DNA of 64,000 bases. Source: Cohnella herbarum. Lineage in GTDB: Bacteria > Bacillota > Bacilli > Paenibacillales > Paenibacillaceae. This document shows positions 1 through 64,000 of this stretch, piece after piece (the first letter of the stretch is position 1; every line of letters begins with the position of its first letter). Made by a program: the position numbers and the translations under genes. The stretch covers positions 1,488,001-1,552,000 of the forward strand of contig NZ_CP051680.1 in NCBI RefSeq assembly GCF_012849095.1, in the 5' to 3' direction. The notes under the pieces are model-generated. The model was not told where the DNA came from, ran no database searches, and was given only the letters and a program-made list of their open reading frames with translations.

Positions 1-1159
1 GCTTCTGAAGCAATCCGTTTAATCGGTGTACGTCGCGGGGATGCAAACCAATGCTGGGCTCATCGAAGATGTAAGTAACGTCAACCAGACTGCCGCTCAG
101 ATGCTTCACCATCTTCACGCGCTGCGACTCTCCCCCGGACAAGGTATCCGTCTCGCGGTCCAGCGTCAAATAGTCTAGTCCGATATCCACCAGATGCTGC
201 AATCGCTCCGCCAGCGCCTTCACGACCGGCGCGGATGCGGAATCTTCAATCTCCCGAATTACGCGGATGAGCTGTCCCACTTCCATAGCCGATAATTCAG
301 CGATGTTGTGTCCGTTGATCCGACAGTTAAGCGCAGCCTGACTGAGTCTTGCGCCGCGACAAGCGGAACAGGTACCCTCGGTAATGTACGGCGCAACGGA
401 TTGTTGCGTGCGCTCGGACTTCGTCTTCACGTCTTGCTTGATGTACTTATTGGTAAACTTCTCGATGACGCCTTCCACCGTAATATTCGTTGCCTTCCCG
501 GCGAAATCCATCTTCACTTTCCTAGCCTTGCCGTATAGCAGTAGCTCCAGATTCTCATCCGAATAATCGCTTATCTTCTTGTCGAGATCGAAGGGCCCCG
601 ACTGAACGATCATGTTCCAATCCCAACTGCTCACCGAATAACCCGGCAGCAGGATTGCCCCTTCATTTAACGATTTGGACATATCCACCGCTTTGCTCAT
701 ATCGATGCCCAGCCTGCGACCGATCCCGTTGCACTCCGGACACATCCCTTGCGGATCGTTAAACGAGAACATGTTCACCGGACCAACATAGGGCTGACCC
801 ACGCGGGAAAAGAGTAGTCGGAGAATGGGAGAAATATCGGTAATCGTGCCCATCGTGGAATGGGAACCGCCGCCCAGCCGCTTCTGATCGACGATAACGG
901 CCATGCTTAGGTTCTCGAGCGCGTCCGCGTCCGGTTGCGGAAAACGCGGCAGAAAAGTACGGACGAACATGCTGAAGTTTTCGTTCAGCAGCCGCTGGGA
1001 TTCCGCGGCGATCGTATCGAAAACGATCGATGACTTACCGGATCCGGATACCCCCGTGAAGATCGTGATCTTCCTCTTCGGAATGCGCAAGGATACGTTC
1101 TTGAGATTGTTTTCCCTCGCACCCGAGATGACGATATACTCCTGATTCCATTCGCTCAT
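1..1159 (-). CDS. Short UvrA-like ABC excinuclease ATPase, 3' end cut by window
   Basis: This is the N-terminal 386 residues of a UvrA-family ATPase, read from ATG at 1157-1159 behind a GGAAGGG-type ribosome site; the rest lies left of the window. Walker A GVSGSGKSS is at residues 36-44, two Cys pairs (CPEC and CSAC) lie mid-protein, and the ABC signature LSGGESQRV falls near residue 340 followed by the Walker B aspartate region IFDEPSIGLH. In canonical UvrA the first signature comes well over 100 residues later, so this copy lacks much of the UvrB-binding and insertion region. It therefore belongs to the short UvrA paralogues (DrrC-like, linked to drug resistance) rather than to the main repair UvrA. 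That subclass call is inference from the domain spacing. Confidence 0.85.
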   Translation of the reverse strand, partial: MSEWNQEYIVISGARENNLKNVSLRIPKRKITIFTGVSGSGKSSIVFDTIAAESQRLLNENFSMFVRTFLPRFPQPDADALENLSMAVIVDQKRLGGGSHSTMGTITDISPILRLLFSRVGQPYVGPVNMFSFNDPQGMCPECNGIGRRLGIDMSKAVDMSKSLNEGAILLPGYSVSSWDWNMIVQSGPFDLDKKISDYSDENLELLLYGKARKVKMDFAGKATNITVEGVIEKFTNKYIKQDVKTKSERTQQSVAPYITEGTCSACRGARLSQAALNCRINGHNIAELSAMEVGQLIRVIREIEDSASAPVVKALAERLQHLVDIGLDYLTLDRETDTLSGGESQRVKMVKHLSGSLVDVTYIFDEPSIGLHPRDVHRLNGLLQK

Positions 1160-1186
1160 GTGCTTAACACCCTTCCGATAATTATT

Positions 1187-1237
1187 GAATCAACATAAAC
1201 CGGCTGCAAACGATATGCAGCCGGTTTATGTTGATTC
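1187..1237 (-). terminator. Long perfect stem-loop after the ArsR/SRPBCC pair
   Basis: A perfect 22-bp inverted repeat (1187-1208 and 1216-1237) with a 7-base loop sits between the 3' end of the SRPBCC gene and the UvrA-like start. The core is ACCGGCTGCA / TGCAGCCGGT. There is no strong T run on the minus strand, so it may stabilise RNA ends as well as terminate. Confidence 0.6.
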
Positions 1238-1298
1238 GGGTCAAGCTGAGTCCGTCTATCGCACCCATTCATTCTAGTATTGGGAAGGCACAATGCGG

Positions 1299-1697
1299 TT
1301 ATAGTTCCAACGCCTTTTCGAACCCGCCGAACCAATTCCCCCAGCCGTATCTAGCGCCTTCGAGTCCATGAACATTCGAGAATCCGGTTTGATCGAGATG
1401 AAGATTAACCTTCCCGTCCCCTAAATCCTGCAACGTCCAGGTGACCGTATGCCGCTCGTCTCCGGTAGCCCAGGAATACGACAACCGGTTTGGCGCTTCC
1501 ACGATAAGCACTTCGCCGTCAACGAGCCCATCCCAATATTCGTTCGGCTGATGGCGAAACTGGAAACGATGGCCCACGACAGGCTTAAAATCATTTTCCG
1601 TGATCCATTTGGCAAGCTTATTCGAATCGGTTAAGGCGGACCATGCCTTCTCGATCGATGTCGTATACTGAAAATCCAAAGACAAAGCCAAACTCAT
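1299..1697 (-). CDS. SRPBCC/AHSA1-family protein
   Basis: A 132-residue protein of the START-like AHSA1 (activator of Hsp90 homologue) family. It shows the family's N-terminal pattern (TTSIEKAWSALTDSNKLAKW), the central beta-strand region with GDERHTVTW, and a C-terminal helix with GWGNWFGGFEKAL. These proteins form a helix-grip fold that binds small hydrophobic ligands; no ligand can be named here. It overlaps the upstream ArsR regulator by four bases (ATGA), so the two are translationally coupled. This ArsR-AHSA1 pairing is common in Firmicutes. Confidence 0.85.
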   Translation of the reverse strand: MSLALSLDFQYTTSIEKAWSALTDSNKLAKWITENDFKPVVGHRFQFRHQPNEYWDGLVDGEVLIVEAPNRLSYSWATGDERHTVTWTLQDLGDGKVNLHLDQTGFSNVHGLEGARYGWGNWFGGFEKALEL

Positions 1698-2023
1698 TCT
1701 TCTTCCTCCTCGAATAGTTGATTCAATCGCAACATATTGGTACTCCAGTATTTACTGTAGAAGCCCACCCAATCTTGAACTTCCCTAAGCGGAGAGGCGT
1801 CTAGCCTAAATCGCGTTTCCCTTCCGACTTTTCGATCATGTACTAGTCCGACCTCTTTAAGAATCGTCAAATGCTTAGACACTGCCGTGCGGCCCATTGG
1901 AAACTGCGCCGTTAATTCGTGAAGCGGTATCTCCTCCGACTCCGATAACAGATGTATCAGTTCGCGCCTAGTTGGATCTGCAATCGCGTCATATACATCC
2001 CGCAACTGGTTGTTCTCGTTCAC
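1694..2023 (-). CDS. ArsR-family winged-helix regulator
   Basis: A 109-residue ArsR/SmtB-type repressor. The winged helix spans about residues 10-85: DPTRRELIHLL (helix 1 end), LHELTAQFPMGRTAVSKHL (recognition helix) and VHDRKVGRETRFRL (wing). It lacks the Cys-rich metal-binding helix of arsenic or cadmium sensors, so it is probably a non-metal member that controls itself and the coupled SRPBCC gene. It starts at GTG behind AGGAGAGGG. A 16-bp palindrome about 60 bases upstream is a candidate operator. Confidence 0.85.
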   Translation of the reverse strand: MNENNQLRDVYDAIADPTRRELIHLLSESEEIPLHELTAQFPMGRTAVSKHLTILKEVGLVHDRKVGRETRFRLDASPLREVQDWVGFYSKYWSTNMLRLNQLFEEEEE

Positions 2024-2080
2024 AGCACCCTCTCCTAAGTAGGATTACCAAGGGACAGCAAAGCCATTATTTATTAATTA

Positions 2081-2096
2081 GACACCATCTGGTGTC
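2081..2096. promoter_or_regulatory. Palindrome GACACCA-TC-TGGTGTC, candidate ArsR operator
   Basis: Two perfect 7-bp arms are separated by two bases, 58 bases upstream of the ArsR start and 9 bases beyond the ssuC stop. A short-spaced dyad fits a winged-helix operator. It could instead act as the ssuC end hairpin, but no T tract follows on the minus strand. Confidence 0.4.
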
Positions 2097-2104
2097 GTTT
2101 TTAA

Positions 2105-2899
2105 TTATATGTTTCCTTTCGGTGTCCTGTCAACCAGATCGTGCCAATACAGCAGCTTGGATCCTAGCCATACCATCGCCATATCGGTCAGCTTGCCGAA
2201 TATCGCGAACAGAATGAGGCTTGTCATGATAATCGCCGGTCGTCCCGTCGTTTGACCGTCCGTCATAAGAAACCCTAACCCTTTGCTGGCGCCCATAATT
2301 TCCGCTGCCACGACGAACATCCAGCCCATGCTCAATCCGCTTCTCATGCCGACGACCAAGGAAGGCAACGTAGCGGGCAGGTAGAAATGCCAGATCAAAC
2401 GAAATCCCTTATATCCATGCACCCATCCGACTTCGATCAACTTCCGGTCTACGCTCATAATGCCCGTCAGCAAATTCAAATAGACGGGAAAAAATACCCC
2501 GATAGCGATAAGAGTGATCTTCGACGTCTCGTAAATCCCTAACCATAGAATGAACAAAGGAACCCACGCCATGGACGGAATATTCCGAAGCGCTTGAAGC
2601 AGCGGGTCAAACAAATAACGGAAAAACCGAAAGTACCCGTTCAGAATGCCTAGTACCAACGCTACCGCTAAGCCTGCAACAAAACCGGAAAATACCCGAT
2701 ATATCGTAATCCGCAAATGCTCGGCCAGCTCGCCCGATGCTAACAGATCGGTGAATGTGTCGTAAATTCGATTGAGCGGCGGCAGTAAATTAGGGGCTAC
2801 ATATCCGGTAACGGAAGCGTATTGCCAACCGCCTAGCAGGACGATAGGAACTAGGAATCCCAAAGCGATTTGAAAAAGGCGACTGTCCGTGAATTTCAA
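2105..2899 (-). CDS. ssuC: Sulfonate ABC transporter permease
   Basis: A 264-residue inner-membrane permease of the SsuC/TauC/NrtB class with about six membrane segments. The EAA-type cytoplasmic loop appears as EVGWVHGYKGFRLIWHFYLP followed by the SLVVGMRSGLSMGW helix, which contacts the ATPase. It starts at TTG (2897-2899) with a GGGGG ribosome site. It is the last gene of the leftward operon HpaB-like, ssuD, ssuB, ssuA, ssuC, 15 bases downstream of ssuA. Substrate assignment rests on the adjacent SsuD and SsuA genes. Confidence 0.9.
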   Translation of the reverse strand: MKFTDSRLFQIALGFLVPIVLLGGWQYASVTGYVAPNLLPPLNRIYDTFTDLLASGELAEHLRITIYRVFSGFVAGLAVALVLGILNGYFRFFRYLFDPLLQALRNIPSMAWVPLFILWLGIYETSKITLIAIGVFFPVYLNLLTGIMSVDRKLIEVGWVHGYKGFRLIWHFYLPATLPSLVVGMRSGLSMGWMFVVAAEIMGASKGLGFLMTDGQTTGRPAIIMTSLILFAIFGKLTDMAMVWLGSKLLYWHDLVDRTPKGNI

Positions 2900-2914
2900 A
2901 TCGACGACCCCCGT

Positions 2915-3913
2915 TTATTGTGCGATCTTGGTGAAGTATTGCGAATCGATCAATTCATCCACGACTTTGGCAACGTCCGTATCCTCAGGAATAATTCCGC
3001 TCTTCAATAAAACAACACCCGCCGCGTTAAGAGCTTCCTTCTGCTTATCTCCGATGACAGGGTCGGAAAGATCGGTTCTCTCGATAACCTTATCCACGAC
3101 CGGCAACGTTTGCTTGGATTGCTCGCTTACGATTTTCTTGAATTCGTCACCGTTGTCGATAGCCCAATTACGCGCCTTTTCATAGGCTTCAATCACTTTT
3201 TTCGTCAGCTCCGGGTTGTCGCTCGCGAACGACTCTCTTACGTTAAGCACCCCGTAAGTATTTAAGGAAGCGTCGCGGATAACGAGCTTGGAGCCCTGCT
3301 CCACTTCGGTTTGCGCCATGAACGGATCGAGTCCCGCCCATGCATCGACTTCGCCCTTCTCCAAAGCCGCTTTGCCATCGGCGTGCTGCAGTTGAACGAG
3401 CTCTACGTCCTTCTCGGTCAGTCCCGCCTGATCTAGAATTCGCAATAGGAAAATATGCGGGTCCGTCCCTCTCGTAACCGCGATTTTCTTTCCTTTCAAA
3501 TCCTCGGCTTTCGCGATCGTAGAGTCGGCTTTAGTCACAAGCGCTGTCCATTCCGGCTTGGAATAAACGTAGATCGACTTAATCGGATTTCCGTTCGATT
3601 TGCCTAATAACGCCGCGGCGCCTGCCGTGGAGCCGAAATCGATGCTCTTGCTATTCAAATACTCCAAAGCCTTATTGCTTCCCGCGCTAAGTACCCATTC
3701 GACTTCGGTGCCGTCCGATTTAAGCGCCTCCTCCAGGAAGCCTTTTTCCTTCAACACGAGGCTTACCGGATTATAATAAGCATAGTCCAGCTTAATCTTG
3801 GTCACGCTTGATGAAGCTTCCTTCGACGTGCCGTTACCGCAGCCCGCCAATTGTAGTACGACCAATATCATGACGATAACGAATGCGAGTTGCTTCCCTT
3901 TTCCTAATCTCAT
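2915..3913 (-). CDS. ssuA: Sulfonate-binding lipoprotein
   Basis: A periplasmic-type solute-binding lipoprotein of the SsuA/NMT1 family, about 332 residues. The signal peptide ends in the lipobox LAGC, and the mature protein has the family's two-lobe pattern (LDYAYYNPVSLVLKEKGFL near the start, then AVTRGTDPHIFLLRIL and DAWAGLDPFMAQTE). The ATG at 3911-3913 is preferred over the ATG six bases upstream because AAGGAG then lies at a normal 8-base spacing. The protein would deliver aliphatic sulfonates to SsuBC for desulfonation by SsuD. Confidence 0.9.
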   Translation of the reverse strand: MRLGKGKQLAFVIVMILVVLQLAGCGNGTSKEASSSVTKIKLDYAYYNPVSLVLKEKGFLEEALKSDGTEVEWVLSAGSNKALEYLNSKSIDFGSTAGAAALLGKSNGNPIKSIYVYSKPEWTALVTKADSTIAKAEDLKGKKIAVTRGTDPHIFLLRILDQAGLTEKDVELVQLQHADGKAALEKGEVDAWAGLDPFMAQTEVEQGSKLVIRDASLNTYGVLNVRESFASDNPELTKKVIEAYEKARNWAIDNGDEFKKIVSEQSKQTLPVVDKVIERTDLSDPVIGDKQKEALNAAGVVLLKSGIIPEDTDVAKVVDELIDSQYFTKIAQ

Positions 3914-3925
3914 TTTCATATCTCC

Positions 3926-4699
3926 TTAGATGGTATAGTTATCCATTGCCTTGCCAGTTGGCGATTCTATCTTCTCCTTAACCAGAACGCGGTCAAGAAT
4001 CATTTTCTCGAAATAGGCGAAGCCGCTATCATGCTCTCTGGGGCGCGGCAACGTAATCTTAACGTCAAACGCAATCCTCCCCTGCTCAATGAGAATAACC
4101 CGATCCGCCAATTGCACCGCTTCCGCTACGTCATGGGTGACAAGCAGAGCTGTGAATTGCTGCTCCGTCCACAAGCGCTCTATTAATTGCTGCATTTCGA
4201 TTCTCGTTAAGGCGTCCAGCGCTCCAAGCGGCTCATCAAGCAGCAGAAGCTTCGGATTTCCCGCCAAAGCGCGGGCAAGCGCTACCCGTTGACGTTGTCC
4301 GCCGGATAACACGCCTGGCCATTCGGAAGCGCGACTACCCAAACCCACTTGCTCTAGCGCATTCTCCGCTTTACGAATAGCCCCATCCTTGACGCCCACT
4401 CTAACGTTCTCAACCACGCTCTTCCAAGGGAGCAATCTTGCATCCTGGAACAGCACGCGGGTATCTGGATGTATAAACCGAATTTCCTCGCCGTCGATCG
4501 ATATGCCGCCTTCGGACGATTTCTCGAGACCCGCCACCAGTCGGAGCAAAGTACTCTTCCCGCAACCGCTCCTGCCTACGATAGCGATGAATTCTCCCGG
4601 TTTTGCTTCAAGTTCCACCCCTTTCAGAACCTGCTTATCCCCGTACCGCTTTGCTGTTTGCTTAATTTGCAGATAACTGCCTAATGCCGTTCGTTCCAT
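3926..4699 (-). CDS. ssuB: Sulfonate ABC transporter ATP-binding protein
   Basis: A 257-residue ABC ATPase. It shows Walker [11 protein letters not shown]-loop [10 protein letters not shown], signature [15 protein letters not shown], Walker [13 protein letters not shown] and the switch histidine in [10 protein letters not shown]. The ATG at 4697-4699 has a strong GGGGGGAAGGGA ribosome site. Reading can continue another 91 codons upstream, but that stretch is Gly/Arg-rich, overlaps ssuD and does not resemble the family. The gene overlaps the ssuD 3' end by 19 bases, suggesting coupling. Confidence 0.9.
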
Positions 4700-5838
4700 T
4701 CCCTTCCCCCCTTCGGAATAATTTGATTGGCAATCATTTCGCCGAATGGACTGATGAAGAGCGGTTGATCCGCTTGCACCTTCTTGTGCAGCGGAAGCTT
4801 CGGAAACAAAAGCTCCGCTACGCGGTAAGCCTCCTCCAAGTGCGGATATCCCGACAAAATAAAGGTGTCGATGCCCATCTCTTGATACTCCAGCATACGA
4901 GCCGCTACCTGATCGGGGTCGCCGACAAGCGCGGTACCCGCCCCGCCGCGCACCAGACCGACCCCCGCCCACAGATTAGGACTCACGACAAGCTTGTTTC
5001 GGTCTCCTCCATGCAATTGGGCCATCCGGCGTTGTCCCTCCGAGTCCATCTTGGCAAAAGAAGACTGAGCTCTTGCGATCGTCTCGTCGTCGATATGCGA
5101 GATGAGCTTATCGGCCGCTTGCCACGCTTCCGATTCCGTTCTACGGACGATAACATGCAATCGGATACCGAACTTGATCGTTCTTCCGGAAGCTTCGGCC
5201 AGCCGTCTCATCTTAGCTATTTTCTCGGCAACCTGCTCCGGAGGTTCGCCCCATGTCAGGTAAACGTCGATGTGGTCAGCCGCTATCTCCATAGCCGCAT
5301 CCGAAGATCCCCCGAAATATAAGGGCGGGTAAGGGGCTTGAATCGGAGGATACAGCACCCTTCCGCCTTTTACGCTAAGATGGTCCCCCTCTAAATCCAC
5401 CTCTTCTCCTTGCAGCACTCGCTTCCATACTTCGAGGAATTCGCCGGTTAAGCCGTAGCGATCCGAGTGATCTAGGAAGACGCCGTCTCCTTCAAGCTCA
5501 GCCCTGTCGCCGCCGGTCACTACGTTGATAAGAAGCCGTCCGTTGGAAAACCGATCCAACGTTGCCGCCATTCTTGCCGCCAAAGTCGGGGACATCAAGC
5601 CGGGTCTTACCGCAACTAGAAACTTCAGCTTCTCCGTAGCCGGTACCAACGTCGAAGCGACGACCCAAGCATCCTCGCACGAGCGGCCGGTCGGAAGAAG
5701 CACGCCGCCGAAACCCAGCTCGTCCGCAGCTTGCGCGATCTGTTTGGTGTACGCGTAGTTAACCGCTCTAGCGCCCTCGCTCGTGCCTAGAAAATGTCCA
5801 TCGCCGTGGGTCGGAATAAACCAGAATACTTCCATCAT
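4681..5838 (-). CDS. ssuD: FMNH2-dependent alkanesulfonate monooxygenase
   Basis: A bacterial-luciferase-family flavin monooxygenase of about 385 residues that releases sulfite from alkanesulfonates in the cytoplasm. The N-terminus [20 protein letters not shown] is close to known SsuD proteins, and the conserved [28 protein letters not shown] and [11 protein letters not shown] segments are present. I choose the tandem ATGs at 5833-5838 because AGGAG lies 8 bases upstream; 10 further codons can be read but are not conserved. The FMN reductase partner is not in the window. Confidence 0.92.
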
Positions 5839-5880
5839 GTTAAATCTCCTCTCGAATAGAAAAGACACCCGTCCCCTGTT

Positions 5881-5910
5881 ATTAGAGAAAGGCGCCTTTA
5901 GTTGTCTAAT
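5881..5910. other. Intercistronic dyad between the HpaB-like gene and ssuD
   Basis: An outer pair ATTAGA/TCTAAT (5881-5886, 5905-5910) encloses the self-complementary AAAGGCGCCTTT (5888-5899). It may be an RNA processing or stability element, or a protein site. Only the symmetry is seen. Confidence 0.25.
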
Positions 5911-5945
5911 CGGCTTGTATTTAGCTGTAAGTTCAAGTTGATCAT

Positions 5946-7391
5946 CTATCCCTTGCTCGTTTCCTGCAGCAGCTTCCAGATCTGATCGGTATAACTGCTT
6001 TTATTCGCGTTGAGATACTGATTGGCATACGAGCGTACTGGATCCCCCGCATAGAAACGTTCATACAATTCGTGGCGCGAGCCGAGCGGACTGCCGATTA
6101 AATCCCATGCCAGCTTAAACAGCTTTACCTTTTTCTCCGCGCTGACGGAGGCGCCTTCGAAATACAGATGCATGAATTTGGAGATCGGACCGTAGAAGTC
6201 CTCCATGCCGGACGGGGTTTGAACGAATCCGCCTCCTCCGACCTGCTGTAATATCTCGATCGCTCTCGGATATGCTTTCGTTCCGATATTCCTAGCGGTA
6301 TCGATAAAAGAAATCTCAGGCACCCATACTCCGGAAGTATTTTGCGCGGCTTTCGTTTCGGAAGCGATCACGAGCGCTCGCATCGTCTCGACTTGAGTCA
6401 GCAGCTCTCCAAGCTTCTCTTGAATGTGAAGATAGCCGGTTACCCCGATCGATTCCGAAATCGCGAAAGCAAGTCCCGTTACGAATTCGAGCTTAGCGAC
6501 GGACCTCACGACCGTTTGATGGAACGCGAGCGAATTCGCCGTTTTGTTGTTTCGCAGACTCAATACGGATTCCGAATCTCCATAGAGCAATACGCGTTCC
6601 CAAGGAATGAGCACATCGTCGAAAAATAGAACGGCGTCCATTTCCTCGTATCTAGAGCTCAGAATATGCTCCTCATCCCTTGAATCCGCGAAAGATTCCC
6701 GACAAACGATATGCAGCCCTTTCGAATTGGCCGGAACAACGAGGACATGCGAATGTTCCTTGTTCTCCTTCTTCAACTGTAAAAAGGAGAAAATAATGAA
6801 GTCGTGCGTATACGGCGCTCCAGTCGCAATCATTTTCGCCCCGCGCACGATAATGCCTTCGCTCGATTCCTTCACCACATGAAGGAATCTTTCCGCGATG
6901 CGCTCATCGCTTAATTCGCGGGAACGATCGATCTGCGGGTCGAGGATAGCCGTCGTAAGGAACAAGTCGTTATCCCTGGCGGATTCGTAATATTTCTCGA
7001 TCTTCGCTTGAAACCCCTGGTCCCTCTTGCCGATCTCTTCTCTATCCGCATACCATCCCGTAATCATGGACCTGCCGTAATCGGATAAGCGGCTCATGAT
7101 GCCGTTGGTTTCTTTCGCCCAACAGGTGAAAGCTTTACTTCGGGTTAGAATGTCTTCCTGCGCATTAGGCACCAGAAATGAACTGTGAGCATAACGCCCC
7201 GTTGACGGGAGGAAATACCCTACTTCATCTTGGCGGTGCGGATCATCCAGTAAATCGAAGAGTGCTGAAATGGTTTTCAATGTACCTTGAAACGCGGGGT
7301 GACCGGGCAAATCGTCCACCGCTTGGCCTTCAAGCCAAACCTTCCGACCATCCTTAAGACTGTTTAGAAACTTATCGCCTCTCTTTGTCAT
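5946..7391 (-). CDS. HpaB-family flavin-dependent monooxygenase (4-hydroxyphenylacetate 3-hydroxylase-like)
   Basis: A 481-residue protein of the HpaB/PvcC family, which uses reduced FAD to hydroxylate small aromatic or related substrates. Recognisable parts are the N-terminal domain ([20 protein letters not shown]), the central acyl-CoA-dehydrogenase-like core ([37 protein letters not shown]) and a C-terminal helical region ending [20 protein letters not shown]. It begins at ATG behind AAGGAG and is the first gene of the leftward ssu operon. Its location suggests a role in using an aromatic or unusual sulfonate, supplied with reduced flavin by the same reductase as SsuD. The substrate is unknown. 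Confidence 0.8.
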
Positions 7392-7432
7392 TGAACGGTA
7401 TCTCCTTGACTTCTTTTTCCGATGAGAATACT

Positions 7433-7446
7433 ATGATTTAAATCAT
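7433..7446. promoter_or_regulatory. Palindrome ATGATTTAAATCAT upstream of the sulfonate operon
   Basis: A perfect 14-bp palindrome lies 42 bases upstream of the HpaB-like start. The position suits an operator for the leftward operon. Chance is possible in AT-rich DNA. Confidence 0.3.
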
Positions 7447-7597
7447 GATGTTGATGTTATCCAATTTTTTCATTAAATTCAACCATCATTTGTATGTATT
7501 TCGTGGTTTAAGCAACAGAATTCGCCTATAAGTTCGATTACCCAAAAACAAACAACTATTCATAAATCTTCTCAGCCTATTTGAACATTGGCACGAT

Positions 7598-7611
7598 GTT
7601 GGTTAACCAAC
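7598..7611. promoter_or_regulatory. Palindrome GTTGGTTAACCAAC, candidate TetR operator
   Basis: A perfect 14-bp palindrome is centred 50 bases before the TetR start. TTGAAC at 7581-7586 could be a -35 element, which would put the palindrome over the -10 region, as expected for autorepression. It is the best operator candidate in the divergent region. Confidence 0.45.
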
Positions 7612-7654
7612 GAATTCGACCATATTGTCCATTAATAAAAGGAGGATTAAATTC

Positions 7655-8257
7655 ATGCTGCAACCAACGAAAGAAGACCGCAGAATTATCCGCACGCGTA
7701 AGGTCATAACGGATTCCTTCATTTCCCTGCTGAACGAAAAAGGGTTTCCCGACATATCCGTAGCCGATCTAACGGAACGTGCCGAGATCAATCGATCAAC
7801 CTTCTATGCCCATTACAAAGATAAATTCGATCTTCTTCAAGCCGTTATCGAAGAGAAGCTAACCTTGCTATCCGAGCAGCTCGAAGCGTCTAGAGTCACT
7901 CATCCCGTGCCTTCCAATGCGCAGGACAGCCCTCATCCCTATTTCGTAACTCTGTTCGTTCATCTTCAAGCACACGCGGAATTTTATACGGTCATGTTCA
8001 AGAGAATCGAGGATTCAGTCCTTCGCGGCCGTATGCTGGAAGTCATCAGAGAAAGCCAGTTCATTGTCATCTCCCAATTCAAACTCGAACAAAAGATGCT
8101 TATTCCGACGGATATTCTATTGGATTATCTCTGCTCTTCAATTATTGGGGTAGTAGAGAAATGGTATGACAACGGAATGAAATACAGCGCAAATTACATG
8201 GCCCTTCAGTTGACGAGATTATGCAGACTAGGCACGGATAAGGCTATGGGGATGTAA
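7655..8257 (+). CDS. TetR/AcrR-family transcriptional regulator
   Basis: A 200-residue TetR-type regulator. The helix-turn-helix is ISVADLTERAEINRSTFYAH, followed by YKDKFDLLQAVIEEKL, and the C-terminal half resembles the TetR_C domain with conserved YFVTLFVHLQAHAEFY and IIGVVEKWYDNGM. The ATG at 7655 has AAGGAGG nine bases upstream; a TTG 30 bases earlier lacks one. The gene is divergent from the sulfonate operon with a 263-base gap holding two palindromes, so it may control that operon, itself, or both. The ligand is unknown. Confidence 0.88.
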   Translation: MLQPTKEDRRIIRTRKVITDSFISLLNEKGFPDISVADLTERAEINRSTFYAHYKDKFDLLQAVIEEKLTLLSEQLEASRVTHPVPSNAQDSPHPYFVTLFVHLQAHAEFYTVMFKRIEDSVLRGRMLEVIRESQFIVISQFKLEQKMLIPTDILLDYLCSSIIGVVEKWYDNGMKYSANYMALQLTRLCRLGTDKAMGM

Positions 8258-8274
8258 CCTCCACTTTCCGTAGA

Positions 8275-8535
8275 CTAACGACTTGGAAAAACTAAACTTA
8301 CGTTGTCCGAAGGAAAAGCGTGGGCGGGAGTTATCATCATCGAACGAATCGGTTTTCCGGTATTCGTGCCCGTGAAGATGATGTTAATATTGCCGTTCCG
8401 ATGAGCGATAGTGAAGGTGATCGTCGGACGATTAACTTTCCCTCCTCCCCTAACCCCTGCGATCTGACCGATTTGCGACAAGGTCATTTGTTCCAACCCG
8501 ACTGATTGGGGTGGAATGGTCGTAGAAGTCGCCAT
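8275..8535 (-). CDS. Small hypothetical protein (86 aa)
   Basis: Not recognised. The 86-residue frame has balanced codon use like its neighbours and alternating beta-type segments (RPTITFTIAHRNGNINIIFT), with no signal peptide or membrane span. No clear ribosome site precedes ATG 8535. It ends 17 bases from the convergent TetR gene and lies just downstream of another protein-like frame (8549-8767); the two may be linked. The coding call is moderate. Confidence 0.45.
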   Translation of the reverse strand: MATSTTIPPQSVGLEQMTLSQIGQIAGVRGGGKVNRPTITFTIAHRNGNINIIFTGTNTGKPIRSMMITPAHAFPSDNVSLVFPSR

Positions 8536-8548
8536 ATTGTTAACGTCA

Positions 8549-8767
8549 TTAAATACATACTTTCAAATTTATGATCTTAAGATTCCAACCGCCTCCGCGC
8601 CAGTTCCCAATGACAGGCAGCATCACAACCTCTTTGTTACCCATCTGGAAAAACCCAAAATGTCTCAGTACCCTTAAATCAAGCTGTCCGATAAAATCGT
8701 CGTCTTTATCGCCAAATGGCGATCCATGCGTTCGAAAAACGGATATCGTGCCGTATATCGGATGAGT
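8549..8767 (-). pseudogene. Protein-like frame without a start, possible gene remnant
   Basis: Between stops at 8768-8770 and 8549-8551 the minus strand encodes 72 residues that look like real protein (PIYGTISVFRTHGSPFGDKD, VVMLPVIGNWRGGGWNL). The first ATG lies more than halfway in and has no ribosome site. It may be a 5'-truncated or frameshifted gene, or the end of a gene disrupted by the divergent DUF2269 promoter region. No function is recognised. Confidence 0.3.
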
Positions 8768-8893
8768 TTATATTATCCAGCATGACAATCATGCATGACT
8801 AAACATGACATTTCCGTGACAGGCATACTCGTTTCCGCGTGTTACAATTTCCAAGAAATAAAATAACGACGTCTTGGAAGGAGCTTTACCCTC

Positions 8894-9388
8894 ATGGATA
8901 TTCACGGTTACTTCGGACCCTCGGACAACTGGATCAACCTGCTCGTGCTCGTTCACGTCTTAAGCGCCATTATCGGCATCGGCCCGACTTTCTTCGGCCA
9001 CGTTCTTCTTCGCAAAGGGCAAAATTACGGCAAGTTAAGAAACTCCGTCGGCTTAATGCCGTTGCTGGAGAAGTTTCCGAAGATTCTCGGCTCTTTGGCG
9101 GTCGTTAGCGGCATTCTGCTCGCTTGGCTCGGCGATTACGGATTTAAGCAGCTATGGATATACGGCTCGCTTGCCGTGTATGTTCTCATTCAAATCGTCG
9201 TCATCGGTTTTATGGCTCCTGCCGCGCAGAAGCTGGTCTCCAAAATCATGGCAGCCAAGGAACCGGATGATCAGCCTATTTCGGCGGAGTTCGCTAGCGA
9301 AGTGGCGAAAGTGAATAAAATCAATTATATCGCCACTTGCTTCGGAGTCGTCCTCTTCCTCCTCATGTTTTTCAAGCCGACTTTGTAA
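8894..9388 (+). CDS. DUF2269-family integral membrane protein
   Basis: A 164-residue protein with four predicted membrane spans (around residues 14-38, 60-80, 88-110 and 142-162). The first helix carries LVLVHVLSAIIGIGPTFFG, matching the DUF2269 family, whose invariant His and Gly residues suggest a cofactor-binding membrane bundle. The function is unknown. It starts at ATG behind GGAAGGAG and is followed at once by a clear terminator, so it is probably transcribed alone. Confidence 0.8.
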   Translation: MDIHGYFGPSDNWINLLVLVHVLSAIIGIGPTFFGHVLLRKGQNYGKLRNSVGLMPLLEKFPKILGSLAVVSGILLAWLGDYGFKQLWIYGSLAVYVLIQIVVIGFMAPAAQKLVSKIMAAKEPDDQPISAEFASEVAKVNKINYIATCFGVVLFLLMFFKPTL

Positions 9389-9405
9389 CGTAGCACGCAA
9401 CGCAC

Positions 9406-9435
9406 AAATCCCCGATGCGAGAGCATCGGGGATTT
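9406..9435 (+). terminator. Terminator after the DUF2269 gene
   Basis: A perfect 13-bp stem (AAATCCCCGATGC / GCATCGGGGATTT) with a GAGA loop lies 18 bases past the stop. It can act in both directions, also ending the convergent gene at 9486. Confidence 0.75.
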
Positions 9436-9485
9436 CCAACCTCTATATATGTTCCTTGCACGTAATTCGCGAACCGTCGTAGTCC

Positions 9486-10424
9486 TTAATTGTTAGGGAC
9501 TTTATCTTTCCTGAACTTTTCGACTTCCGCGTTCAGCTTGTAGTTGTTTTTCTCGACGACGTCCATGAATTGTTGAAGCAGGTTCAGATAGGCGCTTGAC
9601 TTCGGATCGTTCCTTTGCAGCATCGCTTTGTAAGCCTTCTGCGCGTTCGCATTCATAAGCTTGTAATCGTATCCGAACAACGGCGTATTATTGGCGCCAT
9701 AGTAAGTTAACGTACGGTAGCTTAATAATAAATTGCCGATGTGGTTCGCACGATTGGAGTGAGGGTACAGCGATAAGAACTTTTCTTGGCTTAGAGCCCG
9801 GTTAACCAACTGTTGATAACCAATGACTAGCGCCGCATCCTTAAGCGGAGCTTGTTCCGTTTCGACGGACATAATATCGATATAAGTTGAAATATCCGAA
9901 TTTACCCGGTCCGCAAAAATCTTAAAGCCCGTATAATTAACGACCGGGAAGAAAAACCCTTCGGCGGTTTCCAGCTTGTAGCCGCTATCGCGCGCCGACA
10001 TGAGCATTCCCTTCAGCGTCTTATCTGTCGTCCGGCTGATTACGTTGTCGAAGCTGTCTCCTTTTTTGTACGCTTTTCCGATCCCCTTCTGCACGGATAA
10101 CGCTTCGAAACGTTTTTGTAACGCAGGTAGTTGCTTCTTGACCGCATTCTCCAAGTGAAGAACCATAAGAGTAGCTTGCGATTTGTTGACTTCAACTATG
10201 TGTGCTTTTAAGTAGGTGAACGCCTTGGAGATCTGATTTTGTTTCAGTAAAGCTTCGAATTGGTTGACGACTGAGGTCGGAGAGGCGGCTGAGATCGTAC
10301 CTACCGAGCTTGCATAAGCCGTAGAAAGGTTAGTTGCCGATACTTGAATCGCTTGAAAAGTGAAAGCAAGAGCCGCGATCGCGGCAATCGTCATGGTCTT
10401 CGTTCTGCGAGTTTTTCTATACAT
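9486..10424 (-). CDS. Secreted protein of unknown function
   Basis: Not recognised. A 312-residue exported protein with a basic N-terminus (YRKTRRTKTM), a hydrophobic core and a likely signal peptidase site near SATNLSTAYA-S. The mature part is mostly helical with periodic Lys/Gln-rich helices (VNQFEALLKQNQISKAFTYL, LENAVKKQLPALQKRFEAL) and no cysteines, enzyme motif or wall anchor. The ATG at 10422-10424 is chosen because AAAGGAG is 7 bases upstream; the ATG six bases earlier is too close to it. It may be a wall-space or scaffold protein, but this is not supported by a motif. Confidence 0.7.
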   Translation of the reverse strand: MYRKTRRTKTMTIAAIAALAFTFQAIQVSATNLSTAYASSVGTISAASPTSVVNQFEALLKQNQISKAFTYLKAHIVEVNKSQATLMVLHLENAVKKQLPALQKRFEALSVQKGIGKAYKKGDSFDNVISRTTDKTLKGMLMSARDSGYKLETAEGFFFPVVNYTGFKIFADRVNSDISTYIDIMSVETEQAPLKDAALVIGYQQLVNRALSQEKFLSLYPHSNRANHIGNLLLSYRTLTYYGANNTPLFGYDYKLMNANAQKAYKAMLQRNDPKSSAYLNLLQQFMDVVEKNNYKLNAEVEKFRKDKVPNN

Positions 10425-10606
10425 ATTCATTCTCCTTTGGGTGATTTACAGAAATGGTTGGTTAAGCTACTTCTAACAATAAAGGCCGGATGTATCGGGA
10501 TCATATCGAGTTGTTTCCAAGCTGTAAACTTTTCGTCGGGAAATCTAACGGGAATACTTTCATTTAACCTCAATAGTCGCTTCTAAAACCAAATCAAGAA
10601 AATGCC

Positions 10607-10649
10607 AAAAAACAAGCACGGTCATATTAAGATGACTGTGCTTGTTTTT
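10607..10649. terminator. Bidirectional stem-loop terminator
   Basis: Arms built on AACAAGCACGGTCAT and ATGACTGTGCTTGTT pair with a single mismatch and a 6-base loop, flanked by A and T runs on both sides. It ends the leftward small gene at 10664. The rest of 10425-10606 holds only the promoter region of the secreted-protein gene; nothing else was recognised. Confidence 0.7.
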
Positions 10650-10663
10650 GAAGTCTCTGTTGA

Positions 10664-10855
10664 CTAAACATAGCTGTATGATCGTTCCGTTAATACTTCA
10701 GTAATGTCGTCAAGGTCGAACCCATCCGATGCGAAGCATTTGCAAGCCACGACAATCGCAAGCTTTTCGTTTTCATTTTCCGCAGGTACGTGTATCGTCC
10801 ACTCTCCATCTTGATGGTAGAAAGTCACTTGGATCATCTTATGCTTACGCCCCAT
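10664..10855 (-). CDS. Small acidic protein (63 aa), unknown
   Basis: Not recognised. It has a basic start (MGRKHKM), a predicted beta-hairpin (IQVTFYHQDGEWTIHVP) and an acidic helical end (DGFDLDDITEVLTERSYSYV). ATG 10853-10855 is chosen because GGAGGG lies 7 bases upstream; that ribosome site would be inside the coding region if the ATG at 10870 were used. A hairpin lies directly upstream and a terminator downstream, so it is a single-gene unit. Confidence 0.6.
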   Translation of the reverse strand: MGRKHKMIQVTFYHQDGEWTIHVPAENENEKLAIVVACKCFASDGFDLDDITEVLTERSYSYV

Positions 10856-10870
10856 CCTAGTTCCCTCCAT

Positions 10871-10886
10871 GGGAGCTACGGCTCCC
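10871..10886 (-). promoter_or_regulatory. Leader hairpin before the 63-aa gene
   Basis: The perfect stem GGGAGC/GCTCCC with a 4-base loop lies 15 bases upstream of the chosen start, just 5' of the ribosome site. It could modulate translation or message stability. Confidence 0.3.
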
Positions 10887-10979
10887 GATATTTATGTTGC
10901 ATTATATTCCGGGATGGCTTTCATGGGTATGATCGGGGCTAACTTTCACGTACTTATTCTTCGGATTCCAGATAAGCTC

Positions 10980-11522
10980 TTATCCTTCGAGCAGCATGTA
11001 AATGCCCATTACGCCCAATAAGACGCCCGATGCTTTTTCCGACCATTCTCCCAAATAAGGCTTGAGCTTGGAGCCGAACGCGATGCCGATAAAGGTAAAC
11101 ACGAAAGTTCTGGAAAAGATCAGCAATACCGTCAGCAAAATAGGCACATGAATAAATCCGGCGGTAAACCCCACGGCGAGTTCGTCCAAGCTGATGCTGA
11201 ACGCCGTCGCGACCAAAGGCCATCCGGCAAGTTCCTTATCCAGCGTTAGGCTTTCGTCTTCATCGTTAAATAAAAGAAAATAAGTCGCCACCCCGATTAG
11301 GAGCAAAGCTCCGATAACGGATGCCATACTTTCGAAATACCGGCTGATCGCGTTGCCGAGGAAGTAACCGACAAGCGGCATGGCGGATTCCGCCGCAGCG
11401 AAAGTCAGCGCGATTTTCACCTTGTCCTTCGCTTTTCTTTGCAGTCCTAACGAGGTCGAGATGACGATCGTATCAAAGCCAAGCGCCATAACTAAGATCC
11501 AGGCGGCTAACGTTAGATCCAC
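10980..11522 (-). CDS. MntP-like manganese efflux / DUF204 membrane protein
   Basis: A 180-residue, six-span protein of the MntP (LysE superfamily) type. The paired half-repeats each carry an acidic membrane motif, ALGFDTIVIS in the first and SISLDELAVGF in the second; in MntP such aspartates bind Mn2+. The loop between halves is acidic (FNDEDESLTLDKEL). It starts at GTG behind AAAGGGG. It probably exports manganese or a related divalent ion, but some relatives are uncharacterised sporulation membrane proteins, so no symbol is given. No yybP-ykoY-type leader was recognised. Confidence 0.75.
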   Translation of the reverse strand: MDLTLAAWILVMALGFDTIVISTSLGLQRKAKDKVKIALTFAAAESAMPLVGYFLGNAISRYFESMASVIGALLLIGVATYFLLFNDEDESLTLDKELAGWPLVATAFSISLDELAVGFTAGFIHVPILLTVLLIFSRTFVFTFIGIAFGSKLKPYLGEWSEKASGVLLGVMGIYMLLEG

Positions 11523-11663
11523 GGCCTAACCCCTTTCGGCGATCGCTTTATTCATAGATATTCCAGCCGTTATTACCGTAGTACAAGCTGTTGCATAAGA
11601 ATTCGGCGGCTGTGTCACCCTAATGATAGAAATTAATCAGACTCCAAAGGCAGGTACACCTCC

Positions 11664-12128
11664 ATGAGAAGGAAAATCATAAGCGGGTTATGGGTTGCCG
11701 TCGTGTCTTTGATGCTTGCGTTACCGGCGTATGCCGCCCATACAGGGACGGAAAATGGCGGAAACGGAGGCTTGGGCAACGGAATGGGTCATTATGGAAC
11801 CGGTACGCACGATGGGATGTCCACGAATTCCAACGGAACGCGGATGTATGACGGAGCGGGCTATCGCGCAAAAGGGACAAGAGCAGCTCCCGATTATGAG
11901 GTCAGCATCTACGGAACGGGAACCGGCAGCCAGTTCCGGAACATGAATGCGGGGGCTCCGGGCATGAAGAACCCCTCCGAAGATTATCATACGAGAATGT
12001 ATACGGACGGAGGTTATCGGGCAACCGCTTCTACCCCGACTAGAGGCATAGGATGGGGATGGCTAGGCCTGATCGGCTTGATCGGTCTTGCCGGGATATT
12101 TAGCAGAAATCCGCAACGAAATCGCTGA
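11664..12128 (+). CDS. Secreted WGxxGxxG-tailed protein with internal repeats
   Basis: A 154-residue exported protein: a signal peptide ending ALPAYA-A, a Gly/Thr/Asn-rich middle, and a C-terminal tail RGIGWGWLGLIGLIGLAGIF followed by basic SRNPQRNR. That tail (WG plus spaced glycines, hydrophobic span, basic end) matches the WGxxGxxG-type tail known from Bacillales small proteins and resembles C-terminal sorting signals. Two related blocks occur, TRMYDGAGYRA and TRMYTDGGYRA, about 50 residues apart. The function is unknown; it is probably membrane-anchored at the surface. A terminator follows. Confidence 0.75.
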   Translation: MRRKIISGLWVAVVSLMLALPAYAAHTGTENGGNGGLGNGMGHYGTGTHDGMSTNSNGTRMYDGAGYRAKGTRAAPDYEVSIYGTGTGSQFRNMNAGAPGMKNPSEDYHTRMYTDGGYRATASTPTRGIGWGWLGLIGLIGLAGIFSRNPQRNR

Positions 12129-12140
12129 CCAGAGGTTCGA

Positions 12141-12193
12141 TAACGATGCAGACTCGCCCGGATGAACGGACGAGACTAGCATCGTTATTTTTT
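12141..12193 (+). terminator. Terminator before the pqq operon
   Basis: The outer stem TAACGATGC/GCATCGTTA with a large loop is followed by six Ts (12188-12193). It isolates the WGxxGxxG gene from the pqq genes. A TACAAT at 12220-12225 is a possible -10 for pqqA, though no well-spaced -35 is visible. Confidence 0.75.
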
Positions 12194-12270
12194 GCTTCTG
12201 AGGCCTCCAGATGCCCTCATACAATAAGGCATACCGTCTGCCGCTATTCCATTGGAGGGGAGGTGTGACC

Positions 12271-12342
12271 ATGTGGGTTAAACCCGATTTCAAGATTATC
12301 GAGATCTGCGCCGAAGTGACGGCCTACGCTCATCGGAAGTGA
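12271..12342 (+). CDS. pqqA: PQQ precursor peptide PqqA
   Basis: A 23-codon gene for the ribosomally made precursor of pyrroloquinoline quinone. The peptide starts MWVKPDF and holds EVTAY, which places Glu at residue 15 and Tyr at residue 19, exactly the two residues that PqqE cross-links in known PqqA peptides. The MW.KP start and a basic C-terminus (HRK) also fit the family. It starts at ATG behind GGAGGGGAGG, among the strongest ribosome sites in the window. Downstream lie pqqB-pqqE in the standard order. It carries a Cys at residue 13. Confidence 0.95.
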
Positions 12343-12348
12343 AATGAA

Positions 12349-12378
12349 ATGCCGGAGAGATCCGGCATCTCTTTTATT
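12349..12378 (+). terminator. Attenuator-like hairpin between pqqA and pqqB
   Basis: A perfect 8-bp stem ATGCCGGA/TCCGGCAT with a GAGA loop (12349-12368) is followed by CTCTTTTATT. As a partial terminator it would let more pqqA than pqqB-E message accumulate, matching the excess precursor made in studied PQQ operons. Confidence 0.65.
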
Positions 12379-12391
12379 AAGGGGAGAAGCC

Positions 12392-13299
12392 ATGTTCATT
12401 AAAGTGCTAGGCTCCGCCGCCGGAGGAGGATTTCCGCAATGGAATTGCGCTTGTTCCAACTGCCGACGCGTTAGAACCGGGGAGCCTTCCTTACGCGCCC
12501 GGGGAATGATTCGTTGGCCGTTAGCCCGGACGGATACAGGTGGGCACTGCTGAATGCAGGGCCGGATGTCTGCTTGCAGTCGGAAGCTCACGCCTCCCTT
12601 CATCCGGGTCCATCCTTGCGCGGCTCCCCCATTCAAGCCGTATTGCTTACCGATTCGGAATTGGACCACACGACGGGTCTGCTTCAGCTTAGACAAAGCT
12701 CGATCCTGGAAGTATACGCGGCTCCCCCCGTTCTCCGCGCGCTGGAGGATTCCTTCCCGATTCGGAGAATTCTCGAACCGTATGCGGGTTTTCGCTGGCT
12801 GGAGGCGAACCCAGGAGAATCTTTTCCACTTTTTGGGGGACAATTATCGGTATGTCCGTTTTATTTGGGCGGCAAGTCTCCTCGATACGTATACGCGGAA
12901 CGCTCTCAAGACCAAGAAGCTTGGGTCGTTGGCTATCGGATTACGGATCGAACGACGGGAGGCGTTGCAATATACGCGCCGGGGATCGAGACGTGGTCGC
13001 AGACGCTCGAACGGCATCTGGAAGATGCGGATTGCGTTTTCTTGGACGGAACCTTCTGGCAGGCCGACGAGTTGCGAACGCTTGGCGTATCCGAGCTGAG
13101 CGCGGCAGATATGGGACATTTCCCCGTAGCCGGACCTAACGGCAGCGCCGTGCGATTCGCGAGATTACCGGCGCGCCGCAAAGTGTATATACACGTCAAC
13201 AACACGAATCCGATGCTGGACGAACGCTCGCCGGAACACCGAAGTCTGAAGGAGCTAGGCATTGAAATCGGTTATGACGGAATGGAAATGGAGGTTTAA
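12392..13299 (+). pseudogene. pqqB: PqqB (MBL-fold oxygenase), apparently frameshifted
   Basis: PqqB is a metallo-beta-lactamase-fold hydroxylase in PQQ maturation. The first frame (ATG 12392, ribosome site AAGGGGAG) encodes [20 protein letters not shown] and runs in frame to about residue 37 (SLRAR). The remaining homology lies one frame over, from about 12502: [13 protein letters not shown], then LTDSELDHTTGLLQLR and MGHFPVAGPNGSAVRF, to the stop at 13297-13299. Adding one base in the GGGG run at 12501-12504 restores a single frame. Either the gene is recently broken, or the run is a sequencing error. Flanking pqq genes are intact and coupled, which favours an error or a very recent mutation. 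Confidence 0.85.
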
Positions 13300-13301
13300 T
13301 T

Positions 13302-14009
13302 TTGGAATCGTATTTGCTGTCGAACGAACAATTCACGACGAAGCTGAGACAGGTAGGCGAAGAACGCTACCACGACAAACATCCTTATCATGTCGCGATG
13401 CACGAAGGAAAGCTGTCCCCTGCGCAGCTTCAAGCATGGATCGCGAATCGCTTCTATTATCAGAAGAACATCCCCATTAAAGACGCGCTGGTCCTGTCCA
13501 AACTGCCGTCCCGCGAAGATCGCCGCGAGTGGATCCAACGGATCATCGATCATGACGGCCGGGAAGGCTCGGAAGGCGGCATCGAAGCATGGATTCGTCT
13601 TGGCGAAGCCGCAGGCATTCCGAGAGAGGAAATGCTGGATGAGCGCCGCGTGCTTCCGGCGGTTCGGTTCGCCGTCGATGCCTATGTTAATTTTTGCCGA
13701 TTGGAACCGTGGCCCATAGCCGTCGCCTCATCCTTGACGGAATTGTTCGCGCCTTCTCTCGTGTCCAAGCGGATTGCGATATTCGAACAGTTGTACCCTT
13801 GGATTCGCCCCGAAGGTCTGGCTTACTTTCAAGCCAGACTGCATCAAGCGCCGCGCGATGCGGATCACGGCTTGAGCCTGGTACTGCGAGAATGCAAAGA
13901 TCGCAGGGATCAAGAACAAGCGATCTCGGCATTGCGGTTCAAATGCGACGTTCTCTGGGCTCTCTTGGATGCGTTAAGCTTGGCTTTCCCCGGGGAGAAC
14001 GAGCGATGA
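13302..14009 (+). CDS. pqqC: PQQ synthase PqqC
   Basis: A 235-residue cofactor-independent oxidase that performs the last ring closure and eight-electron oxidation to PQQ. Family segments are present: YHDKHPYHVAMHEGKL, WIANRFYYQKNIPIKDAL, IDHDGREGSEGGIEAWIRLG, PWPIAVASSLTELFAP and YFQARLHQAPRDADHGL. It starts at TTG 13302 with GGAGG seven bases upstream, and its TGA overlaps the pqqD ATG. It is slightly shorter than many PqqC proteins but has no visible gap in the core. Confidence 0.95.
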   Translation: MESYLLSNEQFTTKLRQVGEERYHDKHPYHVAMHEGKLSPAQLQAWIANRFYYQKNIPIKDALVLSKLPSREDRREWIQRIIDHDGREGSEGGIEAWIRLGEAAGIPREEMLDERRVLPAVRFAVDAYVNFCRLEPWPIAVASSLTELFAPSLVSKRIAIFEQLYPWIRPEGLAYFQARLHQAPRDADHGLSLVLRECKDRRDQEQAISALRFKCDVLWALLDALSLAFPGENER

Positions 14010-14278
14010 GCTCATGGGCGCTATCAGAACGGCCGAGAATACGCGGACCGGGTCGCATGAAATACGACAAAGCCCGCCAATCCGATATGCTGCTGCTTCC
14101 CGAACGGGTCGTCCAGCTCAACGAGGCGGCGGGAGCGATTCTCTGGCTTTGCGACGGACAACGAACGATTGCGCAAATGATCGATGAGCTTGAATCGAAA
14201 TACGGTCAATCCGACCTTCAAGGAGATGTGGTCGAGTTTCTCGCTTCGGCGGCGGAGAGAGGGTGGATCGAACGATGA
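14006..14278 (+). CDS. pqqD: PqqD peptide chaperone
   Basis: A 90-residue RiPP recognition element that binds PqqA and presents it to PqqE. The winged-helix core is clear: LLLPERVVQLNEAAGAILWL, CDGQRTIAQMIDELESKYG and VVEFLASAAERGWIE. The ATG at 14006 overlaps the pqqC stop (ATGA). A longer reading that starts inside pqqC is antisense-like and not conserved. The 3' end overlaps pqqE by four bases, so C, D and E are translationally coupled. Confidence 0.93.
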   Translation: MSSWALSERPRIRGPGRMKYDKARQSDMLLLPERVVQLNEAAGAILWLCDGQRTIAQMIDELESKYGQSDLQGDVVEFLASAAERGWIER

Positions 14279-15369
14279 CGGTTAATTTGCCGTATGCCAT
14301 GACCGCGGAACTCACGCATCGATGTCCGCTTCATTGCCCCTACTGCTCCAATCCGATCGAACTTCAGAAAAGAGAGAATGAGCTGTCGGCCGATACATGG
14401 CTGAACGTCTTGGAACAGGCCAGCGAGCTCGGGGTCGTTCAAGTCCATTTCACGGGCGGAGAACCGCTCCTGCGTCCGGACCTGGAATTGCTCGTCCGCC
14501 GTGCCCGGGAGTTAGGGCTATTTGTCAATCTCATTACGAGCGGTGTCGGAATGACGGAGCAGCGAGTACGGCAGCTCGTAGAGGCCGGGGTCGACAGCAT
14601 TCAGCTTAGCGTGCAGGCCTCCTCTTCCGAGCTTGCCGATTCGATTGCCGGCTTTCAAGCCCATGAACGGAAAAGGCAAGCAGCTGAGTGGATTCGCGCC
14701 AGCGGACTTGATTTACATATGAACGTGGTTCTTCATCGGGCCAACATTCATAGTGTCGAAGAGATCATCGAGCTTTGCGCGGAATGGGGCGCGGTGCGGC
14801 TTGAGCTAGCCAATGCGCAATATTACGGTTGGGCTCTGCGAAACATTCATCAATTGCTTCCGAGCAAAGAACAAATTCAAGCAGCCGAAGTAGCCTATGC
14901 ACGGGCGCATGAGCGCTTCGGCCATCAAATCGAACTTTTATGGATTTTACCGGATTATTATGAAGATTTCCCGAAGCCCTGCATGGGCGGCTGGGGCCAA
15001 GTATCCCTTACTGTCGCGCCCGACGGGCGCGTACTGCCGTGCACGGTGTCATCGGACATTCGGAGCCTGATCTTCGAAAATGTAAAGGAACGAGATCTAG
15101 CCTGGATTTGGCATGATTCTCCTTCTTTTAACGCTTTTAGAGGTTACGATTGGATGCCGGAGCCCTGCAAGAGCTGCGAGCGACGCGAGATAGACTATGG
15201 CGGGTGTCGCTGTCAAGCCTTTCAGTTAACCGGGGACGCGAGCGCGGCGGATCCCGTATGCAAGTGGTCTCCCCATCGCGGCGTGATCGCGGATAAAGTC
15301 GGCTCGATCGCGAGCGCGAACGGCAATGGCGATGTTGGCACGCCAATCTATTCTTACCGCGGCAGGTGA
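14275..15369 (+). CDS. pqqE: PqqE radical SAM cross-linking enzyme
   Basis: A 364-residue radical SAM enzyme that joins Glu and Tyr of PqqA. The SAM cluster motif is CPLHCPYC (CxxxCxxC) near residue 17, followed by HFTGGEPLLRPDL. The SPASM domain near residues 237-345 carries the auxiliary-cluster cysteines in PCMGGWGQ, LPCTVSSD, EPCKSCERREIDYGGCRC and DPVCKW. ATG 14275 overlaps the pqqD stop and is preferred to a GTG 12 bases earlier. The SPASM cysteines appear complete, so the enzyme should be functional. Confidence 0.95.
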   Translation: MTVNLPYAMTAELTHRCPLHCPYCSNPIELQKRENELSADTWLNVLEQASELGVVQVHFTGGEPLLRPDLELLVRRARELGLFVNLITSGVGMTEQRVRQLVEAGVDSIQLSVQASSSELADSIAGFQAHERKRQAAEWIRASGLDLHMNVVLHRANIHSVEEIIELCAEWGAVRLELANAQYYGWALRNIHQLLPSKEQIQAAEVAYARAHERFGHQIELLWILPDYYEDFPKPCMGGWGQVSLTVAPDGRVLPCTVSSDIRSLIFENVKERDLAWIWHDSPSFNAFRGYDWMPEPCKSCERREIDYGGCRCQAFQLTGDASAADPVCKWSPHRGVIADKVGSIASANGNGDVGTPIYSYRGR

Positions 15370-15376
15370 TCCCTAA

Positions 15377-16312
15377 TTGAAAATTTTCGACGCCCACTGC
15401 GATGTGCTCAGCAAGCTGCTAGAGAATCCTAACCTCGATTTTGCCCATGGAAAAGAAGGCCTGGACGTTACGCTGGAAAGAATGCTTGAATCGGGCATCG
15501 GCGTGCAAAATTTTGCCGTATATTTGCCGGAGCGATGGTCCGGTGAATTTAAGTATGTATTGGAAAGCATAGATTTGTTCAACGAACGCATTCTCATAGA
15601 GCCGCAAATGCGGTTTATTCGCACGAAAAACGACTTACGGATCGCCTCGGCCGAAGGACGGATCGGGGCGTTGCTATCTCTGGAAGGCGTAGATTCGCTG
15701 AACGGAAACTTGGCCTATCTGCGGATACTCTACCACCTTGGCGTAAGATCCGTCGGAATAACGTGGAACCGCGCCAACTGGGCTGCGGACGGCGTATTGG
15801 AGCCCCGGGGCGGCGGGTTTACCGCGCGGGGGGAAGAATTGATCATGGAATGCAACCGGCTGGGTTTGATTATGGACGTTTCCCATCTATCCGAGAAAGG
15901 CTTCTGGGAACTCGTCGAAGCATCCGGCAAACCCGTCATCGCTTCCCACTCCAACGCAAGCGCGATCAGCCCCCGATTACGCAATCTGACGGATGCCCAG
16001 ATCGGCTCCGTTATTCATAACGGAGGCGTTATCGGGATTACCTTCGTCCCCCCTTTCGTTAGCGTGGAAGAACCGGTTTCTATGGATAAAATTTTGCTTC
16101 ATATCGATCACATTTGCTCGTTAGGCGGCAGTCGCCATATCGGGCTAGGCTCCGATTTCGACGGAATTCAGCAATGGATCGTAGGTCTGGAGCATGCGGG
16201 ACATTACGACCGACTGGTGAATCTGCTCCTGAAGCATTACAGAGAAGATGATGTCGAGCTATTCGTCTACGGCAACTGGTTCCGCTTCTATATGGAGCAT
16301 TTGCCGGATTAA
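15377..16312 (+). CDS. Membrane dipeptidase (peptidase M19) in the pqq operon
   Basis: A 311-residue M19 renal-dipeptidase-family metalloenzyme. Zinc ligands are visible: DAHCD at residues 5-9, a Glu in LLSLEGVD, His in MDVSHLS, His in IASHSNAS and Asp in GLGSDFDGI. It starts at TTG 15377 behind AGGTGAT, seven bases after pqqE, so it is the last gene of the operon. There is no signal peptide, so it acts in the cytoplasm. Known pqq operons carry M16 or serine peptidases that trim cross-linked PqqA; this M19 enzyme may finish that job by removing end residues. That role is inference. Confidence 0.88.
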   Translation: MKIFDAHCDVLSKLLENPNLDFAHGKEGLDVTLERMLESGIGVQNFAVYLPERWSGEFKYVLESIDLFNERILIEPQMRFIRTKNDLRIASAEGRIGALLSLEGVDSLNGNLAYLRILYHLGVRSVGITWNRANWAADGVLEPRGGGFTARGEELIMECNRLGLIMDVSHLSEKGFWELVEASGKPVIASHSNASAISPRLRNLTDAQIGSVIHNGGVIGITFVPPFVSVEEPVSMDKILLHIDHICSLGGSRHIGLGSDFDGIQQWIVGLEHAGHYDRLVNLLLKHYREDDVELFVYGNWFRFYMEHLPD

Positions 16313-16318
16313 AGCCGT

Positions 16319-17440
16319 TTAATTAGCAGCCGAAGCGATCACCCTCGGATCATGATCGCCCGGCTGTACAAAGCCGATGGGCAGCGAGTCTCCCGCCTTC
16401 AGAAATTTCTCCTGTCCCACGAACTTCGTTATGCGCGTTTCATAAAACGGCGGGCGCTGCTTCCATACTTCCTCCGGTACCGTCAGGACGAACCGGCCGT
16501 TTCGGTCGGGTATCGTAACGGAGTATCGGACCTCCGGCGGGACGTCGAGTCCGGCTAGCAATCCGGCATACGTCGCTCCCATCGAGGTCTTGCAATCTAG
16601 CGTGGGAGGCTTATCTTCGATTACCGTGCCCTCCCTAGGCAGTCGAATCCCAATATCGACGCTCGTATTCCGCGGCAGAATGAACACTTTATTAGCCGGA
16701 AGTGCGTACCGACGAGTGCCTACGATAACAGTAAGGTTCGTTTCCTCTTCTTCCGGCCAGTAATACATCTCGTATTTCCCATCTTGATCCGTTGGAGTCG
16801 ATTTGGCGAAGCCTTCGCCTCTGTCCCGGTCAATCCATACGATCGCATCCTTAACCGGATTGCCGCCGGCGTCCGTCACCGTGCCAGCGATCCGGTATTT
16901 GTCGACCTGGAAAAAGGAAACCTTATCGCCATAGTCGCTCAAGATCCGAGCATGCACTTTGATCATGTTCCCATCCGTTTTCGAAAGCTCCGTCTTTGTC
17001 ACTTCGATCGGATGATAGACGCTGATCGCTGAAGTCGTTGTCAAGAGCAGATCGGCCTCCTTCTTCCCGATCGGCTTGCCTGCGATCTTCGCATCCTGGA
17101 CTGACACGGCTCGAATAGGAGCATAAACCGGTAGACTTCGGTCGACGATCAGTTCGAAAGAGCCGTTCTCCTCGGTTCGAATGCTTCTTCTGCTCGTATC
17201 GCTTTGCAGGACGGCATTCTCGACCGGCTGTCCGTTGAAAGTCAGCTTCCCTTTGACGGCGGTCAAGTGCGTGCCGTCCTTTCGCCATGTCTTGACGACA
17301 AACGTCGTCCGATCAAGCTCGATTTGTCCTTGAAGAACTTCCGCTTGCGCGTTGGCTTCATGACTAGAGGTCATCCGTATCCCATACGCCGAAGCCGCAC
17401 CTAAGAACACGAACAGGCAGATTTTGATTATTATTTTCAT
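16319..17440 (-). CDS. Secreted protein with carboxypeptidase-regulatory-like domains
   Basis: A 373-residue exported protein with an N-terminal signal peptide or anchor (IIIKICLFVFLGAASAYG). Two transthyretin/carboxypeptidase-regulatory-like Ig folds are suggested: KGKLTFNGQPVENAVLQSDT at about residue 63 and IAGTVTDAGGNPVKDAIVWI at about 185. A C-terminal region with VRYSVTIPDRNGRFVLTVPE follows. There is no catalytic motif. It lies downstream of the PQQ dehydrogenase, separated by a terminator, and ends six bases from the convergent dipeptidase. A link to PQQ metabolism is only positional. Confidence 0.7.
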   Translation of the reverse strand: MKIIIKICLFVFLGAASAYGIRMTSSHEANAQAEVLQGQIELDRTTFVVKTWRKDGTHLTAVKGKLTFNGQPVENAVLQSDTSRRSIRTEENGSFELIVDRSLPVYAPIRAVSVQDAKIAGKPIGKKEADLLLTTTSAISVYHPIEVTKTELSKTDGNMIKVHARILSDYGDKVSFFQVDKYRIAGTVTDAGGNPVKDAIVWIDRDRGEGFAKSTPTDQDGKYEMYYWPEEEETNLTVIVGTRRYALPANKVFILPRNTSVDIGIRLPREGTVIEDKPPTLDCKTSMGATYAGLLAGLDVPPEVRYSVTIPDRNGRFVLTVPEEVWKQRPPFYETRITKFVGQEKFLKAGDSLPIGFVQPGDHDPRVIASAAN

Positions 17441-17464
17441 GTATGTAGGTCTCCTTCAAAAGCA

Positions 17465-17502
17465 GCGATCAAGACAAACCAATGGATGTTTGTCTTGATC
17501 GC
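17465..17502 (-). terminator. Terminator after the PQQ dehydrogenase
   Basis: A perfect 15-bp stem (GCGATCAAGACAAAC with its complement) and an 8-base loop lie 17 bases past the dehydrogenase stop. A modest T-rich stretch follows on the minus strand. Confidence 0.75.
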
Positions 17503-17518
17503 CTTGTCGAATCTTTCC

Positions 17519-19246
17519 TTATTTCGCCGAATGCGCGCCACCCGTATTAGCTTCCCCTGCCGGCCCTTGCGTTTTGTTGCCTCCCAGCCCGAACACATGT
17601 ACTTTTGGCTTGGAGCCGCCCGTGGTAACCACGACGTATTCTTTGTCATCAACCTTGAAAATCGAAGGGGCGGCTTGCACGTTATCCCCGGAAGTCTGGA
17701 AAGTCCAGACCACTTTGCCTGCTTTGATGTCCATCGCGTTCAGCTTCCCGTCCAGCTCTCCGAAGAAAGCCAGTCCCGAATCCGTGCTCGTCAATCCGCC
17801 GCGCTGCTGATCCGTCGTCTTGATCTGATAGGCTTGCTTGCCCGTATCCACGTTGATCGCCGTAATCGTACCGTATCCTTTGACATCCGGTACCTCTTCG
17901 GTTACCGTACCGAAAGCCGCCGCACCCGGGAAATCCGGGGTGTCTGCCTCCTCTTCGTTTTTCGCCGCTTTGAAGATGGAGGGCTGCTCGATTCCGGGAA
18001 TCAATACGTAATTCGTCGCGGGATCATAGGATTCGGGCGCGTAGTTCTCCCCGCCCAGCACTCCGGGATAGCCGACCACTCCTTCGACCGTCGGCTTCGG
18101 ATGATCGATCTTAGCGAACGGAATGCCGTCCCACACCGTATCTCCGGTAGCCGCATCCCAAGCGAACCACAAGCCGGATTTGCCCCCTTGAACGACGAGC
18201 TTCTGCTTCTTCCCTTTCGCCGTAGCTTCGATAATCATCGGAGAAGCCGCGGCATCGTAGTCCCATACGTCGTGGCTGACTTCCTGCTTAGCCCAAACTA
18301 ACTTGCCGGACATCGCATTGACGGCCACGACCGAGTCGGTATTCGGGTTATCTCCCGGACGCTTCTCTCCGTAGAAATCCGGAGCCGGATTACCTGTCGC
18401 GAAGTACATGAGGTCGGTTTTTTCGTCTATCGCAACCGGATCCCAGACCGCTCCGCCACCTTGGAACTTGCTGTTCGCCAGCCAATCCTGGCCTTTCGGC
18501 GGGACGGTCCAGAACGGGGAATCCCAGGCCGGCGTCAGATCGCTCGCTTTGAACGCCGCTACGAAACCGCGAACGCCGTTATCGCCGCCGCTGCTCCCGA
18601 TATAAACGTTTCCTTTATAGAATTGGGGAGCAGTTGTTTCATAGTACCCATTCTCCATCGTAACCCCGTCGATATATTCGGAAAGCTTAATCATCTTAAC
18701 TAATTGTCCGGTTTTCTGATCCAAGGCAATCAGCGAATTATCGACCGCCAGCATAAACACTTTGCCATCGCCGACCGCGACGCCGCGATTGGCAATGATC
18801 CCCGCTTTCGCAAAGGTTGCGGCTTGCTCGGCTGACGGCTTCCAATGCCAGATGGGATTACCCGTCACGGCGTCTAACGCGAACACCTGATTGCCGGCAG
18901 TCGTAACGAAGATGACTCCGTCTACAACGACCGGATACGACTGATTGCCGTTTTTGACATCCGGGTCTAGAGTCTTAAGGTCCGCTGTCCAGATGACGCC
19001 AAGATCTTTGACGTTATCGGCGGAAATCTCTTTGAAAGGAACGTGTCGATTGTTGGCAAGCGTGTGACCGTAGGAACCCCAATTTTCAAAGGATTTGCCG
19101 GTCACTCCGGTGGCGGGCGGCGAAGCCGTTGCGGTCTGGCTTGCCGTTGGCGAAGGTGTAACATTGTTGTTTTTTCCGGTACAAGCGCTAAACACCAACA
19201 ACATAACGACTAGAGTTGTTCCGATTTTGGCGTGCGTTTTTTTCAC
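17519..19246 (-). CDS. Lipoprotein PQQ-dependent alcohol dehydrogenase (methanol/ethanol type)
   Basis: About 575 residues. A lipoprotein signal ending in LVFSAC anchors it outside the membrane, followed by a Thr/Pro linker and an eight-bladed quinoprotein propeller (WGSYGHTLANNRHVPFKEIS, then YPVVVDGVIFVTTAGNQVFA). The active-site strand reads SHDVWDYDAAASP: the first Asp is the expected catalytic base, and the Asp two residues on matches the extra metal ligand of lanthanide-dependent XoxF/PedH enzymes. The vicinal Cys pair of methanol and ethanol dehydrogenases is absent; the only Cys is the lipidated one. No heme c motif is present. GTG 19244-19246 is chosen because a GGGGG site precedes it. 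It presumably uses PQQ made by the facing operon. Confidence 0.88.
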   Translation of the reverse strand: MKKTHAKIGTTLVVMLLVFSACTGKNNNVTPSPTASQTATASPPATGVTGKSFENWGSYGHTLANNRHVPFKEISADNVKDLGVIWTADLKTLDPDVKNGNQSYPVVVDGVIFVTTAGNQVFALDAVTGNPIWHWKPSAEQAATFAKAGIIANRGVAVGDGKVFMLAVDNSLIALDQKTGQLVKMIKLSEYIDGVTMENGYYETTAPQFYKGNVYIGSSGGDNGVRGFVAAFKASDLTPAWDSPFWTVPPKGQDWLANSKFQGGGAVWDPVAIDEKTDLMYFATGNPAPDFYGEKRPGDNPNTDSVVAVNAMSGKLVWAKQEVSHDVWDYDAAASPMIIEATAKGKKQKLVVQGGKSGLWFAWDAATGDTVWDGIPFAKIDHPKPTVEGVVGYPGVLGGENYAPESYDPATNYVLIPGIEQPSIFKAAKNEEEADTPDFPGAAAFGTVTEEVPDVKGYGTITAINVDTGKQAYQIKTTDQQRGGLTSTDSGLAFFGELDGKLNAMDIKAGKVVWTFQTSGDNVQAAPSIFKVDDKEYVVVTTGGSKPKVHVFGLGGNKTQGPAGEANTGGAHSAK

Positions 19247-19401
19247 GATCGTTACCCCCAAAATGTTTGATATTTCGTGGTTCGTGGAAGTTCCAACTTC
19301 ATGCAACATCCGCTGATTATGGTATTTCCAAACTGGCGAGAATTAAGTCACAGACTTGCCCAACACTCTGCCCGACTTCGAATTCGATCCTTAATAAACA
19401 C

Positions 19402-19433
19402 AAAAAAACCGCCAGGGAGAATATCCCCAACGG
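19402..19433 (-). terminator. Terminator after the 80-aa membrane protein
   Basis: On the minus strand CCGTTGGGGA pairs with TCCCTGGCGG (10 bp including G-U pairs), followed by seven Ts. It separates the small gene from the dehydrogenase downstream. The 200 bases between this gene and the dehydrogenase hold no other feature. Confidence 0.65.
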
Positions 19434-19444
19434 CTTCTTCTGTT

Positions 19445-19687
19445 CTATTCGTATTTCACCGCATTCTTCGCATCGATAACTTCGACGGCCGATTCCTTCG
19501 CTTCCTGCTGGTCGTACATCTTACCGAGCTTCCAACCAATCCCGATATTCACCACCGCCATGGCCGAGAATAAGACGACGTCTCCCCACGGCTCTGGAAG
19601 CAGCAGATCGCCCAGAAGCCAACCGCCGGTCATCGAGGCCCCCATAATCACGCCCTTCACCGACGACTTAACGTAAGATTTGCCCAT
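19445..19687 (-). CDS. Small membrane protein (80 aa), unknown
   Basis: Not recognised. It has two hydrophobic spans (VKGVIMGASMTGGWLLGDLL and DVVLFSAMAVVNIGIGWKLG) and a short charged C-terminus with many Glu and Lys. ATG 19685-19687 has a strong GGGAGGG site 8 bases upstream; the frame stays open for 60 more codons but these are not protein-like. It lies between the Rieske gene and the PQQ dehydrogenase on the same strand and ends in its own terminator. Confidence 0.7.
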   Translation of the reverse strand: MGKSYVKSSVKGVIMGASMTGGWLLGDLLLPEPWGDVVLFSAMAVVNIGIGWKLGKMYDQQEAKESAVEVIDAKNAVKYE

Positions 19688-19878
19688 TCGCTCACCCTCC
19701 CGTTGATCCTCGTATACGCACTCCTCGCTCTGATGACTAGCTTGAAGTATGCAGGCTACCCGCGAAGGTTCTCGGTTCCCTCTAAGACCGATTGTATGAC
19801 GAGGACAAGAGCGAATATACCTGAAAATAGAGCCGGGCTGCCGAATCGATCTTACGAACCGGCTCACGTGTCCATCTG

Positions 19879-21642
19879 TTAATCTTCTTCAAATAACCGT
19901 TCGCCTTTATGCAGCCTCCAGGCGATTTTAGCCGTATGCGGAAGCTCGCGCGCGGTTGGCGCGTGCGCCGCCAAATATCGGGTGCAGGCGAGCAGCATCG
20001 TTTCTCTGGCCTTCTCCGCCAAAGTTCCTTCCGCCGCTTGCCAGCGGTCGAACTCGGCCACTGCGGCTTCGTACATTTGGAAAGAATGGAATTCCGCATC
20101 CTCCCGCAACAGCGCATGGCCAAGCGTGTTCAGCAACGCTGCCGGATCGCCATCGCCATGAATGTAGTCCATCACCCATTGGGCGGCCGGTCCGACCTGC
20201 TGGCGCTGATCGAGCAAGTCGAGCAGTTCCTGAAGGTTCGACGAAGCTGCGGAGTCGGACGGTTTGGGCCGCGAGGCTGTCGGTACGTTTAAGAAACGGT
20301 CAAGATATACGCTGACGGCTCCATGAAAAATCGCTCGTTGCAGAAGGGGCTCATCCGATTGCAGCAGCCTTTCATGCACGGCGTGAGCATACGTGAACGT
20401 ATGGAGCACGGCAATCCAATCGGCGAAATCGTTCTGCGTATGGAAACGAACGATCCGTTCCGCGGCGGCCAAAGCAACGATCTGCGCCACTTGCGCCGGA
20501 GCCGTTCCCGCTATGAGCAGATCGCGCAGCAAAGCGATCGTCTGTTCCGGCGCATCGCTTAGCAATTGCCGCAGCAATTGCTCTTCCTTCTCGGCGGACA
20601 GCCGCGAATTCGTTGACCCGTCGGCAAGCTTCTCCTTCGCCGAATGGTTCTCCAGCTCAATGACCGCTTGCTTGATCGGCTCTACAAGGTTCACCGGCGC
20701 TTGCCATTGGTGCAGTTCCTCGCTGCGTATCGGACGAGCCATCATCGGCACGAGCGAAGTTAAAATTCGCACCTTTTGCGAAGAGTCCGCCCACTCCAAC
20801 GCCTCAAAAGCTTTGCTGTGGAAATCGAACGCATGACCGCCGTCCAAGTAAAAGTGATCCGTTGCGGCAACGAGCATCATTTCCGATAGTCGTTTCGTAT
20901 CAATTCCTTTCCTTATCGCTGTGATCAGAACTTTCTCTGCGCCTTGCGTATCCCGTACTTCTATGCAACTGCGATACCACTCGGTCAATCGTTCGAACGG
21001 CACGTCGGCCGACGGCAGCGCAGTGAGCAAGTGACGGGTTCCTCTGCCCGAGCTGCCGCGAGCGACGTGGACAAGACCTTGATACAAGGCGAGTATTTTG
21101 CCGTTCTTGTCAAGCTTGTCGACGCTTTGCGTCATCGCGGTCAGAATCGTAAGTCCGGAGTTCCAGCCCGTTCCGTATGTCGTACCGAATTCAATGCCAA
21201 TGCGGGCGATGTCCTGTTCCGGCACTCCCGCTTCGATCAATCCGACGACCGCTTTCGCGATGACGATGCCGATGTTTTGCTCGAGACCTTCTTTTAATTT
21301 ATGCTTATATTTTTCCGCGCCATCCGCTCTTCTGGAAACCGGATTTACCCACACTTCGCCGCCGTCGACGCGCACTTCATGCGACGGAACGTCGTCCGCC
21401 CACGGATCGAGCGTACCGCCGCTGCAGACGTCAAACCGGGCATGATGCCAATGGCACGTCAGAATCCCGTCGCACAAACTTCCCATATGAAGCGGAAAGC
21501 CTAAATGCGGGCAACGGTTGTCCACGGCGTACACCTTGTCTTCATGATAAAAAACGGCGATACCGCCTCGGATAACCTTTGCGCCCGCTTGTTTAAGCGC
21601 TTCCAATTCGCCTGCCGAAATCCAATTTAAACTTACGCTCAT
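19879..21642 (-). CDS. Rieske [2Fe-2S] domain fused to a large helical region
   Basis: A 587-residue protein. The N-terminal ~100 residues form a Rieske ferredoxin domain with both cluster motifs, CPHLGF and CHWHHARFDV (CxH and CxxH), which bind a 2Fe-2S cluster. The remaining ~480 residues are helical and resemble HEAT-like or questin-oxidase-like repeats (GIVIAKAVVGLIEAGVPEQD, RGSSGRGTRHLLTALPSADV, ATDHFYLDGGHAFDFHSKAF) with several conserved-looking His residues. There is no signal peptide or membrane span, so it is cytosolic. It could be an oxygenase or electron carrier with an unknown substrate. It is unlikely to accept electrons directly from the extracellular PQQ dehydrogenase nearby. 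Confidence 0.8.
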   Translation of the reverse strand: MSVSLNWISAGELEALKQAGAKVIRGGIAVFYHEDKVYAVDNRCPHLGFPLHMGSLCDGILTCHWHHARFDVCSGGTLDPWADDVPSHEVRVDGGEVWVNPVSRRADGAEKYKHKLKEGLEQNIGIVIAKAVVGLIEAGVPEQDIARIGIEFGTTYGTGWNSGLTILTAMTQSVDKLDKNGKILALYQGLVHVARGSSGRGTRHLLTALPSADVPFERLTEWYRSCIEVRDTQGAEKVLITAIRKGIDTKRLSEMMLVAATDHFYLDGGHAFDFHSKAFEALEWADSSQKVRILTSLVPMMARPIRSEELHQWQAPVNLVEPIKQAVIELENHSAKEKLADGSTNSRLSAEKEEQLLRQLLSDAPEQTIALLRDLLIAGTAPAQVAQIVALAAAERIVRFHTQNDFADWIAVLHTFTYAHAVHERLLQSDEPLLQRAIFHGAVSVYLDRFLNVPTASRPKPSDSAASSNLQELLDLLDQRQQVGPAAQWVMDYIHGDGDPAALLNTLGHALLREDAEFHSFQMYEAAVAEFDRWQAAEGTLAEKARETMLLACTRYLAAHAPTARELPHTAKIAWRLHKGERLFEED

Positions 21643-22232
21643 CGAAACAGCCTCCTTTATTTTTCAAGCTGCACTTCAAGTGATACCCATCTTAGCTGTC
21701 TGAATTCACTACGTTATTTTCTATACTTATTATACATTAATGTTTCAGATATTTGCCTCGAGATAGTCGCGTTTTTTTCGACGACTGGAGCGGACGCAGT
21801 AACCGTTTTTCCGCGACAATAGCTATGCATAATCAACAAACCCTACTCCCATAGTCGAAAAAACCGACTACGACGAGCTCAAACATACAAGTGCTCCCTT
21901 ACTGTAGGAAATTTCGACTATGGCCAGGCAAATTGAATGTACAGATTCAATCTATACGGACGGCAATAAAGGAACACCGTAAACGAATGCAAATTCTATC
22001 AACTGTCACTCTAGAAACCTCGCAAAATAGGAAAATCTGTACACACTAAGTGTAGAACCTGCAACTAGTTTAGGAAATTTTACTCTCTCTACCGACTAAG
22101 TGTAAAATCTGCAACTAGTTCAGCCGACTATTTCGATTCAACGCGAATTCTATGGTGCTATCCCGGAACTTTATCAGCCGTCTATATAGCAATAATGGTT
22201 GCCTACTTCTCGAGCCTTTCATATCAATAACA
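21643..22232. other. 590-base gap without a recognised gene
   Basis: An AT-rich stretch between the Rieske gene start and the terminator of the next gene. Short frames on both strands lack ribosome sites and protein-like composition. It holds a repeated ~28-base motif (22044-22121) and several TAGTCG/CGACTA dyads (for example around 21855-21870). It may be a degraded region or hold an unrecognised RNA. Confidence 0.4.
22044..22121. repeat. Two imperfect direct repeats of ~28 bases
   Basis: CACTAAGTGTAGAACCTGCA plus ACTAGTT recurs about 51 bases later as GACTAAGTGTAAAATCTGCA plus ACTAGTT. It could be a dispersed-repeat remnant. Confidence 0.45.
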
Positions 22233-22267
22233 AAGAGCTCCTGTCCGGAGAACCGGAAGGAGCTCTT
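22233..22267 (-). terminator. Terminator after the DUF4038 hydrolase
   Basis: AAGAGCTCCT (22233-22242) pairs with AGGAGCTCTT, and the inner TCCGG/CCGGA closes on an AGAA loop with one bulge. It ends the sugar-utilisation operon. Confidence 0.7.
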
Positions 22268-22289
22268 GTATAATCTTGTTTTCATCCAC

Positions 22290-24764
22290 CTATCGCGACG
22301 AGTAAAGTTTCGAAACCTGATCGCCCGTAAGCGCCCGGTCGTACAATTGCAATTCATCGATTCTGACTTGCGCGAATTCGATATTGGAAGCCGACTTATA
22401 GCCGAGACGAATCGGGTTCGATACGACCGACAGTCCTCCTGCCATATCGCCACTCATTCCCTCTTCCTCCCCGTCGATGTATACGCGCGCGTTCTTTCCA
22501 TCGTAAGTCGCGGTAACCTGATGCCATTGCCCGGTCTTCAGCGGCATATGGAATCCCGCAACCGTACTATACCAGCCCGCTCCGGACGTACTCATGACGA
22601 AGTGTCCCGCTCCGCTTGGTTCTATCGTCAATCGAAACGCATTGTCCGTATCTCCTCCTTCTTTACCGATAAGGGAATAGTTAAGCTTCGGCAGGCGCGA
22701 CATATTCACCCACATCGATATCGTAAACTGATCTTTGCCATCTAAAGCGCGGCTATCGATTTCCGCGTAATCGTCTACGCCGTCCAACGAGAGCGAATTG
22801 CCAAAGACACCGCCGGATACGATATCCGCTCCGCCCTTCAACTGAGCCGGCGAGCCGCCTCCCGACGATTCAGTCGACGTATTCCCCGTCTTTTCATCGA
22901 ATTTCCATGTCAACGACGGCACGGGCACCTCCCCTTGCTCGCCAGGTTGTACGGAGCAGCGCGGTTCAGCCAACAGGGAGTCCGCGATCGCTAGTTGAAT
23001 CGCCGAATCGAGAATCGCGTTTTTCTTGTTCTTATCGTTCATCTTCCCTTTCCGTTGCTTCTCGAGCAGTAACACCCAATCGTCCTTATTCGGCTTGGCG
23101 GGAATGCACCAGCTCGAAGAAGTTGCTTGGATAGTCTCGGGAATCAGGTAGTAAAGACCCGTTCGCGGGTCGAACCAATTAGCCTCGTATTTAGCGGAAT
23201 TGTCCAATTGTTTCAAAGTTCCGCTGGCTGTGTCGCTATTATAGAAAAAGACGACATAAGCGTTGTTTCCATCCGATGATAGCAACGATCTAGTCGTGTC
23301 CTTAAAAGAAGCCCAGGCACCGTCATTAAATCGGGGAACGAGTTTCCACCAATCCAGCGACGTGTAAAACCTTTTGAAATCGGTCAACTGATCGGCCGTC
23401 TGCAAATTCGCGCCGTCATACCACCAAAAGTACCGGTCCGGCATCTCGGAAGCGGTTCCGAAGTCATCCGGCTTTCCGCTTTGGGAATAAATATCGTTCC
23501 AGACGCCAGCAGCCCCGTAACCGTATCCGTACATCCCGTACTGAAACGCTTTATATGCCGCGCTCAAAGCCCCCCTGCTATCGGTCCAAAATTCGTCGTA
23601 ACCGCTTTCGTATAACACCGCCGGCTTGGAAGGGGAAGCATTCCAGAATTCTTTAGCCACCCGCATGCCGGAGAGATTGCCCTGCCACTGAACCGCCCAG
23701 CCGTCATGGTACGGCTTGCTCGCCCAACTGGAACTCGCCGGAAGAGTCGAATTCGCTCCTTCCATGTGCGGCATGATCGGTTGCTTGTATGAATCGTTGT
23801 CGGCTAGGCTCTGCCCAACGGCATACCACTTGCCCATCGTTTGTTCGTTGTAATTGCCGTACATATTTTTATCGATCTCTTGCGCGATCGTCCAGATCAC
23901 CGGATAAGCGCCGAACCGCGCTACCCAGTATTTCGCGATTCGCGCCATGTAGTCTTCGGTAAAGATCGGATACTGTACCGGGTCGAGCGCCCAAGTGACT
24001 TGCGCGTTCGCGTGAACGAAACCTTTGTCGGCGATATATTTGAACTTGCGATCCAGATTGCGGAATCCATCCAGATCGGCGGCCGTGAAACCGTCGCTTA
24101 AATTCGCCGTTTTTTCTTCGTCCGCTCCAGTGTGCGTTCCGCCGTGAGGTTGCCAGATCGGTTCCGACTGGTAAACGGTGAACCCTTGATCCTTTCTCTT
24201 GTCGACCATGTACTTGAACTGCGAAGCTACTCCGGGCGCGTTCGACGTAGAGAACCGCTCATGCGGCAATATCCAGTGCGTATCCCCTAAGTAAAAAAAC
24301 GGCGTTCCATCCGCGTAACTCAAGTATTTACCGCTATCGCCAGCCTTCAAAAACCCATGCTTGTAAATAGCCAAATCGCCTTTATATTTCGTGCTCAACA
24401 CTTGACCGGTCTGATTGTGCAACCCCTTATCGGACGGGACGGAGGCCGTTACCCGATAAGTCCAAGTGCCCGGTTTAGTCGGCGCGAATCGGACTTTCCA
24501 CGTGTTTCCGCCATCCCAATAGCCTGGCCGGGTAATGATCGTACGGTCCGGACCGATGAACGTCGCCGAAATATCAACGTCCTTGAATGGATCCGAATAA
24601 CTTTTCGTACTCGTTAACGTAATTTCCGCCGCTCTCCACTGCTCCGTTTTGACGATTGCAATCGGCTTCTTCGCTAGACCCTCCGGCGCGTTCGCTCCCG
24701 TCCATAACCCAAGCGCAAGCAACCATGCGACGATCATTGCCGCCATTTTCCATTTACGCATCAT
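22290..24764 (-). CDS. Secreted DUF5060/DUF4038 glycoside hydrolase with LamG domain
   Basis: An 824-residue exported enzyme. After the signal peptide (MIVAWLLALGLWTGANA) comes a DUF5060-like beta domain (residues ~40-130, PGYWDGGNTWKVRFAPTKPG). A DUF4038 TIM-barrel follows (from YADGTPFFYLGDTHWILPHE to NAQVTWALDPVQYPIF, with acidic candidates in TIAQEIDKNMY and LYESGYDEFW), then a beta domain to about residue 560. The C-terminal ~200 residues are a laminin-G/concanavalin-like module (LSLDGVDDYAEIDS, DELQLYDRAL). Relatives act on plant pectin side chains, including apiose-type linkages. It lies downstream of GH78 in the same leftward operon. The exact substrate is unknown. Confidence 0.82.
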   Translation of the reverse strand: MMRKWKMAAMIVAWLLALGLWTGANAPEGLAKKPIAIVKTEQWRAAEITLTSTKSYSDPFKDVDISATFIGPDRTIITRPGYWDGGNTWKVRFAPTKPGTWTYRVTASVPSDKGLHNQTGQVLSTKYKGDLAIYKHGFLKAGDSGKYLSYADGTPFFYLGDTHWILPHERFSTSNAPGVASQFKYMVDKRKDQGFTVYQSEPIWQPHGGTHTGADEEKTANLSDGFTAADLDGFRNLDRKFKYIADKGFVHANAQVTWALDPVQYPIFTEDYMARIAKYWVARFGAYPVIWTIAQEIDKNMYGNYNEQTMGKWYAVGQSLADNDSYKQPIMPHMEGANSTLPASSSWASKPYHDGWAVQWQGNLSGMRVAKEFWNASPSKPAVLYESGYDEFWTDSRGALSAAYKAFQYGMYGYGYGAAGVWNDIYSQSGKPDDFGTASEMPDRYFWWYDGANLQTADQLTDFKRFYTSLDWWKLVPRFNDGAWASFKDTTRSLLSSDGNNAYVVFFYNSDTASGTLKQLDNSAKYEANWFDPRTGLYYLIPETIQATSSSWCIPAKPNKDDWVLLLEKQRKGKMNDKNKKNAILDSAIQLAIADSLLAEPRCSVQPGEQGEVPVPSLTWKFDEKTGNTSTESSGGGSPAQLKGGADIVSGGVFGNSLSLDGVDDYAEIDSRALDGKDQFTISMWVNMSRLPKLNYSLIGKEGGDTDNAFRLTIEPSGAGHFVMSTSGAGWYSTVAGFHMPLKTGQWHQVTATYDGKNARVYIDGEEEGMSGDMAGGLSVVSNPIRLGYKSASNIEFAQVRIDELQLYDRALTGDQVSKLYSSR

Positions 24765-24797
24765 TTGCGTTCATCCTCCTCGATTTAAGCCTGAAGT

Positions 24798-27464
24798 TTA
24801 TAAGCGCCAAGCATATTGAAACCGATACGAGCCTGATTCCAACTCCAACCTTATGTCCTTCTCTTGCGGAACGACATGTCGGATCCCATACGATTCGCTC
24901 AGCCGCATCCCTCCTTCAGTCACCTCTTCCTGACGGGCATTGGGTAAAATAACGGTGCCGGTCGTGTTTGGAGGCAAAGTTATTTGTATAATCATGATTC
25001 CATCCTCTATTGTCCATAGAGACAGAATTTCACCGTACATGGATTGATAGGAGGCTCTAGCATACGTTAATCCTTCTCCCGGCCTAGGATGAATGCGGGT
25101 ATGTTTGTACCCTGATTGCTCCGAGTCCGTATCTATGCCTGATACGACCCTGTAAAACCAGTCTCCAATTGCGCCGAAAGCATAGTGATTAAATGAATTC
25201 ATATCCGCGCTCCAGAACGATCCGTCCGCGTTCCGACCGTCCCAATGCTCCCAAATCGTCGTTGCCCCCTGTTCGACCGAATACAGCCAAGAAGGAAAAT
25301 CTCTGGAAAGCGCCAGCTTGTAAGCCAGGTCGGTTCTACCGATGTCCGTTAACGTTGAACAGAGGTAAGGAGTGCCTAAGAAACCTGTCGTCAGCTTGTG
25401 ATTCGATTGTTCTAGGAGCTCGATTAAATCTTGCTCGACCCGCGTTCGAACGGTACCTTCAACTAATCCAAAACCGAGTGCCAGCACGTGCGCGGTCTGA
25501 GTCGGAGAGACAAGCCTGCCGTTCTTGGACACGAACTCGAGGTTAAAATGTTCTAAAACTCTCTTGTGCAGCTCCTCGTATTCCGCGACATCCTTTTCTT
25601 TTCCTAGAACCCGTGCGGCTTTAACTAGCAAATCCGTAGAATGGGCATAAAATGCGGTTGCGATAAAATCCTTCGGCGTTGCGCCCGCATAACTTCCAGC
25701 CGGAGCATCCAGCGCAAGCCAATCGCCGAATTGAAATCCGCTATTCCATAGAAATTCTTCCTCGCCCAGGTTTCGTATGAATTCCACCCATAATTTCATG
25801 CTGTCGTATTGCTCTTCCAGCAACCGTTTGTCTCCATAACATAGATATAGCGTCCATGGGCAAATGACGGCGGCATCTCCCCAGCCCGCCGCGGAATGCA
25901 AATCCCATCCGGGCAAAGTGTCGGGTACCGTGTTCGAAACGCCCCCGCTGGGAAGCTGGTCCGCTTTCAAGTCCCTAAGCCACTTCGTAAAGAACGAGGC
26001 CACATCCATATTAAACGCCGCCGTTCTAATGAACACCTGCGCATCGCCCGTGTACCCCAACCTTTCATCGCGCTGCGGGCAATCCGTCGGCACGTCGAGG
26101 AAATTTCCTCTTTGCCCCCACACGATATTGCTTTGCAGTTGGTTGATCGACTCGTCCGAGCATTCGAAAGTTCCCGTCTCGTCCAACGCGGAATAAATCA
26201 CATGTGCCGTAAAAGATTCGAGCGACACATCGTCCGGATAGCCGGTAACTTTAACATATCGAAAACCTTGGAACGAAAACCTGGGCTCGTAAACCTCGCT
26301 TCCGCTCCCTCTGCACACGTAGCGGGTTGTCTGCTTCGCCGAGCGCAAATTGTCCGTATACAGATTGCCGTCCCGATCCAATACTTCGGCGTGCGCCAAT
26401 TCTATGATCGTCCCTGTCGGCGCCATCACCGAATAAGAGACCCAGCCAACCATGTTCTGGCCGAAATCGAGTATCTTTTCTCCAGCCGGAGATCGAAGCA
26501 CGGCGATCGGTTTCAATTCCCTCATTACCCGGGTTGGTAAGTTCTCCTCAGGAACCAGCATCTGTTTGCCATGATCCAAGATGGAAACGGGGAGCCAATC
26601 GTCATCCTCGTAGGAGGATGTGCTCCATCCCTCCTTCTCTAACCTGGCGTCATACGTTTCTCCGTCATAGATCGAAGCCATGACGATGGGACCCGTATCC
26701 ACCCGCCAGCTCCCGTCGGTGATGACGATTTCTTGCCTCCCGTCTTCGTACTTCAGGTGCAGTTCAAGCAGAGCCGCCCGTTGATCCCCATAGAAATTGT
26801 TCGGGTGCCCGCCGATTCTCCCCTTATACCAGCCGTCCGCTACCGTAATTCCAATCGCGTTGTCTCCTCTTCGAACAAGATCGGTTACGTCGAAGGTTTG
26901 CGTTTGAAGCCGCTTATGATAACTGGTCCATCCAGGTAAAAACTTGTTCTCGTTCAAGCGTTTCCCGTTTAGCTCCAATTCGTATATCCCCAAAGCCGTA
27001 GCGTAAATGCGCGCGGATACAGGACTCTCGCCTGCTTCGAAAGTTTTCCGAAACATCTGGGAAGCTTCCGGCGAGCGATTGTTCAGTTCCAGGTCGCAGG
27101 TGATCCAATGCGCCGTCCATTCCGCGAAGTCCATCATCCCCGTCTCCCAGAACGCCGACAACCAATCGCTCTCAGCGCCCCGAGAATCCCGAACGCGTAC
27201 CCGATAGTGATAAATCGTACGCGACTTGAGAGGACTTCCTTCATAGGGGATGTGAACGGATTGATCCGTTCGGACTTGTCCGCTGTCCCACGTCAAAGTC
27301 TGAAATAGCGGATCCCCTTCCGAAGCTTGAATCCGGTAACTTGCTTGTTTAATTCCGCGTCCCGTCCCCGTTAACTTCCAACTGAACCTCGGGACACGAT
27401 TGCCTATCCCAACGGGGTTTACCCGGTATTCGCAGCGTAAATCTGTTAAGCCGAAAAGTTGCAT
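24798..27464 (-). CDS. Alpha-L-rhamnosidase, GH78
   Basis: An 888-residue GH78 enzyme. N-terminal beta-sandwich domains (RFSWKLTGTGRGIKQASYRI; SARIYATALGIYELELNGKR) lead to an (alpha/alpha)6 barrel with the family signature DCPQRDERLGYTGDAQVF, which holds catalytic-site acids. Further conserved parts are FGDWLALDAP, GATTIWEHWDG and NSFNHYAFGAIGDWFYR. There is no signal peptide, so it acts inside the cell on imported rhamnosides. ATG 27464 has GGAGGAG just upstream; the TTG 21 bases earlier is less likely. It is probably cotranscribed with the sugar transporter. Confidence 0.92.
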   Translation of the reverse strand: MQLFGLTDLRCEYRVNPVGIGNRVPRFSWKLTGTGRGIKQASYRIQASEGDPLFQTLTWDSGQVRTDQSVHIPYEGSPLKSRTIYHYRVRVRDSRGAESDWLSAFWETGMMDFAEWTAHWITCDLELNNRSPEASQMFRKTFEAGESPVSARIYATALGIYELELNGKRLNENKFLPGWTSYHKRLQTQTFDVTDLVRRGDNAIGITVADGWYKGRIGGHPNNFYGDQRAALLELHLKYEDGRQEIVITDGSWRVDTGPIVMASIYDGETYDARLEKEGWSTSSYEDDDWLPVSILDHGKQMLVPEENLPTRVMRELKPIAVLRSPAGEKILDFGQNMVGWVSYSVMAPTGTIIELAHAEVLDRDGNLYTDNLRSAKQTTRYVCRGSGSEVYEPRFSFQGFRYVKVTGYPDDVSLESFTAHVIYSALDETGTFECSDESINQLQSNIVWGQRGNFLDVPTDCPQRDERLGYTGDAQVFIRTAAFNMDVASFFTKWLRDLKADQLPSGGVSNTVPDTLPGWDLHSAAGWGDAAVICPWTLYLCYGDKRLLEEQYDSMKLWVEFIRNLGEEEFLWNSGFQFGDWLALDAPAGSYAGATPKDFIATAFYAHSTDLLVKAARVLGKEKDVAEYEELHKRVLEHFNLEFVSKNGRLVSPTQTAHVLALGFGLVEGTVRTRVEQDLIELLEQSNHKLTTGFLGTPYLCSTLTDIGRTDLAYKLALSRDFPSWLYSVEQGATTIWEHWDGRNADGSFWSADMNSFNHYAFGAIGDWFYRVVSGIDTDSEQSGYKHTRIHPRPGEGLTYARASYQSMYGEILSLWTIEDGIMIIQITLPPNTTGTVILPNARQEEVTEGGMRLSESYGIRHVVPQEKDIRLELESGSYRFQYAWRL

Positions 27465-27498
27465 CTTACTCCTCCATCTCTCCAAATGACGCGATCCT

Positions 27499-28341
27499 TC
27501 AGCCTTTAACCGATCCCATGATGAGCCCTCTCATCATGTACTTTTGCGTAAAGAAAAACAGAATAATCAAAGGGAGAGTCGCCATTACGCACAGAGCAAA
27601 AATCGGACCGTAATCGATCGATTGGTTATTCGCTTTAAATTGCACGACCTGCGCCATGAGCGTCATTTTCGCCGGATCCTTAAGGTAGAGCAAAGGTCCG
27701 AAGAGATCGTTCCATATTCCGTAAATGTTCAGCATAATCAGAGTTCCCGTAGCCGGAAGCAACAAGGGGAAAATAATCAGCCAGTACGTTCGGAATCTAC
27801 CGTATCCGTCTAGCGAAGCCGACTCTTCTATTTCTCGCGGCACGGACTTCGTAAATCCCGCGTACATAAACGTAGCCATAGGGATTGCGCCCGCCGTATA
27901 CAACAAAATCATAAAAGAGCGCGTATCGATGAGATGCAACGCGACTCCCATCTTAAAGATCGGAATCATTCCCGTTTGCAGCGGAATGACCATGCCCGAT
28001 ATGAAGAAGTAGAACAAGAGCTGAAAAAACTTGTGCGGCATTCGTGCAATGATATACCCGGCCATGGAAGATACGATAATAATGAGGGCGATTGAACCCG
28101 CGCTAATAGCAAAGGTATTCATAAAGCCCGACATAACGTTTACCTTAGCGAAGGCTTTCTCGTAATGTCCTAGATAAAAAGAGTTTGGCCATGCTAGAGG
28201 GTCATAGAATTGGCCAGGCTCCTTGAAACTAGCTAGAACAAGATAGAGGATCGGATATAAGAATAGCAATGCGACTAGAATTAATAGAACTTCCGATGCC
28301 AAACCCACGCGATCTCTCCGCTTGGAGAGCAGCTTGTCCAT
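27499..28341 (-). CDS. Sugar ABC transporter permease (MalG type)
   Basis: A 280-residue membrane permease with six spans and the EAA loop in EIEESASLDGYGRFRTYWLI, followed by IFPLLLPATGTLIMLNIYGI. The N-terminus (MDKLLSKRRDRVGLASEVLL) and C-terminal MMRGLIMGSVKG fit CUT1 carbohydrate importers of the YesQ/LplC type. Its start overlaps the stop of the partner permease by one base. It probably imports oligosaccharides from pectin or rhamnogalacturonan; the ATPase is not encoded nearby and may be a shared MsmX-type protein. Confidence 0.9.
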   Translation of the reverse strand: MDKLLSKRRDRVGLASEVLLILVALLFLYPILYLVLASFKEPGQFYDPLAWPNSFYLGHYEKAFAKVNVMSGFMNTFAISAGSIALIIIVSSMAGYIIARMPHKFFQLLFYFFISGMVIPLQTGMIPIFKMGVALHLIDTRSFMILLYTAGAIPMATFMYAGFTKSVPREIEESASLDGYGRFRTYWLIIFPLLLPATGTLIMLNIYGIWNDLFGPLLYLKDPAKMTLMAQVVQFKANNQSIDYGPIFALCVMATLPLIILFFFTQKYMMRGLIMGSVKG

Positions 28342-29219
28342 TAGATCTCCACCTCTCTTCGGCGCGTGATTCTCAGTTGAATGAGCGTGACGATCATAAT
28401 GAAGATCATAAGGACGATACCGGCTGCGATTGCGTAACCGTAAGTGTTCTCGCGGAACGCGGCATTATATATCGCAAGAGTTATCGTGTATGAGGATGAA
28501 CCTGGCCCGCCGCCCGTCATGACGTAAGGGATATCGAACAGCTTAAGCCCCCCGATAATCGTTAAGAAAACGACGATCGTAATGGCAGGCATTAACAGCG
28601 GAAGCGTTACATGCATGAAACGTCTGCCCGCATTGGCCCCGTCAATCTTCGCGGCTTCGTACAGCTCTTGCGGGATCGATTGCAGTCCCGCCAAATAAAT
28701 GACGGCACAGTATCCAAGTCCCTGCCACTGAGTCATGGCGATAATCGTAGGAAATACGGTGTGAGAGTTGCCTAGCCAATCCCGGCTCCAATCCGCCAAT
28801 CCGATTCGTTCAAGCAAGCCGTTAAGCAATCCGTCGTACTGTAAAATGCTGCCCCATACGATGGAAGTTACGACCAGACTCACGATGACCGGTAAATAAA
28901 ATGCCGTTCGCAGAAATGCCCGGGTACGGAACGAACGATTTAACAGAACAGCCAGCAACAACGAAAGCGGGTTCTGTATCGCTAAACCGAATACCGTAAC
29001 CAGAAGCGTATTCATCCCCGCTCGAAGCATCTTGGAATCCTCGAGAAGATACGCGTAATTATCCAATCCGATATATTTCGCCGGACGAATGGAGTCCCAC
29101 TCCGTGAACGAATAGTAAATGCTTTGCGCAAACGGGTAATAAACAAACGCGATAAAAAGTATCGTTGCCGGAAGAATAAATAGAAATCCGGTCCACCACT
29201 CGCGAGATCGATTGTTCAA
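28341..29219 (-). CDS. Sugar ABC transporter permease (MalF type)
   Basis: A 292-residue permease with six spans (WTGFLFILPATILFIAFVYY at the start) and the EAA loop QELYEAAKIDGANAGRRFMH. It pairs with the MalG-type permease directly downstream and resembles YesP/UgpA-type CUT1 proteins. A large intercistronic hairpin separates it from the upstream binding-protein gene and may lower its expression relative to that gene. Confidence 0.9.
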   Translation of the reverse strand: MNNRSREWWTGFLFILPATILFIAFVYYPFAQSIYYSFTEWDSIRPAKYIGLDNYAYLLEDSKMLRAGMNTLLVTVFGLAIQNPLSLLLAVLLNRSFRTRAFLRTAFYLPVIVSLVVTSIVWGSILQYDGLLNGLLERIGLADWSRDWLGNSHTVFPTIIAMTQWQGLGYCAVIYLAGLQSIPQELYEAAKIDGANAGRRFMHVTLPLLMPAITIVVFLTIIGGLKLFDIPYVMTGGGPGSSSYTITLAIYNAAFRENTYGYAIAAGIVLMIFIMIVTLIQLRITRRREVEI

Positions 29220-29238
29220 CGTCTTTCACCTGCTTAAT

Positions 29239-29274
29239 ATTCGACCGGCCGTCTGTTTAGCCGGCCGGTCGAAT
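29239..29274 (-). terminator. Intercistronic hairpin, partial terminator or stabiliser
   Basis: A perfect 12-bp stem (ATTCGACCGGCC and its complement) and a 12-base loop sit between the binding-protein stop and the permease start. There is no T tract. In binding-protein operons such hairpins protect the upstream message. Confidence 0.55.
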
Positions 29275-29289
29275 TCGAATATATTAGCT

Positions 29290-30639
29290 TTACTCCGCCG
29301 GAACGATGACCGTCCCTTTATCTTTTTCGAGCTTTTTCTGCGCTTCCGCCAAATCTTTAGGATTAAATTTAATGCCGGATGCCACTTTCGTGAACGTCTC
29401 CACGAGCGAAGTCATAGCGGAAGCAGGCAAGTACGATTCATAGCCCATACCGGAATCCGTCTCTTCGACAACCTTCAGTAGATCGTTCAATGCAGCGTCA
29501 GGGTAGTTCAATTGCATGCCTTGAATGGCAGGCACCGTACCGCCGCCCACGTTAAATGGACCGTACACTTCCGGACTCGCTATGACATCGACCAAGTCTT
29601 TCGCTTGCTGCATAAGTTTCGTCTTGGCATTGACGGACAGGGATTGGTCGACGCCGATGGATAATTTGGCATACCCTTTATCCGTCGTGAACGGGAAGTA
29701 TCCGAGATCGAATGCGGCATGTCCTTTGGTTTGGAAATTTTCTTTAGCCGTTCCGGGCATCCAAGGACCTTGTACGATCATTGCCGCTTTACCCGAAGTG
29801 AACAACTCCGCGGATTGCGGCCAATCGATGCTCAGTGCGGTTTTGTTCAAATACCCTTTTTCGACCATTTCTTGCAGATGGGTCATGACCGCTTGAACTT
29901 CAGGGCCCTCCAACGTCTTCTTGCCTTCGTACAAATCTTTGCCGTACGTTGGACTGCTTTCGTTACCATAAGGCTGCATCCATAGATTAAAAGTCATTTG
30001 AGCCGTCCAGATATCCTTAAAGCCCGCGGAAACGGGAGTAATGCCCGCTGCTTTGATCACGGAGAAAGCCTTCTCCAATTCCGACCACGACTTGGGTACT
30101 TGGATACCTAGGTCGCCGAAGATTTTTTTGTTATACCAGATTCCGCTGGAGGCCACTCCCATCGGCAGGGAATAGACGACGTCTTTGTAAAGATAGGAAC
30201 TCTTAGTTCCCGGATTAAGCTTCCCTGCCCATGACTCTCCGGATAAATCCGCCAAATAGCCGACTTCGCCGAATTTTGCGGTTTGTCCTTGATGGAAAAA
30301 TACGTCCGGTGCCGTATCCGAAGCTAACTCCGCCTTCAGCTTGTCGGAATAAGTGTCGCCGAGCGTAATGTCCCATTGGATCGTACCGTTAGGATATACC
30401 GCTTTGTAGGCTTTCTCGGTATTCGCCTTGAACTCTTGCATGTAAGGCCGATCATCGATAAACCAAGCCCCGATTCGAATGGTAAATGCATCGTCATTCG
30501 AAGCGCTAGCAGGAGCGCTCTCGACCGATCCGTTCTTGTTCGGCGTTGCCGTGTTTTGAGCTTCGTTTCCTCCGCATGCCGATAACGCCATTGATATCAA
30601 TAACGTAGCGGACATTAGAAGAGTCATTCTTTTTTTCAC
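29290..30639 (-). CDS. Sugar-binding lipoprotein (family 1 extracellular)
   Basis: A 449-residue solute-binding lipoprotein with signal peptide and lipobox ALSAC. The mature protein shows the family pattern: ELASDTAPDVFFHQGQTAKF, YSLPMGVASSGIWYNKKIFG, then FTSGKAAMIVQGPWMPGTAK. It captures oligosaccharides for the two permeases downstream. It lies downstream of the YesMN-type regulator pair on the same strand, with a cre-like site in its upstream region. Confidence 0.9.
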   Translation of the reverse strand: MKKRMTLLMSATLLISMALSACGGNEAQNTATPNKNGSVESAPASASNDDAFTIRIGAWFIDDRPYMQEFKANTEKAYKAVYPNGTIQWDITLGDTYSDKLKAELASDTAPDVFFHQGQTAKFGEVGYLADLSGESWAGKLNPGTKSSYLYKDVVYSLPMGVASSGIWYNKKIFGDLGIQVPKSWSELEKAFSVIKAAGITPVSAGFKDIWTAQMTFNLWMQPYGNESSPTYGKDLYEGKKTLEGPEVQAVMTHLQEMVEKGYLNKTALSIDWPQSAELFTSGKAAMIVQGPWMPGTAKENFQTKGHAAFDLGYFPFTTDKGYAKLSIGVDQSLSVNAKTKLMQQAKDLVDVIASPEVYGPFNVGGGTVPAIQGMQLNYPDAALNDLLKVVEETDSGMGYESYLPASAMTSLVETFTKVASGIKFNPKDLAEAQKKLEKDKGTVIVPAE

Positions 30640-30692
30640 GTTGTGCCCTCCCGCAAAGTTTCTGTTTAAGGAGAAGCGCTCTCTTGTTGAAG

Positions 30693-30706
30693 TTGCAACG
30701 CTTTCC
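30693..30706 (-). promoter_or_regulatory. cre-like site upstream of the sugar-binding protein
   Basis: The minus strand reads GGAAAGCGTTGCAA, matching the CcpA consensus TGWAANCGNTNNCA at 12 of 14 positions, about 55 bases before the start. It suggests catabolite repression of the transporter operon. Confidence 0.45.
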
Positions 30707-30779
30707 TAATTCCTAGCCTAAACGAACTCGTCCCCCATCGACATGTGTGTATTTTTCAAAACCTGTTCTGTATTTTTCT

Positions 30780-32327
30780 TTATGCTTTATACTCTCCGGG
30801 ACTTTTGCCCGTTAATTTCTTGAATAATTGACTAAAGTGGGCAGGATCCTTGAATCCGACCGCATAAGCAACCTCATAATGCTTAAGACTTGTTGTCGAG
30901 AGCTTGATTTTAGCCATCTCGATGCGATACGACCATAACAGGTCCCGGAAATTTTGGCCTGTTTCCTTCTTGATAAGCCTGCTTAGATACGAATAATTAA
31001 TAAAGAGTTCCTCTGCCAACATCTGTAAAGTAATGTCTTCCATGTACCGCCGTTCAATAAACTGCGTGACATGATCGATTAAGTTTACGGACGATTTCTG
31101 TTTCGCGGATTTAATATCCGCTACCGATCTCTCCAGAAATTGTTCCATGAACTGCATCAGATCGGATAGAATCGTAAAGGACAATACGCTTTTACGAACG
31201 GCCAGCGTCTCTTCTGGGCTTGGCTGCAAGCCGAACGCGATCATCGTTTTACCGGTCACGGTCACCATTTCCATGCATTCTTCCAGTATCCGTTTTTTGT
31301 TCAAACCTTCCCGCATAAAGACTCTATTCATCTTTTTCAAATATTCCGGTATAAGAGCCGATTCCCCTTTACGTAAAACTTCAACGAGTTCCGTATGGTT
31401 GATTTCCGTTTGAACCCGTTTCTTTTCCTGGAGGGATTTCATAGCTTGGTAAGCGATAATCGATTTGCGGCCAATCAACATCCGATAATCCAAACAGCTT
31501 TTCGCCTCTTCAAGACCTCTTCCTAGCTCCAGGATGGAGTTTAATCTATCGCTGATTCCTATCGAAACGCTAAAACCTAACGACTCGTTGCTCGTCTCTA
31601 GAATCCGACGGGCAACATCCATCGCTTCATGCGCGGTTTCTTCGTTAGGAAGAGAAAAAGGGATAAATAAAATCAAATAAACCCCGCTCTGCGAGAGAGT
31701 CGACCAATAAGGAAAAGGATAGAAAGACATCACCTCGAATATTTTTTCCCGTAACGTAAGCTTGGAGAAAGGTTTCCCCGTGTAATCCAGAAAATCCACG
31801 TTGTCGATTTCAATCGATAGGAACACCGCCGATTTCATGAACAGTTCCGGCTGACTAAGAGCCTCCGACTTGGATTGTTCCGACAATTCTGAGTTCAGAA
31901 GCGTCTGTATCCATTCCTCTTGCCGAATCAATTCCGCATTCTGACGATCCAGCCGATGTTCTTTGATCCATTTGACGCTGTCCAGGAGCTCGCTTTCGTG
32001 AAAAGGCTTGGTGATGAAATCCGATACGCCTAGCTTAACGGCCTGCTTGGCATAGTTAAATTCGCTATAGGCGGTTAGGAAGATCACTTTCATCTCCGGA
32101 AATTTCTCCAGCATGCGCCTGGACAACTCAATTCCGTCCATAACCGGCATACGAATATCGGATATGAGGATGTCGGGAATTCGTTCCTTCATTTCTATTA
32201 AATCTTCATAGGCTTCCAAGCCATCGGCTGCCTGTCCTATGATCTTGCAACCGAGGTTCTCCCATTCCGGAAGGGAAACGATATAGTCCCGAACTGCTTT
32301 TTCGTCATCTACCACGTATATGTTCAT
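30780..32327 (-). CDS. YesN-type response regulator with AraC DNA-binding domain
   Basis: A 515-residue regulator. The receiver domain (residues 1-125) has the acidic pocket VVDDEKAV, phospho-acceptor Asp in ILISDIRMPVMDG, Thr in FLTAYSEF and Lys in ITKPF. A middle region of about 270 residues has GGDEF-like remnants, and the last ~100 residues form a double HTH AraC domain (LQMLAEELFINYSYLSRLIK; YEVAYAVGFKDPAHFSQLFK). It is 18 bases downstream of the sensor kinase. It probably activates the sugar transport operon when its oligosaccharide is present. Confidence 0.9.
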   Translation of the reverse strand: MNIYVVDDEKAVRDYIVSLPEWENLGCKIIGQAADGLEAYEDLIEMKERIPDILISDIRMPVMDGIELSRRMLEKFPEMKVIFLTAYSEFNYAKQAVKLGVSDFITKPFHESELLDSVKWIKEHRLDRQNAELIRQEEWIQTLLNSELSEQSKSEALSQPELFMKSAVFLSIEIDNVDFLDYTGKPFSKLTLREKIFEVMSFYPFPYWSTLSQSGVYLILFIPFSLPNEETAHEAMDVARRILETSNESLGFSVSIGISDRLNSILELGRGLEEAKSCLDYRMLIGRKSIIAYQAMKSLQEKKRVQTEINHTELVEVLRKGESALIPEYLKKMNRVFMREGLNKKRILEECMEMVTVTGKTMIAFGLQPSPEETLAVRKSVLSFTILSDLMQFMEQFLERSVADIKSAKQKSSVNLIDHVTQFIERRYMEDITLQMLAEELFINYSYLSRLIKKETGQNFRDLLWSYRIEMAKIKLSTTSLKHYEVAYAVGFKDPAHFSQLFKKLTGKSPGEYKA

Positions 32328-32345
32328 GAGTTGTCGTCTTCCTTT

Positions 32346-34037
32346 CTAAGAAGTCTCTTCGAAATCGTTCAAAACAATCGGCAAGTGAAGCCGAATGATC
32401 ATTCCTTGGGCACCCCTTACCTTTTCAAGTCCAAAACGATCTCCGTAATGGAGTCTAATCCTCGATTCGATGCTATTTAATCCCGATCCCATCCCCTTCG
32501 TTCTTACCGGTTCCGCATTGTTCGCTCGGCCGTTATCTTCGACTTCAATGACGAGATCAAAACCGCTTTCGTAAGCGCGAATATCGATTCGTCCTTTGTG
32601 GCGAATGTGATCGATGCCGTGTATAAAAGCATTCTCTATTATCGGCTGAAGGATCAGCTTAGGAACGCTTACTTGCTTCAGATGATCCGGAATGTCCAGA
32701 TTGTATTCGAACCGATCCTCGAATCGGTATTGATGGATTTGCAAGTAAATCTGGGCGAATTTCACTTCCACTTCCAGCGATACGAAAGCTTCTCCCGGAG
32801 CGATCGAGAAACGAAAGATGCTGGAAAGATTCTTGACGAGAGTGGGAATTAAATCGATCTTCTCCTTGGATTTGGCCAATATGCTAATGTACTCAAGCGT
32901 GTTATGCAAGAAATGCGGATTAAAATAGGTGCGAATCGCCGTCAGTTGCGCTTCCTTCTGAACCAGTTCGGCCTTGTACACCTTCTGAATCAAATCTCTC
33001 GTCTCCATGATCATCCTATTGAAACTGTTGCATAGCATAGCAATCTCGTCATGAGAGCCGAAATTTTCGATTAGCTGGTAGTTTTCTTTTTGCGCCTTGC
33101 GCATTAATTTACTTAAGGTCGTTAAAGGACTTGTGATTCTCCGGAGCACGTAGTAGGTAATGACTATGACCGCTATCCAAGAAACCAAAGTAATCACGAT
33201 AGATAATACGGCTAATTTACGAATACCCGCGCTCGCTTCGGAAACGGGAATGCGGCTAACGTATTTGAAGTCGGTCTCCTTTGACTTTCTTTCCGTAGTA
33301 ATCGTTTTGCTCTTCTCGGCCATAGAAAGTAGCTGACCTATGGATTCCGAATGATCGGAGGACATGACGACGTTGCTTGCGTTTGTTATAAAAAAGGATC
33401 CTTCCGGATAAGTGCCGTATAACCCTCTTACCTTATCCGCATCCAACATGATCACCAATAGACCGAGATTCGTTCCCGTTACGGTATCTATTAGCTGCAT
33501 ATTGCAAACCAATCGCCGGTGATCGACGAAGAAAGCCCATTCCGGAATACCCTGCTTCTCGAAAGGCATAATGTTAAGCGCTTCGTAGTATTGAACTTCT
33601 TGATCGGAGCCCGCGGAATAGTGTTTGCCTTCCCGATTATAAAGATGGATCGAATTCGCGAAGTCGCCGATGCTACGAGTCATATCTTCCAATTCGATCT
33701 GCAGCATTTGTTCGACGCCCTCTTCGAGCGCGGACTGTTCGGATGGCATTAACGGATATTTGTCCGGCGAAGCCGCGTTGCGCAACAGCGTGTATACCAA
33801 ACGGTTATCGCCGATGTCGGAAGCCTGCCGGGCAAACGCCTTCAACACGCCGTCTATCTTATCGGAAGTTTCGGATAACGTTTGTTTAAAGGATTGGTCC
33901 TCGTTATTCTCAAGGATGCGCTTGGAGTTAAAATAAAAGGTAGCGCTTACAACGATTAAAGGCGCTAGCGTCAGTAGCGAGTAGATAATGATCATTTTGT
34001 AATGCAATTTCGAACGAATCGATTGAATCAGCTTCAT
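32346..34037 (-). CDS. YesM-type sensor histidine kinase
   Basis: A 563-residue membrane kinase: first span near residues 12-32, an extracellular sensor of about 230 residues (dCache-like), a second span (LSIVITLVSWIAVIVITYYV), HAMP, and a His_kinase domain with the phospho-His in YFNPHFLHNTLEYISIL. The ATP lid motifs are LILQPIIENAFIHGI and VEDNGRANN plus GMGSGLNSIESRIRLHYG. ATG 34035-34037 has AGGAGG nine bases upstream; the longer open frame is not conserved. It pairs with the downstream YesN regulator. Confidence 0.9.
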   Translation of the reverse strand: MKLIQSIRSKLHYKMIIIYSLLTLAPLIVVSATFYFNSKRILENNEDQSFKQTLSETSDKIDGVLKAFARQASDIGDNRLVYTLLRNAASPDKYPLMPSEQSALEEGVEQMLQIELEDMTRSIGDFANSIHLYNREGKHYSAGSDQEVQYYEALNIMPFEKQGIPEWAFFVDHRRLVCNMQLIDTVTGTNLGLLVIMLDADKVRGLYGTYPEGSFFITNASNVVMSSDHSESIGQLLSMAEKSKTITTERKSKETDFKYVSRIPVSEASAGIRKLAVLSIVITLVSWIAVIVITYYVLRRITSPLTTLSKLMRKAQKENYQLIENFGSHDEIAMLCNSFNRMIMETRDLIQKVYKAELVQKEAQLTAIRTYFNPHFLHNTLEYISILAKSKEKIDLIPTLVKNLSSIFRFSIAPGEAFVSLEVEVKFAQIYLQIHQYRFEDRFEYNLDIPDHLKQVSVPKLILQPIIENAFIHGIDHIRHKGRIDIRAYESGFDLVIEVEDNGRANNAEPVRTKGMGSGLNSIESRIRLHYGDRFGLEKVRGAQGMIIRLHLPIVLNDFEETS

Positions 34038-34146
34038 AGTCGTAATCCTCCTGTTGGCGTTGAACAATATAGTAATCCCAAACCGTGGAAAATAGCAAAG
34101 AAAATAATAAGGATTCAGATTTCTTAACGCATGGGATAACGACAAA

Positions 34147-34176
34147 AATCCCGGCGGGAAAGATCCCGCCGGGATT
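34147..34176 (-). terminator. Terminator after the CE4 deacetylase
   Basis: A perfect 13-bp GC-rich stem (AATCCCGGCGGGA and its complement) with an AAGA loop is followed by TTTTTGTC on the minus strand, 17 bases past the stop. Confidence 0.8.
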
Positions 34177-34192
34177 ACGTTGGAATACTTTT

Positions 34193-35257
34193 TTACGAAA
34201 TCTCCAAATAATCAAGATAAGCGTCCCAAGTCCCGTTGTCGGTCGTGACTACGAGCTGAATCTCTTGATTTCCGGTTCCATGGCTGACATTGTTTAGCGT
34301 ATAGACCGCAGGACTGCTCCCTCCGAAGTAGAAGGACCCCTTCGTTACCCCGCCGATTTTCAAGTCGACTCTGGCCATGCTGGAATTATTCGAAGCTCCC
34401 CGGAGTGAAAAGTTATGGGTGCCGGTCGTAAAATTGTGCGTGAATTTCACCAAATCATTGTTGGCGTACAAAGCGACTCCGGAGAACGGCGAGCTGATAT
34501 TCCCCGTGTACTGCCCGCCTTTGGTCATGCTTTCGGCTTCCTTCTTCGTACCCGTTGGAGGAGTCGTGCCGCCGCCGTCAGGTGCGACCGCCCTGCCCGT
34601 GCTCGGCGAGATCATCCCGGAACAAAGGCCACGGCTCTTGAGGTTCTGAGCAATTTGCGGTACCGCTTGGAGCGTAGTTTGGTACTGGTCATGCATCAGA
34701 ATCACGTCGCCGTTCTGCAGCCTGCCCGCTGCGGCTACGATCTGAGCGGTGGTGGCGCCGTTCCAATCTTGGGAATCGACGTTCCACAATACCTCCGTAA
34801 GACCGTTCTGCGACTCGACGGATTTCAAGGTAGCGTTGGTTTCTCCGTATGGCGGTCGGAACAGCTTCGGCGAGGTTCCAGTTGCCGACTGGATCGCCTG
34901 CTGCGTCCGCGTAATTTCCGACGACATCTGCGAGCTGCTCAATGTTGTCATATGCGGATGCGTATAAGAGTGGTTGCCGACCCACATGCCCGCGCTCACT
35001 TGATCCCGCACCAGAGACGGGTTATTTTGCGCGTTCTGCCCGAGGTTAAACATCGTTGCGCGTAACCCGGCCTGCTTAAGCGCATTGAGCAGATTGGTCG
35101 TGTTCCCGGCATTCGGGCCGTCGTCGTACGTCAACCCTACGTAACCGTTCGGGCAGTTGGGATCGGCTGCGTTGGCGATGGGCATAGCCGGACTGGTAAA
35201 CAACGTGCCTATTAGCGCCAAGGCAGCTGCTCCTTTTACTAGTTTTGCTTTGAACAA
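34193..35257 (-). CDS. Secreted CE4 polysaccharide deacetylase with CBM36-like tail
   Basis: A 354-residue exported enzyme with signal peptide ending PIANA-A. The NodB domain has all five motifs: TYDDGPN (catalytic and metal Asp), HSYTHPH (metal His pair), RPPYGE, a Trp/Asp motif in WNVDSQDWNG, and LMHD. A Gly/Thr/Pro linker leads to a C-terminal module ([16 protein letters not shown] to WDAYLDYLEI) that resembles calcium-dependent xylan-binding CBM36 of Paenibacillus. Together these point to an acetyl-xylan esterase-like deacetylase. The tail is nearly identical to that of the xylanase upstream. Confidence 0.9.
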   Translation of the reverse strand: MFKAKLVKGAAALALIGTLFTSPAMPIANAADPNCPNGYVGLTYDDGPNAGNTTNLLNALKQAGLRATMFNLGQNAQNNPSLVRDQVSAGMWVGNHSYTHPHMTTLSSSQMSSEITRTQQAIQSATGTSPKLFRPPYGETNATLKSVESQNGLTEVLWNVDSQDWNGATTAQIVAAAGRLQNGDVILMHDQYQTTLQAVPQIAQNLKSRGLCSGMISPSTGRAVAPDGGGTTPPTGTKKEAESMTKGGQYTGNISSPFSGVALYANNDLVKFTHNFTTGTHNFSLRGASNNSSMARVDLKIGGVTKGSFYFGGSSPAVYTLNNVSHGTGNQEIQLVVTTDNGTWDAYLDYLEIS

Positions 35258-35305
35258 ATTAAGTACCTCCTCGCTTTGGTCGAATCATATACCGCTTCGG
35301 GCTTT

Positions 35306-35665
35306 TTAAGTGATTTCCAGATAATCAACGTAAGCATCCCAAGTCCCGTTATCGGCAGTTACAACGAGCTCGATTTCTTGATTTCCGGTCCCGTGGCTAA
35401 CGTTGTTAATGGTATAAACTGCTGGATTACTTCCGCCAAAGTAGAACGTCCCCTTCGTCTGTCCGCCGATTTTCAAATCCACTCTGGCCATGTTCGAGTT
35501 ATTCGAAGCTCCGCGAAGCGAGAAATTATGAGTGCCGGTCGTGAAATTCTGCGTGTATTTTACGGAATCGTTGTTGGCGTATAGAGCGACTCCGGAGAAT
35601 GGAGAGTTAATATTCCCGGTGTACTGACCGCTTTTGGTCATGCTCTCGGCTTCCTTTTTCGTGCC
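35306..35665 (-). repeat. CBM36 module duplicated at 34193-34548
   Basis: The last ~118 codons of the xylanase and the deacetylase are near-identical at protein level and very similar in DNA, while the catalytic parts are unrelated. This indicates recent copying of the module between adjacent genes. Confidence 0.8.
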
Positions 35666-36397
35666 TGTGCCTGGAGTTGGGGTTGGGGTAGGAGTTGGAT
35701 TCGTACCGCCACCGCCGATAGTAAGCGTATTCGTAGTCACATTAGCATTTCCGCTGCTTTGATAGCCCTCTACCGTTAGCGCGACTTCGTACATTTTACC
35801 CATCGGCATTCCCAAGCTTTCCCACTTCTTAAAGTGTTCGCTAACGGAGATCGTTCCGCTAGAGCGTTTCGACTGCCGGACGCTCCAATACTGTTTAAAC
35901 GTCGCGGTACCTTCTATGGAAGGTTGGTTGACTCGAGTAGTCTCATAAATATCGTAGGTGCCCCCGTCAACGGTAATGGTGCCCTTTTGCGTTCCGGTCG
36001 GACGATAAGTCCCCCAGTTCTCGACGATGTAATATTCTACGAGCGGGCTCTTCGTCCATCCGTAAACAGTCAAATAGGAATTGCCCCCCGGATTAAAGGT
36101 TGCGCTGTAGTTGATAGAAATGTTTCCAATCTGCTGGTGCGTCTGGGTCGAGTTGAATTTCTTACCTTTACGGAACAACGCGTTGTTGATGTTACTCCAC
36201 TGCGCGCTGAATGCGCCGCCACTATTGAGCGTCATGCTCGTGTTGCCCGAATCCTTCCACAGCTCATAGTCGTAGCCGTCTTGGGTACCGGTTTGATTGG
36301 AGGTGATCGTCGTAGCCGCATGTACGATTAATGTAGGTACCGTAAGCGCCAAACATAGTAATAGGGCAAAAAAAAGTTTCGTCCTTCTTTGTTTCAT
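35306..36397 (-). CDS. Secreted GH11 endo-xylanase with CBM36-like tail
   Basis: A 363-residue exported enzyme with signal peptide ending LIVHA-A. The GH11 jelly-roll (residues ~28-225) carries the nucleophile Glu in [12 protein letters not shown] and acid/base Glu in [11 protein letters not shown] Gly/Thr-Pro repeat linker (TPTPTPTPG) joins a CBM36-like module. It cleaves the xylan backbone, and the deacetylase encoded 49 bases downstream removes side acetyls, so the two enzymes act together. A perfect cre site lies about 100 bases upstream, indicating glucose repression through CcpA. Confidence 0.95.
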
Positions 36398-36496
36398 TTG
36401 TAATTCCTCCTTTTTGGTTATGATGCATTTGGTCTTACTATGATTCCGTGCAGCCTATAGTTGGCCGACGTCCCCACTTCCTTTCTCAATATTGTT

Positions 36497-36510
36497 TGAA
36501 AGCGATTACA
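36497..36510. promoter_or_regulatory. Perfect cre site upstream of the xylanase
   Basis: TGAAAGCGATTACA fits the CcpA operator consensus TGWAANCGNTNNCA at every fixed position, 100 bases before the xylanase start. The rest of 36398-36835 holds no other clear gene; one 75-codon plus-strand frame lacks a ribosome site. Confidence 0.75.
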
Positions 36511-36835
36511 ACGATTATTTTATCAAAGCGTCCCTCAACTTTTAACCTGTAAAAATTTAGATGTTACTGTAAAATACATAGTCCTTTTGGTTTCAAATGG
36601 ATGAATGGCAATCTATGTCGTCCGCTATCTGTTTTCATATAAAAAAACGCTTTTCTGTCCATGGGGTTCAAAATCCGCGAATCACCCTCCGTCATTCGTA
36701 CAAACCGTTCGGGCTGTGCTTATATACTCTATTTCTAGACAGAAACAGGGGGAAACCGAAACAAATGGAATCAAAGATAGGATCTTAGCCGCCTTGATCG
36801 ATCGGCGCGAAAACTTTAGGGGAGCGTGGTAAAGG

Positions 36836-37534
36836 TTGATCAAGATCGAAAAAAGGAACTGCAAGGTGTGTTTTCAGCCCATTTTCCGCTGTAGCTGCAA
36901 AAAAAGAAAACACAACGTCAAAATCGTCAGAGTTCGTTTCAACCAAGTCGTCGACGTACTTAACGTCATTAATGATCAGCTCATCGGGATCAATTCTAGC
37001 ATCAACACTAACGTTAACAATCTAAGTACGCTTATCAGCAACGACAACACAAACCTAAACAGCAATATGACGACTTCGATCGCTGCTCTGAACGCTAGCT
37101 TAACCGACATGTTGCAGACGACGACTAATACGATCATTAGCAACATGAACACAATTCAAGCCCGGAGTTGCACCGTCCGGAAAACGTCCCAATGGAGCGA
37201 CTTCTCGGTGCCATGCGGAAGCCAAAAAATCTTCTTCGAAAATTTCTCTTCGCCGACGACCGAGAAGGTGATCGTACGCGCAGCCAGTTTCCAGCCCGTC
37301 GAAAGTCCTTGCCGGGCCGTCCTGATCATCGTTCAACAGGACGGTCACGTCATCGAACGCCTGCTCCCTCCTAACGGCAGCGAAACGAACCTGCAGATCG
37401 ATGACTATTCCAACATAGCCATCCGATGCGATTTCGGAATCGGAGATCCGCCGCCGGAAAATTCAGACTGCAAAGGCTTTATCCAAGTGGACGAATTTTT
37501 CTGCATATGCTGCCCAAGCGGCGTCGTCGCTTAG
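36836..37534 (+). CDS. Cys-rich coiled-coil protein, first paralogue (232 aa)
   Basis: Not assigned to a named family. The N-terminal ~30 residues are Lys/Cys-rich (CKVCFQPIFRCSCKKRKHN). Then comes a heptad-like helical stretch rich in Asn/Thr/Ser (VVDVLNVINDQLIGINSSIN; LNSNMTTSIAALNASL), a beta-rich domain with IFFENFSSPTTEKVIVRAAS, and a Cys-rich end CKGFIQVDEFFCICC. TTG 36836 is the likely start. A second copy follows at 37901. The Lys/Cys N-terminus resembles that of the giant collagen-like protein at 54.6-60.1 kb, which suggests a spore-surface or exosporium role; this is inference. Confidence 0.65.
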   Translation: MIKIEKRNCKVCFQPIFRCSCKKRKHNVKIVRVRFNQVVDVLNVINDQLIGINSSINTNVNNLSTLISNDNTNLNSNMTTSIAALNASLTDMLQTTTNTIISNMNTIQARSCTVRKTSQWSDFSVPCGSQKIFFENFSSPTTEKVIVRAASFQPVESPCRAVLIIVQQDGHVIERLLPPNGSETNLQIDDYSNIAIRCDFGIGDPPPENSDCKGFIQVDEFFCICCPSGVVA

Positions 37535-37580
37535 TTCGGGCTAAGGAGGTTATTTTCTGAACGATTACCAAAGGTCTCTC

Positions 37581-37904
37581 GTGCTGCAACGGTTAGCAAC
37601 CCTCGATTTGCCGGAAGTAATGGAACTTGTGACTAACAAAGCGGAAGATAAAGCCGTACTGGAAGCGTTCGAAGAAATTTTGCTCAAACGAAGCACTTCC
37701 TATCAGCTTTTCGTGCAGCGGCATTCCGAATCTCGTCCCAGCCAGACGTATATGGCCCGCGTCAGAGACCGTTTCTTAAGAGACGAAATCTACAATCAAC
37801 CGCGATACCGGTTTATTTATTCCCTGCTCCAGCCGATCGATCAAAGCCTCGATTGCGGTTGCGGGCCCCAAAACGTAACTACTAAGGAGAGTGTTTCGAA
37901 TTGA
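37581..37904 (+). CDS. Small protein between the two Cys-rich paralogues
   Basis: Not recognised. About 107 residues, helical and charged, ending DCGCGPQNVTTKES. GTG 37581 has a weak AAAGG site. A CTG at 37557, in the same frame and 7 bases after a perfect AAGGAGG (37543-37549), may be the true start and would add eight residues. Its stop overlaps the TTG start of the next gene (TTGA), so the three genes form one operon. Confidence 0.6.
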   Translation: MLQRLATLDLPEVMELVTNKAEDKAVLEAFEEILLKRSTSYQLFVQRHSESRPSQTYMARVRDRFLRDEIYNQPRYRFIYSLLQPIDQSLDCGCGPQNVTTKESVSN

Positions 37905-38569
37905 CCTCATGCGTTAAAGTCAAGCGGCACAGCAGCTCCGAGCCGCCGAGAACTCTCAAGTGCAAAAAGGAAAAAATAAAGAAAACCGTACACCCCTCCG
38001 GCGTCACGCAAGTCGTCGAGCTGTTAAACGTCATCAACACCCAACTAATCGGGATCAACAACAACATTAATACTGATTTTAACAACCTGAGCAGCGTGAT
38101 CAGCAACGGCAACAGCAATCTCAACGCCAATATGGTCAATTCGATCAGCGCACTTAACGCCAGCCTTAAGAACAGCATTGCCGCGAATACGAATACGATT
38201 ATCAGCAACATGAACACCGTCACCGCGTCGAATTGCACGGTTAAGGAAATCGGCAGCTTCGAGAATTTCACGATTCCGTGCGGAAAGTCCGAAGTCATTT
38301 TCGAAAATCTCTCGACGGCCGATATTCAGAAAGTTTTCATATCGGCCGCAAGCAATCAGAACTGGTACGACCCTTGCCAAGCCGTATTGGTCGTGGTTAC
38401 GTCAAGCGGGACGATTATCGAAAGAGCGCTGCCGCCCAAAATGCCGCCGAACTTCTTCCCGAGGAAATTCATATCGTCGTCGATAATTTCCGCAGCATTT
38501 CCATTCGATGCGACTTTCCTGGACCGGATCCAAGCGGTGGTGGATTCTGCAGCGGTTTCGTCCAAGTGA
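37901..38569 (+). CDS. Cys-rich coiled-coil protein, second paralogue, tail frameshifted
   Basis: A paralogue of the 36836 gene: same Asn-rich helical repeat (VVELLNVINTQLIGINNNIN), same TIISNMNTVTASNCTV and VLVVVTSSGTIIERALPP segments. After ALPPK the match jumps to the frame one base earlier, which encodes NAAELLPEEIHIVVDNF, SISIRCDF and the Cys-rich end FVQVNEFVCICC, stopping at 38610. One extra A in the AAAA run at 38438-38441 would restore the family length. As read, the protein loses its Cys-rich tail. TTG 37901 has AAGGAGA upstream. Confidence 0.65.
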   Translation: MTSCVKVKRHSSSEPPRTLKCKKEKIKKTVHPSGVTQVVELLNVINTQLIGINNNINTDFNNLSSVISNGNSNLNANMVNSISALNASLKNSIAANTNTIISNMNTVTASNCTVKEIGSFENFTIPCGKSEVIFENLSTADIQKVFISAASNQNWYDPCQAVLVVVTSSGTIIERALPPKMPPNFFPRKFISSSIISAAFPFDATFLDRIQAVVDSAAVSSK

Positions 38570-38616
38570 ACGAATTCGTCTGCATCTGTTGCAACCCGAA
38601 CGAAGTTTAACCATAG

Positions 38617-38650
38617 AGAAGACCGGCAGAGCTAACTCTGCCGGTCTTCT
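38617..38650. terminator. Stem-loop between convergent genes
   Basis: A perfect 15-bp stem (AGAAGACCGGCAGAG and its complement) with a CTAA loop sits just past the 38610 stop. It has no long T run but is placed to end the Cys-rich operon. Confidence 0.65.
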
Positions 38651-38679
38651 ATGCGGACTGAACTCGTAGTCAAGAGCCC

Positions 38680-39162
38680 TCAGAAGCTCCCAACGAATGT
38701 AGCTGATCCATTATCCCCGGTATAGGGTGGCGCACCTGGTTTTGTAACGTAACAAATGATCATTTTATACGCCTTGTCTTTAGTTATATCTTGATTAAAT
38801 GTTAATACAAATACGGTATTGTTGTTACCCACCGCTCTGATTGTTACTTTAGCTGAAGTCAAAGAATTGCCGGGATTCACGGTATCGTTTACGCCCAATG
38901 TGGCGATACCAGTCGGACTCGCTTCCGTCGTGCTCTGGATCCAATAGTTTTTGGGATCTATCCCTTTTGACAACTCTACGGGCTGATCGTAAGTCACCTG
39001 AAGTTGATTAGACGATAACTGTTTCAACTCCGAAAGCATCGGAATGTCGGTTTGTCGCTTGTTAATCTGAGAGTCCGCAAAAACCGAGTTGGACATTAGA
39101 AATATCAAAGTAAACATGCAACAAAATATAAGCTTTGTAATTCCCTTTTTATTCATACTCAC
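38680..39162 (-). CDS. Small secreted Ig-like protein
   Basis: A 160-residue exported protein. The signal peptide (MNKKGITKLIFCCMFTLIFL) ends near SVFA-D. The mature part resembles a bacterial SbsA/SwmB-type Ig fold: KQLSSNQLQVTYDQPVEL, KVTIRAVGNNNTVFVLTF and ITKDKAYKMII. GTG 39160-39162 has AGGAGG seven bases upstream; the ATG six bases later is the alternative. The function is unknown; such domains usually mediate surface contacts. Confidence 0.65.
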   Translation of the reverse strand: MSMNKKGITKLIFCCMFTLIFLMSNSVFADSQINKRQTDIPMLSELKQLSSNQLQVTYDQPVELSKGIDPKNYWIQSTTEASPTGIATLGVNDTVNPGNSLTSAKVTIRAVGNNNTVFVLTFNQDITKDKAYKMIICYVTKPGAPPYTGDNGSATFVGSF

Positions 39163-39279
39163 TGGAATTCCTCCTAGGCAGATATCGTTATTCACATCAT
39201 TTATGTTACCCAGCAAATAACTTCATTATCCTGCACTAGTTAATATTCACAACAAAGCACATCACTCAGCTTTAATCTT

Positions 39280-39516
39280 TCACTTAGGAATGAGCAAATA
39301 ATGCCCTTGACGAAGCGCATGATACATATCGCGGTATTGGCGTTCTCCGTCCTGCGCTTTTATTAAATCTAAACTCATATCGTTAAGCTTGCTATTTAAC
39401 CGGTTGATCTCATCAAGCAGTTTCTCGTTCTCGGCTATTCTCATTTGATAAGCAGCCATGATATTAAAATTTTCGCTTTCATTTATGTAATGAACTTTTT
39501 TCGCGGTCTTAGTCAT
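39280..39516 (-). CDS. Small coiled-coil protein (78 aa), unknown
   Basis: Not recognised. Residues 25-65 form a strong coiled coil (AENEKLLDEINRLNSKLNDM), followed by YRDMYHALRQGHYLLIPK. There is no signal or span. ATG 39516 has GAGAGG six bases upstream. The neighbouring DNA is AT-rich, unlike most of the window, hinting at acquired DNA. Confidence 0.6.
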   Translation of the reverse strand: MTKTAKKVHYINESENFNIMAAYQMRIAENEKLLDEINRLNSKLNDMSLDLIKAQDGERQYRDMYHALRQGHYLLIPK

Positions 39517-39684
39517 CAATATCCTCTCCCTCTCTCAAACTTATCATAATTATATTTGTTCTTATAATTATAATATTCGATGCTATTTTCTGGTTTGAGG
39601 GGGTACATCGTTAGAAAAATTAAAAATTTATAGTTTTTTATATTTTCGCTCGGATATTGAATTTCCTGCGTAATCAGTTAAGAA

Positions 39685-39706
39685 AGCCGCCCCGCTTGGG
39701 GTGGCT
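39685..39706. terminator. Short GC-rich hairpin after the alpha/beta hydrolase
   Basis: AGCCGCCCC/GGGGTGGCT with a GCTT loop lies 9 bases past the hydrolase stop, with one mismatch on the minus strand and T-rich flanks. Confidence 0.5.
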
Positions 39707-39714
39707 CTTTGGTT

Positions 39715-40653
39715 CTACTGTATTCCTTCTATAAATCCCCTGAAATTCTCGACCATTTCTTTCGAATGGGTATGGTGAAGATAATGCTCTCCTTCAACCT
39801 TAATCATTTCGCCATGTTCCAAGTCTTTGATTTGCCCTTCATGCAGAGGTATCCATCCTTCCACGTCCGTATTATTCGCCTGAACTAAGAGAATAACGGG
39901 AAGATTTTTGGGGAAAGTTAATTTTTCTGCCGCCTTAAAATTAGGACTGAAGTTTTCCATTTCATTCGATAGAGTGGAATTGTAAAGATTTTTGTGAGTA
40001 ATCATCCTAATTTGTTTTTTTGTTTCATCATCGAATGGTAATCCTTCATATGGGTCTGCACTCAGTTTCATTACCAATCTGGCTATCCCGGATTTTTTGA
40101 GCAGTTTAAACGTTTTTATAGGAAATTCAGTATCCATGCCGCCTTGCGTTGGAACGCTGCTATCGATCCCGACGAACGCGCTCACTTCGTTTTCATATTT
40201 GTTAACGTAATCGAGACCGTAAATCCCCGCAATGGAGTGACCCATTAGGATGTATCGGTCAATATTCAAACTCTGCAAAGCTTCATGAATCTCGTTCACG
40301 ATATTTTCCGTGTTTCGTTCCTTATCGGTTCCATCGCTTAACCCATAACCGAAAGGTTCAATCACGACGACTTTGTAAAATGGGGACAGTTCCTCCACAA
40401 GCGGCTTAAAATCAAGCGCCGGCGCTGCCGTTCCATAACCCGGTAGGAGCACGACCGTTTCTTCGCCTTCCCCTTGAATGAGTACGTTCATCTTTTTCCC
40501 GTCTACGACGACGGACTGACCATAGGGTTCGATTTTACTTTTCTCCGTCTTGTTGCAAATCATGTTTACTATAAAAACAATAGCTAGAAAAAGGATTATG
40601 GCTATTACGATAATCCCTATCGACTTAAGAATAAACTTAAGCAACTTGTTCAT
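39715..40653 (-). CDS. Membrane-anchored alpha/beta hydrolase
   Basis: A 312-residue hydrolase with an N-terminal membrane span (IGIIVIAIILFLAIVFIVNM) and an extracellular alpha/beta domain. The nucleophile elbow is GHSIAG, the oxyanion region LLPGYGTAAP, and the final His is probably in EGEHYLHHTH. The substrate is unknown. ATG 40651-40653 is chosen because GAGGGA lies six bases upstream; earlier in-frame ATGs at 40659 and 40683 overlap or precede the ribosome site. It lies downstream of the two-component pair but is separated from it by a terminator. Confidence 0.8.
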   Translation of the reverse strand: MNKLLKFILKSIGIIVIAIILFLAIVFIVNMICNKTEKSKIEPYGQSVVVDGKKMNVLIQGEGEETVVLLPGYGTAAPALDFKPLVEELSPFYKVVVIEPFGYGLSDGTDKERNTENIVNEIHEALQSLNIDRYILMGHSIAGIYGLDYVNKYENEVSAFVGIDSSVPTQGGMDTEFPIKTFKLLKKSGIARLVMKLSADPYEGLPFDDETKKQIRMITHKNLYNSTLSNEMENFSPNFKAAEKLTFPKNLPVILLVQANNTDVEGWIPLHEGQIKDLEHGEMIKVEGEHYLHHTHSKEMVENFRGFIEGIQ

Positions 40654-40801
40654 TTTCATTCCCTCTATCCGTTTCACTTGCATCTACTCCTGTCCTCATT
40701 CGTGTTGTTGGCTGCCTTGTGTTGGCTGCTAACAAAAGCTTAATCGACGAAAATGTACTCCTTATGACGACAATATGAACGGAGTATGAACAAGCAAAAA
40801 A

Positions 40802-40849
40802 ATATTACGGAGTCGCATGCAAGTAAGCTTGCACATGATTCCGTAATAT
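40802..40849 (-). terminator. Terminator after the OmpR-type two-component operon
   Basis: ATATTACGGA (40802-40811) pairs with TCCGTAATAT, with an inner TGCAA/TTGCA stem, then a run of Ts on the minus strand. Confidence 0.7.
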
Positions 40850-40866
40850 GGAATTGACATAGGGAA

Positions 40867-42234
40867 CTATGAATTTACTACCGGCGTGATGGGCAAAGTG
40901 ACGATGAATGTCGTTCCGCGACCGATTTCGCTTTCTACTTGGATATCTCCGTGATGTAGAGACACGATTTGTTTGGCGATCGCAAGTCCCATACCGCTAC
41001 CGTCATACTTCCGGCTATGGGACCGATCGGCCTTAAAGAAACGCTCGAATATACGCTTCTGGTCCTCCGGTGAAATCCCAATGCCATTGTCGGATATTCG
41101 GACGATCGCATGGTTGTTATTTTGCTTGACGCTTACTTCGATAATATCGCCTTCCTTGGAAAATTTGATGCTATTGCCGAGCAAATTGGTCCATACTTGA
41201 TTCAGTTGATCATGATCACCCGTTAGGGTAACCGCCCGCAGATCAAGCTCGAATCGGATGCTGCGAGCCGACCATTGAGGTTGGATGGCCACGATGACTC
41301 GCCTTATCTGTTCATCTAATCTTAACGTGACCAACTGCAACTGCTGCGTCTGCGATTCAAGCAAACTCAGCTTTAGCAGGCTGTTGCTCATCTTGGACAT
41401 CCGATCCGCTTCGGCGATAATAATGTCGAGAAAACGTCTACGCTCGTTAACGCCGATGTCTTCTTGTTTAAGAGCGATAGCATAACCGGAAATCGAGGTA
41501 AGCGGCGACTGAACTTCGTGCGACACGTTCGATACGAATTCCCTGCGCATTTGCTCAAGCTGCTGTAAATCGTGCATCATTTCTTCAAAGCTGCGAGCTA
41601 ACGTACCTATCTCGCCCTTCTGCTTAATATTCAGCTCGACGTTAAAGTCTCCGGCTGCGATACGCTTAGTCGCTATTGTCAGCTTCTTGATCGGTCTTAT
41701 TAGGAACATAGCGGCGATCAGAATAATCAGGCTTCCCGCTGTTAACGAATACGCCAAAAAGTTCAATACCCATGTAATGAGGAATGAGGAGGAAGGAGCT
41801 AGCGGCTCTATAAACATCGCTTTTGTTCCCATTTCCGTTTTTAACGGCAGGCCGAGGAAGTTCGTTTCGGTTGCCGTTGCATGGATGGCTGTAACTTCTC
41901 CATTTATTACTTTCTTTATGTGTTCCATCGTCACAGTGGAAGTCTTATGTCCGTTAAGCGGTCCGTAAGACTGGAACCGACCCGTTTCATCATAAATTCG
42001 AACATGATAAGAATTGAGCTGCTTCATTCCGCTTAAGAACTTTTCCGCTTCGCTTAACGGCAGTACCTCGTATAACCGGACGATGTCCTGGCCGAAATCA
42101 AGCAAGGTGATTTTCAGGTTTTCGTTCAATTTATCCTTAAATATCCAAGTCGCCACGAAAAAAGCAATGATAGTCCCCCCGATTACCGAGACTAAAAATG
42201 TCAGGACTACCCGTGTATATAAGGATTTGATCAT
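40867..42234 (-). CDS. Sensor histidine kinase (OmpR-partner type)
   Basis: A 455-residue membrane kinase. Spans near residues 9-32 and 155-180 flank an extracellular sensor; HAMP follows (MFLIRPIKKLTIATKRIAAG). The phospho-His lies in FVSNVSHEVQSPLTSISGYA; ATPase motifs are the N box (QVWTNLLGNSIKFS), G1 (ISDNGIGIS) and G2 (GSGMGLAIAKQIV). The signal is unknown. It overlaps the upstream response regulator by four bases (ATGA). Confidence 0.92.
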   Translation of the reverse strand: MIKSLYTRVVLTFLVSVIGGTIIAFFVATWIFKDKLNENLKITLLDFGQDIVRLYEVLPLSEAEKFLSGMKQLNSYHVRIYDETGRFQSYGPLNGHKTSTVTMEHIKKVINGEVTAIHATATETNFLGLPLKTEMGTKAMFIEPLAPSSSFLITWVLNFLAYSLTAGSLIILIAAMFLIRPIKKLTIATKRIAAGDFNVELNIKQKGEIGTLARSFEEMMHDLQQLEQMRREFVSNVSHEVQSPLTSISGYAIALKQEDIGVNERRRFLDIIIAEADRMSKMSNSLLKLSLLESQTQQLQLVTLRLDEQIRRVIVAIQPQWSARSIRFELDLRAVTLTGDHDQLNQVWTNLLGNSIKFSKEGDIIEVSVKQNNNHAIVRISDNGIGISPEDQKRIFERFFKADRSHSRKYDGSGMGLAIAKQIVSLHHGDIQVESEIGRGTTFIVTLPITPVVNS

Positions 42235-42905
42235 TCTTGTACCTCAAGCCGATATCCAAGCCCGCGTACCGTTTCGATATGGAAATCCGGTGAAGACGCG
42301 AACCGTTCGCGCAGACGTTTAATATGTACGTCTATCGTTCGATCGTCTCCAGCGTAATCGATCCCCCAAATCTGGTCGATCAACTGGTCGCGCGTAAAGA
42401 TTTGTCCGGGGGTACCGGCAAGCTTATAAAGTAATTCGAACTCCTTGAGCGGCAAAGTTAGCGACTCCGTTCCTCTCGTTACCTTATAGGTCTGGCGATC
42501 AAGAATGATATTGCCCAACTGGATCGACTGCGTGGAGCCAATCCGGTATCTTTTCAGGAGCGCTCTAACGCGTACCGTCAGTTCCATCGGATCGAACGGC
42601 TTCGTCAAGTAATCGTCCGTACCTAGCTGGAAGCCCTTCACTTTCTCCCATGTTTCTCCTCTGGCCGTCAGCATGAGCAGCGGAAGATCGGGGTTTGCTC
42701 GTCTCAGCTCCTTGCATAACGTCCAACCATCCATAATCGGCATCATAATATCGAGTACGACGAGATCGACTTGCGTCGAAGCATAGACGGCCAGCGCTTC
42801 CTTACCGTCCGCGGCTTCGACAGTTGACAACCCGTCGTTACGCAGAAACAAACAGACGAGTTCGCGAATGTTCGCATCGTCGTCGGCAACCAGTATTGTA
42901 GGCAT
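42231..42905 (-). CDS. OmpR/PhoB-type response regulator
   Basis: A 224-residue regulator: receiver domain (VADDDANIREL; phospho-acceptor Asp in LVVLDIMMPIMDG; LTARGE; LTKPF) and a winged-helix C-terminal domain (LPLKEFELLYKLAGTPGQIF; DVHIKRLRERF; TVRGLGYRLE). It is the first gene of the pair with the kinase. The downstream alpha/beta hydrolase is a possible target. Confidence 0.93.
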   Translation of the reverse strand: MPTILVADDDANIRELVCLFLRNDGLSTVEAADGKEALAVYASTQVDLVVLDIMMPIMDGWTLCKELRRANPDLPLLMLTARGETWEKVKGFQLGTDDYLTKPFDPMELTVRVRALLKRYRIGSTQSIQLGNIILDRQTYKVTRGTESLTLPLKEFELLYKLAGTPGQIFTRDQLIDQIWGIDYAGDDRTIDVHIKRLRERFASSPDFHIETVRGLGYRLEVQE

Positions 42906-43088
42906 TCGTTCCCTCTTTTCCTATTGTCCATCCTAACCAGTTTACTATAAGTTAACCTATCATATACTTCAACTAAGATGCCCCTTGCGTGATGCACCAT
43001 TCAGGTCGGCATCCATCTAGTTGACGCCACTGCAGCGCGTAGGAACGTAGCATTGTGGAGACAGGTGCGAACGGTTTGCCGAAAGCGA

Positions 43089-43119
43089 AAATGCCCGGTA
43101 CATGATATCCCGGGCATTT
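43089..43119 (-). terminator. Terminator after the short collagen-like gene
   Basis: AAATGCCCGG/CCGGGCATTT with an 11-base loop lies 37 bases past the collagen-like stop. Nothing else was recognised in 42906-43155. Confidence 0.65.
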
Positions 43120-43155
43120 CGTATGGACATAATGCACAGCTTCTATTTCGCCTGT

Positions 43156-43977
43156 TTATTGGACAGCAGCAACAGGGAAAGGCAGTCGCGCCACTTCCAG
43201 CGTTGCTTTCACGATACTGTTGTTGTTCCCCGGAGTATAGGGGATAATCGTGATCCTTTTACCTGCAGTAAGCTTAAGCATGGTCGATGTCGTGACGAAA
43301 AAATTTCCGCCGGGAAAGCCGTTCGGCGTATAGTCAGTATACTTTTGCACGTAGTTCATTCCTCCTGCGGCCGGGAGTTCGACTATGCCGATCTCCACAG
43401 ACCCGGAATTACCGGGATATAGGAAGACTTCGTAGGAAACCTGGAACCAATAAATCCCGTCCGTCTTCGGAATGAACGTCGTACCGTCGAATTCGTCTCC
43501 TAAGTCAAAGGGTTGGGTATGAAAATAAATACTGTTGGGGTAATTCGTACTTTGATCATCGTTGGTTACAGCCTTAACCGCGGAGGCGACGATTTCCGTT
43601 CCCGGCATTCCGGGTATCCCCTGGGGTCCTTGCGGTCCGGTTGCGCCGGTCGGACCTGTGGCCCCTGTCGCACCCGTATTTCCCGATGACCCTTGCGGCC
43701 CAGTCGCGCCAGTCGCCCCGGTGTCGCCTTTCGCCCCTGTCGGGCCGACGGCTCCTTTAACTCCCGGATCTCCCTTGTCTACCTTGTCTCCCTTCGCCCC
43801 TTTCTCTCCCTTCGGTCCGATCACGTTCCAAGAGAGCAATTTCTCGTTCTTGAGACAAGACTTGGAGGAAGCGACAATCCGAAGATCTCCATTCGTCTTC
43901 GTGCAAGCGTATATAACGCTTGTCGTCGGTTTACTCTGAACGGCCGCAAAGACGCCTACGCCGGAGCAAATAAACAC
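43156..43977 (-). CDS. Short collagen-like protein with C1q/TNF-like head
   Basis: About 273 residues: a hydrophobic N-terminal signal or anchor, a short globular part ([20 protein letters not shown]), about 24 Gly-X-Y triplets ([12 protein letters not shown] to [10 protein letters not shown]), and a ~125-residue C-terminal head with [20 protein letters not shown] and [14 protein letters not shown], typical of C1q/TNF-like trimerising heads of BclA-type proteins. The N-terminus is uncertain: GTG 43977 lacks a ribosome site, and upstream codons to 44004 are open but have no standard start. It is probably a surface or spore filament protein. Confidence 0.8.
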
Positions 43978-44025
43978 AGCAAAAGCTTGAAATATATTAC
44001 ATTATTTTTTTGGTTTCTTAACCGT

Positions 44026-44031
44026 TATAAT
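44026..44031 (+). promoter_or_regulatory. Candidate -10 TATAAT for the acetylation genes
   Basis: A perfect TATAAT lies 48 bases before the MBOAT start. The -35 region is T-rich and not a clear match. Confidence 0.35.
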
Positions 44032-44078
44032 CAGACTTATGTGACTAACGAGAATTCGACATATGGAGGAAATTTGTT

Positions 44079-45485
44079 TTGGTTTTTAGTTCAGTCCTAT
44101 TTTTGTTTTTCTTTTTACCGCTTGTTCTGGCGCTCTATTTCTCCGTTCCGTTCAAATATAAAAATACGATTCTGTTACTTTTCAGTTTAGTTTTCTATGC
44201 ATGGGGCGAACCCAGATATGTCGTTCTCATGATCTTATCCATTCTCATGAACTACGGTTACGGCATTTGGATCGATAAAACGCAACATCGCGAAAAAAAG
44301 AAAGTCTCGATATTAACGTTGGCCATCGTCATGAATATCGGACTTCTGGGTTTCTTTAAGTATGCGAATTTCTTCGTGGATGTCATGAATTCCGTTCTTC
44401 AAACGAATCTTCATCTAAAGCCGATTCCCTTACCGATAGGGATCTCTTTTTACACGTTCCATGCGCTCAGTTACTTAATCGACGTGTATCGAAAAAAAGA
44501 AAAAGCGCAACGGAATCTGTTCCGTCTGTCGCTTTACATTACGTTTTTCCCGCAACTCGTGGCAGGTCCGATTATTAGATATAACGCCGTCGCCGAACAA
44601 CTCGGCAAACGCGCGTTTTCTTCCCCCCAATTCGCCGAGGGAATCAAACGGTTCATTCTAGGTTTATCCAAAAAAATACTGTTGGCCAACCCGCTCGGGT
44701 CCGTCGCCGATACCGTATTCGCTTCGTCTCCGATGGATCTATCTACCGGAAGCGCTTGGCTTGGAATGATCGCGTATACGCTGCAAATCTATTTTGATTT
44801 CTCGGGATACAGCGATATGGCGATAGGTTTAGGTAAAATGTTCGGCTTCGAGTTCGCGGAGAACTTCAACTATCCGTATATCTCGAAGAGCATTTCCGAG
44901 TTCTGGAGACGCTGGCATATCTCGTTGGGCAGTTGGTTCAGGGACTATGTCTATATCCCGCTGGGCGGTAGCAGAGTCGCTCATTGGAAGATCTATCGCA
45001 ACTTATTCATCGTGTGGACGCTTACGGGGTTCTGGCATGGAGCCAGTTGGACTTTCCTTGCTTGGGGCACCTACTACGGAATCCTTATCGCTCTAGAAAA
45101 AGCCGGCCTTGAAAAATGGCTATCCAAGATTTATCCGTTAAACCATGTTATCGTGCTGCTGCTTGTCATGATCGGATGGGTTTTCTTTCGCGCCGACAAC
45201 TTCGGTTACGCGATGGATTTCATGTCTACCCTTTTCTATTCCAATGGCAACGCGATCTTCGATTCACAGGCCCTATCGTTGTTATCTTTGAACTGGCTGC
45301 CTTTTGCCATTGCGATTCTCGTTGCTATGCCAGTGTATCCGAAGCTTCAGAAGTTACGATTCAGTCAATCGATTACGAACGCGCTAACCGTTTTTGCAAT
45401 GCTGTTCCACTTCTTCCTTCTCGCGGAAGTGATCTTGTATTTGATTAATTCAACCTACAACCCATTCCTGTATTTTAGATTCTGA
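44079..45485 (+). CDS. MBOAT-family O-acyltransferase (AlgI/DltB-like)
   Basis: A 468-residue membrane protein with about 11 spans. It has the MBOAT hallmarks: RRWHISLGSWFRDYVYIPLG with its conserved His, and the invariant His in LTGFWHGASWTFLAWG. It moves acetyl groups across the membrane for O-acetylation of an extracellular polysaccharide. TTG 44079 follows GGAGG. It is 20 bases upstream of its AlgJ-like partner, the standard AlgI/AlgJ arrangement. The acceptor polysaccharide is not known. Confidence 0.92.
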   Translation: MVFSSVLFLFFFLPLVLALYFSVPFKYKNTILLLFSLVFYAWGEPRYVVLMILSILMNYGYGIWIDKTQHREKKKVSILTLAIVMNIGLLGFFKYANFFVDVMNSVLQTNLHLKPIPLPIGISFYTFHALSYLIDVYRKKEKAQRNLFRLSLYITFFPQLVAGPIIRYNAVAEQLGKRAFSSPQFAEGIKRFILGLSKKILLANPLGSVADTVFASSPMDLSTGSAWLGMIAYTLQIYFDFSGYSDMAIGLGKMFGFEFAENFNYPYISKSISEFWRRWHISLGSWFRDYVYIPLGGSRVAHWKIYRNLFIVWTLTGFWHGASWTFLAWGTYYGILIALEKAGLEKWLSKIYPLNHVIVLLLVMIGWVFFRADNFGYAMDFMSTLFYSNGNAIFDSQALSLLSLNWLPFAIAILVAMPVYPKLQKLRFSQSITNALTVFAMLFHFFLLAEVILYLINSTYNPFLYFRF

Positions 45486-45505
45486 TTTTCGTAAGGAGCT
45501 ACAAA

Positions 45506-46792
45506 GTGAACAAACGGATTTCAATCGTTTATATCGTCGTCTTCATAGCCATTATTTTCGGTTTCGCGATTGCCAGCATTCTTAAACCGGATAGAGACAT
45601 CTCCGCTATTGAAAACAGAACGTTAAGCCAGTTGCCTAGGATCAGTTTGGAAGCCATTTCTACGCGCAGTTTTTTCGAAGATATGAACCAATACGCCAAT
45701 GATCAAATCGTGTTCCGCGATGAAATGGTAAGCATTTACCAAAATCAGCAAAATTCTAAGTTGTTCAACTCCATGCTGTTCGAAAACTTGCTTCGTGCTA
45801 ACAAGCCGCATAATCCCGAAGAGGGAACCGCCATTAAAGATTCGCGCATCGTATCCGGACTTGTCGTCACGAACCACAAGTGGATTATGCCCGTTACCGA
45901 CAAAGTCGTTCATACGGATAAAATCGACGAATCGACCGCCAAATTAAACGAAGCGGTTAAATTCGCCGAAGCGCGAAACACGGAAACGTATTTTGTTTTT
46001 AACCCGTCCAGAACCAAAGCGCTGATGCATTTATATCCTGAGTATTTGCAAACCGATGCTTATGCCCGTTCCAAAGACTATTTCTTATCCAAGCTCGATC
46101 CTAATATTAACGTCGTTAATATTGGCGACAAGTTCGATTCTTTCACGAAAGCGCAGTTGGAGGAACGCTACTTGGAAACCGACCACCATTGGAACATCAA
46201 GGGCGCCTTTACGGCTTATCAGGAAATGATAACCCAGATCTCTAACAAGTCGGCCTTATTCGAAGATACGCCGCTAACTCTGAACGATATCTACGTATCT
46301 CAATTAACGACTGGCAACTTCGAAGGCAGCTATAACATTCAAATCAATAATGCCGTAAGTCCCAGAAGAGCGGATAGAACGATCCTCTATGAACCGAAAG
46401 TGCCGTTCTCCTTTCACAATTTCGAAGTCATTAACAAAGACGGACAACAAACCGTTTCGAGCTTTAAAGATTTTTACGGTTTCAAAAAAGGGCGAAGCAC
46501 TTATTCTTATGGAGCCATCTACGGCGGCGACAGACGTAAAATCGCTTATGAGAATCCGAAAGCGAATAATCGATTAAACGTCTTGCTGCTGAAAGATTCT
46601 TTCATGAATCCTATAACGCCGTATTTGGCTCAACATTTTAACAAACTTACCGTTTACGATAGTCGTTATTATTCGGAATTCAGCCTGAAGAAGATTCTCG
46701 CGAGCGAGCATTACGATGTATTGATCATCGCATTCCACGACGACAATCTGTTCAGCGATACCTATAATTTCGAGAAGATTGCCGGAAATTAG
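45506..46792 (+). CDS. AlgJ/AlgX-like SGNH acetyltransferase (DHHW family)
   Basis: A 428-residue protein with an N-terminal signal anchor (VYIVVFIAIIFGFAIASILK) and an extracellular SGNH-type domain. The DHHW signature is intact in TDHHWNIKGAFTAY, and LLKDSFMNPITPYLAQHF supplies the serine region. It accepts acetyl from the MBOAT partner and puts it on a cell-surface glycan. GTG 45506 follows AAGGAG. Confidence 0.88.
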   Translation: MNKRISIVYIVVFIAIIFGFAIASILKPDRDISAIENRTLSQLPRISLEAISTRSFFEDMNQYANDQIVFRDEMVSIYQNQQNSKLFNSMLFENLLRANKPHNPEEGTAIKDSRIVSGLVVTNHKWIMPVTDKVVHTDKIDESTAKLNEAVKFAEARNTETYFVFNPSRTKALMHLYPEYLQTDAYARSKDYFLSKLDPNINVVNIGDKFDSFTKAQLEERYLETDHHWNIKGAFTAYQEMITQISNKSALFEDTPLTLNDIYVSQLTTGNFEGSYNIQINNAVSPRRADRTILYEPKVPFSFHNFEVINKDGQQTVSSFKDFYGFKKGRSTYSYGAIYGGDRRKIAYENPKANNRLNVLLLKDSFMNPITPYLAQHFNKLTVYDSRYYSEFSLKKILASEHYDVLIIAFHDDNLFSDTYNFEKIAGN

Positions 46793-46829
46793 GTTTATTC
46801 CCTTCCGTGAAACCAATGGAATAGCCCAA

Positions 46830-48776
46830 TCAGCTACGTAGCCAAACGCTCATCTCCCCGGGCTGGCGATTTCCCCACAAATAATAGGGAATCGCTTTGA
46901 AGCGGACGGGCCGCGTCTGGTCCTTGAGCGGCTGGTAAGGCTGTCCCTCCGACCAAACGGAATCGTCGACGACCAGCCCGTCGCCCTCTACGATAACGCA
47001 ACCGTCGAGCAGATCGGCGACAAAGCTCTCCGTAAGCTTCGGTTCTTCGGCAAGGGAGAACGAGGAAAGCGGAGTCACGTTATCCGCTTCTTCGACACAA
47101 TAGACGAGCGGGCCGCGCTGAATGGCGGCCTTGCCCGCGTCTGCTCGGATTAACGGGTGGGCGGCGATCAGCTTCGTCTCCAGCGGTAACAACCACTCCA
47201 CTCTATCGCCTTCCGACCAGATTTGCTCCGCTTTCGCATATCCGTTATCCACGCGATAATTTTGAGTTTCCCCGTTCACTTTCATAACCGGCAGGCGGCT
47301 CTGGAACCAGCCTGGTACGCGGAGCGCTAACTCAAACTCGGCGCCATCGCCGCCGTCCGGAATCGATACCTCGAATTCGACCTTGCCGTTCCAAGGCAGT
47401 TCCGACCGCTGGCGCAACGTCACGCTTCGTCCGGCAAGTTCGAACGAGACTTCGCTGCCGATAAACAAATGTGCATAGACCGTCTTGCCGTCATCGGATA
47501 CGTCGTAAATGTAATCGCTCAACGAGCTGAGCAGACGGGCTACGTTAGGCGGGCAGCAAGAACAGCCGAACCACTTCTGACGTACGGCCTTCACATGATG
47601 CCTGTCGGGATTTTTGGCGCTTGCGTCCGGCCATACCTCTAACGGGTTCACATAGAAAAAATGCTTGCCGTCTTTAGACATGCTTCCAAGCACATTGTTG
47701 TAAAGCGCCCTCTCCATTACGTCGGCGTATTCGCTCTTGGCTTCTATCTGCAGCATCCTTCGCGCCCAGAAGATCAAGCCGATCGAGGCGCAAGTTTCCG
47801 CGTAAACGGTATCGTTGGGCAGGTCGTAATCGAACGAGAATGCTTCGCCGAGATGCGTCGAACCGATGCCACCGGTAATGTACATTTGCTTGCCGGTCGT
47901 ATTAGCCCACAGTCGCTCGCAGGCTTCGCGCAGTTTGGCGTCACCTGTCAATCGCGCCAGATCGGCCATCGCCGAATACATGTAGACGGCCCGCACGGAG
48001 TGTCCGACGGCAGCCGATTGCTCTCGTACGGGAAGATGGCTTTGATACATTTCGAGATTGGGCTCGGACGTTGTTCCCTGTACCCAGTAGCTTGTCCGTC
48101 CGCGGCGCTCCCATTCCTCGAAGAAGTAGTTCGGCTTACTTCCCCGCTCATCGATGAAGTAGCGGCTTAGGTTCACATAACGTTGTTCTCCCGTCACCCG
48201 ATACAGCTTGACAAGAGCCAACTCGATCTCCTGATGGCCGCAATATCCCCGAATTTGGCCCGGCTTCGTTCCGAATTGGTTATCGATAAGGTCGGCGAAA
48301 CGGCAGACGATATCGAGCAGCTTGCGTTTTCCCGTGGCTTCGAAATAAGCGACGGCGGCTTCGATCATATGACCGGCGCAATATAACTCGTGAGCTTCGT
48401 AAAGATTGGTCCATTGTTTGCCTGGTTCCTTGATCGTATAGTACGTATTCAAGTATCCGTTCTCATGCTGGGCTTGACCGATCAAGTCGATCACGTCATC
48501 GGCGATCTTCTCGAGTTCAGGGTCCGGATGATGACGGAGCGAAAAGCCGACCGCCTCCAACCACTTGGCCAAATCGCTGTCTTGAAACACAAAGCCGCCG
48601 AATTCGCCTTCCTTCAGCCCTGCGGCAATACGGAAGTTTCGAATCGCATGGCTAGGTTCCGCGCCTTCGATCCGATCGTTCAGCGCTTCCCACTGGTAAG
48701 GGATGACGGTTTGGCGAACCAGCTCCGAGTAACCATTCCAAAAATCGTCTTGGATATATACTTTCGTCTCCCGCAT
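46830..48776 (-). CDS. Beta-L-arabinofuranosidase, GH127
   Basis: A 648-residue cytosolic GH127 enzyme ((alpha/alpha)6 barrel plus beta domains). The zinc and catalytic residues of HypBA1-type enzymes are visible: Glu and Cys in VYAETCASIG, and the Cys pair in WFGCSCCPPNVARL. The N-terminal pattern DDFWNGYSELVRQTVIPYQW also fits. ATG 48776 has GGAGG five bases upstream; a start at 48788 would place the ribosome site inside the gene. It releases beta-linked arabinofuranose, as found in plant glycoproteins. It is divergent from the AraC regulator, which probably controls it. Confidence 0.92.
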   Translation of the reverse strand: MRETKVYIQDDFWNGYSELVRQTVIPYQWEALNDRIEGAEPSHAIRNFRIAAGLKEGEFGGFVFQDSDLAKWLEAVGFSLRHHPDPELEKIADDVIDLIGQAQHENGYLNTYYTIKEPGKQWTNLYEAHELYCAGHMIEAAVAYFEATGKRKLLDIVCRFADLIDNQFGTKPGQIRGYCGHQEIELALVKLYRVTGEQRYVNLSRYFIDERGSKPNYFFEEWERRGRTSYWVQGTTSEPNLEMYQSHLPVREQSAAVGHSVRAVYMYSAMADLARLTGDAKLREACERLWANTTGKQMYITGGIGSTHLGEAFSFDYDLPNDTVYAETCASIGLIFWARRMLQIEAKSEYADVMERALYNNVLGSMSKDGKHFFYVNPLEVWPDASAKNPDRHHVKAVRQKWFGCSCCPPNVARLLSSLSDYIYDVSDDGKTVYAHLFIGSEVSFELAGRSVTLRQRSELPWNGKVEFEVSIPDGGDGAEFELALRVPGWFQSRLPVMKVNGETQNYRVDNGYAKAEQIWSEGDRVEWLLPLETKLIAAHPLIRADAGKAAIQRGPLVYCVEEADNVTPLSSFSLAEEPKLTESFVADLLDGCVIVEGDGLVVDDSVWSEGQPYQPLKDQTRPVRFKAIPYYLWGNRQPGEMSVWLRS

Positions 48777-48905
48777 AAGAACCTCCATGAAAATATAGAA
48801 TTTGACTCCTTATAGGTTCGAGTATATGCTTTTTCCAAAAGGCGAAATAGGAACGGAATAAACTTTTTTTTATACAAAATGACACAGAAGGTTGAGGGAA
48901 TTGGG

Positions 48906-49754
48906 ATGAGTGAAGCGTCCATCGTTGAGTTGCAAGCCCCTCCGCTCCCGTATTTCGTGGAAGCCGGGCGTGCGGAGTTCCGGGCCGGCGATCGTCATCC
49001 TAATCGAAGAAACCTCGGCATTTACGATCTGCTGATCATGGCCGAGGGAGAGCTTCATATCGGAGAAAACGGGAAAGAATGGTCTCTACGCGAAGGAGAT
49101 ACGTTATTATTGCTGCCTTACGGGGAGCATTATTCGGTCAAGCCATGCGAGCGGAAAACGGTGTTTTACTGGGTTCATTTTGAGCATGTAGCCAAGCAGC
49201 AAGGTGTTCACGCCGAAGAAACGGACACCCATGCATTGCTTCCGTTCGGTAATCCCTACTCGCTTCGAATTCCTAAACAGATTTGCTTGTCCAATCCCCA
49301 GATCGCCTTCGAACTGATGCGACAGCTGTTGCTGCTGCCGGTCGGCGACTCTTTCTGGGAAGAACAGCGCCTGTTTGCCGGAATTCTCGCCCTGCTGGAG
49401 GAAGGAAGGTCGAGCGGGACAAGCTCGTCCGCGACCCGGTTGGCGGAGAAGGCCGCAGCTTACCTTCAATTAAACTTCCGAAATGAAATCACGAACGAGA
49501 CTCTGGCTGAGGAGCTCCATTTTCATCCCAACTATATCGTTCGCTGCATGAAAATGAAGTACGGAGTCACGCCGATTCACTATTTGCTCGAGTTCCGCCT
49601 AGAGCGGGCCAAGCGTCTCCTCGTCTCTACGGAATGGTCGATTGAACGGATCGCGGAAGAAGTCGGTTTTCGGTACTCCCCCTACTTCTCATCCTCTTTC
49701 AAGCGCAGCGTCGGCCTGTCTCCTCTCAAATACCGTAAGCAGTATGTGAATTGA
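48906..49754 (+). CDS. AraC-family regulator
   Basis: A 282-residue regulator with an N-terminal cupin sensor (LLIMAEGELHIGENGKEWSL; LLLPYGEHYSVKP) and a C-terminal double HTH (TLAEELHFHPNYIVRCMKMK; SIERIAEEVGFRYSPYFSSS FKRSVGLSP). ATG 48906 has GAGGG at normal spacing; 27 bases earlier an ATG lacks one. It probably activates the divergent GH127 gene in response to an arabinoside. No operator was recognised in the 129-base divergent gap. Confidence 0.88.
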   Translation: MSEASIVELQAPPLPYFVEAGRAEFRAGDRHPNRRNLGIYDLLIMAEGELHIGENGKEWSLREGDTLLLLPYGEHYSVKPCERKTVFYWVHFEHVAKQQGVHAEETDTHALLPFGNPYSLRIPKQICLSNPQIAFELMRQLLLLPVGDSFWEEQRLFAGILALLEEGRSSGTSSSATRLAEKAAAYLQLNFRNEITNETLAEELHFHPNYIVRCMKMKYGVTPIHYLLEFRLERAKRLLVSTEWSIERIAEEVGFRYSPYFSSSFKRSVGLSPLKYRKQYVN

Positions 49755-49771
49755 CGGATGTGTTACATGAA

Positions 49772-50701
49772 TTACAATATGTAATTTAATTCGGATATAA
49801 TCGCATCTTTGGAAGAATATTGGGGCTGGTAGCCAATCATATCCGATTTCCTGTTAAGCGAATAGTAGTTTGATTTCAAGCCCGTGACCGAAGTAATTTC
49901 CGTTTCCTTTTCGATCTTGACCCTTAATCCATAGTTCTTCTCGAAAAATTCAAGCATCTGGAACTTACTGATCGGTTCTAAGCTATACACATCGAACACA
50001 TCGTTAATATTGCGAATATTAATGCATCTTTCGATTAACTCAACCAAATCCCTAGGATGTATGTAATCTCTTACCATGTCGTTACTTCCCGTTACAAACT
50101 CTTTATCTCGTTTTAAACTATTGACGATCTCGCTAAGAAAATAAGGCATTTTCAAATCGATATACCTGCTGAAAAATCCGAATACTCTTAAATCCACGAT
50201 ATTGAATTTAGAAAATGACCGATGCTTGGCCTCCGTATTCATTTTGGAAATGGTATAGTAATCCGTTGAAGAGATGTTATTGATGTTGATGACGGCTGTT
50301 TTATTCTGATCCGCGGGCGTATTGAAATTTGAACCGTAGGCAATGCCGCTGCTAAAATTGATATACAAAGTTTTGGGACTGTTTTCTATATACCTTAAGG
50401 CTAAATTATCGAATTCCTCGGTCAATCTGAATATATCCCCGCCTACTTTTTTCAATTTGGCAGGATCGCCGATCCCCACGCAATTCATAATCGCGTCGTA
50501 GTTCAGCTCCATGAAGGAACTAAAAGAATGGACTGCTATACCCGAGCAATCAGCGATCTCGGCTTTAAGGAAGGCTTGTAACCGTTCCTGATTTCTAGCA
50601 AACAGAAATAATTCGTAATTCGTATTTTTGGATAAACCCATTATGATATTTTTGGCAATATGCCCCGTGGCTCCTAAAATCGCAATTTTAGTTTTACTCA
50701 T
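49772..50701 (-). CDS. NAD-dependent epimerase/reductase, last gene of the sugar operon
   Basis: A 309-residue short-chain (extended SDR) enzyme: Rossmann motif GATGHIAKNI at residues 10-19, catalytic YYTISK, and a C-terminal domain with YIHPRDLVELIERCI. It resembles nucleotide-sugar reductases and epimerases. It is 22 bases downstream of the aldolase in a tight four-gene operon. I infer that it reduces or epimerises the sugar made by the operon; YerF-type reductases that finish yersiniose are a precedent for this class of step. Confidence 0.8.
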   Translation of the reverse strand: MSKTKIAILGATGHIAKNIIMGLSKNTNYELFLFARNQERLQAFLKAEIADCSGIAVHSFSSFMELNYDAIMNCVGIGDPAKLKKVGGDIFRLTEEFDNLALRYIENSPKTLYINFSSGIAYGSNFNTPADQNKTAVININNISSTDYYTISKMNTEAKHRSFSKFNIVDLRVFGFFSRYIDLKMPYFLSEIVNSLKRDKEFVTGSNDMVRDYIHPRDLVELIERCINIRNINDVFDVYSLEPISKFQMLEFFEKNYGLRVKIEKETEITSVTGLKSNYYSLNRKSDMIGYQPQYSSKDAIISELNYIL

Positions 50702-50723
50702 AGGATCTCCTTTCTATTCGTCA

Positions 50724-51728
50724 TTATCGTAATTGGGAAAGACTCACGGCAACCTCTAGAATCAAATCCTCCTGACCTGCGACTACTTTTCTTTTGCCCA
50801 ACTCGAAATAAATGTCTTTGGGATCCAGATTATATTGTTTGGCTATTCGCTCCACGGGTTTTGCAAATCCCGAAAATACACCCGCCATTCCGCTAACAAT
50901 GCTAGACGAGCTAATCGTCGGAACCGTTATGAAGTTTTGCTCGGCTACATCGGAAGCATCCAATAACCTGTATAAGTCAATTCCAGTCTCATATCCCGTT
51001 AATTGCAATACAGCGATGAGAACTTCTAATTGGGCATTTCCTGCCCCTGCTCCGAAGCCTTTCATTGTAGCATCTAATATAGTTGCCCCCTCTTCGATTG
51101 CGGCAACGGAATTTGCGATGGCCATTCCCAGATTATTATGAGCATGAAATCCGACTGGAATATCCAAGCTGCTTACCAAAGCTTTCATTTTCTCTTTTAC
51201 CTCTTCGGGTAAATAGGCACCAGCGGAATCCATGATTATGATGCCTTGAGCGCCATAGCTTTGCATTTTCTTCGCTTCGGCAATTAAGATCGAAGCTGGT
51301 GCCATATGCGACATCATTAGAACGCCGTAGACTTCTCTTTCCCTTGTACGGCAATGCTCGATATGCCTCTGCGTAACATCCGCTTCCGTACAATGCGAGG
51401 CAACTCGTATGACATCTACTCCGATATCTATCGCATTGTTTAGATCTTTCTTAATGGTAGCAAAGCCTGGAATCACATGAATGCCTAACTTCGTTCTCTT
51501 CAAATGTTCTCTGCATACTTCTAGCATTTGTTTATCCGAAACGAGACTCTCGCCTAATTGCAATGAAGATGCCCCGAGTCCGTTACCATGCCCGACTTCA
51601 ACGATGGGAATCGACGCTTCTTCTGCCATTCGGGTATAAGCGCTAATCTGCTCTACGGTTAATCGATGATGAATGGCATGTGATCCGTCCCTTAAGGTTG
51701 GGTCGCTAATTAAAATAGGTCTCATCAT
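50724..51728 (-). CDS. 4-hydroxy-2-oxovalerate aldolase (DmpG/MhpE family)
   Basis: A 334-residue class II aldolase that interconverts a 4-hydroxy-2-oxoacid with pyruvate and an aldehyde. The active-site start ISDPTLRDGSHAIHHRL, the metal-site VGFHAHNNLGMAIANSVAA and ILDATMKGFGAGAGNAQLE are all conserved. It lies 13 bases downstream of the acetaldehyde dehydrogenase, its usual partner in a channelling complex. In aromatic degradation the pair runs in the breakdown direction, but no aromatic ring-cleavage genes are here. The sugar-cluster setting suggests a biosynthetic role. Confidence 0.9.
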   Translation of the reverse strand: MMRPILISDPTLRDGSHAIHHRLTVEQISAYTRMAEEASIPIVEVGHGNGLGASSLQLGESLVSDKQMLEVCREHLKRTKLGIHVIPGFATIKKDLNNAIDIGVDVIRVASHCTEADVTQRHIEHCRTREREVYGVLMMSHMAPASILIAEAKKMQSYGAQGIIIMDSAGAYLPEEVKEKMKALVSSLDIPVGFHAHNNLGMAIANSVAAIEEGATILDATMKGFGAGAGNAQLEVLIAVLQLTGYETGIDLYRLLDASDVAEQNFITVPTISSSSIVSGMAGVFSGFAKPVERIAKQYNLDPKDIYFELGKRKVVAGQEDLILEVAVSLSQLR

Positions 51729-51741
51729 CTACCCCGCCCCT

Positions 51742-52611
51742 TTAGAGATTGTGTATTTTAGCGTATTCTTCCGCAATCGCAATAGCAGCACAGTTGATAA
51801 TGTCTAAATTACCTGCGTACGTAGGCAAATAATCGCCTAAGCCCTGTACTTTAACCATGACAACAATTCTCCCGTTCTCGATCGTAGGGGGAACAATCAG
51901 CTTGTATCCGGGTACGAAGCTTTGGATGGAGGTTATCATTTCATTCACGGAAGACAACAGAGCATCCATATCAGGCTTGTCGACTAACGCGAATATCGTT
52001 GTTTGCATATCGATGCAAGGATTTGCCGGATTTAAATTGAGGATCGCCTTTGCTCTATTACAACCCGAAAAGTGCTTGATTGCTTCTTCCGTCGTCTCAA
52101 TATATTCATCCAGGTTTGTTCTTGTTGCGGGTCCGGCGCTTTTCGAAGATATGCTCGATACCACTTCAATGTAATTCACGTTCTTTTGCGACTTACCGAT
52201 GGCATACGCAATCGGTAAAGAGGCTTGTCCGCCGCAAGTAATCATATTTACGTTGTCTCGATCCAGGCATTCTTTCAAATTGATTGCGGGGACGCACATT
52301 TCCCCGATATTGGACGGGGTCATATCGATTACGAATTTTCCTAATCTCTTCAATATGGGCGCGTGATCTAAGTGATCCCTTGCCGAGGTCGCGTCGACGA
52401 CTACATCGCATAAAGATGGATCCATCACAATGGAGTTGATGCTTGTATCATACGTGGGGACTCCTAAACTTCGAGCCTTTAGCATTCCTGGAGAATTCGC
52501 GTTTCTTCCTATAAACATCGTGCATTCCAGATAAGGCGATCGTATTATTTTTATAAGGAGATCCGTTCCTATATTGCCGCTTCCCACTATGGCCACTTTT
52601 AATTTATTCAT
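51742..52611 (-). CDS. Acetaldehyde dehydrogenase, acylating (DmpF/MhpF family)
   Basis: A 289-residue CoA-acylating aldehyde dehydrogenase. The Rossmann start KVAIVGSGNIGTDLLIKI is followed by MFIGRNANSPGM, and the catalytic Cys lies in NMITCGGQASLPIAYAI; the dimerisation/aldolase-contact part includes RTNLDEYIETTEEAI. It interconverts acyl-CoA and aldehyde with NAD(H). Next to the aldolase it could make an aldehyde from acyl-CoA and hand it on for chain extension with pyruvate. It is second in the four-gene operon, 18 bases after the TPP enzyme. Confidence 0.9.
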   Translation of the reverse strand: MNKLKVAIVGSGNIGTDLLIKIIRSPYLECTMFIGRNANSPGMLKARSLGVPTYDTSINSIVMDPSLCDVVVDATSARDHLDHAPILKRLGKFVIDMTPSNIGEMCVPAINLKECLDRDNVNMITCGGQASLPIAYAIGKSQKNVNYIEVVSSISSKSAGPATRTNLDEYIETTEEAIKHFSGCNRAKAILNLNPANPCIDMQTTIFALVDKPDMDALLSSVNEMITSIQSFVPGYKLIVPPTIENGRIVVMVKVQGLGDYLPTYAGNLDIINCAAIAIAEEYAKIHNL

Positions 52612-52629
52612 TTTTATCTCCCCAATAGT

Positions 52630-54396
52630 TCAAACGGAATTTGAGCGATATTCCTCTCTGGGTAGAAATGGATACATATCATCGTAAGGCATCGATATCA
52701 TCGTTCCATCCTCCATTTTCTTCGATGAAATCCTCGGTATTAATAATTGATCGGGGGGCGTGATGACCTCGCAGATCAATGATCCCTCATACGCAAATAG
52801 TTCCTCTAGTTTGAAGTCCAATTCTTCGAGGTTAGAAATTTTCATATATCCTAATCCGAACGTATCGGCTACCTTGTCAAATGGCGCAAAACTAACGCCG
52901 GTCGAAGGGCTTTCCCCGATGAGTCTTCCTTCCATAAAATTATGTTGAGTGTGCCGCATCAACAAATATCCGTTATTGCTGAATAAAATGAACTTGATAG
53001 GCAGCTTGTATTGATTAATCGTTTGCAACTCTTGAAGGTTCATCTGGAAAGATCCGTCCCCGGTTATGCAATATACTTCTTGATGTTTCAATGCAACAGA
53101 CACGCCTACCGCTCCGGGAGAATACCCCATCGTAGATAATCCGCCGGTGATGATGTGTCTTTGCCCGAATTTCACCTTAAAAGCTTGAGCATGAACATGA
53201 AAGCATGAACCTGTATCGACGACAAACACGTGATTGGACAAAGCCTTTTCCGAAAATTTAGAGACAAAACGATAGGAGTTAATGCCATTGCTATCATCGT
53301 CATACTCTGCGAGGTCAACCGGATATTTTAGCTTCCATTGTTGCGTTTGTTCTATCCATGCTAGTCTGCTTTCCATCGGAGGTAGCGACTTCGTTATTTT
53401 CTCGAAAAACTCGCCTGCATCTCCTAAGATAGATAAATCAGCGGAAACCGAAGGTTTATTGATTTCTTTCTCGTCGATATCAACATAGATTTTGTAAGCC
53501 TGACTCGCGAAATCTTGAAAATCATAACCTACCAAACCTATGCCAAGCCTACAACCTACCGTGATAAGGAGATCGCATTTTTGAATCGTAAAGTTAGCCG
53601 CGCGTTCCCCATAGGTGCCAGGTCTGCCAACAAAAAAAGAATGGCCATGGTCTATTAAGTCCATGCCTAATCTCGAAGTTAATACGGGGATTTTTGCTTG
53701 GTTAACAAAATCATGAAACTTGTCGATCGCATTGGATAATCTTACGCCTGCGCCGACTAATAGACAGGGTCTCTCGCTCGATAATAGGGCTTCCTTGACT
53801 TGTTTAATTTGTTGTTCAGTTATATGCGTCGTTATGCTCAACTCGGGCGTATACCCTTCAAATTCATCGGGATCGAATAAAGCACCCTGAATGTCTACTG
53901 GAACTTCAAGATATACGGGTCCGACTCTATTCGTCTTAGCCAAGTGAATGCATTTCTCTACTTCAACCTTCACTTTTGAAATATCATCGAGCAAAACCGC
54001 ATATTTGGTTATATAAGAAAACATGGGCAGCGAGTCGAATCCTTGCAAAGGAAATTGTCGGGGCCCTTTGATTTTAGCTAATGACACTTTTGAGTTTCCT
54101 GCCACAATAATCATAGGAGACGAGTCAATATAAGCACCGGCGACACCGGTTATCGAGTTTAATGCACCCGGTCCGGCAGTAACATAAGCGACCCCTAGTC
54201 GATTTGTAAATCTTCCGTATGCCTCTGCCGCCATTGCCGCTGCTTGCTCATGGTGACATGAAATATAGGTCTGATGTTTATGTTGATAAAGAGCATCCGT
54301 TAAATGCATGATCATTCCGCCGGTCACAAGAAAGACTTGCTCTCCGCCAGCTTCGTATAACGCATTCGTAATATAATCGGCAACGCGCATTCGCAT
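52630..54396 (-). CDS. Thiamine diphosphate enzyme, acetolactate-synthase-like
   Basis: A 588-residue ThDP enzyme with the full three-domain layout. The catalytic Glu is in ISCHHEQAAAMAAEAYGR, the central domain includes VGAGVRLSNAIDKF, and the ThDP-Mg motif is ITGDGSFQMNLQELQTINQY followed by FILFSNNGYLLMR. A housekeeping acetolactate synthase would be beside ilvN/ilvC; here it leads an operon with an acylating aldehyde dehydrogenase and an aldolase, beside CDP-hexose genes. YerE, a related ThDP enzyme, adds a two-carbon unit to CDP-dideoxy-4-ketohexose, so a C-C bond-forming role on a nucleotide sugar is the favoured inference. Confidence 0.85.
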   Translation of the reverse strand: MRMRVADYITNALYEAGGEQVFLVTGGMIMHLTDALYQHKHQTYISCHHEQAAAMAAEAYGRFTNRLGVAYVTAGPGALNSITGVAGAYIDSSPMIIVAGNSKVSLAKIKGPRQFPLQGFDSLPMFSYITKYAVLLDDISKVKVEVEKCIHLAKTNRVGPVYLEVPVDIQGALFDPDEFEGYTPELSITTHITEQQIKQVKEALLSSERPCLLVGAGVRLSNAIDKFHDFVNQAKIPVLTSRLGMDLIDHGHSFFVGRPGTYGERAANFTIQKCDLLITVGCRLGIGLVGYDFQDFASQAYKIYVDIDEKEINKPSVSADLSILGDAGEFFEKITKSLPPMESRLAWIEQTQQWKLKYPVDLAEYDDDSNGINSYRFVSKFSEKALSNHVFVVDTGSCFHVHAQAFKVKFGQRHIITGGLSTMGYSPGAVGVSVALKHQEVYCITGDGSFQMNLQELQTINQYKLPIKFILFSNNGYLLMRHTQHNFMEGRLIGESPSTGVSFAPFDKVADTFGLGYMKISNLEELDFKLEELFAYEGSLICEVITPPDQLLIPRISSKKMEDGTMISMPYDDMYPFLPREEYRSNSV

Positions 54397-54513
54397 AATG
54401 CCCCACTCCTCACCACGTACCTGAAGTGCTTTGTCCTAATTATCATATTATGGAAGCAAGTCAGATATGATTCGATGAAAGTCATTAATAGCATTAAATA
54501 AGTAGACAAAAAA

Positions 54514-54555
54514 AGCAGGTTCATAATGGTGATATCCGACCATAATGAACCTGCT
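54514..54555 (-). terminator. Terminator after the giant collagen-like gene
   Basis: A 17-bp stem (AGCAGGTTCATAATGGT with ACCATAATGAACCTGCT, one mismatch) and an 8-base loop are followed by a run of Ts on the minus strand. It separates the gene from the four-gene operon. Confidence 0.8.
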
Positions 54556-54571
54556 GAATAAAATTCCCGAT

Positions 54572-60183
<5,612 letters not shown>

Positions 60184-60224
60184 GGATAGACTGATTACTC
60201 AATGAAAGAAAAGAAATACGTTTT

Positions 60225-62486
60225 TCAACCAAACAAATCTTGAAAATATTTTTTATTATAGAGCATGCTTGGATGATTAGGATAATAAGACAAGGCTTTC
60301 TCGTTATGCTCGTAAGCTTTCTCATGTTGTCCTAGACGATCGTAACAAAGACACAACTGTAAATGAGGTAACCACGTCGAGTGAAATGGATTAACCAATC
60401 CCAAGTTGTTCTTATCGTGCCCCTGTTCCACAGCTACTGTAAACCAAAAAATCGCAGTTTCGTAATGCTTCTCTTCCAGAAAATATCCACCCAAAGCACA
60501 GCAAAATTCCGCTCTCGGTTTATCATAGGAAAGTGATCTGCACATCGCTTCAACCTGTTTCTCTCTTTGACCTAGACGACCATAACAATCGCCAATCCTC
60601 ATACAGGCTTGTATATTATCTTCAATCCAGCCTTGTTTTCCTTTCAAAAACTTCTCGTAATACAGAATGGCCTTTCTAAATTGAGAATGATCGCGAAGCT
60701 CGTTTGCGAAATAATATAAATCTCTTGGCGTGAACGTCTCTCCGGATTGCTCTCTTTTTAAGTAAATTTGCAAATTACGGTCTGTATACACTTTATTTTT
60801 GCTATGCGTAATGCCTATGTCGCTGTTCTGTATATTGCCGGAGACAGCAAGATATTCATGAACGGCGCCGATCCATTGAAAGTTGCGATCTCTGCGAACT
60901 AATCTGTTTCGCCGCAGGCTCGAAGACACATTCCCAGCCTCGTCGAAAGCAAGATAATAGTGCATGCTCACGCTATCGACGTCCATGGTAAGTTTCTTTT
61001 TCAGTTTAATGAACAACTGCCGATCTTTCTCTGCAATTCGATCATCTGCGTCCAACCACAGGATGTATTTTTTGGTTGCCTGACTAAAGGCATAGTTGCG
61101 GGCAGCCGAGAAATCGTCGATCCATTCGAAATCGAAAATTCGGTCCGTGAATTGTGCGGCAATCTCCTTCGTACGGTCGGTTGACCCTGTGTCCACAATA
61201 ACGATTTCATCTGCAATTCCCTTGACGGATGACAAACAATTAGCCAGTCCTTCCTCTTCGTTCCGAACAATCATGCACAGACTAATGGTAATCATCGTCC
61301 CGATTCCCCCTTCTTCCTCTGGTAAATCGTCCGGCACCGGATATCCTGCTGCTCTTCTGAACAGGTAACGGGAATACGGTTCATCGAAAGTTTCTATTTT
61401 TCGTTCATCAGTCAGAGAAACTCTATCCTCGCTGCCATCCATCGTAAATTTCAGGCTAGCCAGTTTCCTAATCATTTTCGCATCATAAACTTCATCTTGT
61501 TTCAGCCAAACGACATATTCCTGCGTTGCATTATCAAAGGCATATCGATAGGGACCTAGAGGGTCATCCAGTCCCGAATAACTAAATACAATCGAAGTAT
61601 AATTTTTTGCGATCTTAATCGTTTGATCGTTGGAGCCCAGATCAACAATGACGATCTCCTCGGCAATATCCAGAATGGAAAGAAGAGATTGATCTATAGT
61701 AAGCTCGGCATTTTTTAACACCATGCAGAAACTAACCGTATGCTCCGGTTTATACATAAGCTGATGAATATCTATGCCCCACTTTTCCGTTGCTTCCCGA
61801 CGATTTTGTTGCAAGAGCATAGCGAGGTTGTAACCTTCTAGATTAAGCATAGTCGCATGACCGAAATGGTGGATGAAGGAATCATGAACGACCCGTAACA
61901 AGTAACCGCCTTGCAACGCGCGTAAACATAGATCGTCGTCTTCGTAGTTCCCAAGTTCATAGCGTTCATCGAAGCCGCCTATCTCGTCTATTAGGCTTCT
62001 CTTCGCTAATAGACAGAACCCGATCAAACGACGCACGTCGGTATAACACCCTGCATTTTCTTGACAGTGACTTCTTGCAAAGGGTTCGAGCCCGCTCAAG
62101 TCGTTATAAGTAACCGGAATGCATTGATGTCCGCTTGAGTAGTTCGTAACGGGACCGACCAGTCCGACTCTTTCATTGTCATGCAGCACGCGCAACATGT
62201 TTTCTAACCAATGCATCGTTACGATCGTATCGTTATTTAAGAAGAGGATGTTGTCCCCCGTTGCCAGCTTGATTCCTTGGTTGCAGCCTTTAGCAAAACC
62301 AAGATTCTCTTCGTTCTCATGAACGATAACATCGGGTTGCCTTCTTAGATAAGTAACCGTGTCGTCCGTGGACCCGTTATCAACGACGATAAGTTCATAA
62401 TCGTTCGTATGGTGCCTAATGCTATTCAAACACTTTTCGGTTAATGGCAATTGATTATGCGTCAAAATCACGATGCTGGTTGTCAT
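60225..62486 (-). CDS. Multi-domain GT2 glycosyltransferase with TPR tail
   Basis: A 753-residue protein. Residues 1-~260 form a GT2 domain (SIVILTHNQLPLTEKCLNSI; ELIVVDNGSTDDT; LFLNNDTIV; LGNYEDDDLCLRA). Residues ~258-350 are a degenerate second copy (VSFCMVLKNAELTIDQSLLS; EIVIVDLGSNDQT) where the metal motif is replaced by WLKQDE. Residues ~405-620 are a third copy (TISLCMIVRNEEEGLANCLS; IVDTGSTDRT; LWLDADD). TPR-like helices finish the protein (KAILYYEKFLKG; HEKAYEHNEKALSYYPNHPS). It starts at ATG behind GAGGTGA. It lies 89 bases upstream of the collagen-like gene and is the best candidate for its glycosyltransferase. Confidence 0.88.
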   Translation of the reverse strand: MTTSIVILTHNQLPLTEKCLNSIRHHTNDYELIVVDNGSTDDTVTYLRRQPDVIVHENEENLGFAKGCNQGIKLATGDNILFLNNDTIVTMHWLENMLRVLHDNERVGLVGPVTNYSSGHQCIPVTYNDLSGLEPFARSHCQENAGCYTDVRRLIGFCLLAKRSLIDEIGGFDERYELGNYEDDDLCLRALQGGYLLRVVHDSFIHHFGHATMLNLEGYNLAMLLQQNRREATEKWGIDIHQLMYKPEHTVSFCMVLKNAELTIDQSLLSILDIAEEIVIVDLGSNDQTIKIAKNYTSIVFSYSGLDDPLGPYRYAFDNATQEYVVWLKQDEVYDAKMIRKLASLKFTMDGSEDRVSLTDERKIETFDEPYSRYLFRRAAGYPVPDDLPEEEGGIGTMITISLCMIVRNEEEGLANCLSSVKGIADEIVIVDTGSTDRTKEIAAQFTDRIFDFEWIDDFSAARNYAFSQATKKYILWLDADDRIAEKDRQLFIKLKKKLTMDVDSVSMHYYLAFDEAGNVSSSLRRNRLVRRDRNFQWIGAVHEYLAVSGNIQNSDIGITHSKNKVYTDRNLQIYLKREQSGETFTPRDLYYFANELRDHSQFRKAILYYEKFLKGKQGWIEDNIQACMRIGDCYGRLGQREKQVEAMCRSLSYDKPRAEFCCALGGYFLEEKHYETAIFWFTVAVEQGHDKNNLGLVNPFHSTWLPHLQLCLCYDRLGQHEKAYEHNEKALSYYPNHPSMLYNKKYFQDLFG

Positions 62487-62523
62487 TTGTTCACCTCAAT
62501 ATCAGAAAGCTTACTTTCCACGG

Positions 62524-63624
62524 CTAATCGGTTGGCTTAACACTTTCGCGCGAATATGCATCTAATTGTTCTAAACAAAGAGCCTTCATATCGGCTTGTT
62601 TCCGGTAAGCTTGAAACCAATCCACCGTCTTTTCCAATGCCGTCTTCACGTCCCATACCGGCTCCCAGCCCAAAGCGCGCCTTGCTTTCGAACTATCCAA
62701 ACTAAGATTGTCGGCTTCATGGGGATTGCTCCCTTGCGACAATTCATAGAAGTCATACTCTCCCCAGAGCGTTCCGATCGTCTGGACCAACCACTCCACG
62801 CTTTTCGAGTTCGCATCCATAGGTCCGAAATTCCACGCATCCCCGAATTCCGTTCCGCGCTCTACCATCTTTTGCGCTAACAGCAAATAGCCCTGCAACG
62901 GCTCTAGTACATGCTGCCAAGGCCGAGTAGCCTGAGGATGGCGTACTTCCAGCTTACTTCCGGACAATAAAGCCCGCATACTGTTAGGAACGAGTCGATC
63001 TTCAGACCAATCGCCTCCTCCGATCACATTGCCCGCTCTTGCAGTGGCTACGCTAAGACCATGATTCGCATAATCCTTATGATGAAAAAAGCTGTTTCGA
63101 AAAGAAGCGGTAACGAGCTCGGAACATGCTTTACTGTTGGAATAAGGGTCAAAACCGCCCAGCCTGTCGATTTCACGGTAGCCCCAGGTCCATTCCTTAT
63201 TTTCATAACACTTGTCCGTAGTCACATTAATAATGGCTTTAATGCCTACTCCGTCCCTAATCGACGTTCTCGCCGCATCGAGGAGATTAACGGCTCCAAG
63301 CACGTTGACCTCAAAGGTTTCTACTGGATATTGATAAGAATATCGGACAAAAGGTTGAGCGGCCATGTGGAAAATAACTTCGGGTTGCGTGTCTTGAATA
63401 GTATCTAGCAACGCTGTTCGATTTCGAATATCTGCCGTCACGGAGCGCATCGTTTGTTCAAGTTTGCATAATGAATGCAAATTCGGCGAGGTCATCGGTT
63501 CCAACGCGTAACCGGTTACTTCTGCTCCTAAAGACTGAAGCCACAAACTAAGCCAACTTCCCTTAAATCCCGTATGTCCGGTAATCAACACTTTTTTGCG
63601 CGACCAGAAATCGTTACTTGGCAT
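62524..63624 (-). CDS. rfbG: CDP-glucose 4,6-dehydratase
   Basis: A 366-residue extended-SDR enzyme that makes CDP-4-keto-6-deoxyglucose, the entry point to 3,6-dideoxy and branched sugars. The Rossmann motif is ITGHTGFKGSWLSLWL, followed by HMAAQPFVRYSYQYPVETFE and the active-site TTDKCYENKEWTWGYRE, which is distinctive for this family. C-terminal RRALGWEPVWDVKTALEKTV fits. ATG 63624 follows GAGGAA. It is directly downstream of the cytidylyltransferase that supplies its substrate. Confidence 0.93.
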   Translation of the reverse strand: MPSNDFWSRKKVLITGHTGFKGSWLSLWLQSLGAEVTGYALEPMTSPNLHSLCKLEQTMRSVTADIRNRTALLDTIQDTQPEVIFHMAAQPFVRYSYQYPVETFEVNVLGAVNLLDAARTSIRDGVGIKAIINVTTDKCYENKEWTWGYREIDRLGGFDPYSNSKACSELVTASFRNSFFHHKDYANHGLSVATARAGNVIGGGDWSEDRLVPNSMRALLSGSKLEVRHPQATRPWQHVLEPLQGYLLLAQKMVERGTEFGDAWNFGPMDANSKSVEWLVQTIGTLWGEYDFYELSQGSNPHEADNLSLDSSKARRALGWEPVWDVKTALEKTVDWFQAYRKQADMKALCLEQLDAYSRESVKPTD

Positions 63625-63630
63625 TGTTCC

Positions 63631-64000
63631 TCATCCGTTTCTATTCCAGGAGGCTTTTCCCGTTTTCCACAGATCCTCCAGGTAGTTTTTGTCGCGAAGG
63701 GTGTCCATGGGATGCCAAAAACCGGTATGATGGTACGCCATCAGCTCGCCGGATTTGGCCAGAGACTCCAACGGTTCTTTTTCCCATACCGTCGCATCCC
63801 CTTCGATAAAGTCAAATACTTCAGGCTGCAATACAAAAAAACCGCCGTTGACCCATCCTCCGTCCCCCTTTGGCTTCTCCACGATTTTTAGCACCTGACT
63901 CTCGCCGGAAATGTGCAAAGCCCCGAATCGTCCGATAGGCTGCGTCGCGGTCAACGTTGCCATTTTCCCATGCGAATGATGGAAATCGACTAGCTTTCCA
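63631..64000 (-). CDS. rfbF: Glucose-1-phosphate cytidylyltransferase, 5' part outside the window
   Basis: The C-terminal 122 residues of RfbF, which makes CDP-glucose from glucose-1-phosphate and CTP. Visible segments: DFHHSHGKMATLTATQPIGR, ALHISGESQVLKIVEKPKGD, WVNGGFFVLQPEVFDFIEGD and AYHHTGFWHPMDTLRDKNYL. The known family is about 257 residues, so the first half lies to the right of the window. It ends six bases before rfbG, so the two are cotranscribed. Confidence 0.92.
   Translation of the reverse strand, partial: GKLVDFHHSHGKMATLTATQPIGRFGALHISGESQVLKIVEKPKGDGGWVNGGFFVLQPEVFDFIEGDATVWEKEPLESLAKSGELMAYHHTGFWHPMDTLRDKNYLEDLWKTGKASWNRNG

Follow-up and report, generated by a model that had tools for sequence, protein, structure and literature searches.

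A DmpFG-containing operon predicted to build the branch of an erwiniose-type sugar beside a BclA-like collagen gene in Cohnella herbarum

Carbon-branched sugars made by YerE-like enzymes have been described as parts of the cell surface, for example of LPS and of mycobacterial glycolipids, and the YerE-like enzymes themselves are known carboligases (PMC12247030). One of them, ErwE of Pectobacterium atrosepticum, couples 4-hydroxy-2-oxo acids to CDP-4-keto-3,6-dideoxyglucose in the synthesis of erwiniose, its preferred donors being 4-hydroxy-2-oxobutanoate, -pentanoate and -hexanoate (PMC12247030). Erwiniose is a ten-carbon branched sugar (PMC8657720). Here we analyse a four-gene operon of Cohnella herbarum encoding a YerE-like thiamine diphosphate (ThDP) enzyme, a DmpF/DmpG pair and a short-chain dehydrogenase/reductase (SDR). 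The data make it probable that these enzymes form the branch of an erwiniose-type sugar decorating a BclA-like collagen protein.

Gene content of the island

The operon lies in a 64,000-nucleotide stretch of DNA (the window), examined together with a stretch that runs on past its edge (L005). The preliminary description had placed four ORFs in a tight operon near rfbF and rfbG, with no ring-cleavage genes around them, and each of these points was confirmed. All four ORFs are found on the minus strand (Table 1), separated by 18, 13 and 22 bp at the ThDP/DmpF, DmpF/DmpG and DmpG/SDR junctions, respectively; RfbG and RfbF are encoded nearby, and no ring-cleavage gene was detected among the neighbours scanned for protein families (window 46830-63624 and the flank to L005 17342). 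An inverted repeat between the operon and the BclA-like gene is likely to be the terminator of the latter, in which case transcription of the four genes would start from a separate promoter. A consensus promoter/terminator scan returned 7 terminator-like sites, as against 11.1 in shuffled sequences, and missed this hairpin. Scanning positions 46000-64000 against Rfam gave no match. Other genes in the vicinity include a sugar-acid operon (L005 10911-14700) and two hexapeptide acyltransferase-GT2 fusions that adjoin RfbH.

Table 1. Features of the island, in window coordinates unless L005 is named
Feature	Position	Strand	Details
Extended SDR, proposed to reduce the newly formed branch ketone of the nucleotide sugar with NADPH	49772..50701	-	309 aa; Epimerase PF01370
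DmpG/BphI-type 4-hydroxy-2-oxovalerate aldolase with communication domain	50724..51728	-	334 aa; HMGL-like + DmpG_comm, TIGR03217
DmpF/BphJ-type acylating acetaldehyde dehydrogenase	51742..52611	-	289 aa; AcetDehyd-dimer, TIGR03215
YerE-like ThDP carboligase, proposed branching enzyme	52630..54396	-	588 aa; TPP_enzyme N/M/C
Inverted repeat, likely terminator	54514..54555	-	17-nt arms, 8-nt loop, then T run on minus strand
BclA-like collagen glycoprotein, (Gly-X-Thr)n	54572..60136	-	1854-residue ORF; Collagen PF01391
BclA_C, C-terminal domain of exosporium BclA	54578..54955	-	PF18573, E 7.9e-42, 142.6 bits, cut-off 38
Glycosyltransferase, two GT2 regions + TPRs	60225..62486	-	PF00535, TPR
RfbG, CDP-glucose 4,6-dehydratase	62524..63624	-	TIGR02622 493 bits, cut-off 278
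RfbF, glucose-1-phosphate cytidylyltransferase	63631..64000 (cut by window edge; ends 64410; L005 5631-6410)	-	TIGR02623 417 bits
RfbH, 3-dehydrase of 3,6-dideoxyhexoses	64407-65756 (past window edge; L005 6407-7756)		PRK15407 745 bits

Two genes sit between RfbG and the operon. The first encodes a peptide-type glycosyltransferase that resembles MftF and SunS-type enzymes, at scores under their cut-offs, and is proposed to glycosylate the Thr residues of the product of the second. In the latter, a BclA-like protein, Thr occupies the third place in 515 of the 542 collagen triplets. The BclA_C domain was detected only in a separate scan of the 140 C-terminal residues, the full ORF giving Collagen only; among five collagen-like proteins scanned with Pfam (this one and four from the L020 genome), it is clear only here. 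With both collagen repeats and BclA_C, the protein has the domain make-up of a BclA-type exosporium glycoprotein. A sigma-K-like motif with at most one mismatch precedes 6/20 collagen-like rows (the gene described here being counted twice), 6/13 RfbH-like genes, 2/13 ThDP genes and 36/201 other genes, a slight excess for RfbH-like genes to which we attach no weight.

Together, RfbF, RfbG and RfbH fit a 3,6-dideoxyhexose pathway. RfbH retains E1 His220 and the four Cys of the Fe-S motif, with the 3-dehydrase His rather than an aminotransferase Lys. A search for the usual E3 reductase partner of RfbH (RfbI/AscD type) yielded no FAD_binding_6 match at E<=1e-8 genome-wide.

Residue patterns of the operon enzymes

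The closest solved relative of the ThDP enzyme is JanthE (8rph; 383 bits, against 238 bits for the best acetolactate synthase), with which it clusters, away from two acetohydroxyacid synthases (AHAS), in a midpoint-rooted tree where JanthE has a long branch. The activating Glu (in HEQ) and the ThDP-binding motif GDG...NN are present. Tyr268 and Tyr297 of JanthE, itself a YerE-like ThDP lyase, are both retained; the two enzymes differ in that JanthE has CDG in place of GDG. The preliminary description had considered that the enzyme might act only as an acetolactate synthase, which the material examined does not bear out. Its score on TIGR00118 (362.8 bits) falls under the cut-off of 538.35, which two other acetolactate synthases of the genome exceed (828 and 764 bits), and the column that we take to be AHAS II Arg276, in the second-substrate site, holds Gly, whereas the two AHAS references and L040-L042 have Arg. 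Given the kinship to JanthE, the sub-cut-off score and the missing acceptor Arg, the acetolactate synthase reading was rejected. We propose, from these patterns, a YerE-like carboligase with a 4-hydroxy-2-oxo acid as donor and a CDP-4-keto-3,6-dideoxyhexose as acceptor.

The SDR carries a YxxxK motif (Y149, K153) that is invariant across the seven SDRs compared. Its best fold match, at 15% identity, is an NADP-dependent reductase of CDP-glucitol synthesis (8v4g/8v4h), and its counterpart in yersiniose synthesis is the SDR reductase YerF.

Both DmpF (TIGR03215, 384 bits; cut-off 282) and DmpG (TIGR03217, 380 bits; cut-off 286) are clear family members. DmpF keeps the catalytic Cys context TCGGQ, and DmpG has the communication domain (PF07836, 88 bits) and the catalytic and metal-binding residues R/D/H/H/H. 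The stereochemical determinants of DmpG follow another pattern. In BphI, the Leu87/Tyr290 pair fixes 4S selectivity; L87N or L87W combined with Y290F inverts the product to 4R, while Y290F with Leu kept abolishes stereoselectivity. The corresponding residues of the operon DmpG are His and Phe (88H and 291F in DmpG numbering). All 14 sugar-linked DmpGs have His, Tyr or Phe at the Leu87 position and Phe at the Tyr290 position, and the Tyr is also missing from all seven clade members that are not linked to sugar genes, whereas the Leu/Tyr pair is retained in 39/39 complete sequences of the other clade (the partial L076 DmpG being excluded from the 39 and from the tree). This comparison included 29 Bacillota loci, L066 and L070 among them. 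Since the pattern follows a single tree split, it counts as one event. The nearest 120 homologues all have Phe at the Tyr290 position and 103 His, 8 Phe and 9 Leu at the Leu87 position; these sequences were chosen by similarity to the query, so that their 120/120 Phe is not independent evidence, and nine of them carry the Leu and Phe pairing that is nonselective in BphI. Altogether, the clade differs at the very two residues engineered to invert BphI, suggesting an active site altered toward the opposite handedness; the operon DmpG is thus predicted to be 4R-selective.

Distribution of the gene set

A genome survey, suggested in the preliminary description, showed that the ThDP gene and DmpFG co-occur with RfbH in 10/10 family genomes, as compared with at least 60/394 overall and 0/3 of the genomes that have this DmpG without the ThDP enzyme. 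All genome counts are lower bounds, no more than 3, 5 or 4 candidates per genome having been scored, depending on the search. In all eight family genomes that the ThDP search retrieved, DmpF and DmpG adjoin the ThDP gene or are only a few kb away. Two more family genomes (G325 and G205), in which the corresponding place is taken by a less closely related ThDP enzyme, were found through DmpG; only the 8/8 count is therefore a test of DmpFG accompanying this ThDP gene. In these ten genomes RfbH is less than about 10 kb from the ThDP gene in four cases, 28-45 kb away in four and on another contig in two. A collagen-like ORF is present inside the fetched stretch in five of the ten, and the SDR is missing from the examined stretch in three (L014, L020 and L021). 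Outside the family, DmpFG accompanies the ThDP gene in 4/4 loci (Cyanobacteriota, Omnitrophota, Lachnospiraceae), three of which have RfbF/G/H homologues on the same contig, the fourth contig being 6.7 kb long. Two related genomes (L041 and L042) combine RfbHFG with a different ThDP enzyme and homologues of the same glycosyltransferase, without DmpFG; two other relatives (L013 and L019) carry an added HpcH/HpaI-type aldolase.

Whether such operons commonly stand beside aromatic catabolism genes had also been raised at the outset. In the material examined they do not: DmpGs with aromatic-type neighbours belong to a separate clade. Of the 11 low-identity DmpG loci, the four checked with Pfam (L025, L030, L031 and L035) all have aromatic-type neighbours, and this low-identity group is split from the clade of the operon DmpG at 100/100 support. 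With no ring-cleavage gene among the scanned neighbours either, a role of the operon in aromatic catabolism was rejected. The survey suggests that DmpFG, besides its part in aromatic breakdown, supplies building blocks for synthesis.

Proposed pathway and comparison with known systems

From gene order, protein families, residue patterns and co-occurrence, we infer the following reactions. RfbF and RfbG would give CDP-4-keto-6-deoxyglucose, from which RfbH would take off O-3 to leave CDP-4-keto-3,6-dideoxyglucose. DmpF would convert acetyl-CoA, the favoured acyl-CoA, to acetaldehyde and hand it to DmpG, which would join it to pyruvate in 4-hydroxy-2-oxopentanoate, predicted to be 4R. The ThDP enzyme would decarboxylate this acid and transfer the resulting four-carbon acyl group onto the C-4 ketone of the sugar, forming a tertiary alcohol, and the SDR would reduce the branch ketone to yield CDP-3,6-dideoxy-4-C-(1,3-dihydroxybutyl)hexose, with ten carbons. 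The GT2/TPR enzyme, perhaps with the two acyltransferase-GT2 fusions, would build the sugar onto the Thr-rich collagen stalk, presumably on the spore. The logic of the pathway set out in the preliminary description is upheld by the YerE-like ThDP enzyme, the adjoining DmpFG and the constant presence of RfbH, but not the claim that the chain-extension step is new, since ErwE is reported to add a 4-hydroxy-2-oxo acid unit in erwiniose synthesis (PMC12247030). Several observations count against the proposed pathway: no E3 partner of RfbH was found in the genome; across the ten genomes RfbH is often remote from the ThDP gene, a collagen-like ORF accompanies only half of the loci and the SDR is missing from three; BclA_C is clear in one of five collagen-like proteins; the terminator-like repeat sets the BclA-like gene apart from the operon; and the DmpG residue pattern, a single event, extends to clade members with no sugar link.

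It is unlikely, but worth weighing, that the same pathway starts from another acyl-CoA (e.g. propionyl-CoA, for a five-carbon branch) or that its product ends up on a secreted or cell-wall polysaccharide. ErwE also uses 4-hydroxy-2-oxohexanoate (PMC12247030). Replacing Leu89 of BphI by Ala opens the pocket to longer aldehydes, but the equivalent residue in the operon DmpG is Ile, which argues for a short chain. In DmpF, the positions that we take to form the chain-length pocket (BphJ I171 and I195) are both Leu, so that acyl chain length is not readable from them. Occurrence of the cassette in a cyanobacterium and an Omnitrophota bacterium speaks for this alternative; the position of the Thr-rich BclA-like gene and the peptide-type glycosyltransferase gene, between RfbG and the operon, speaks against it.

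Far less probable is a scheme in which the ThDP enzyme acts purely as a decarboxylase, turning 4-hydroxy-2-oxopentanoate into 3-hydroxybutanal for oxidation and acylation of an amino sugar. The model would be anthrose, 2-O-methyl-4-(3-hydroxy-3-methylbutamido)-4,6-dideoxyglucose, a sugar of Bacillus anthracis BclA bearing a hydroxyacyl group (PMC6947953), and the acyltransferase fusions beside RfbH would suit it. Against it, YerE-like enzymes are known as carboligases (PMC12247030), and the scanned cluster genes include no ordinary aldehyde dehydrogenase, acyl-CoA ligase or further aminotransferase-type gene. RfbH moreover has the 3-dehydrase His in place of the aminotransferase Lys. Equally little credence can be given to an already strained catabolic or overflow role, in which DmpFG would cleave a 4-hydroxy-2-oxo acid, releasing pyruvate and acetyl-CoA, while the ThDP enzyme served as a minor acetolactate synthase. 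In its favour, meta-cleavage pathways are the best-known setting of DmpFG, the four low-identity loci checked have aromatic-type neighbours and a sugar-acid operon is close by; but the DmpG clades are separate, the ThDP enzyme lacks the AHAS features in a genome with two acetolactate synthases over the cut-off, and the operon has no ring-cleavage, hydratase or decarboxylase gene.

Synthesis of an erwiniose-type branch, the preferred reading, would place carbon-branched sugars on spore surfaces and explain the origin of the branch donor, from acetyl-CoA and pyruvate. We tentatively extend it, as possible rather than probable, to the view that this DmpG clade, above all its sugar-linked members, is naturally 4R-selective and that, in the glycoprotein islands of Paenibacillaceae, a portable DmpFG plus YerE-like module took over from an enzyme making a shorter branch, so that BclA-like spore fibres came to bear a ten-carbon branched sugar. 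In L013 and L019, the additional aldolase may on this view even lengthen the aldol chain a second time before transfer. This clade is a possible source of natural aldolases of a kind so far obtained by engineering. In the literature searched, no account was found of DmpFG providing the donor of a branched sugar; key primary papers fell outside that search, and no priority is claimed. The last-step chemistry is of a known kind, the unusual elements being a BclA-like glycoprotein island in Bacillota and the predicted 4R DmpG.

Compared with DmpFG/BphIJ of aromatic catabolism, the operon pair scores above the same family cut-offs and keeps the communication domain and catalytic residues, but its DmpG falls in a separate clade with His (Tyr, Phe)/Phe for Leu87/Tyr290, and both enzymes would work in the synthesis direction. 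In the Bacillus cereus group, the BclA that carries anthrose or cereose likewise has BclA_C and a Thr-rich stalk and is encoded next to sugar genes (PMC11952670, PMC6947953); there the sugar is a 4-amino-4,6-dideoxy sugar, whereas a CDP-derived carbon-branched sugar is predicted here. Yersiniose A, made by YerE and YerF, shares the CDP-4-keto-3,6-dideoxyglucose acceptor, ThDP branching and SDR reduction but uses pyruvate as donor, giving a two-carbon branch without DmpFG, an arrangement (RfbHFG and ThDP without DmpFG) also seen in L041 and L042. Caryophyllose of Mycobacterium marinum lipooligosaccharide is again a 3,6-dideoxyhexose, its C-4 bearing a long hydroxylated branch of six carbons, and its ThDP enzyme (MMAR_2332) has an ErwE-like donor preference. 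The closest parallel remains erwiniose: a YerE-like ThDP enzyme with the same types of donor and acceptor is proposed here, a likeness drawn from described chemistry, but erwiniose belongs to a Gram-negative O-antigen or exopolysaccharide, whereas the present island is found in Bacillota and includes a BclA-like protein.

Gene order of the island and its enzymes

The window (bases 1,488,001-1,552,000) belongs to an 8.5 Mb genome whose proteins have their closest named relatives in Paenibacillus. Judged by sequence, the family assignments of the ThDP enzyme, DmpF, DmpG and the SDR are firm. Their arrangement, and that of related loci, is as follows.

Features of the island and of loci compared with it
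Feature	Stretch	Coordinates	Position and remarks
Operon: ThDP enzyme, DmpF, DmpG, SDR	window	49772-54396	minus strand; gaps of 18, 13 and 22 bp
Terminator-like repeat	window	54514-54555	upstream of the operon, between it and the collagen-like gene
Collagen-like protein (1,854 residues), then glycosyltransferase with two GT2 regions and TPRs	window		upstream of the repeat, same strand
RfbG, RfbF, then RfbH			beyond the glycosyltransferase, same strand; RfbH outside the window
Two acyltransferase-GT2 fusion genes			divergent from RfbH
GH127 beta-L-arabinofuranosidase-type gene and divergent AraC-type regulator	window	46830-49754	at the 3' end of the operon
Operon that looks like one for the breakdown of sugar acids, with SDR, FAH-type hydrolase, zinc alcohol dehydrogenase, enolase-family dehydratase	L005 (own genome, past window edge)	10911-14700	just past the glycan island
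Second RfbF (66%), then ThDP enzyme of the L042 kind	L007 (own genome, C1 7,253,676-7,256,247)	8676-11247	ThDP enzyme as two abutting ORFs, 236 + 374 aa (split gene or frameshift)
Third RfbF (59%) and RfbG-like gene in two pieces	L008 (own genome, C1 about 4.67 Mb)	8667-10509	weak glycosyltransferase and RfbH-fold matches close by
HpcH/HpaI-type aldolase	L013 (relative)	13667-14485	beside divergent ThDP enzyme and DmpF/DmpG
HpcH/HpaI-type aldolase	L019 (relative)	12291-13064	beside divergent ThDP enzyme and DmpF/DmpG
DmpF and DmpG	L079 (Streptomyces plasmid)	9060-12311	by beta-ketoacyl-ACP synthase III and ACP
DmpF and DmpG	L080 (Streptomyces plasmid)	9096-12245	by beta-ketoacyl-ACP synthase III and ACP

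On the acetolactate synthase model the window ThDP enzyme scores 363 bits, under the cut-off of 538, and two other genes of the same genome score 828 and 764. The window enzyme has Gly at the column of the acceptor-site Arg of AHAS. Its best solved relative is 8rph, which is JanthE, called a YerE-like enzyme in the cited passages of PMC12188165.

RfbH matches the solved E1 enzyme 3bcx with 624 bits. It retains all four cysteines of the Fe-S motif and has His where aminotransferases carry their Lys. This match and these residues point to CDP-4-keto-3,6-dideoxyglucose as the likely acceptor in the window pathway; YerE and ErwE use the same acceptor (PMC12247030). An E3-type (FAD_binding_6) reductase for RfbH was found neither in the own genome nor in six of the nine other genomes searched; matches, in frames of 419 residues, were obtained in 3 of the 10. 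Around the second RfbF of the genome (L007), a search for an RfbG or RfbH homologue found none.

Seven homologues of the SDR retain Y149 and K153 as well as the glycine-rich start. A profile search gave weak matches (E about 1e-6) to ArnA and to 8v4g/8v4h, an NADP-dependent reductase with which Campylobacter makes CDP-glucitol; the last two are also the structures nearest to the predicted model (mean pLDDT 79), at 15-16% identity. These matches fit an enzyme that would reduce a ketone carried by a CDP-sugar.

Partners of the ThDP enzyme and DmpG

Across the 394 genomes of the family, the ThDP enzyme was detected in at least 8 (E<=1e-170) and DmpG in at least 24 (E<=1e-60), with identities of 65-100% in 13 and 44-48% in 11. 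Neighbourhoods of 15-20 kb were taken for all 23 DmpG genomes other than our own. In all eight ThDP genomes, DmpF and DmpG adjoin the ThDP gene or lie within a few kb of it, two genes separating ThDP from DmpF in the relative L014. L013 and L019 pair DmpF and DmpG with a ThDP enzyme of 38-40% identity and an additional HpcH/HpaI-type aldolase; with two pyruvate aldolases, such a cluster may make a longer branch. The remaining three of the 13 high-identity genomes (L022-L024) have DmpG, with DmpF found in L022 and L024, and SDR, cupin and MEKHLA-domain genes distributed over them. No ThDP enzyme was seen in these stretches around DmpG, which we read as another use of an aldolase of the same clade.

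RfbH occurs in 10 of 10 genomes with ThDP enzyme and DmpFG, versus at least 60 of the 394, and in none of the three L022-L024 genomes. Counted by genome, the hypergeometric chance of this co-occurrence is 3e-9, and counted by genus 0.008, kinship being uncorrected in both. RfbH lies about 10 kb or less from the ThDP gene in four of the ten, 28-45 kb away in four and on another contig in two. Outside the family, ThDP enzyme, DmpF and DmpG occur together in all four confirmed loci of named genomes, one from a cyanobacterium, one from the Omnitrophota and two from Lachnospiraceae; three have RfbF/G/H homologues, the RfbG homologue of L009 being only 30% identical.

Eight further RfbH neighbourhoods were compared. 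Two of them, L041 and L042, carry RfbH-RfbF-RfbG with a ThDP enzyme (32% identity) and glycosyltransferases closely homologous to that of the window (67-82%), and L041 has a collagen-like ORF. DmpFG is absent from both loci, and neither genome is among the 24 or more with DmpG. Had the ThDP-DmpF-DmpG module taken the place of a shorter-branch enzyme in the window lineage, this is the layout that one would expect to see.

Residues and predicted stereochemistry of DmpG

The catalytic residues of DmpG are retained in every complete sequence examined. At the position of BphI Tyr290, all 14 sugar-linked sequences have Phe, and at that of Leu87 they have His (11), Tyr (2) or Phe (1). The other clade has Leu/Tyr throughout, in 11 of 11 family sequences and in all 28 complete ones from other Bacillota (one further sequence is partial). 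His/Phe also occurs in L022-L024, so the pattern is not limited to sugar clusters; two Streptomyces plasmid DmpGs have Phe/Phe and two from Roseobacter plasmids His/Cys, and all of these fall in the clade of the sugar-linked ones.

In the cited passages on BphI (PMC3962088, PMC4012138, PMC3962226), Y290F alone loses selectivity, the double mutants L87N/Y290F and L87W/Y290F take the 4R enantiomer alone and the wild type 4S alone, and His at 87 is not among the mutants named. Since BphI mutants at 87/290 switch to 4R and the window residues are changed there, the window DmpG is predicted to be 4R-selective. The aldol carbon of erwiniose, by its chemical name, would be of 4R-acid sense. That of caryophyllose has the same sense, by our own derivation from the name in PMC5706390. 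The Leu87/Tyr290 change maps to one tree split (support 100/100), which indicates a single evolutionary event. Leu is paired with Phe in 9 of the 120 nearest homologues, chosen by similarity to the window DmpG; for these we would predict loss of selectivity.

DmpFG also occurs in other settings. On the Streptomyces plasmids it probably supplies a small-molecule pathway. On Leisingera and Phaeobacter plasmids (L077, L078), where the aldolase is the His/Cys form, DmpG and DmpF accompany ATP-grasp, FAD/NAD(P)-binding and aminotransferase genes. A close DmpG homologue (P0212, 69%) is named as from an assembly of Candidatus Methanoperedens, an archaeon. Wide horizontal spread of the aldolase is possible.

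The collagen-like protein and comparison with known systems

Thr occupies the last place in 515 of the 542 Gly-X-Y triplets of the collagen-like protein. When the whole repetitive ORF was scanned, Collagen was the sole family listed; scanned alone, the last 140 residues matched PF18573, the BclA C-terminal domain, with 142.6 bits (cut-off 38). By these features the protein is BclA-like, and we infer a spore location for it. A clear BclA_C domain was absent from four collagen-like proteins of the relative L020, one of them scanned in part.

As far as the literature searched extends, three things are new: that putative branched-sugar genes are linked, in a Bacillota, to an island for a BclA-like glycoprotein, that DmpF/DmpG and RfbH are conserved partners, and the stereochemical prediction for DmpG.

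Stalks of the BclA kind in the Bacillus cereus group bear short O-glycans with special sugars, according to the cited passages of PMC11952670 and PMC6947953. Both Tyr268 and Tyr297 of JanthE are retained in the window ThDP enzyme. The role that we propose for the window SDR is the one ascribed to YerF.
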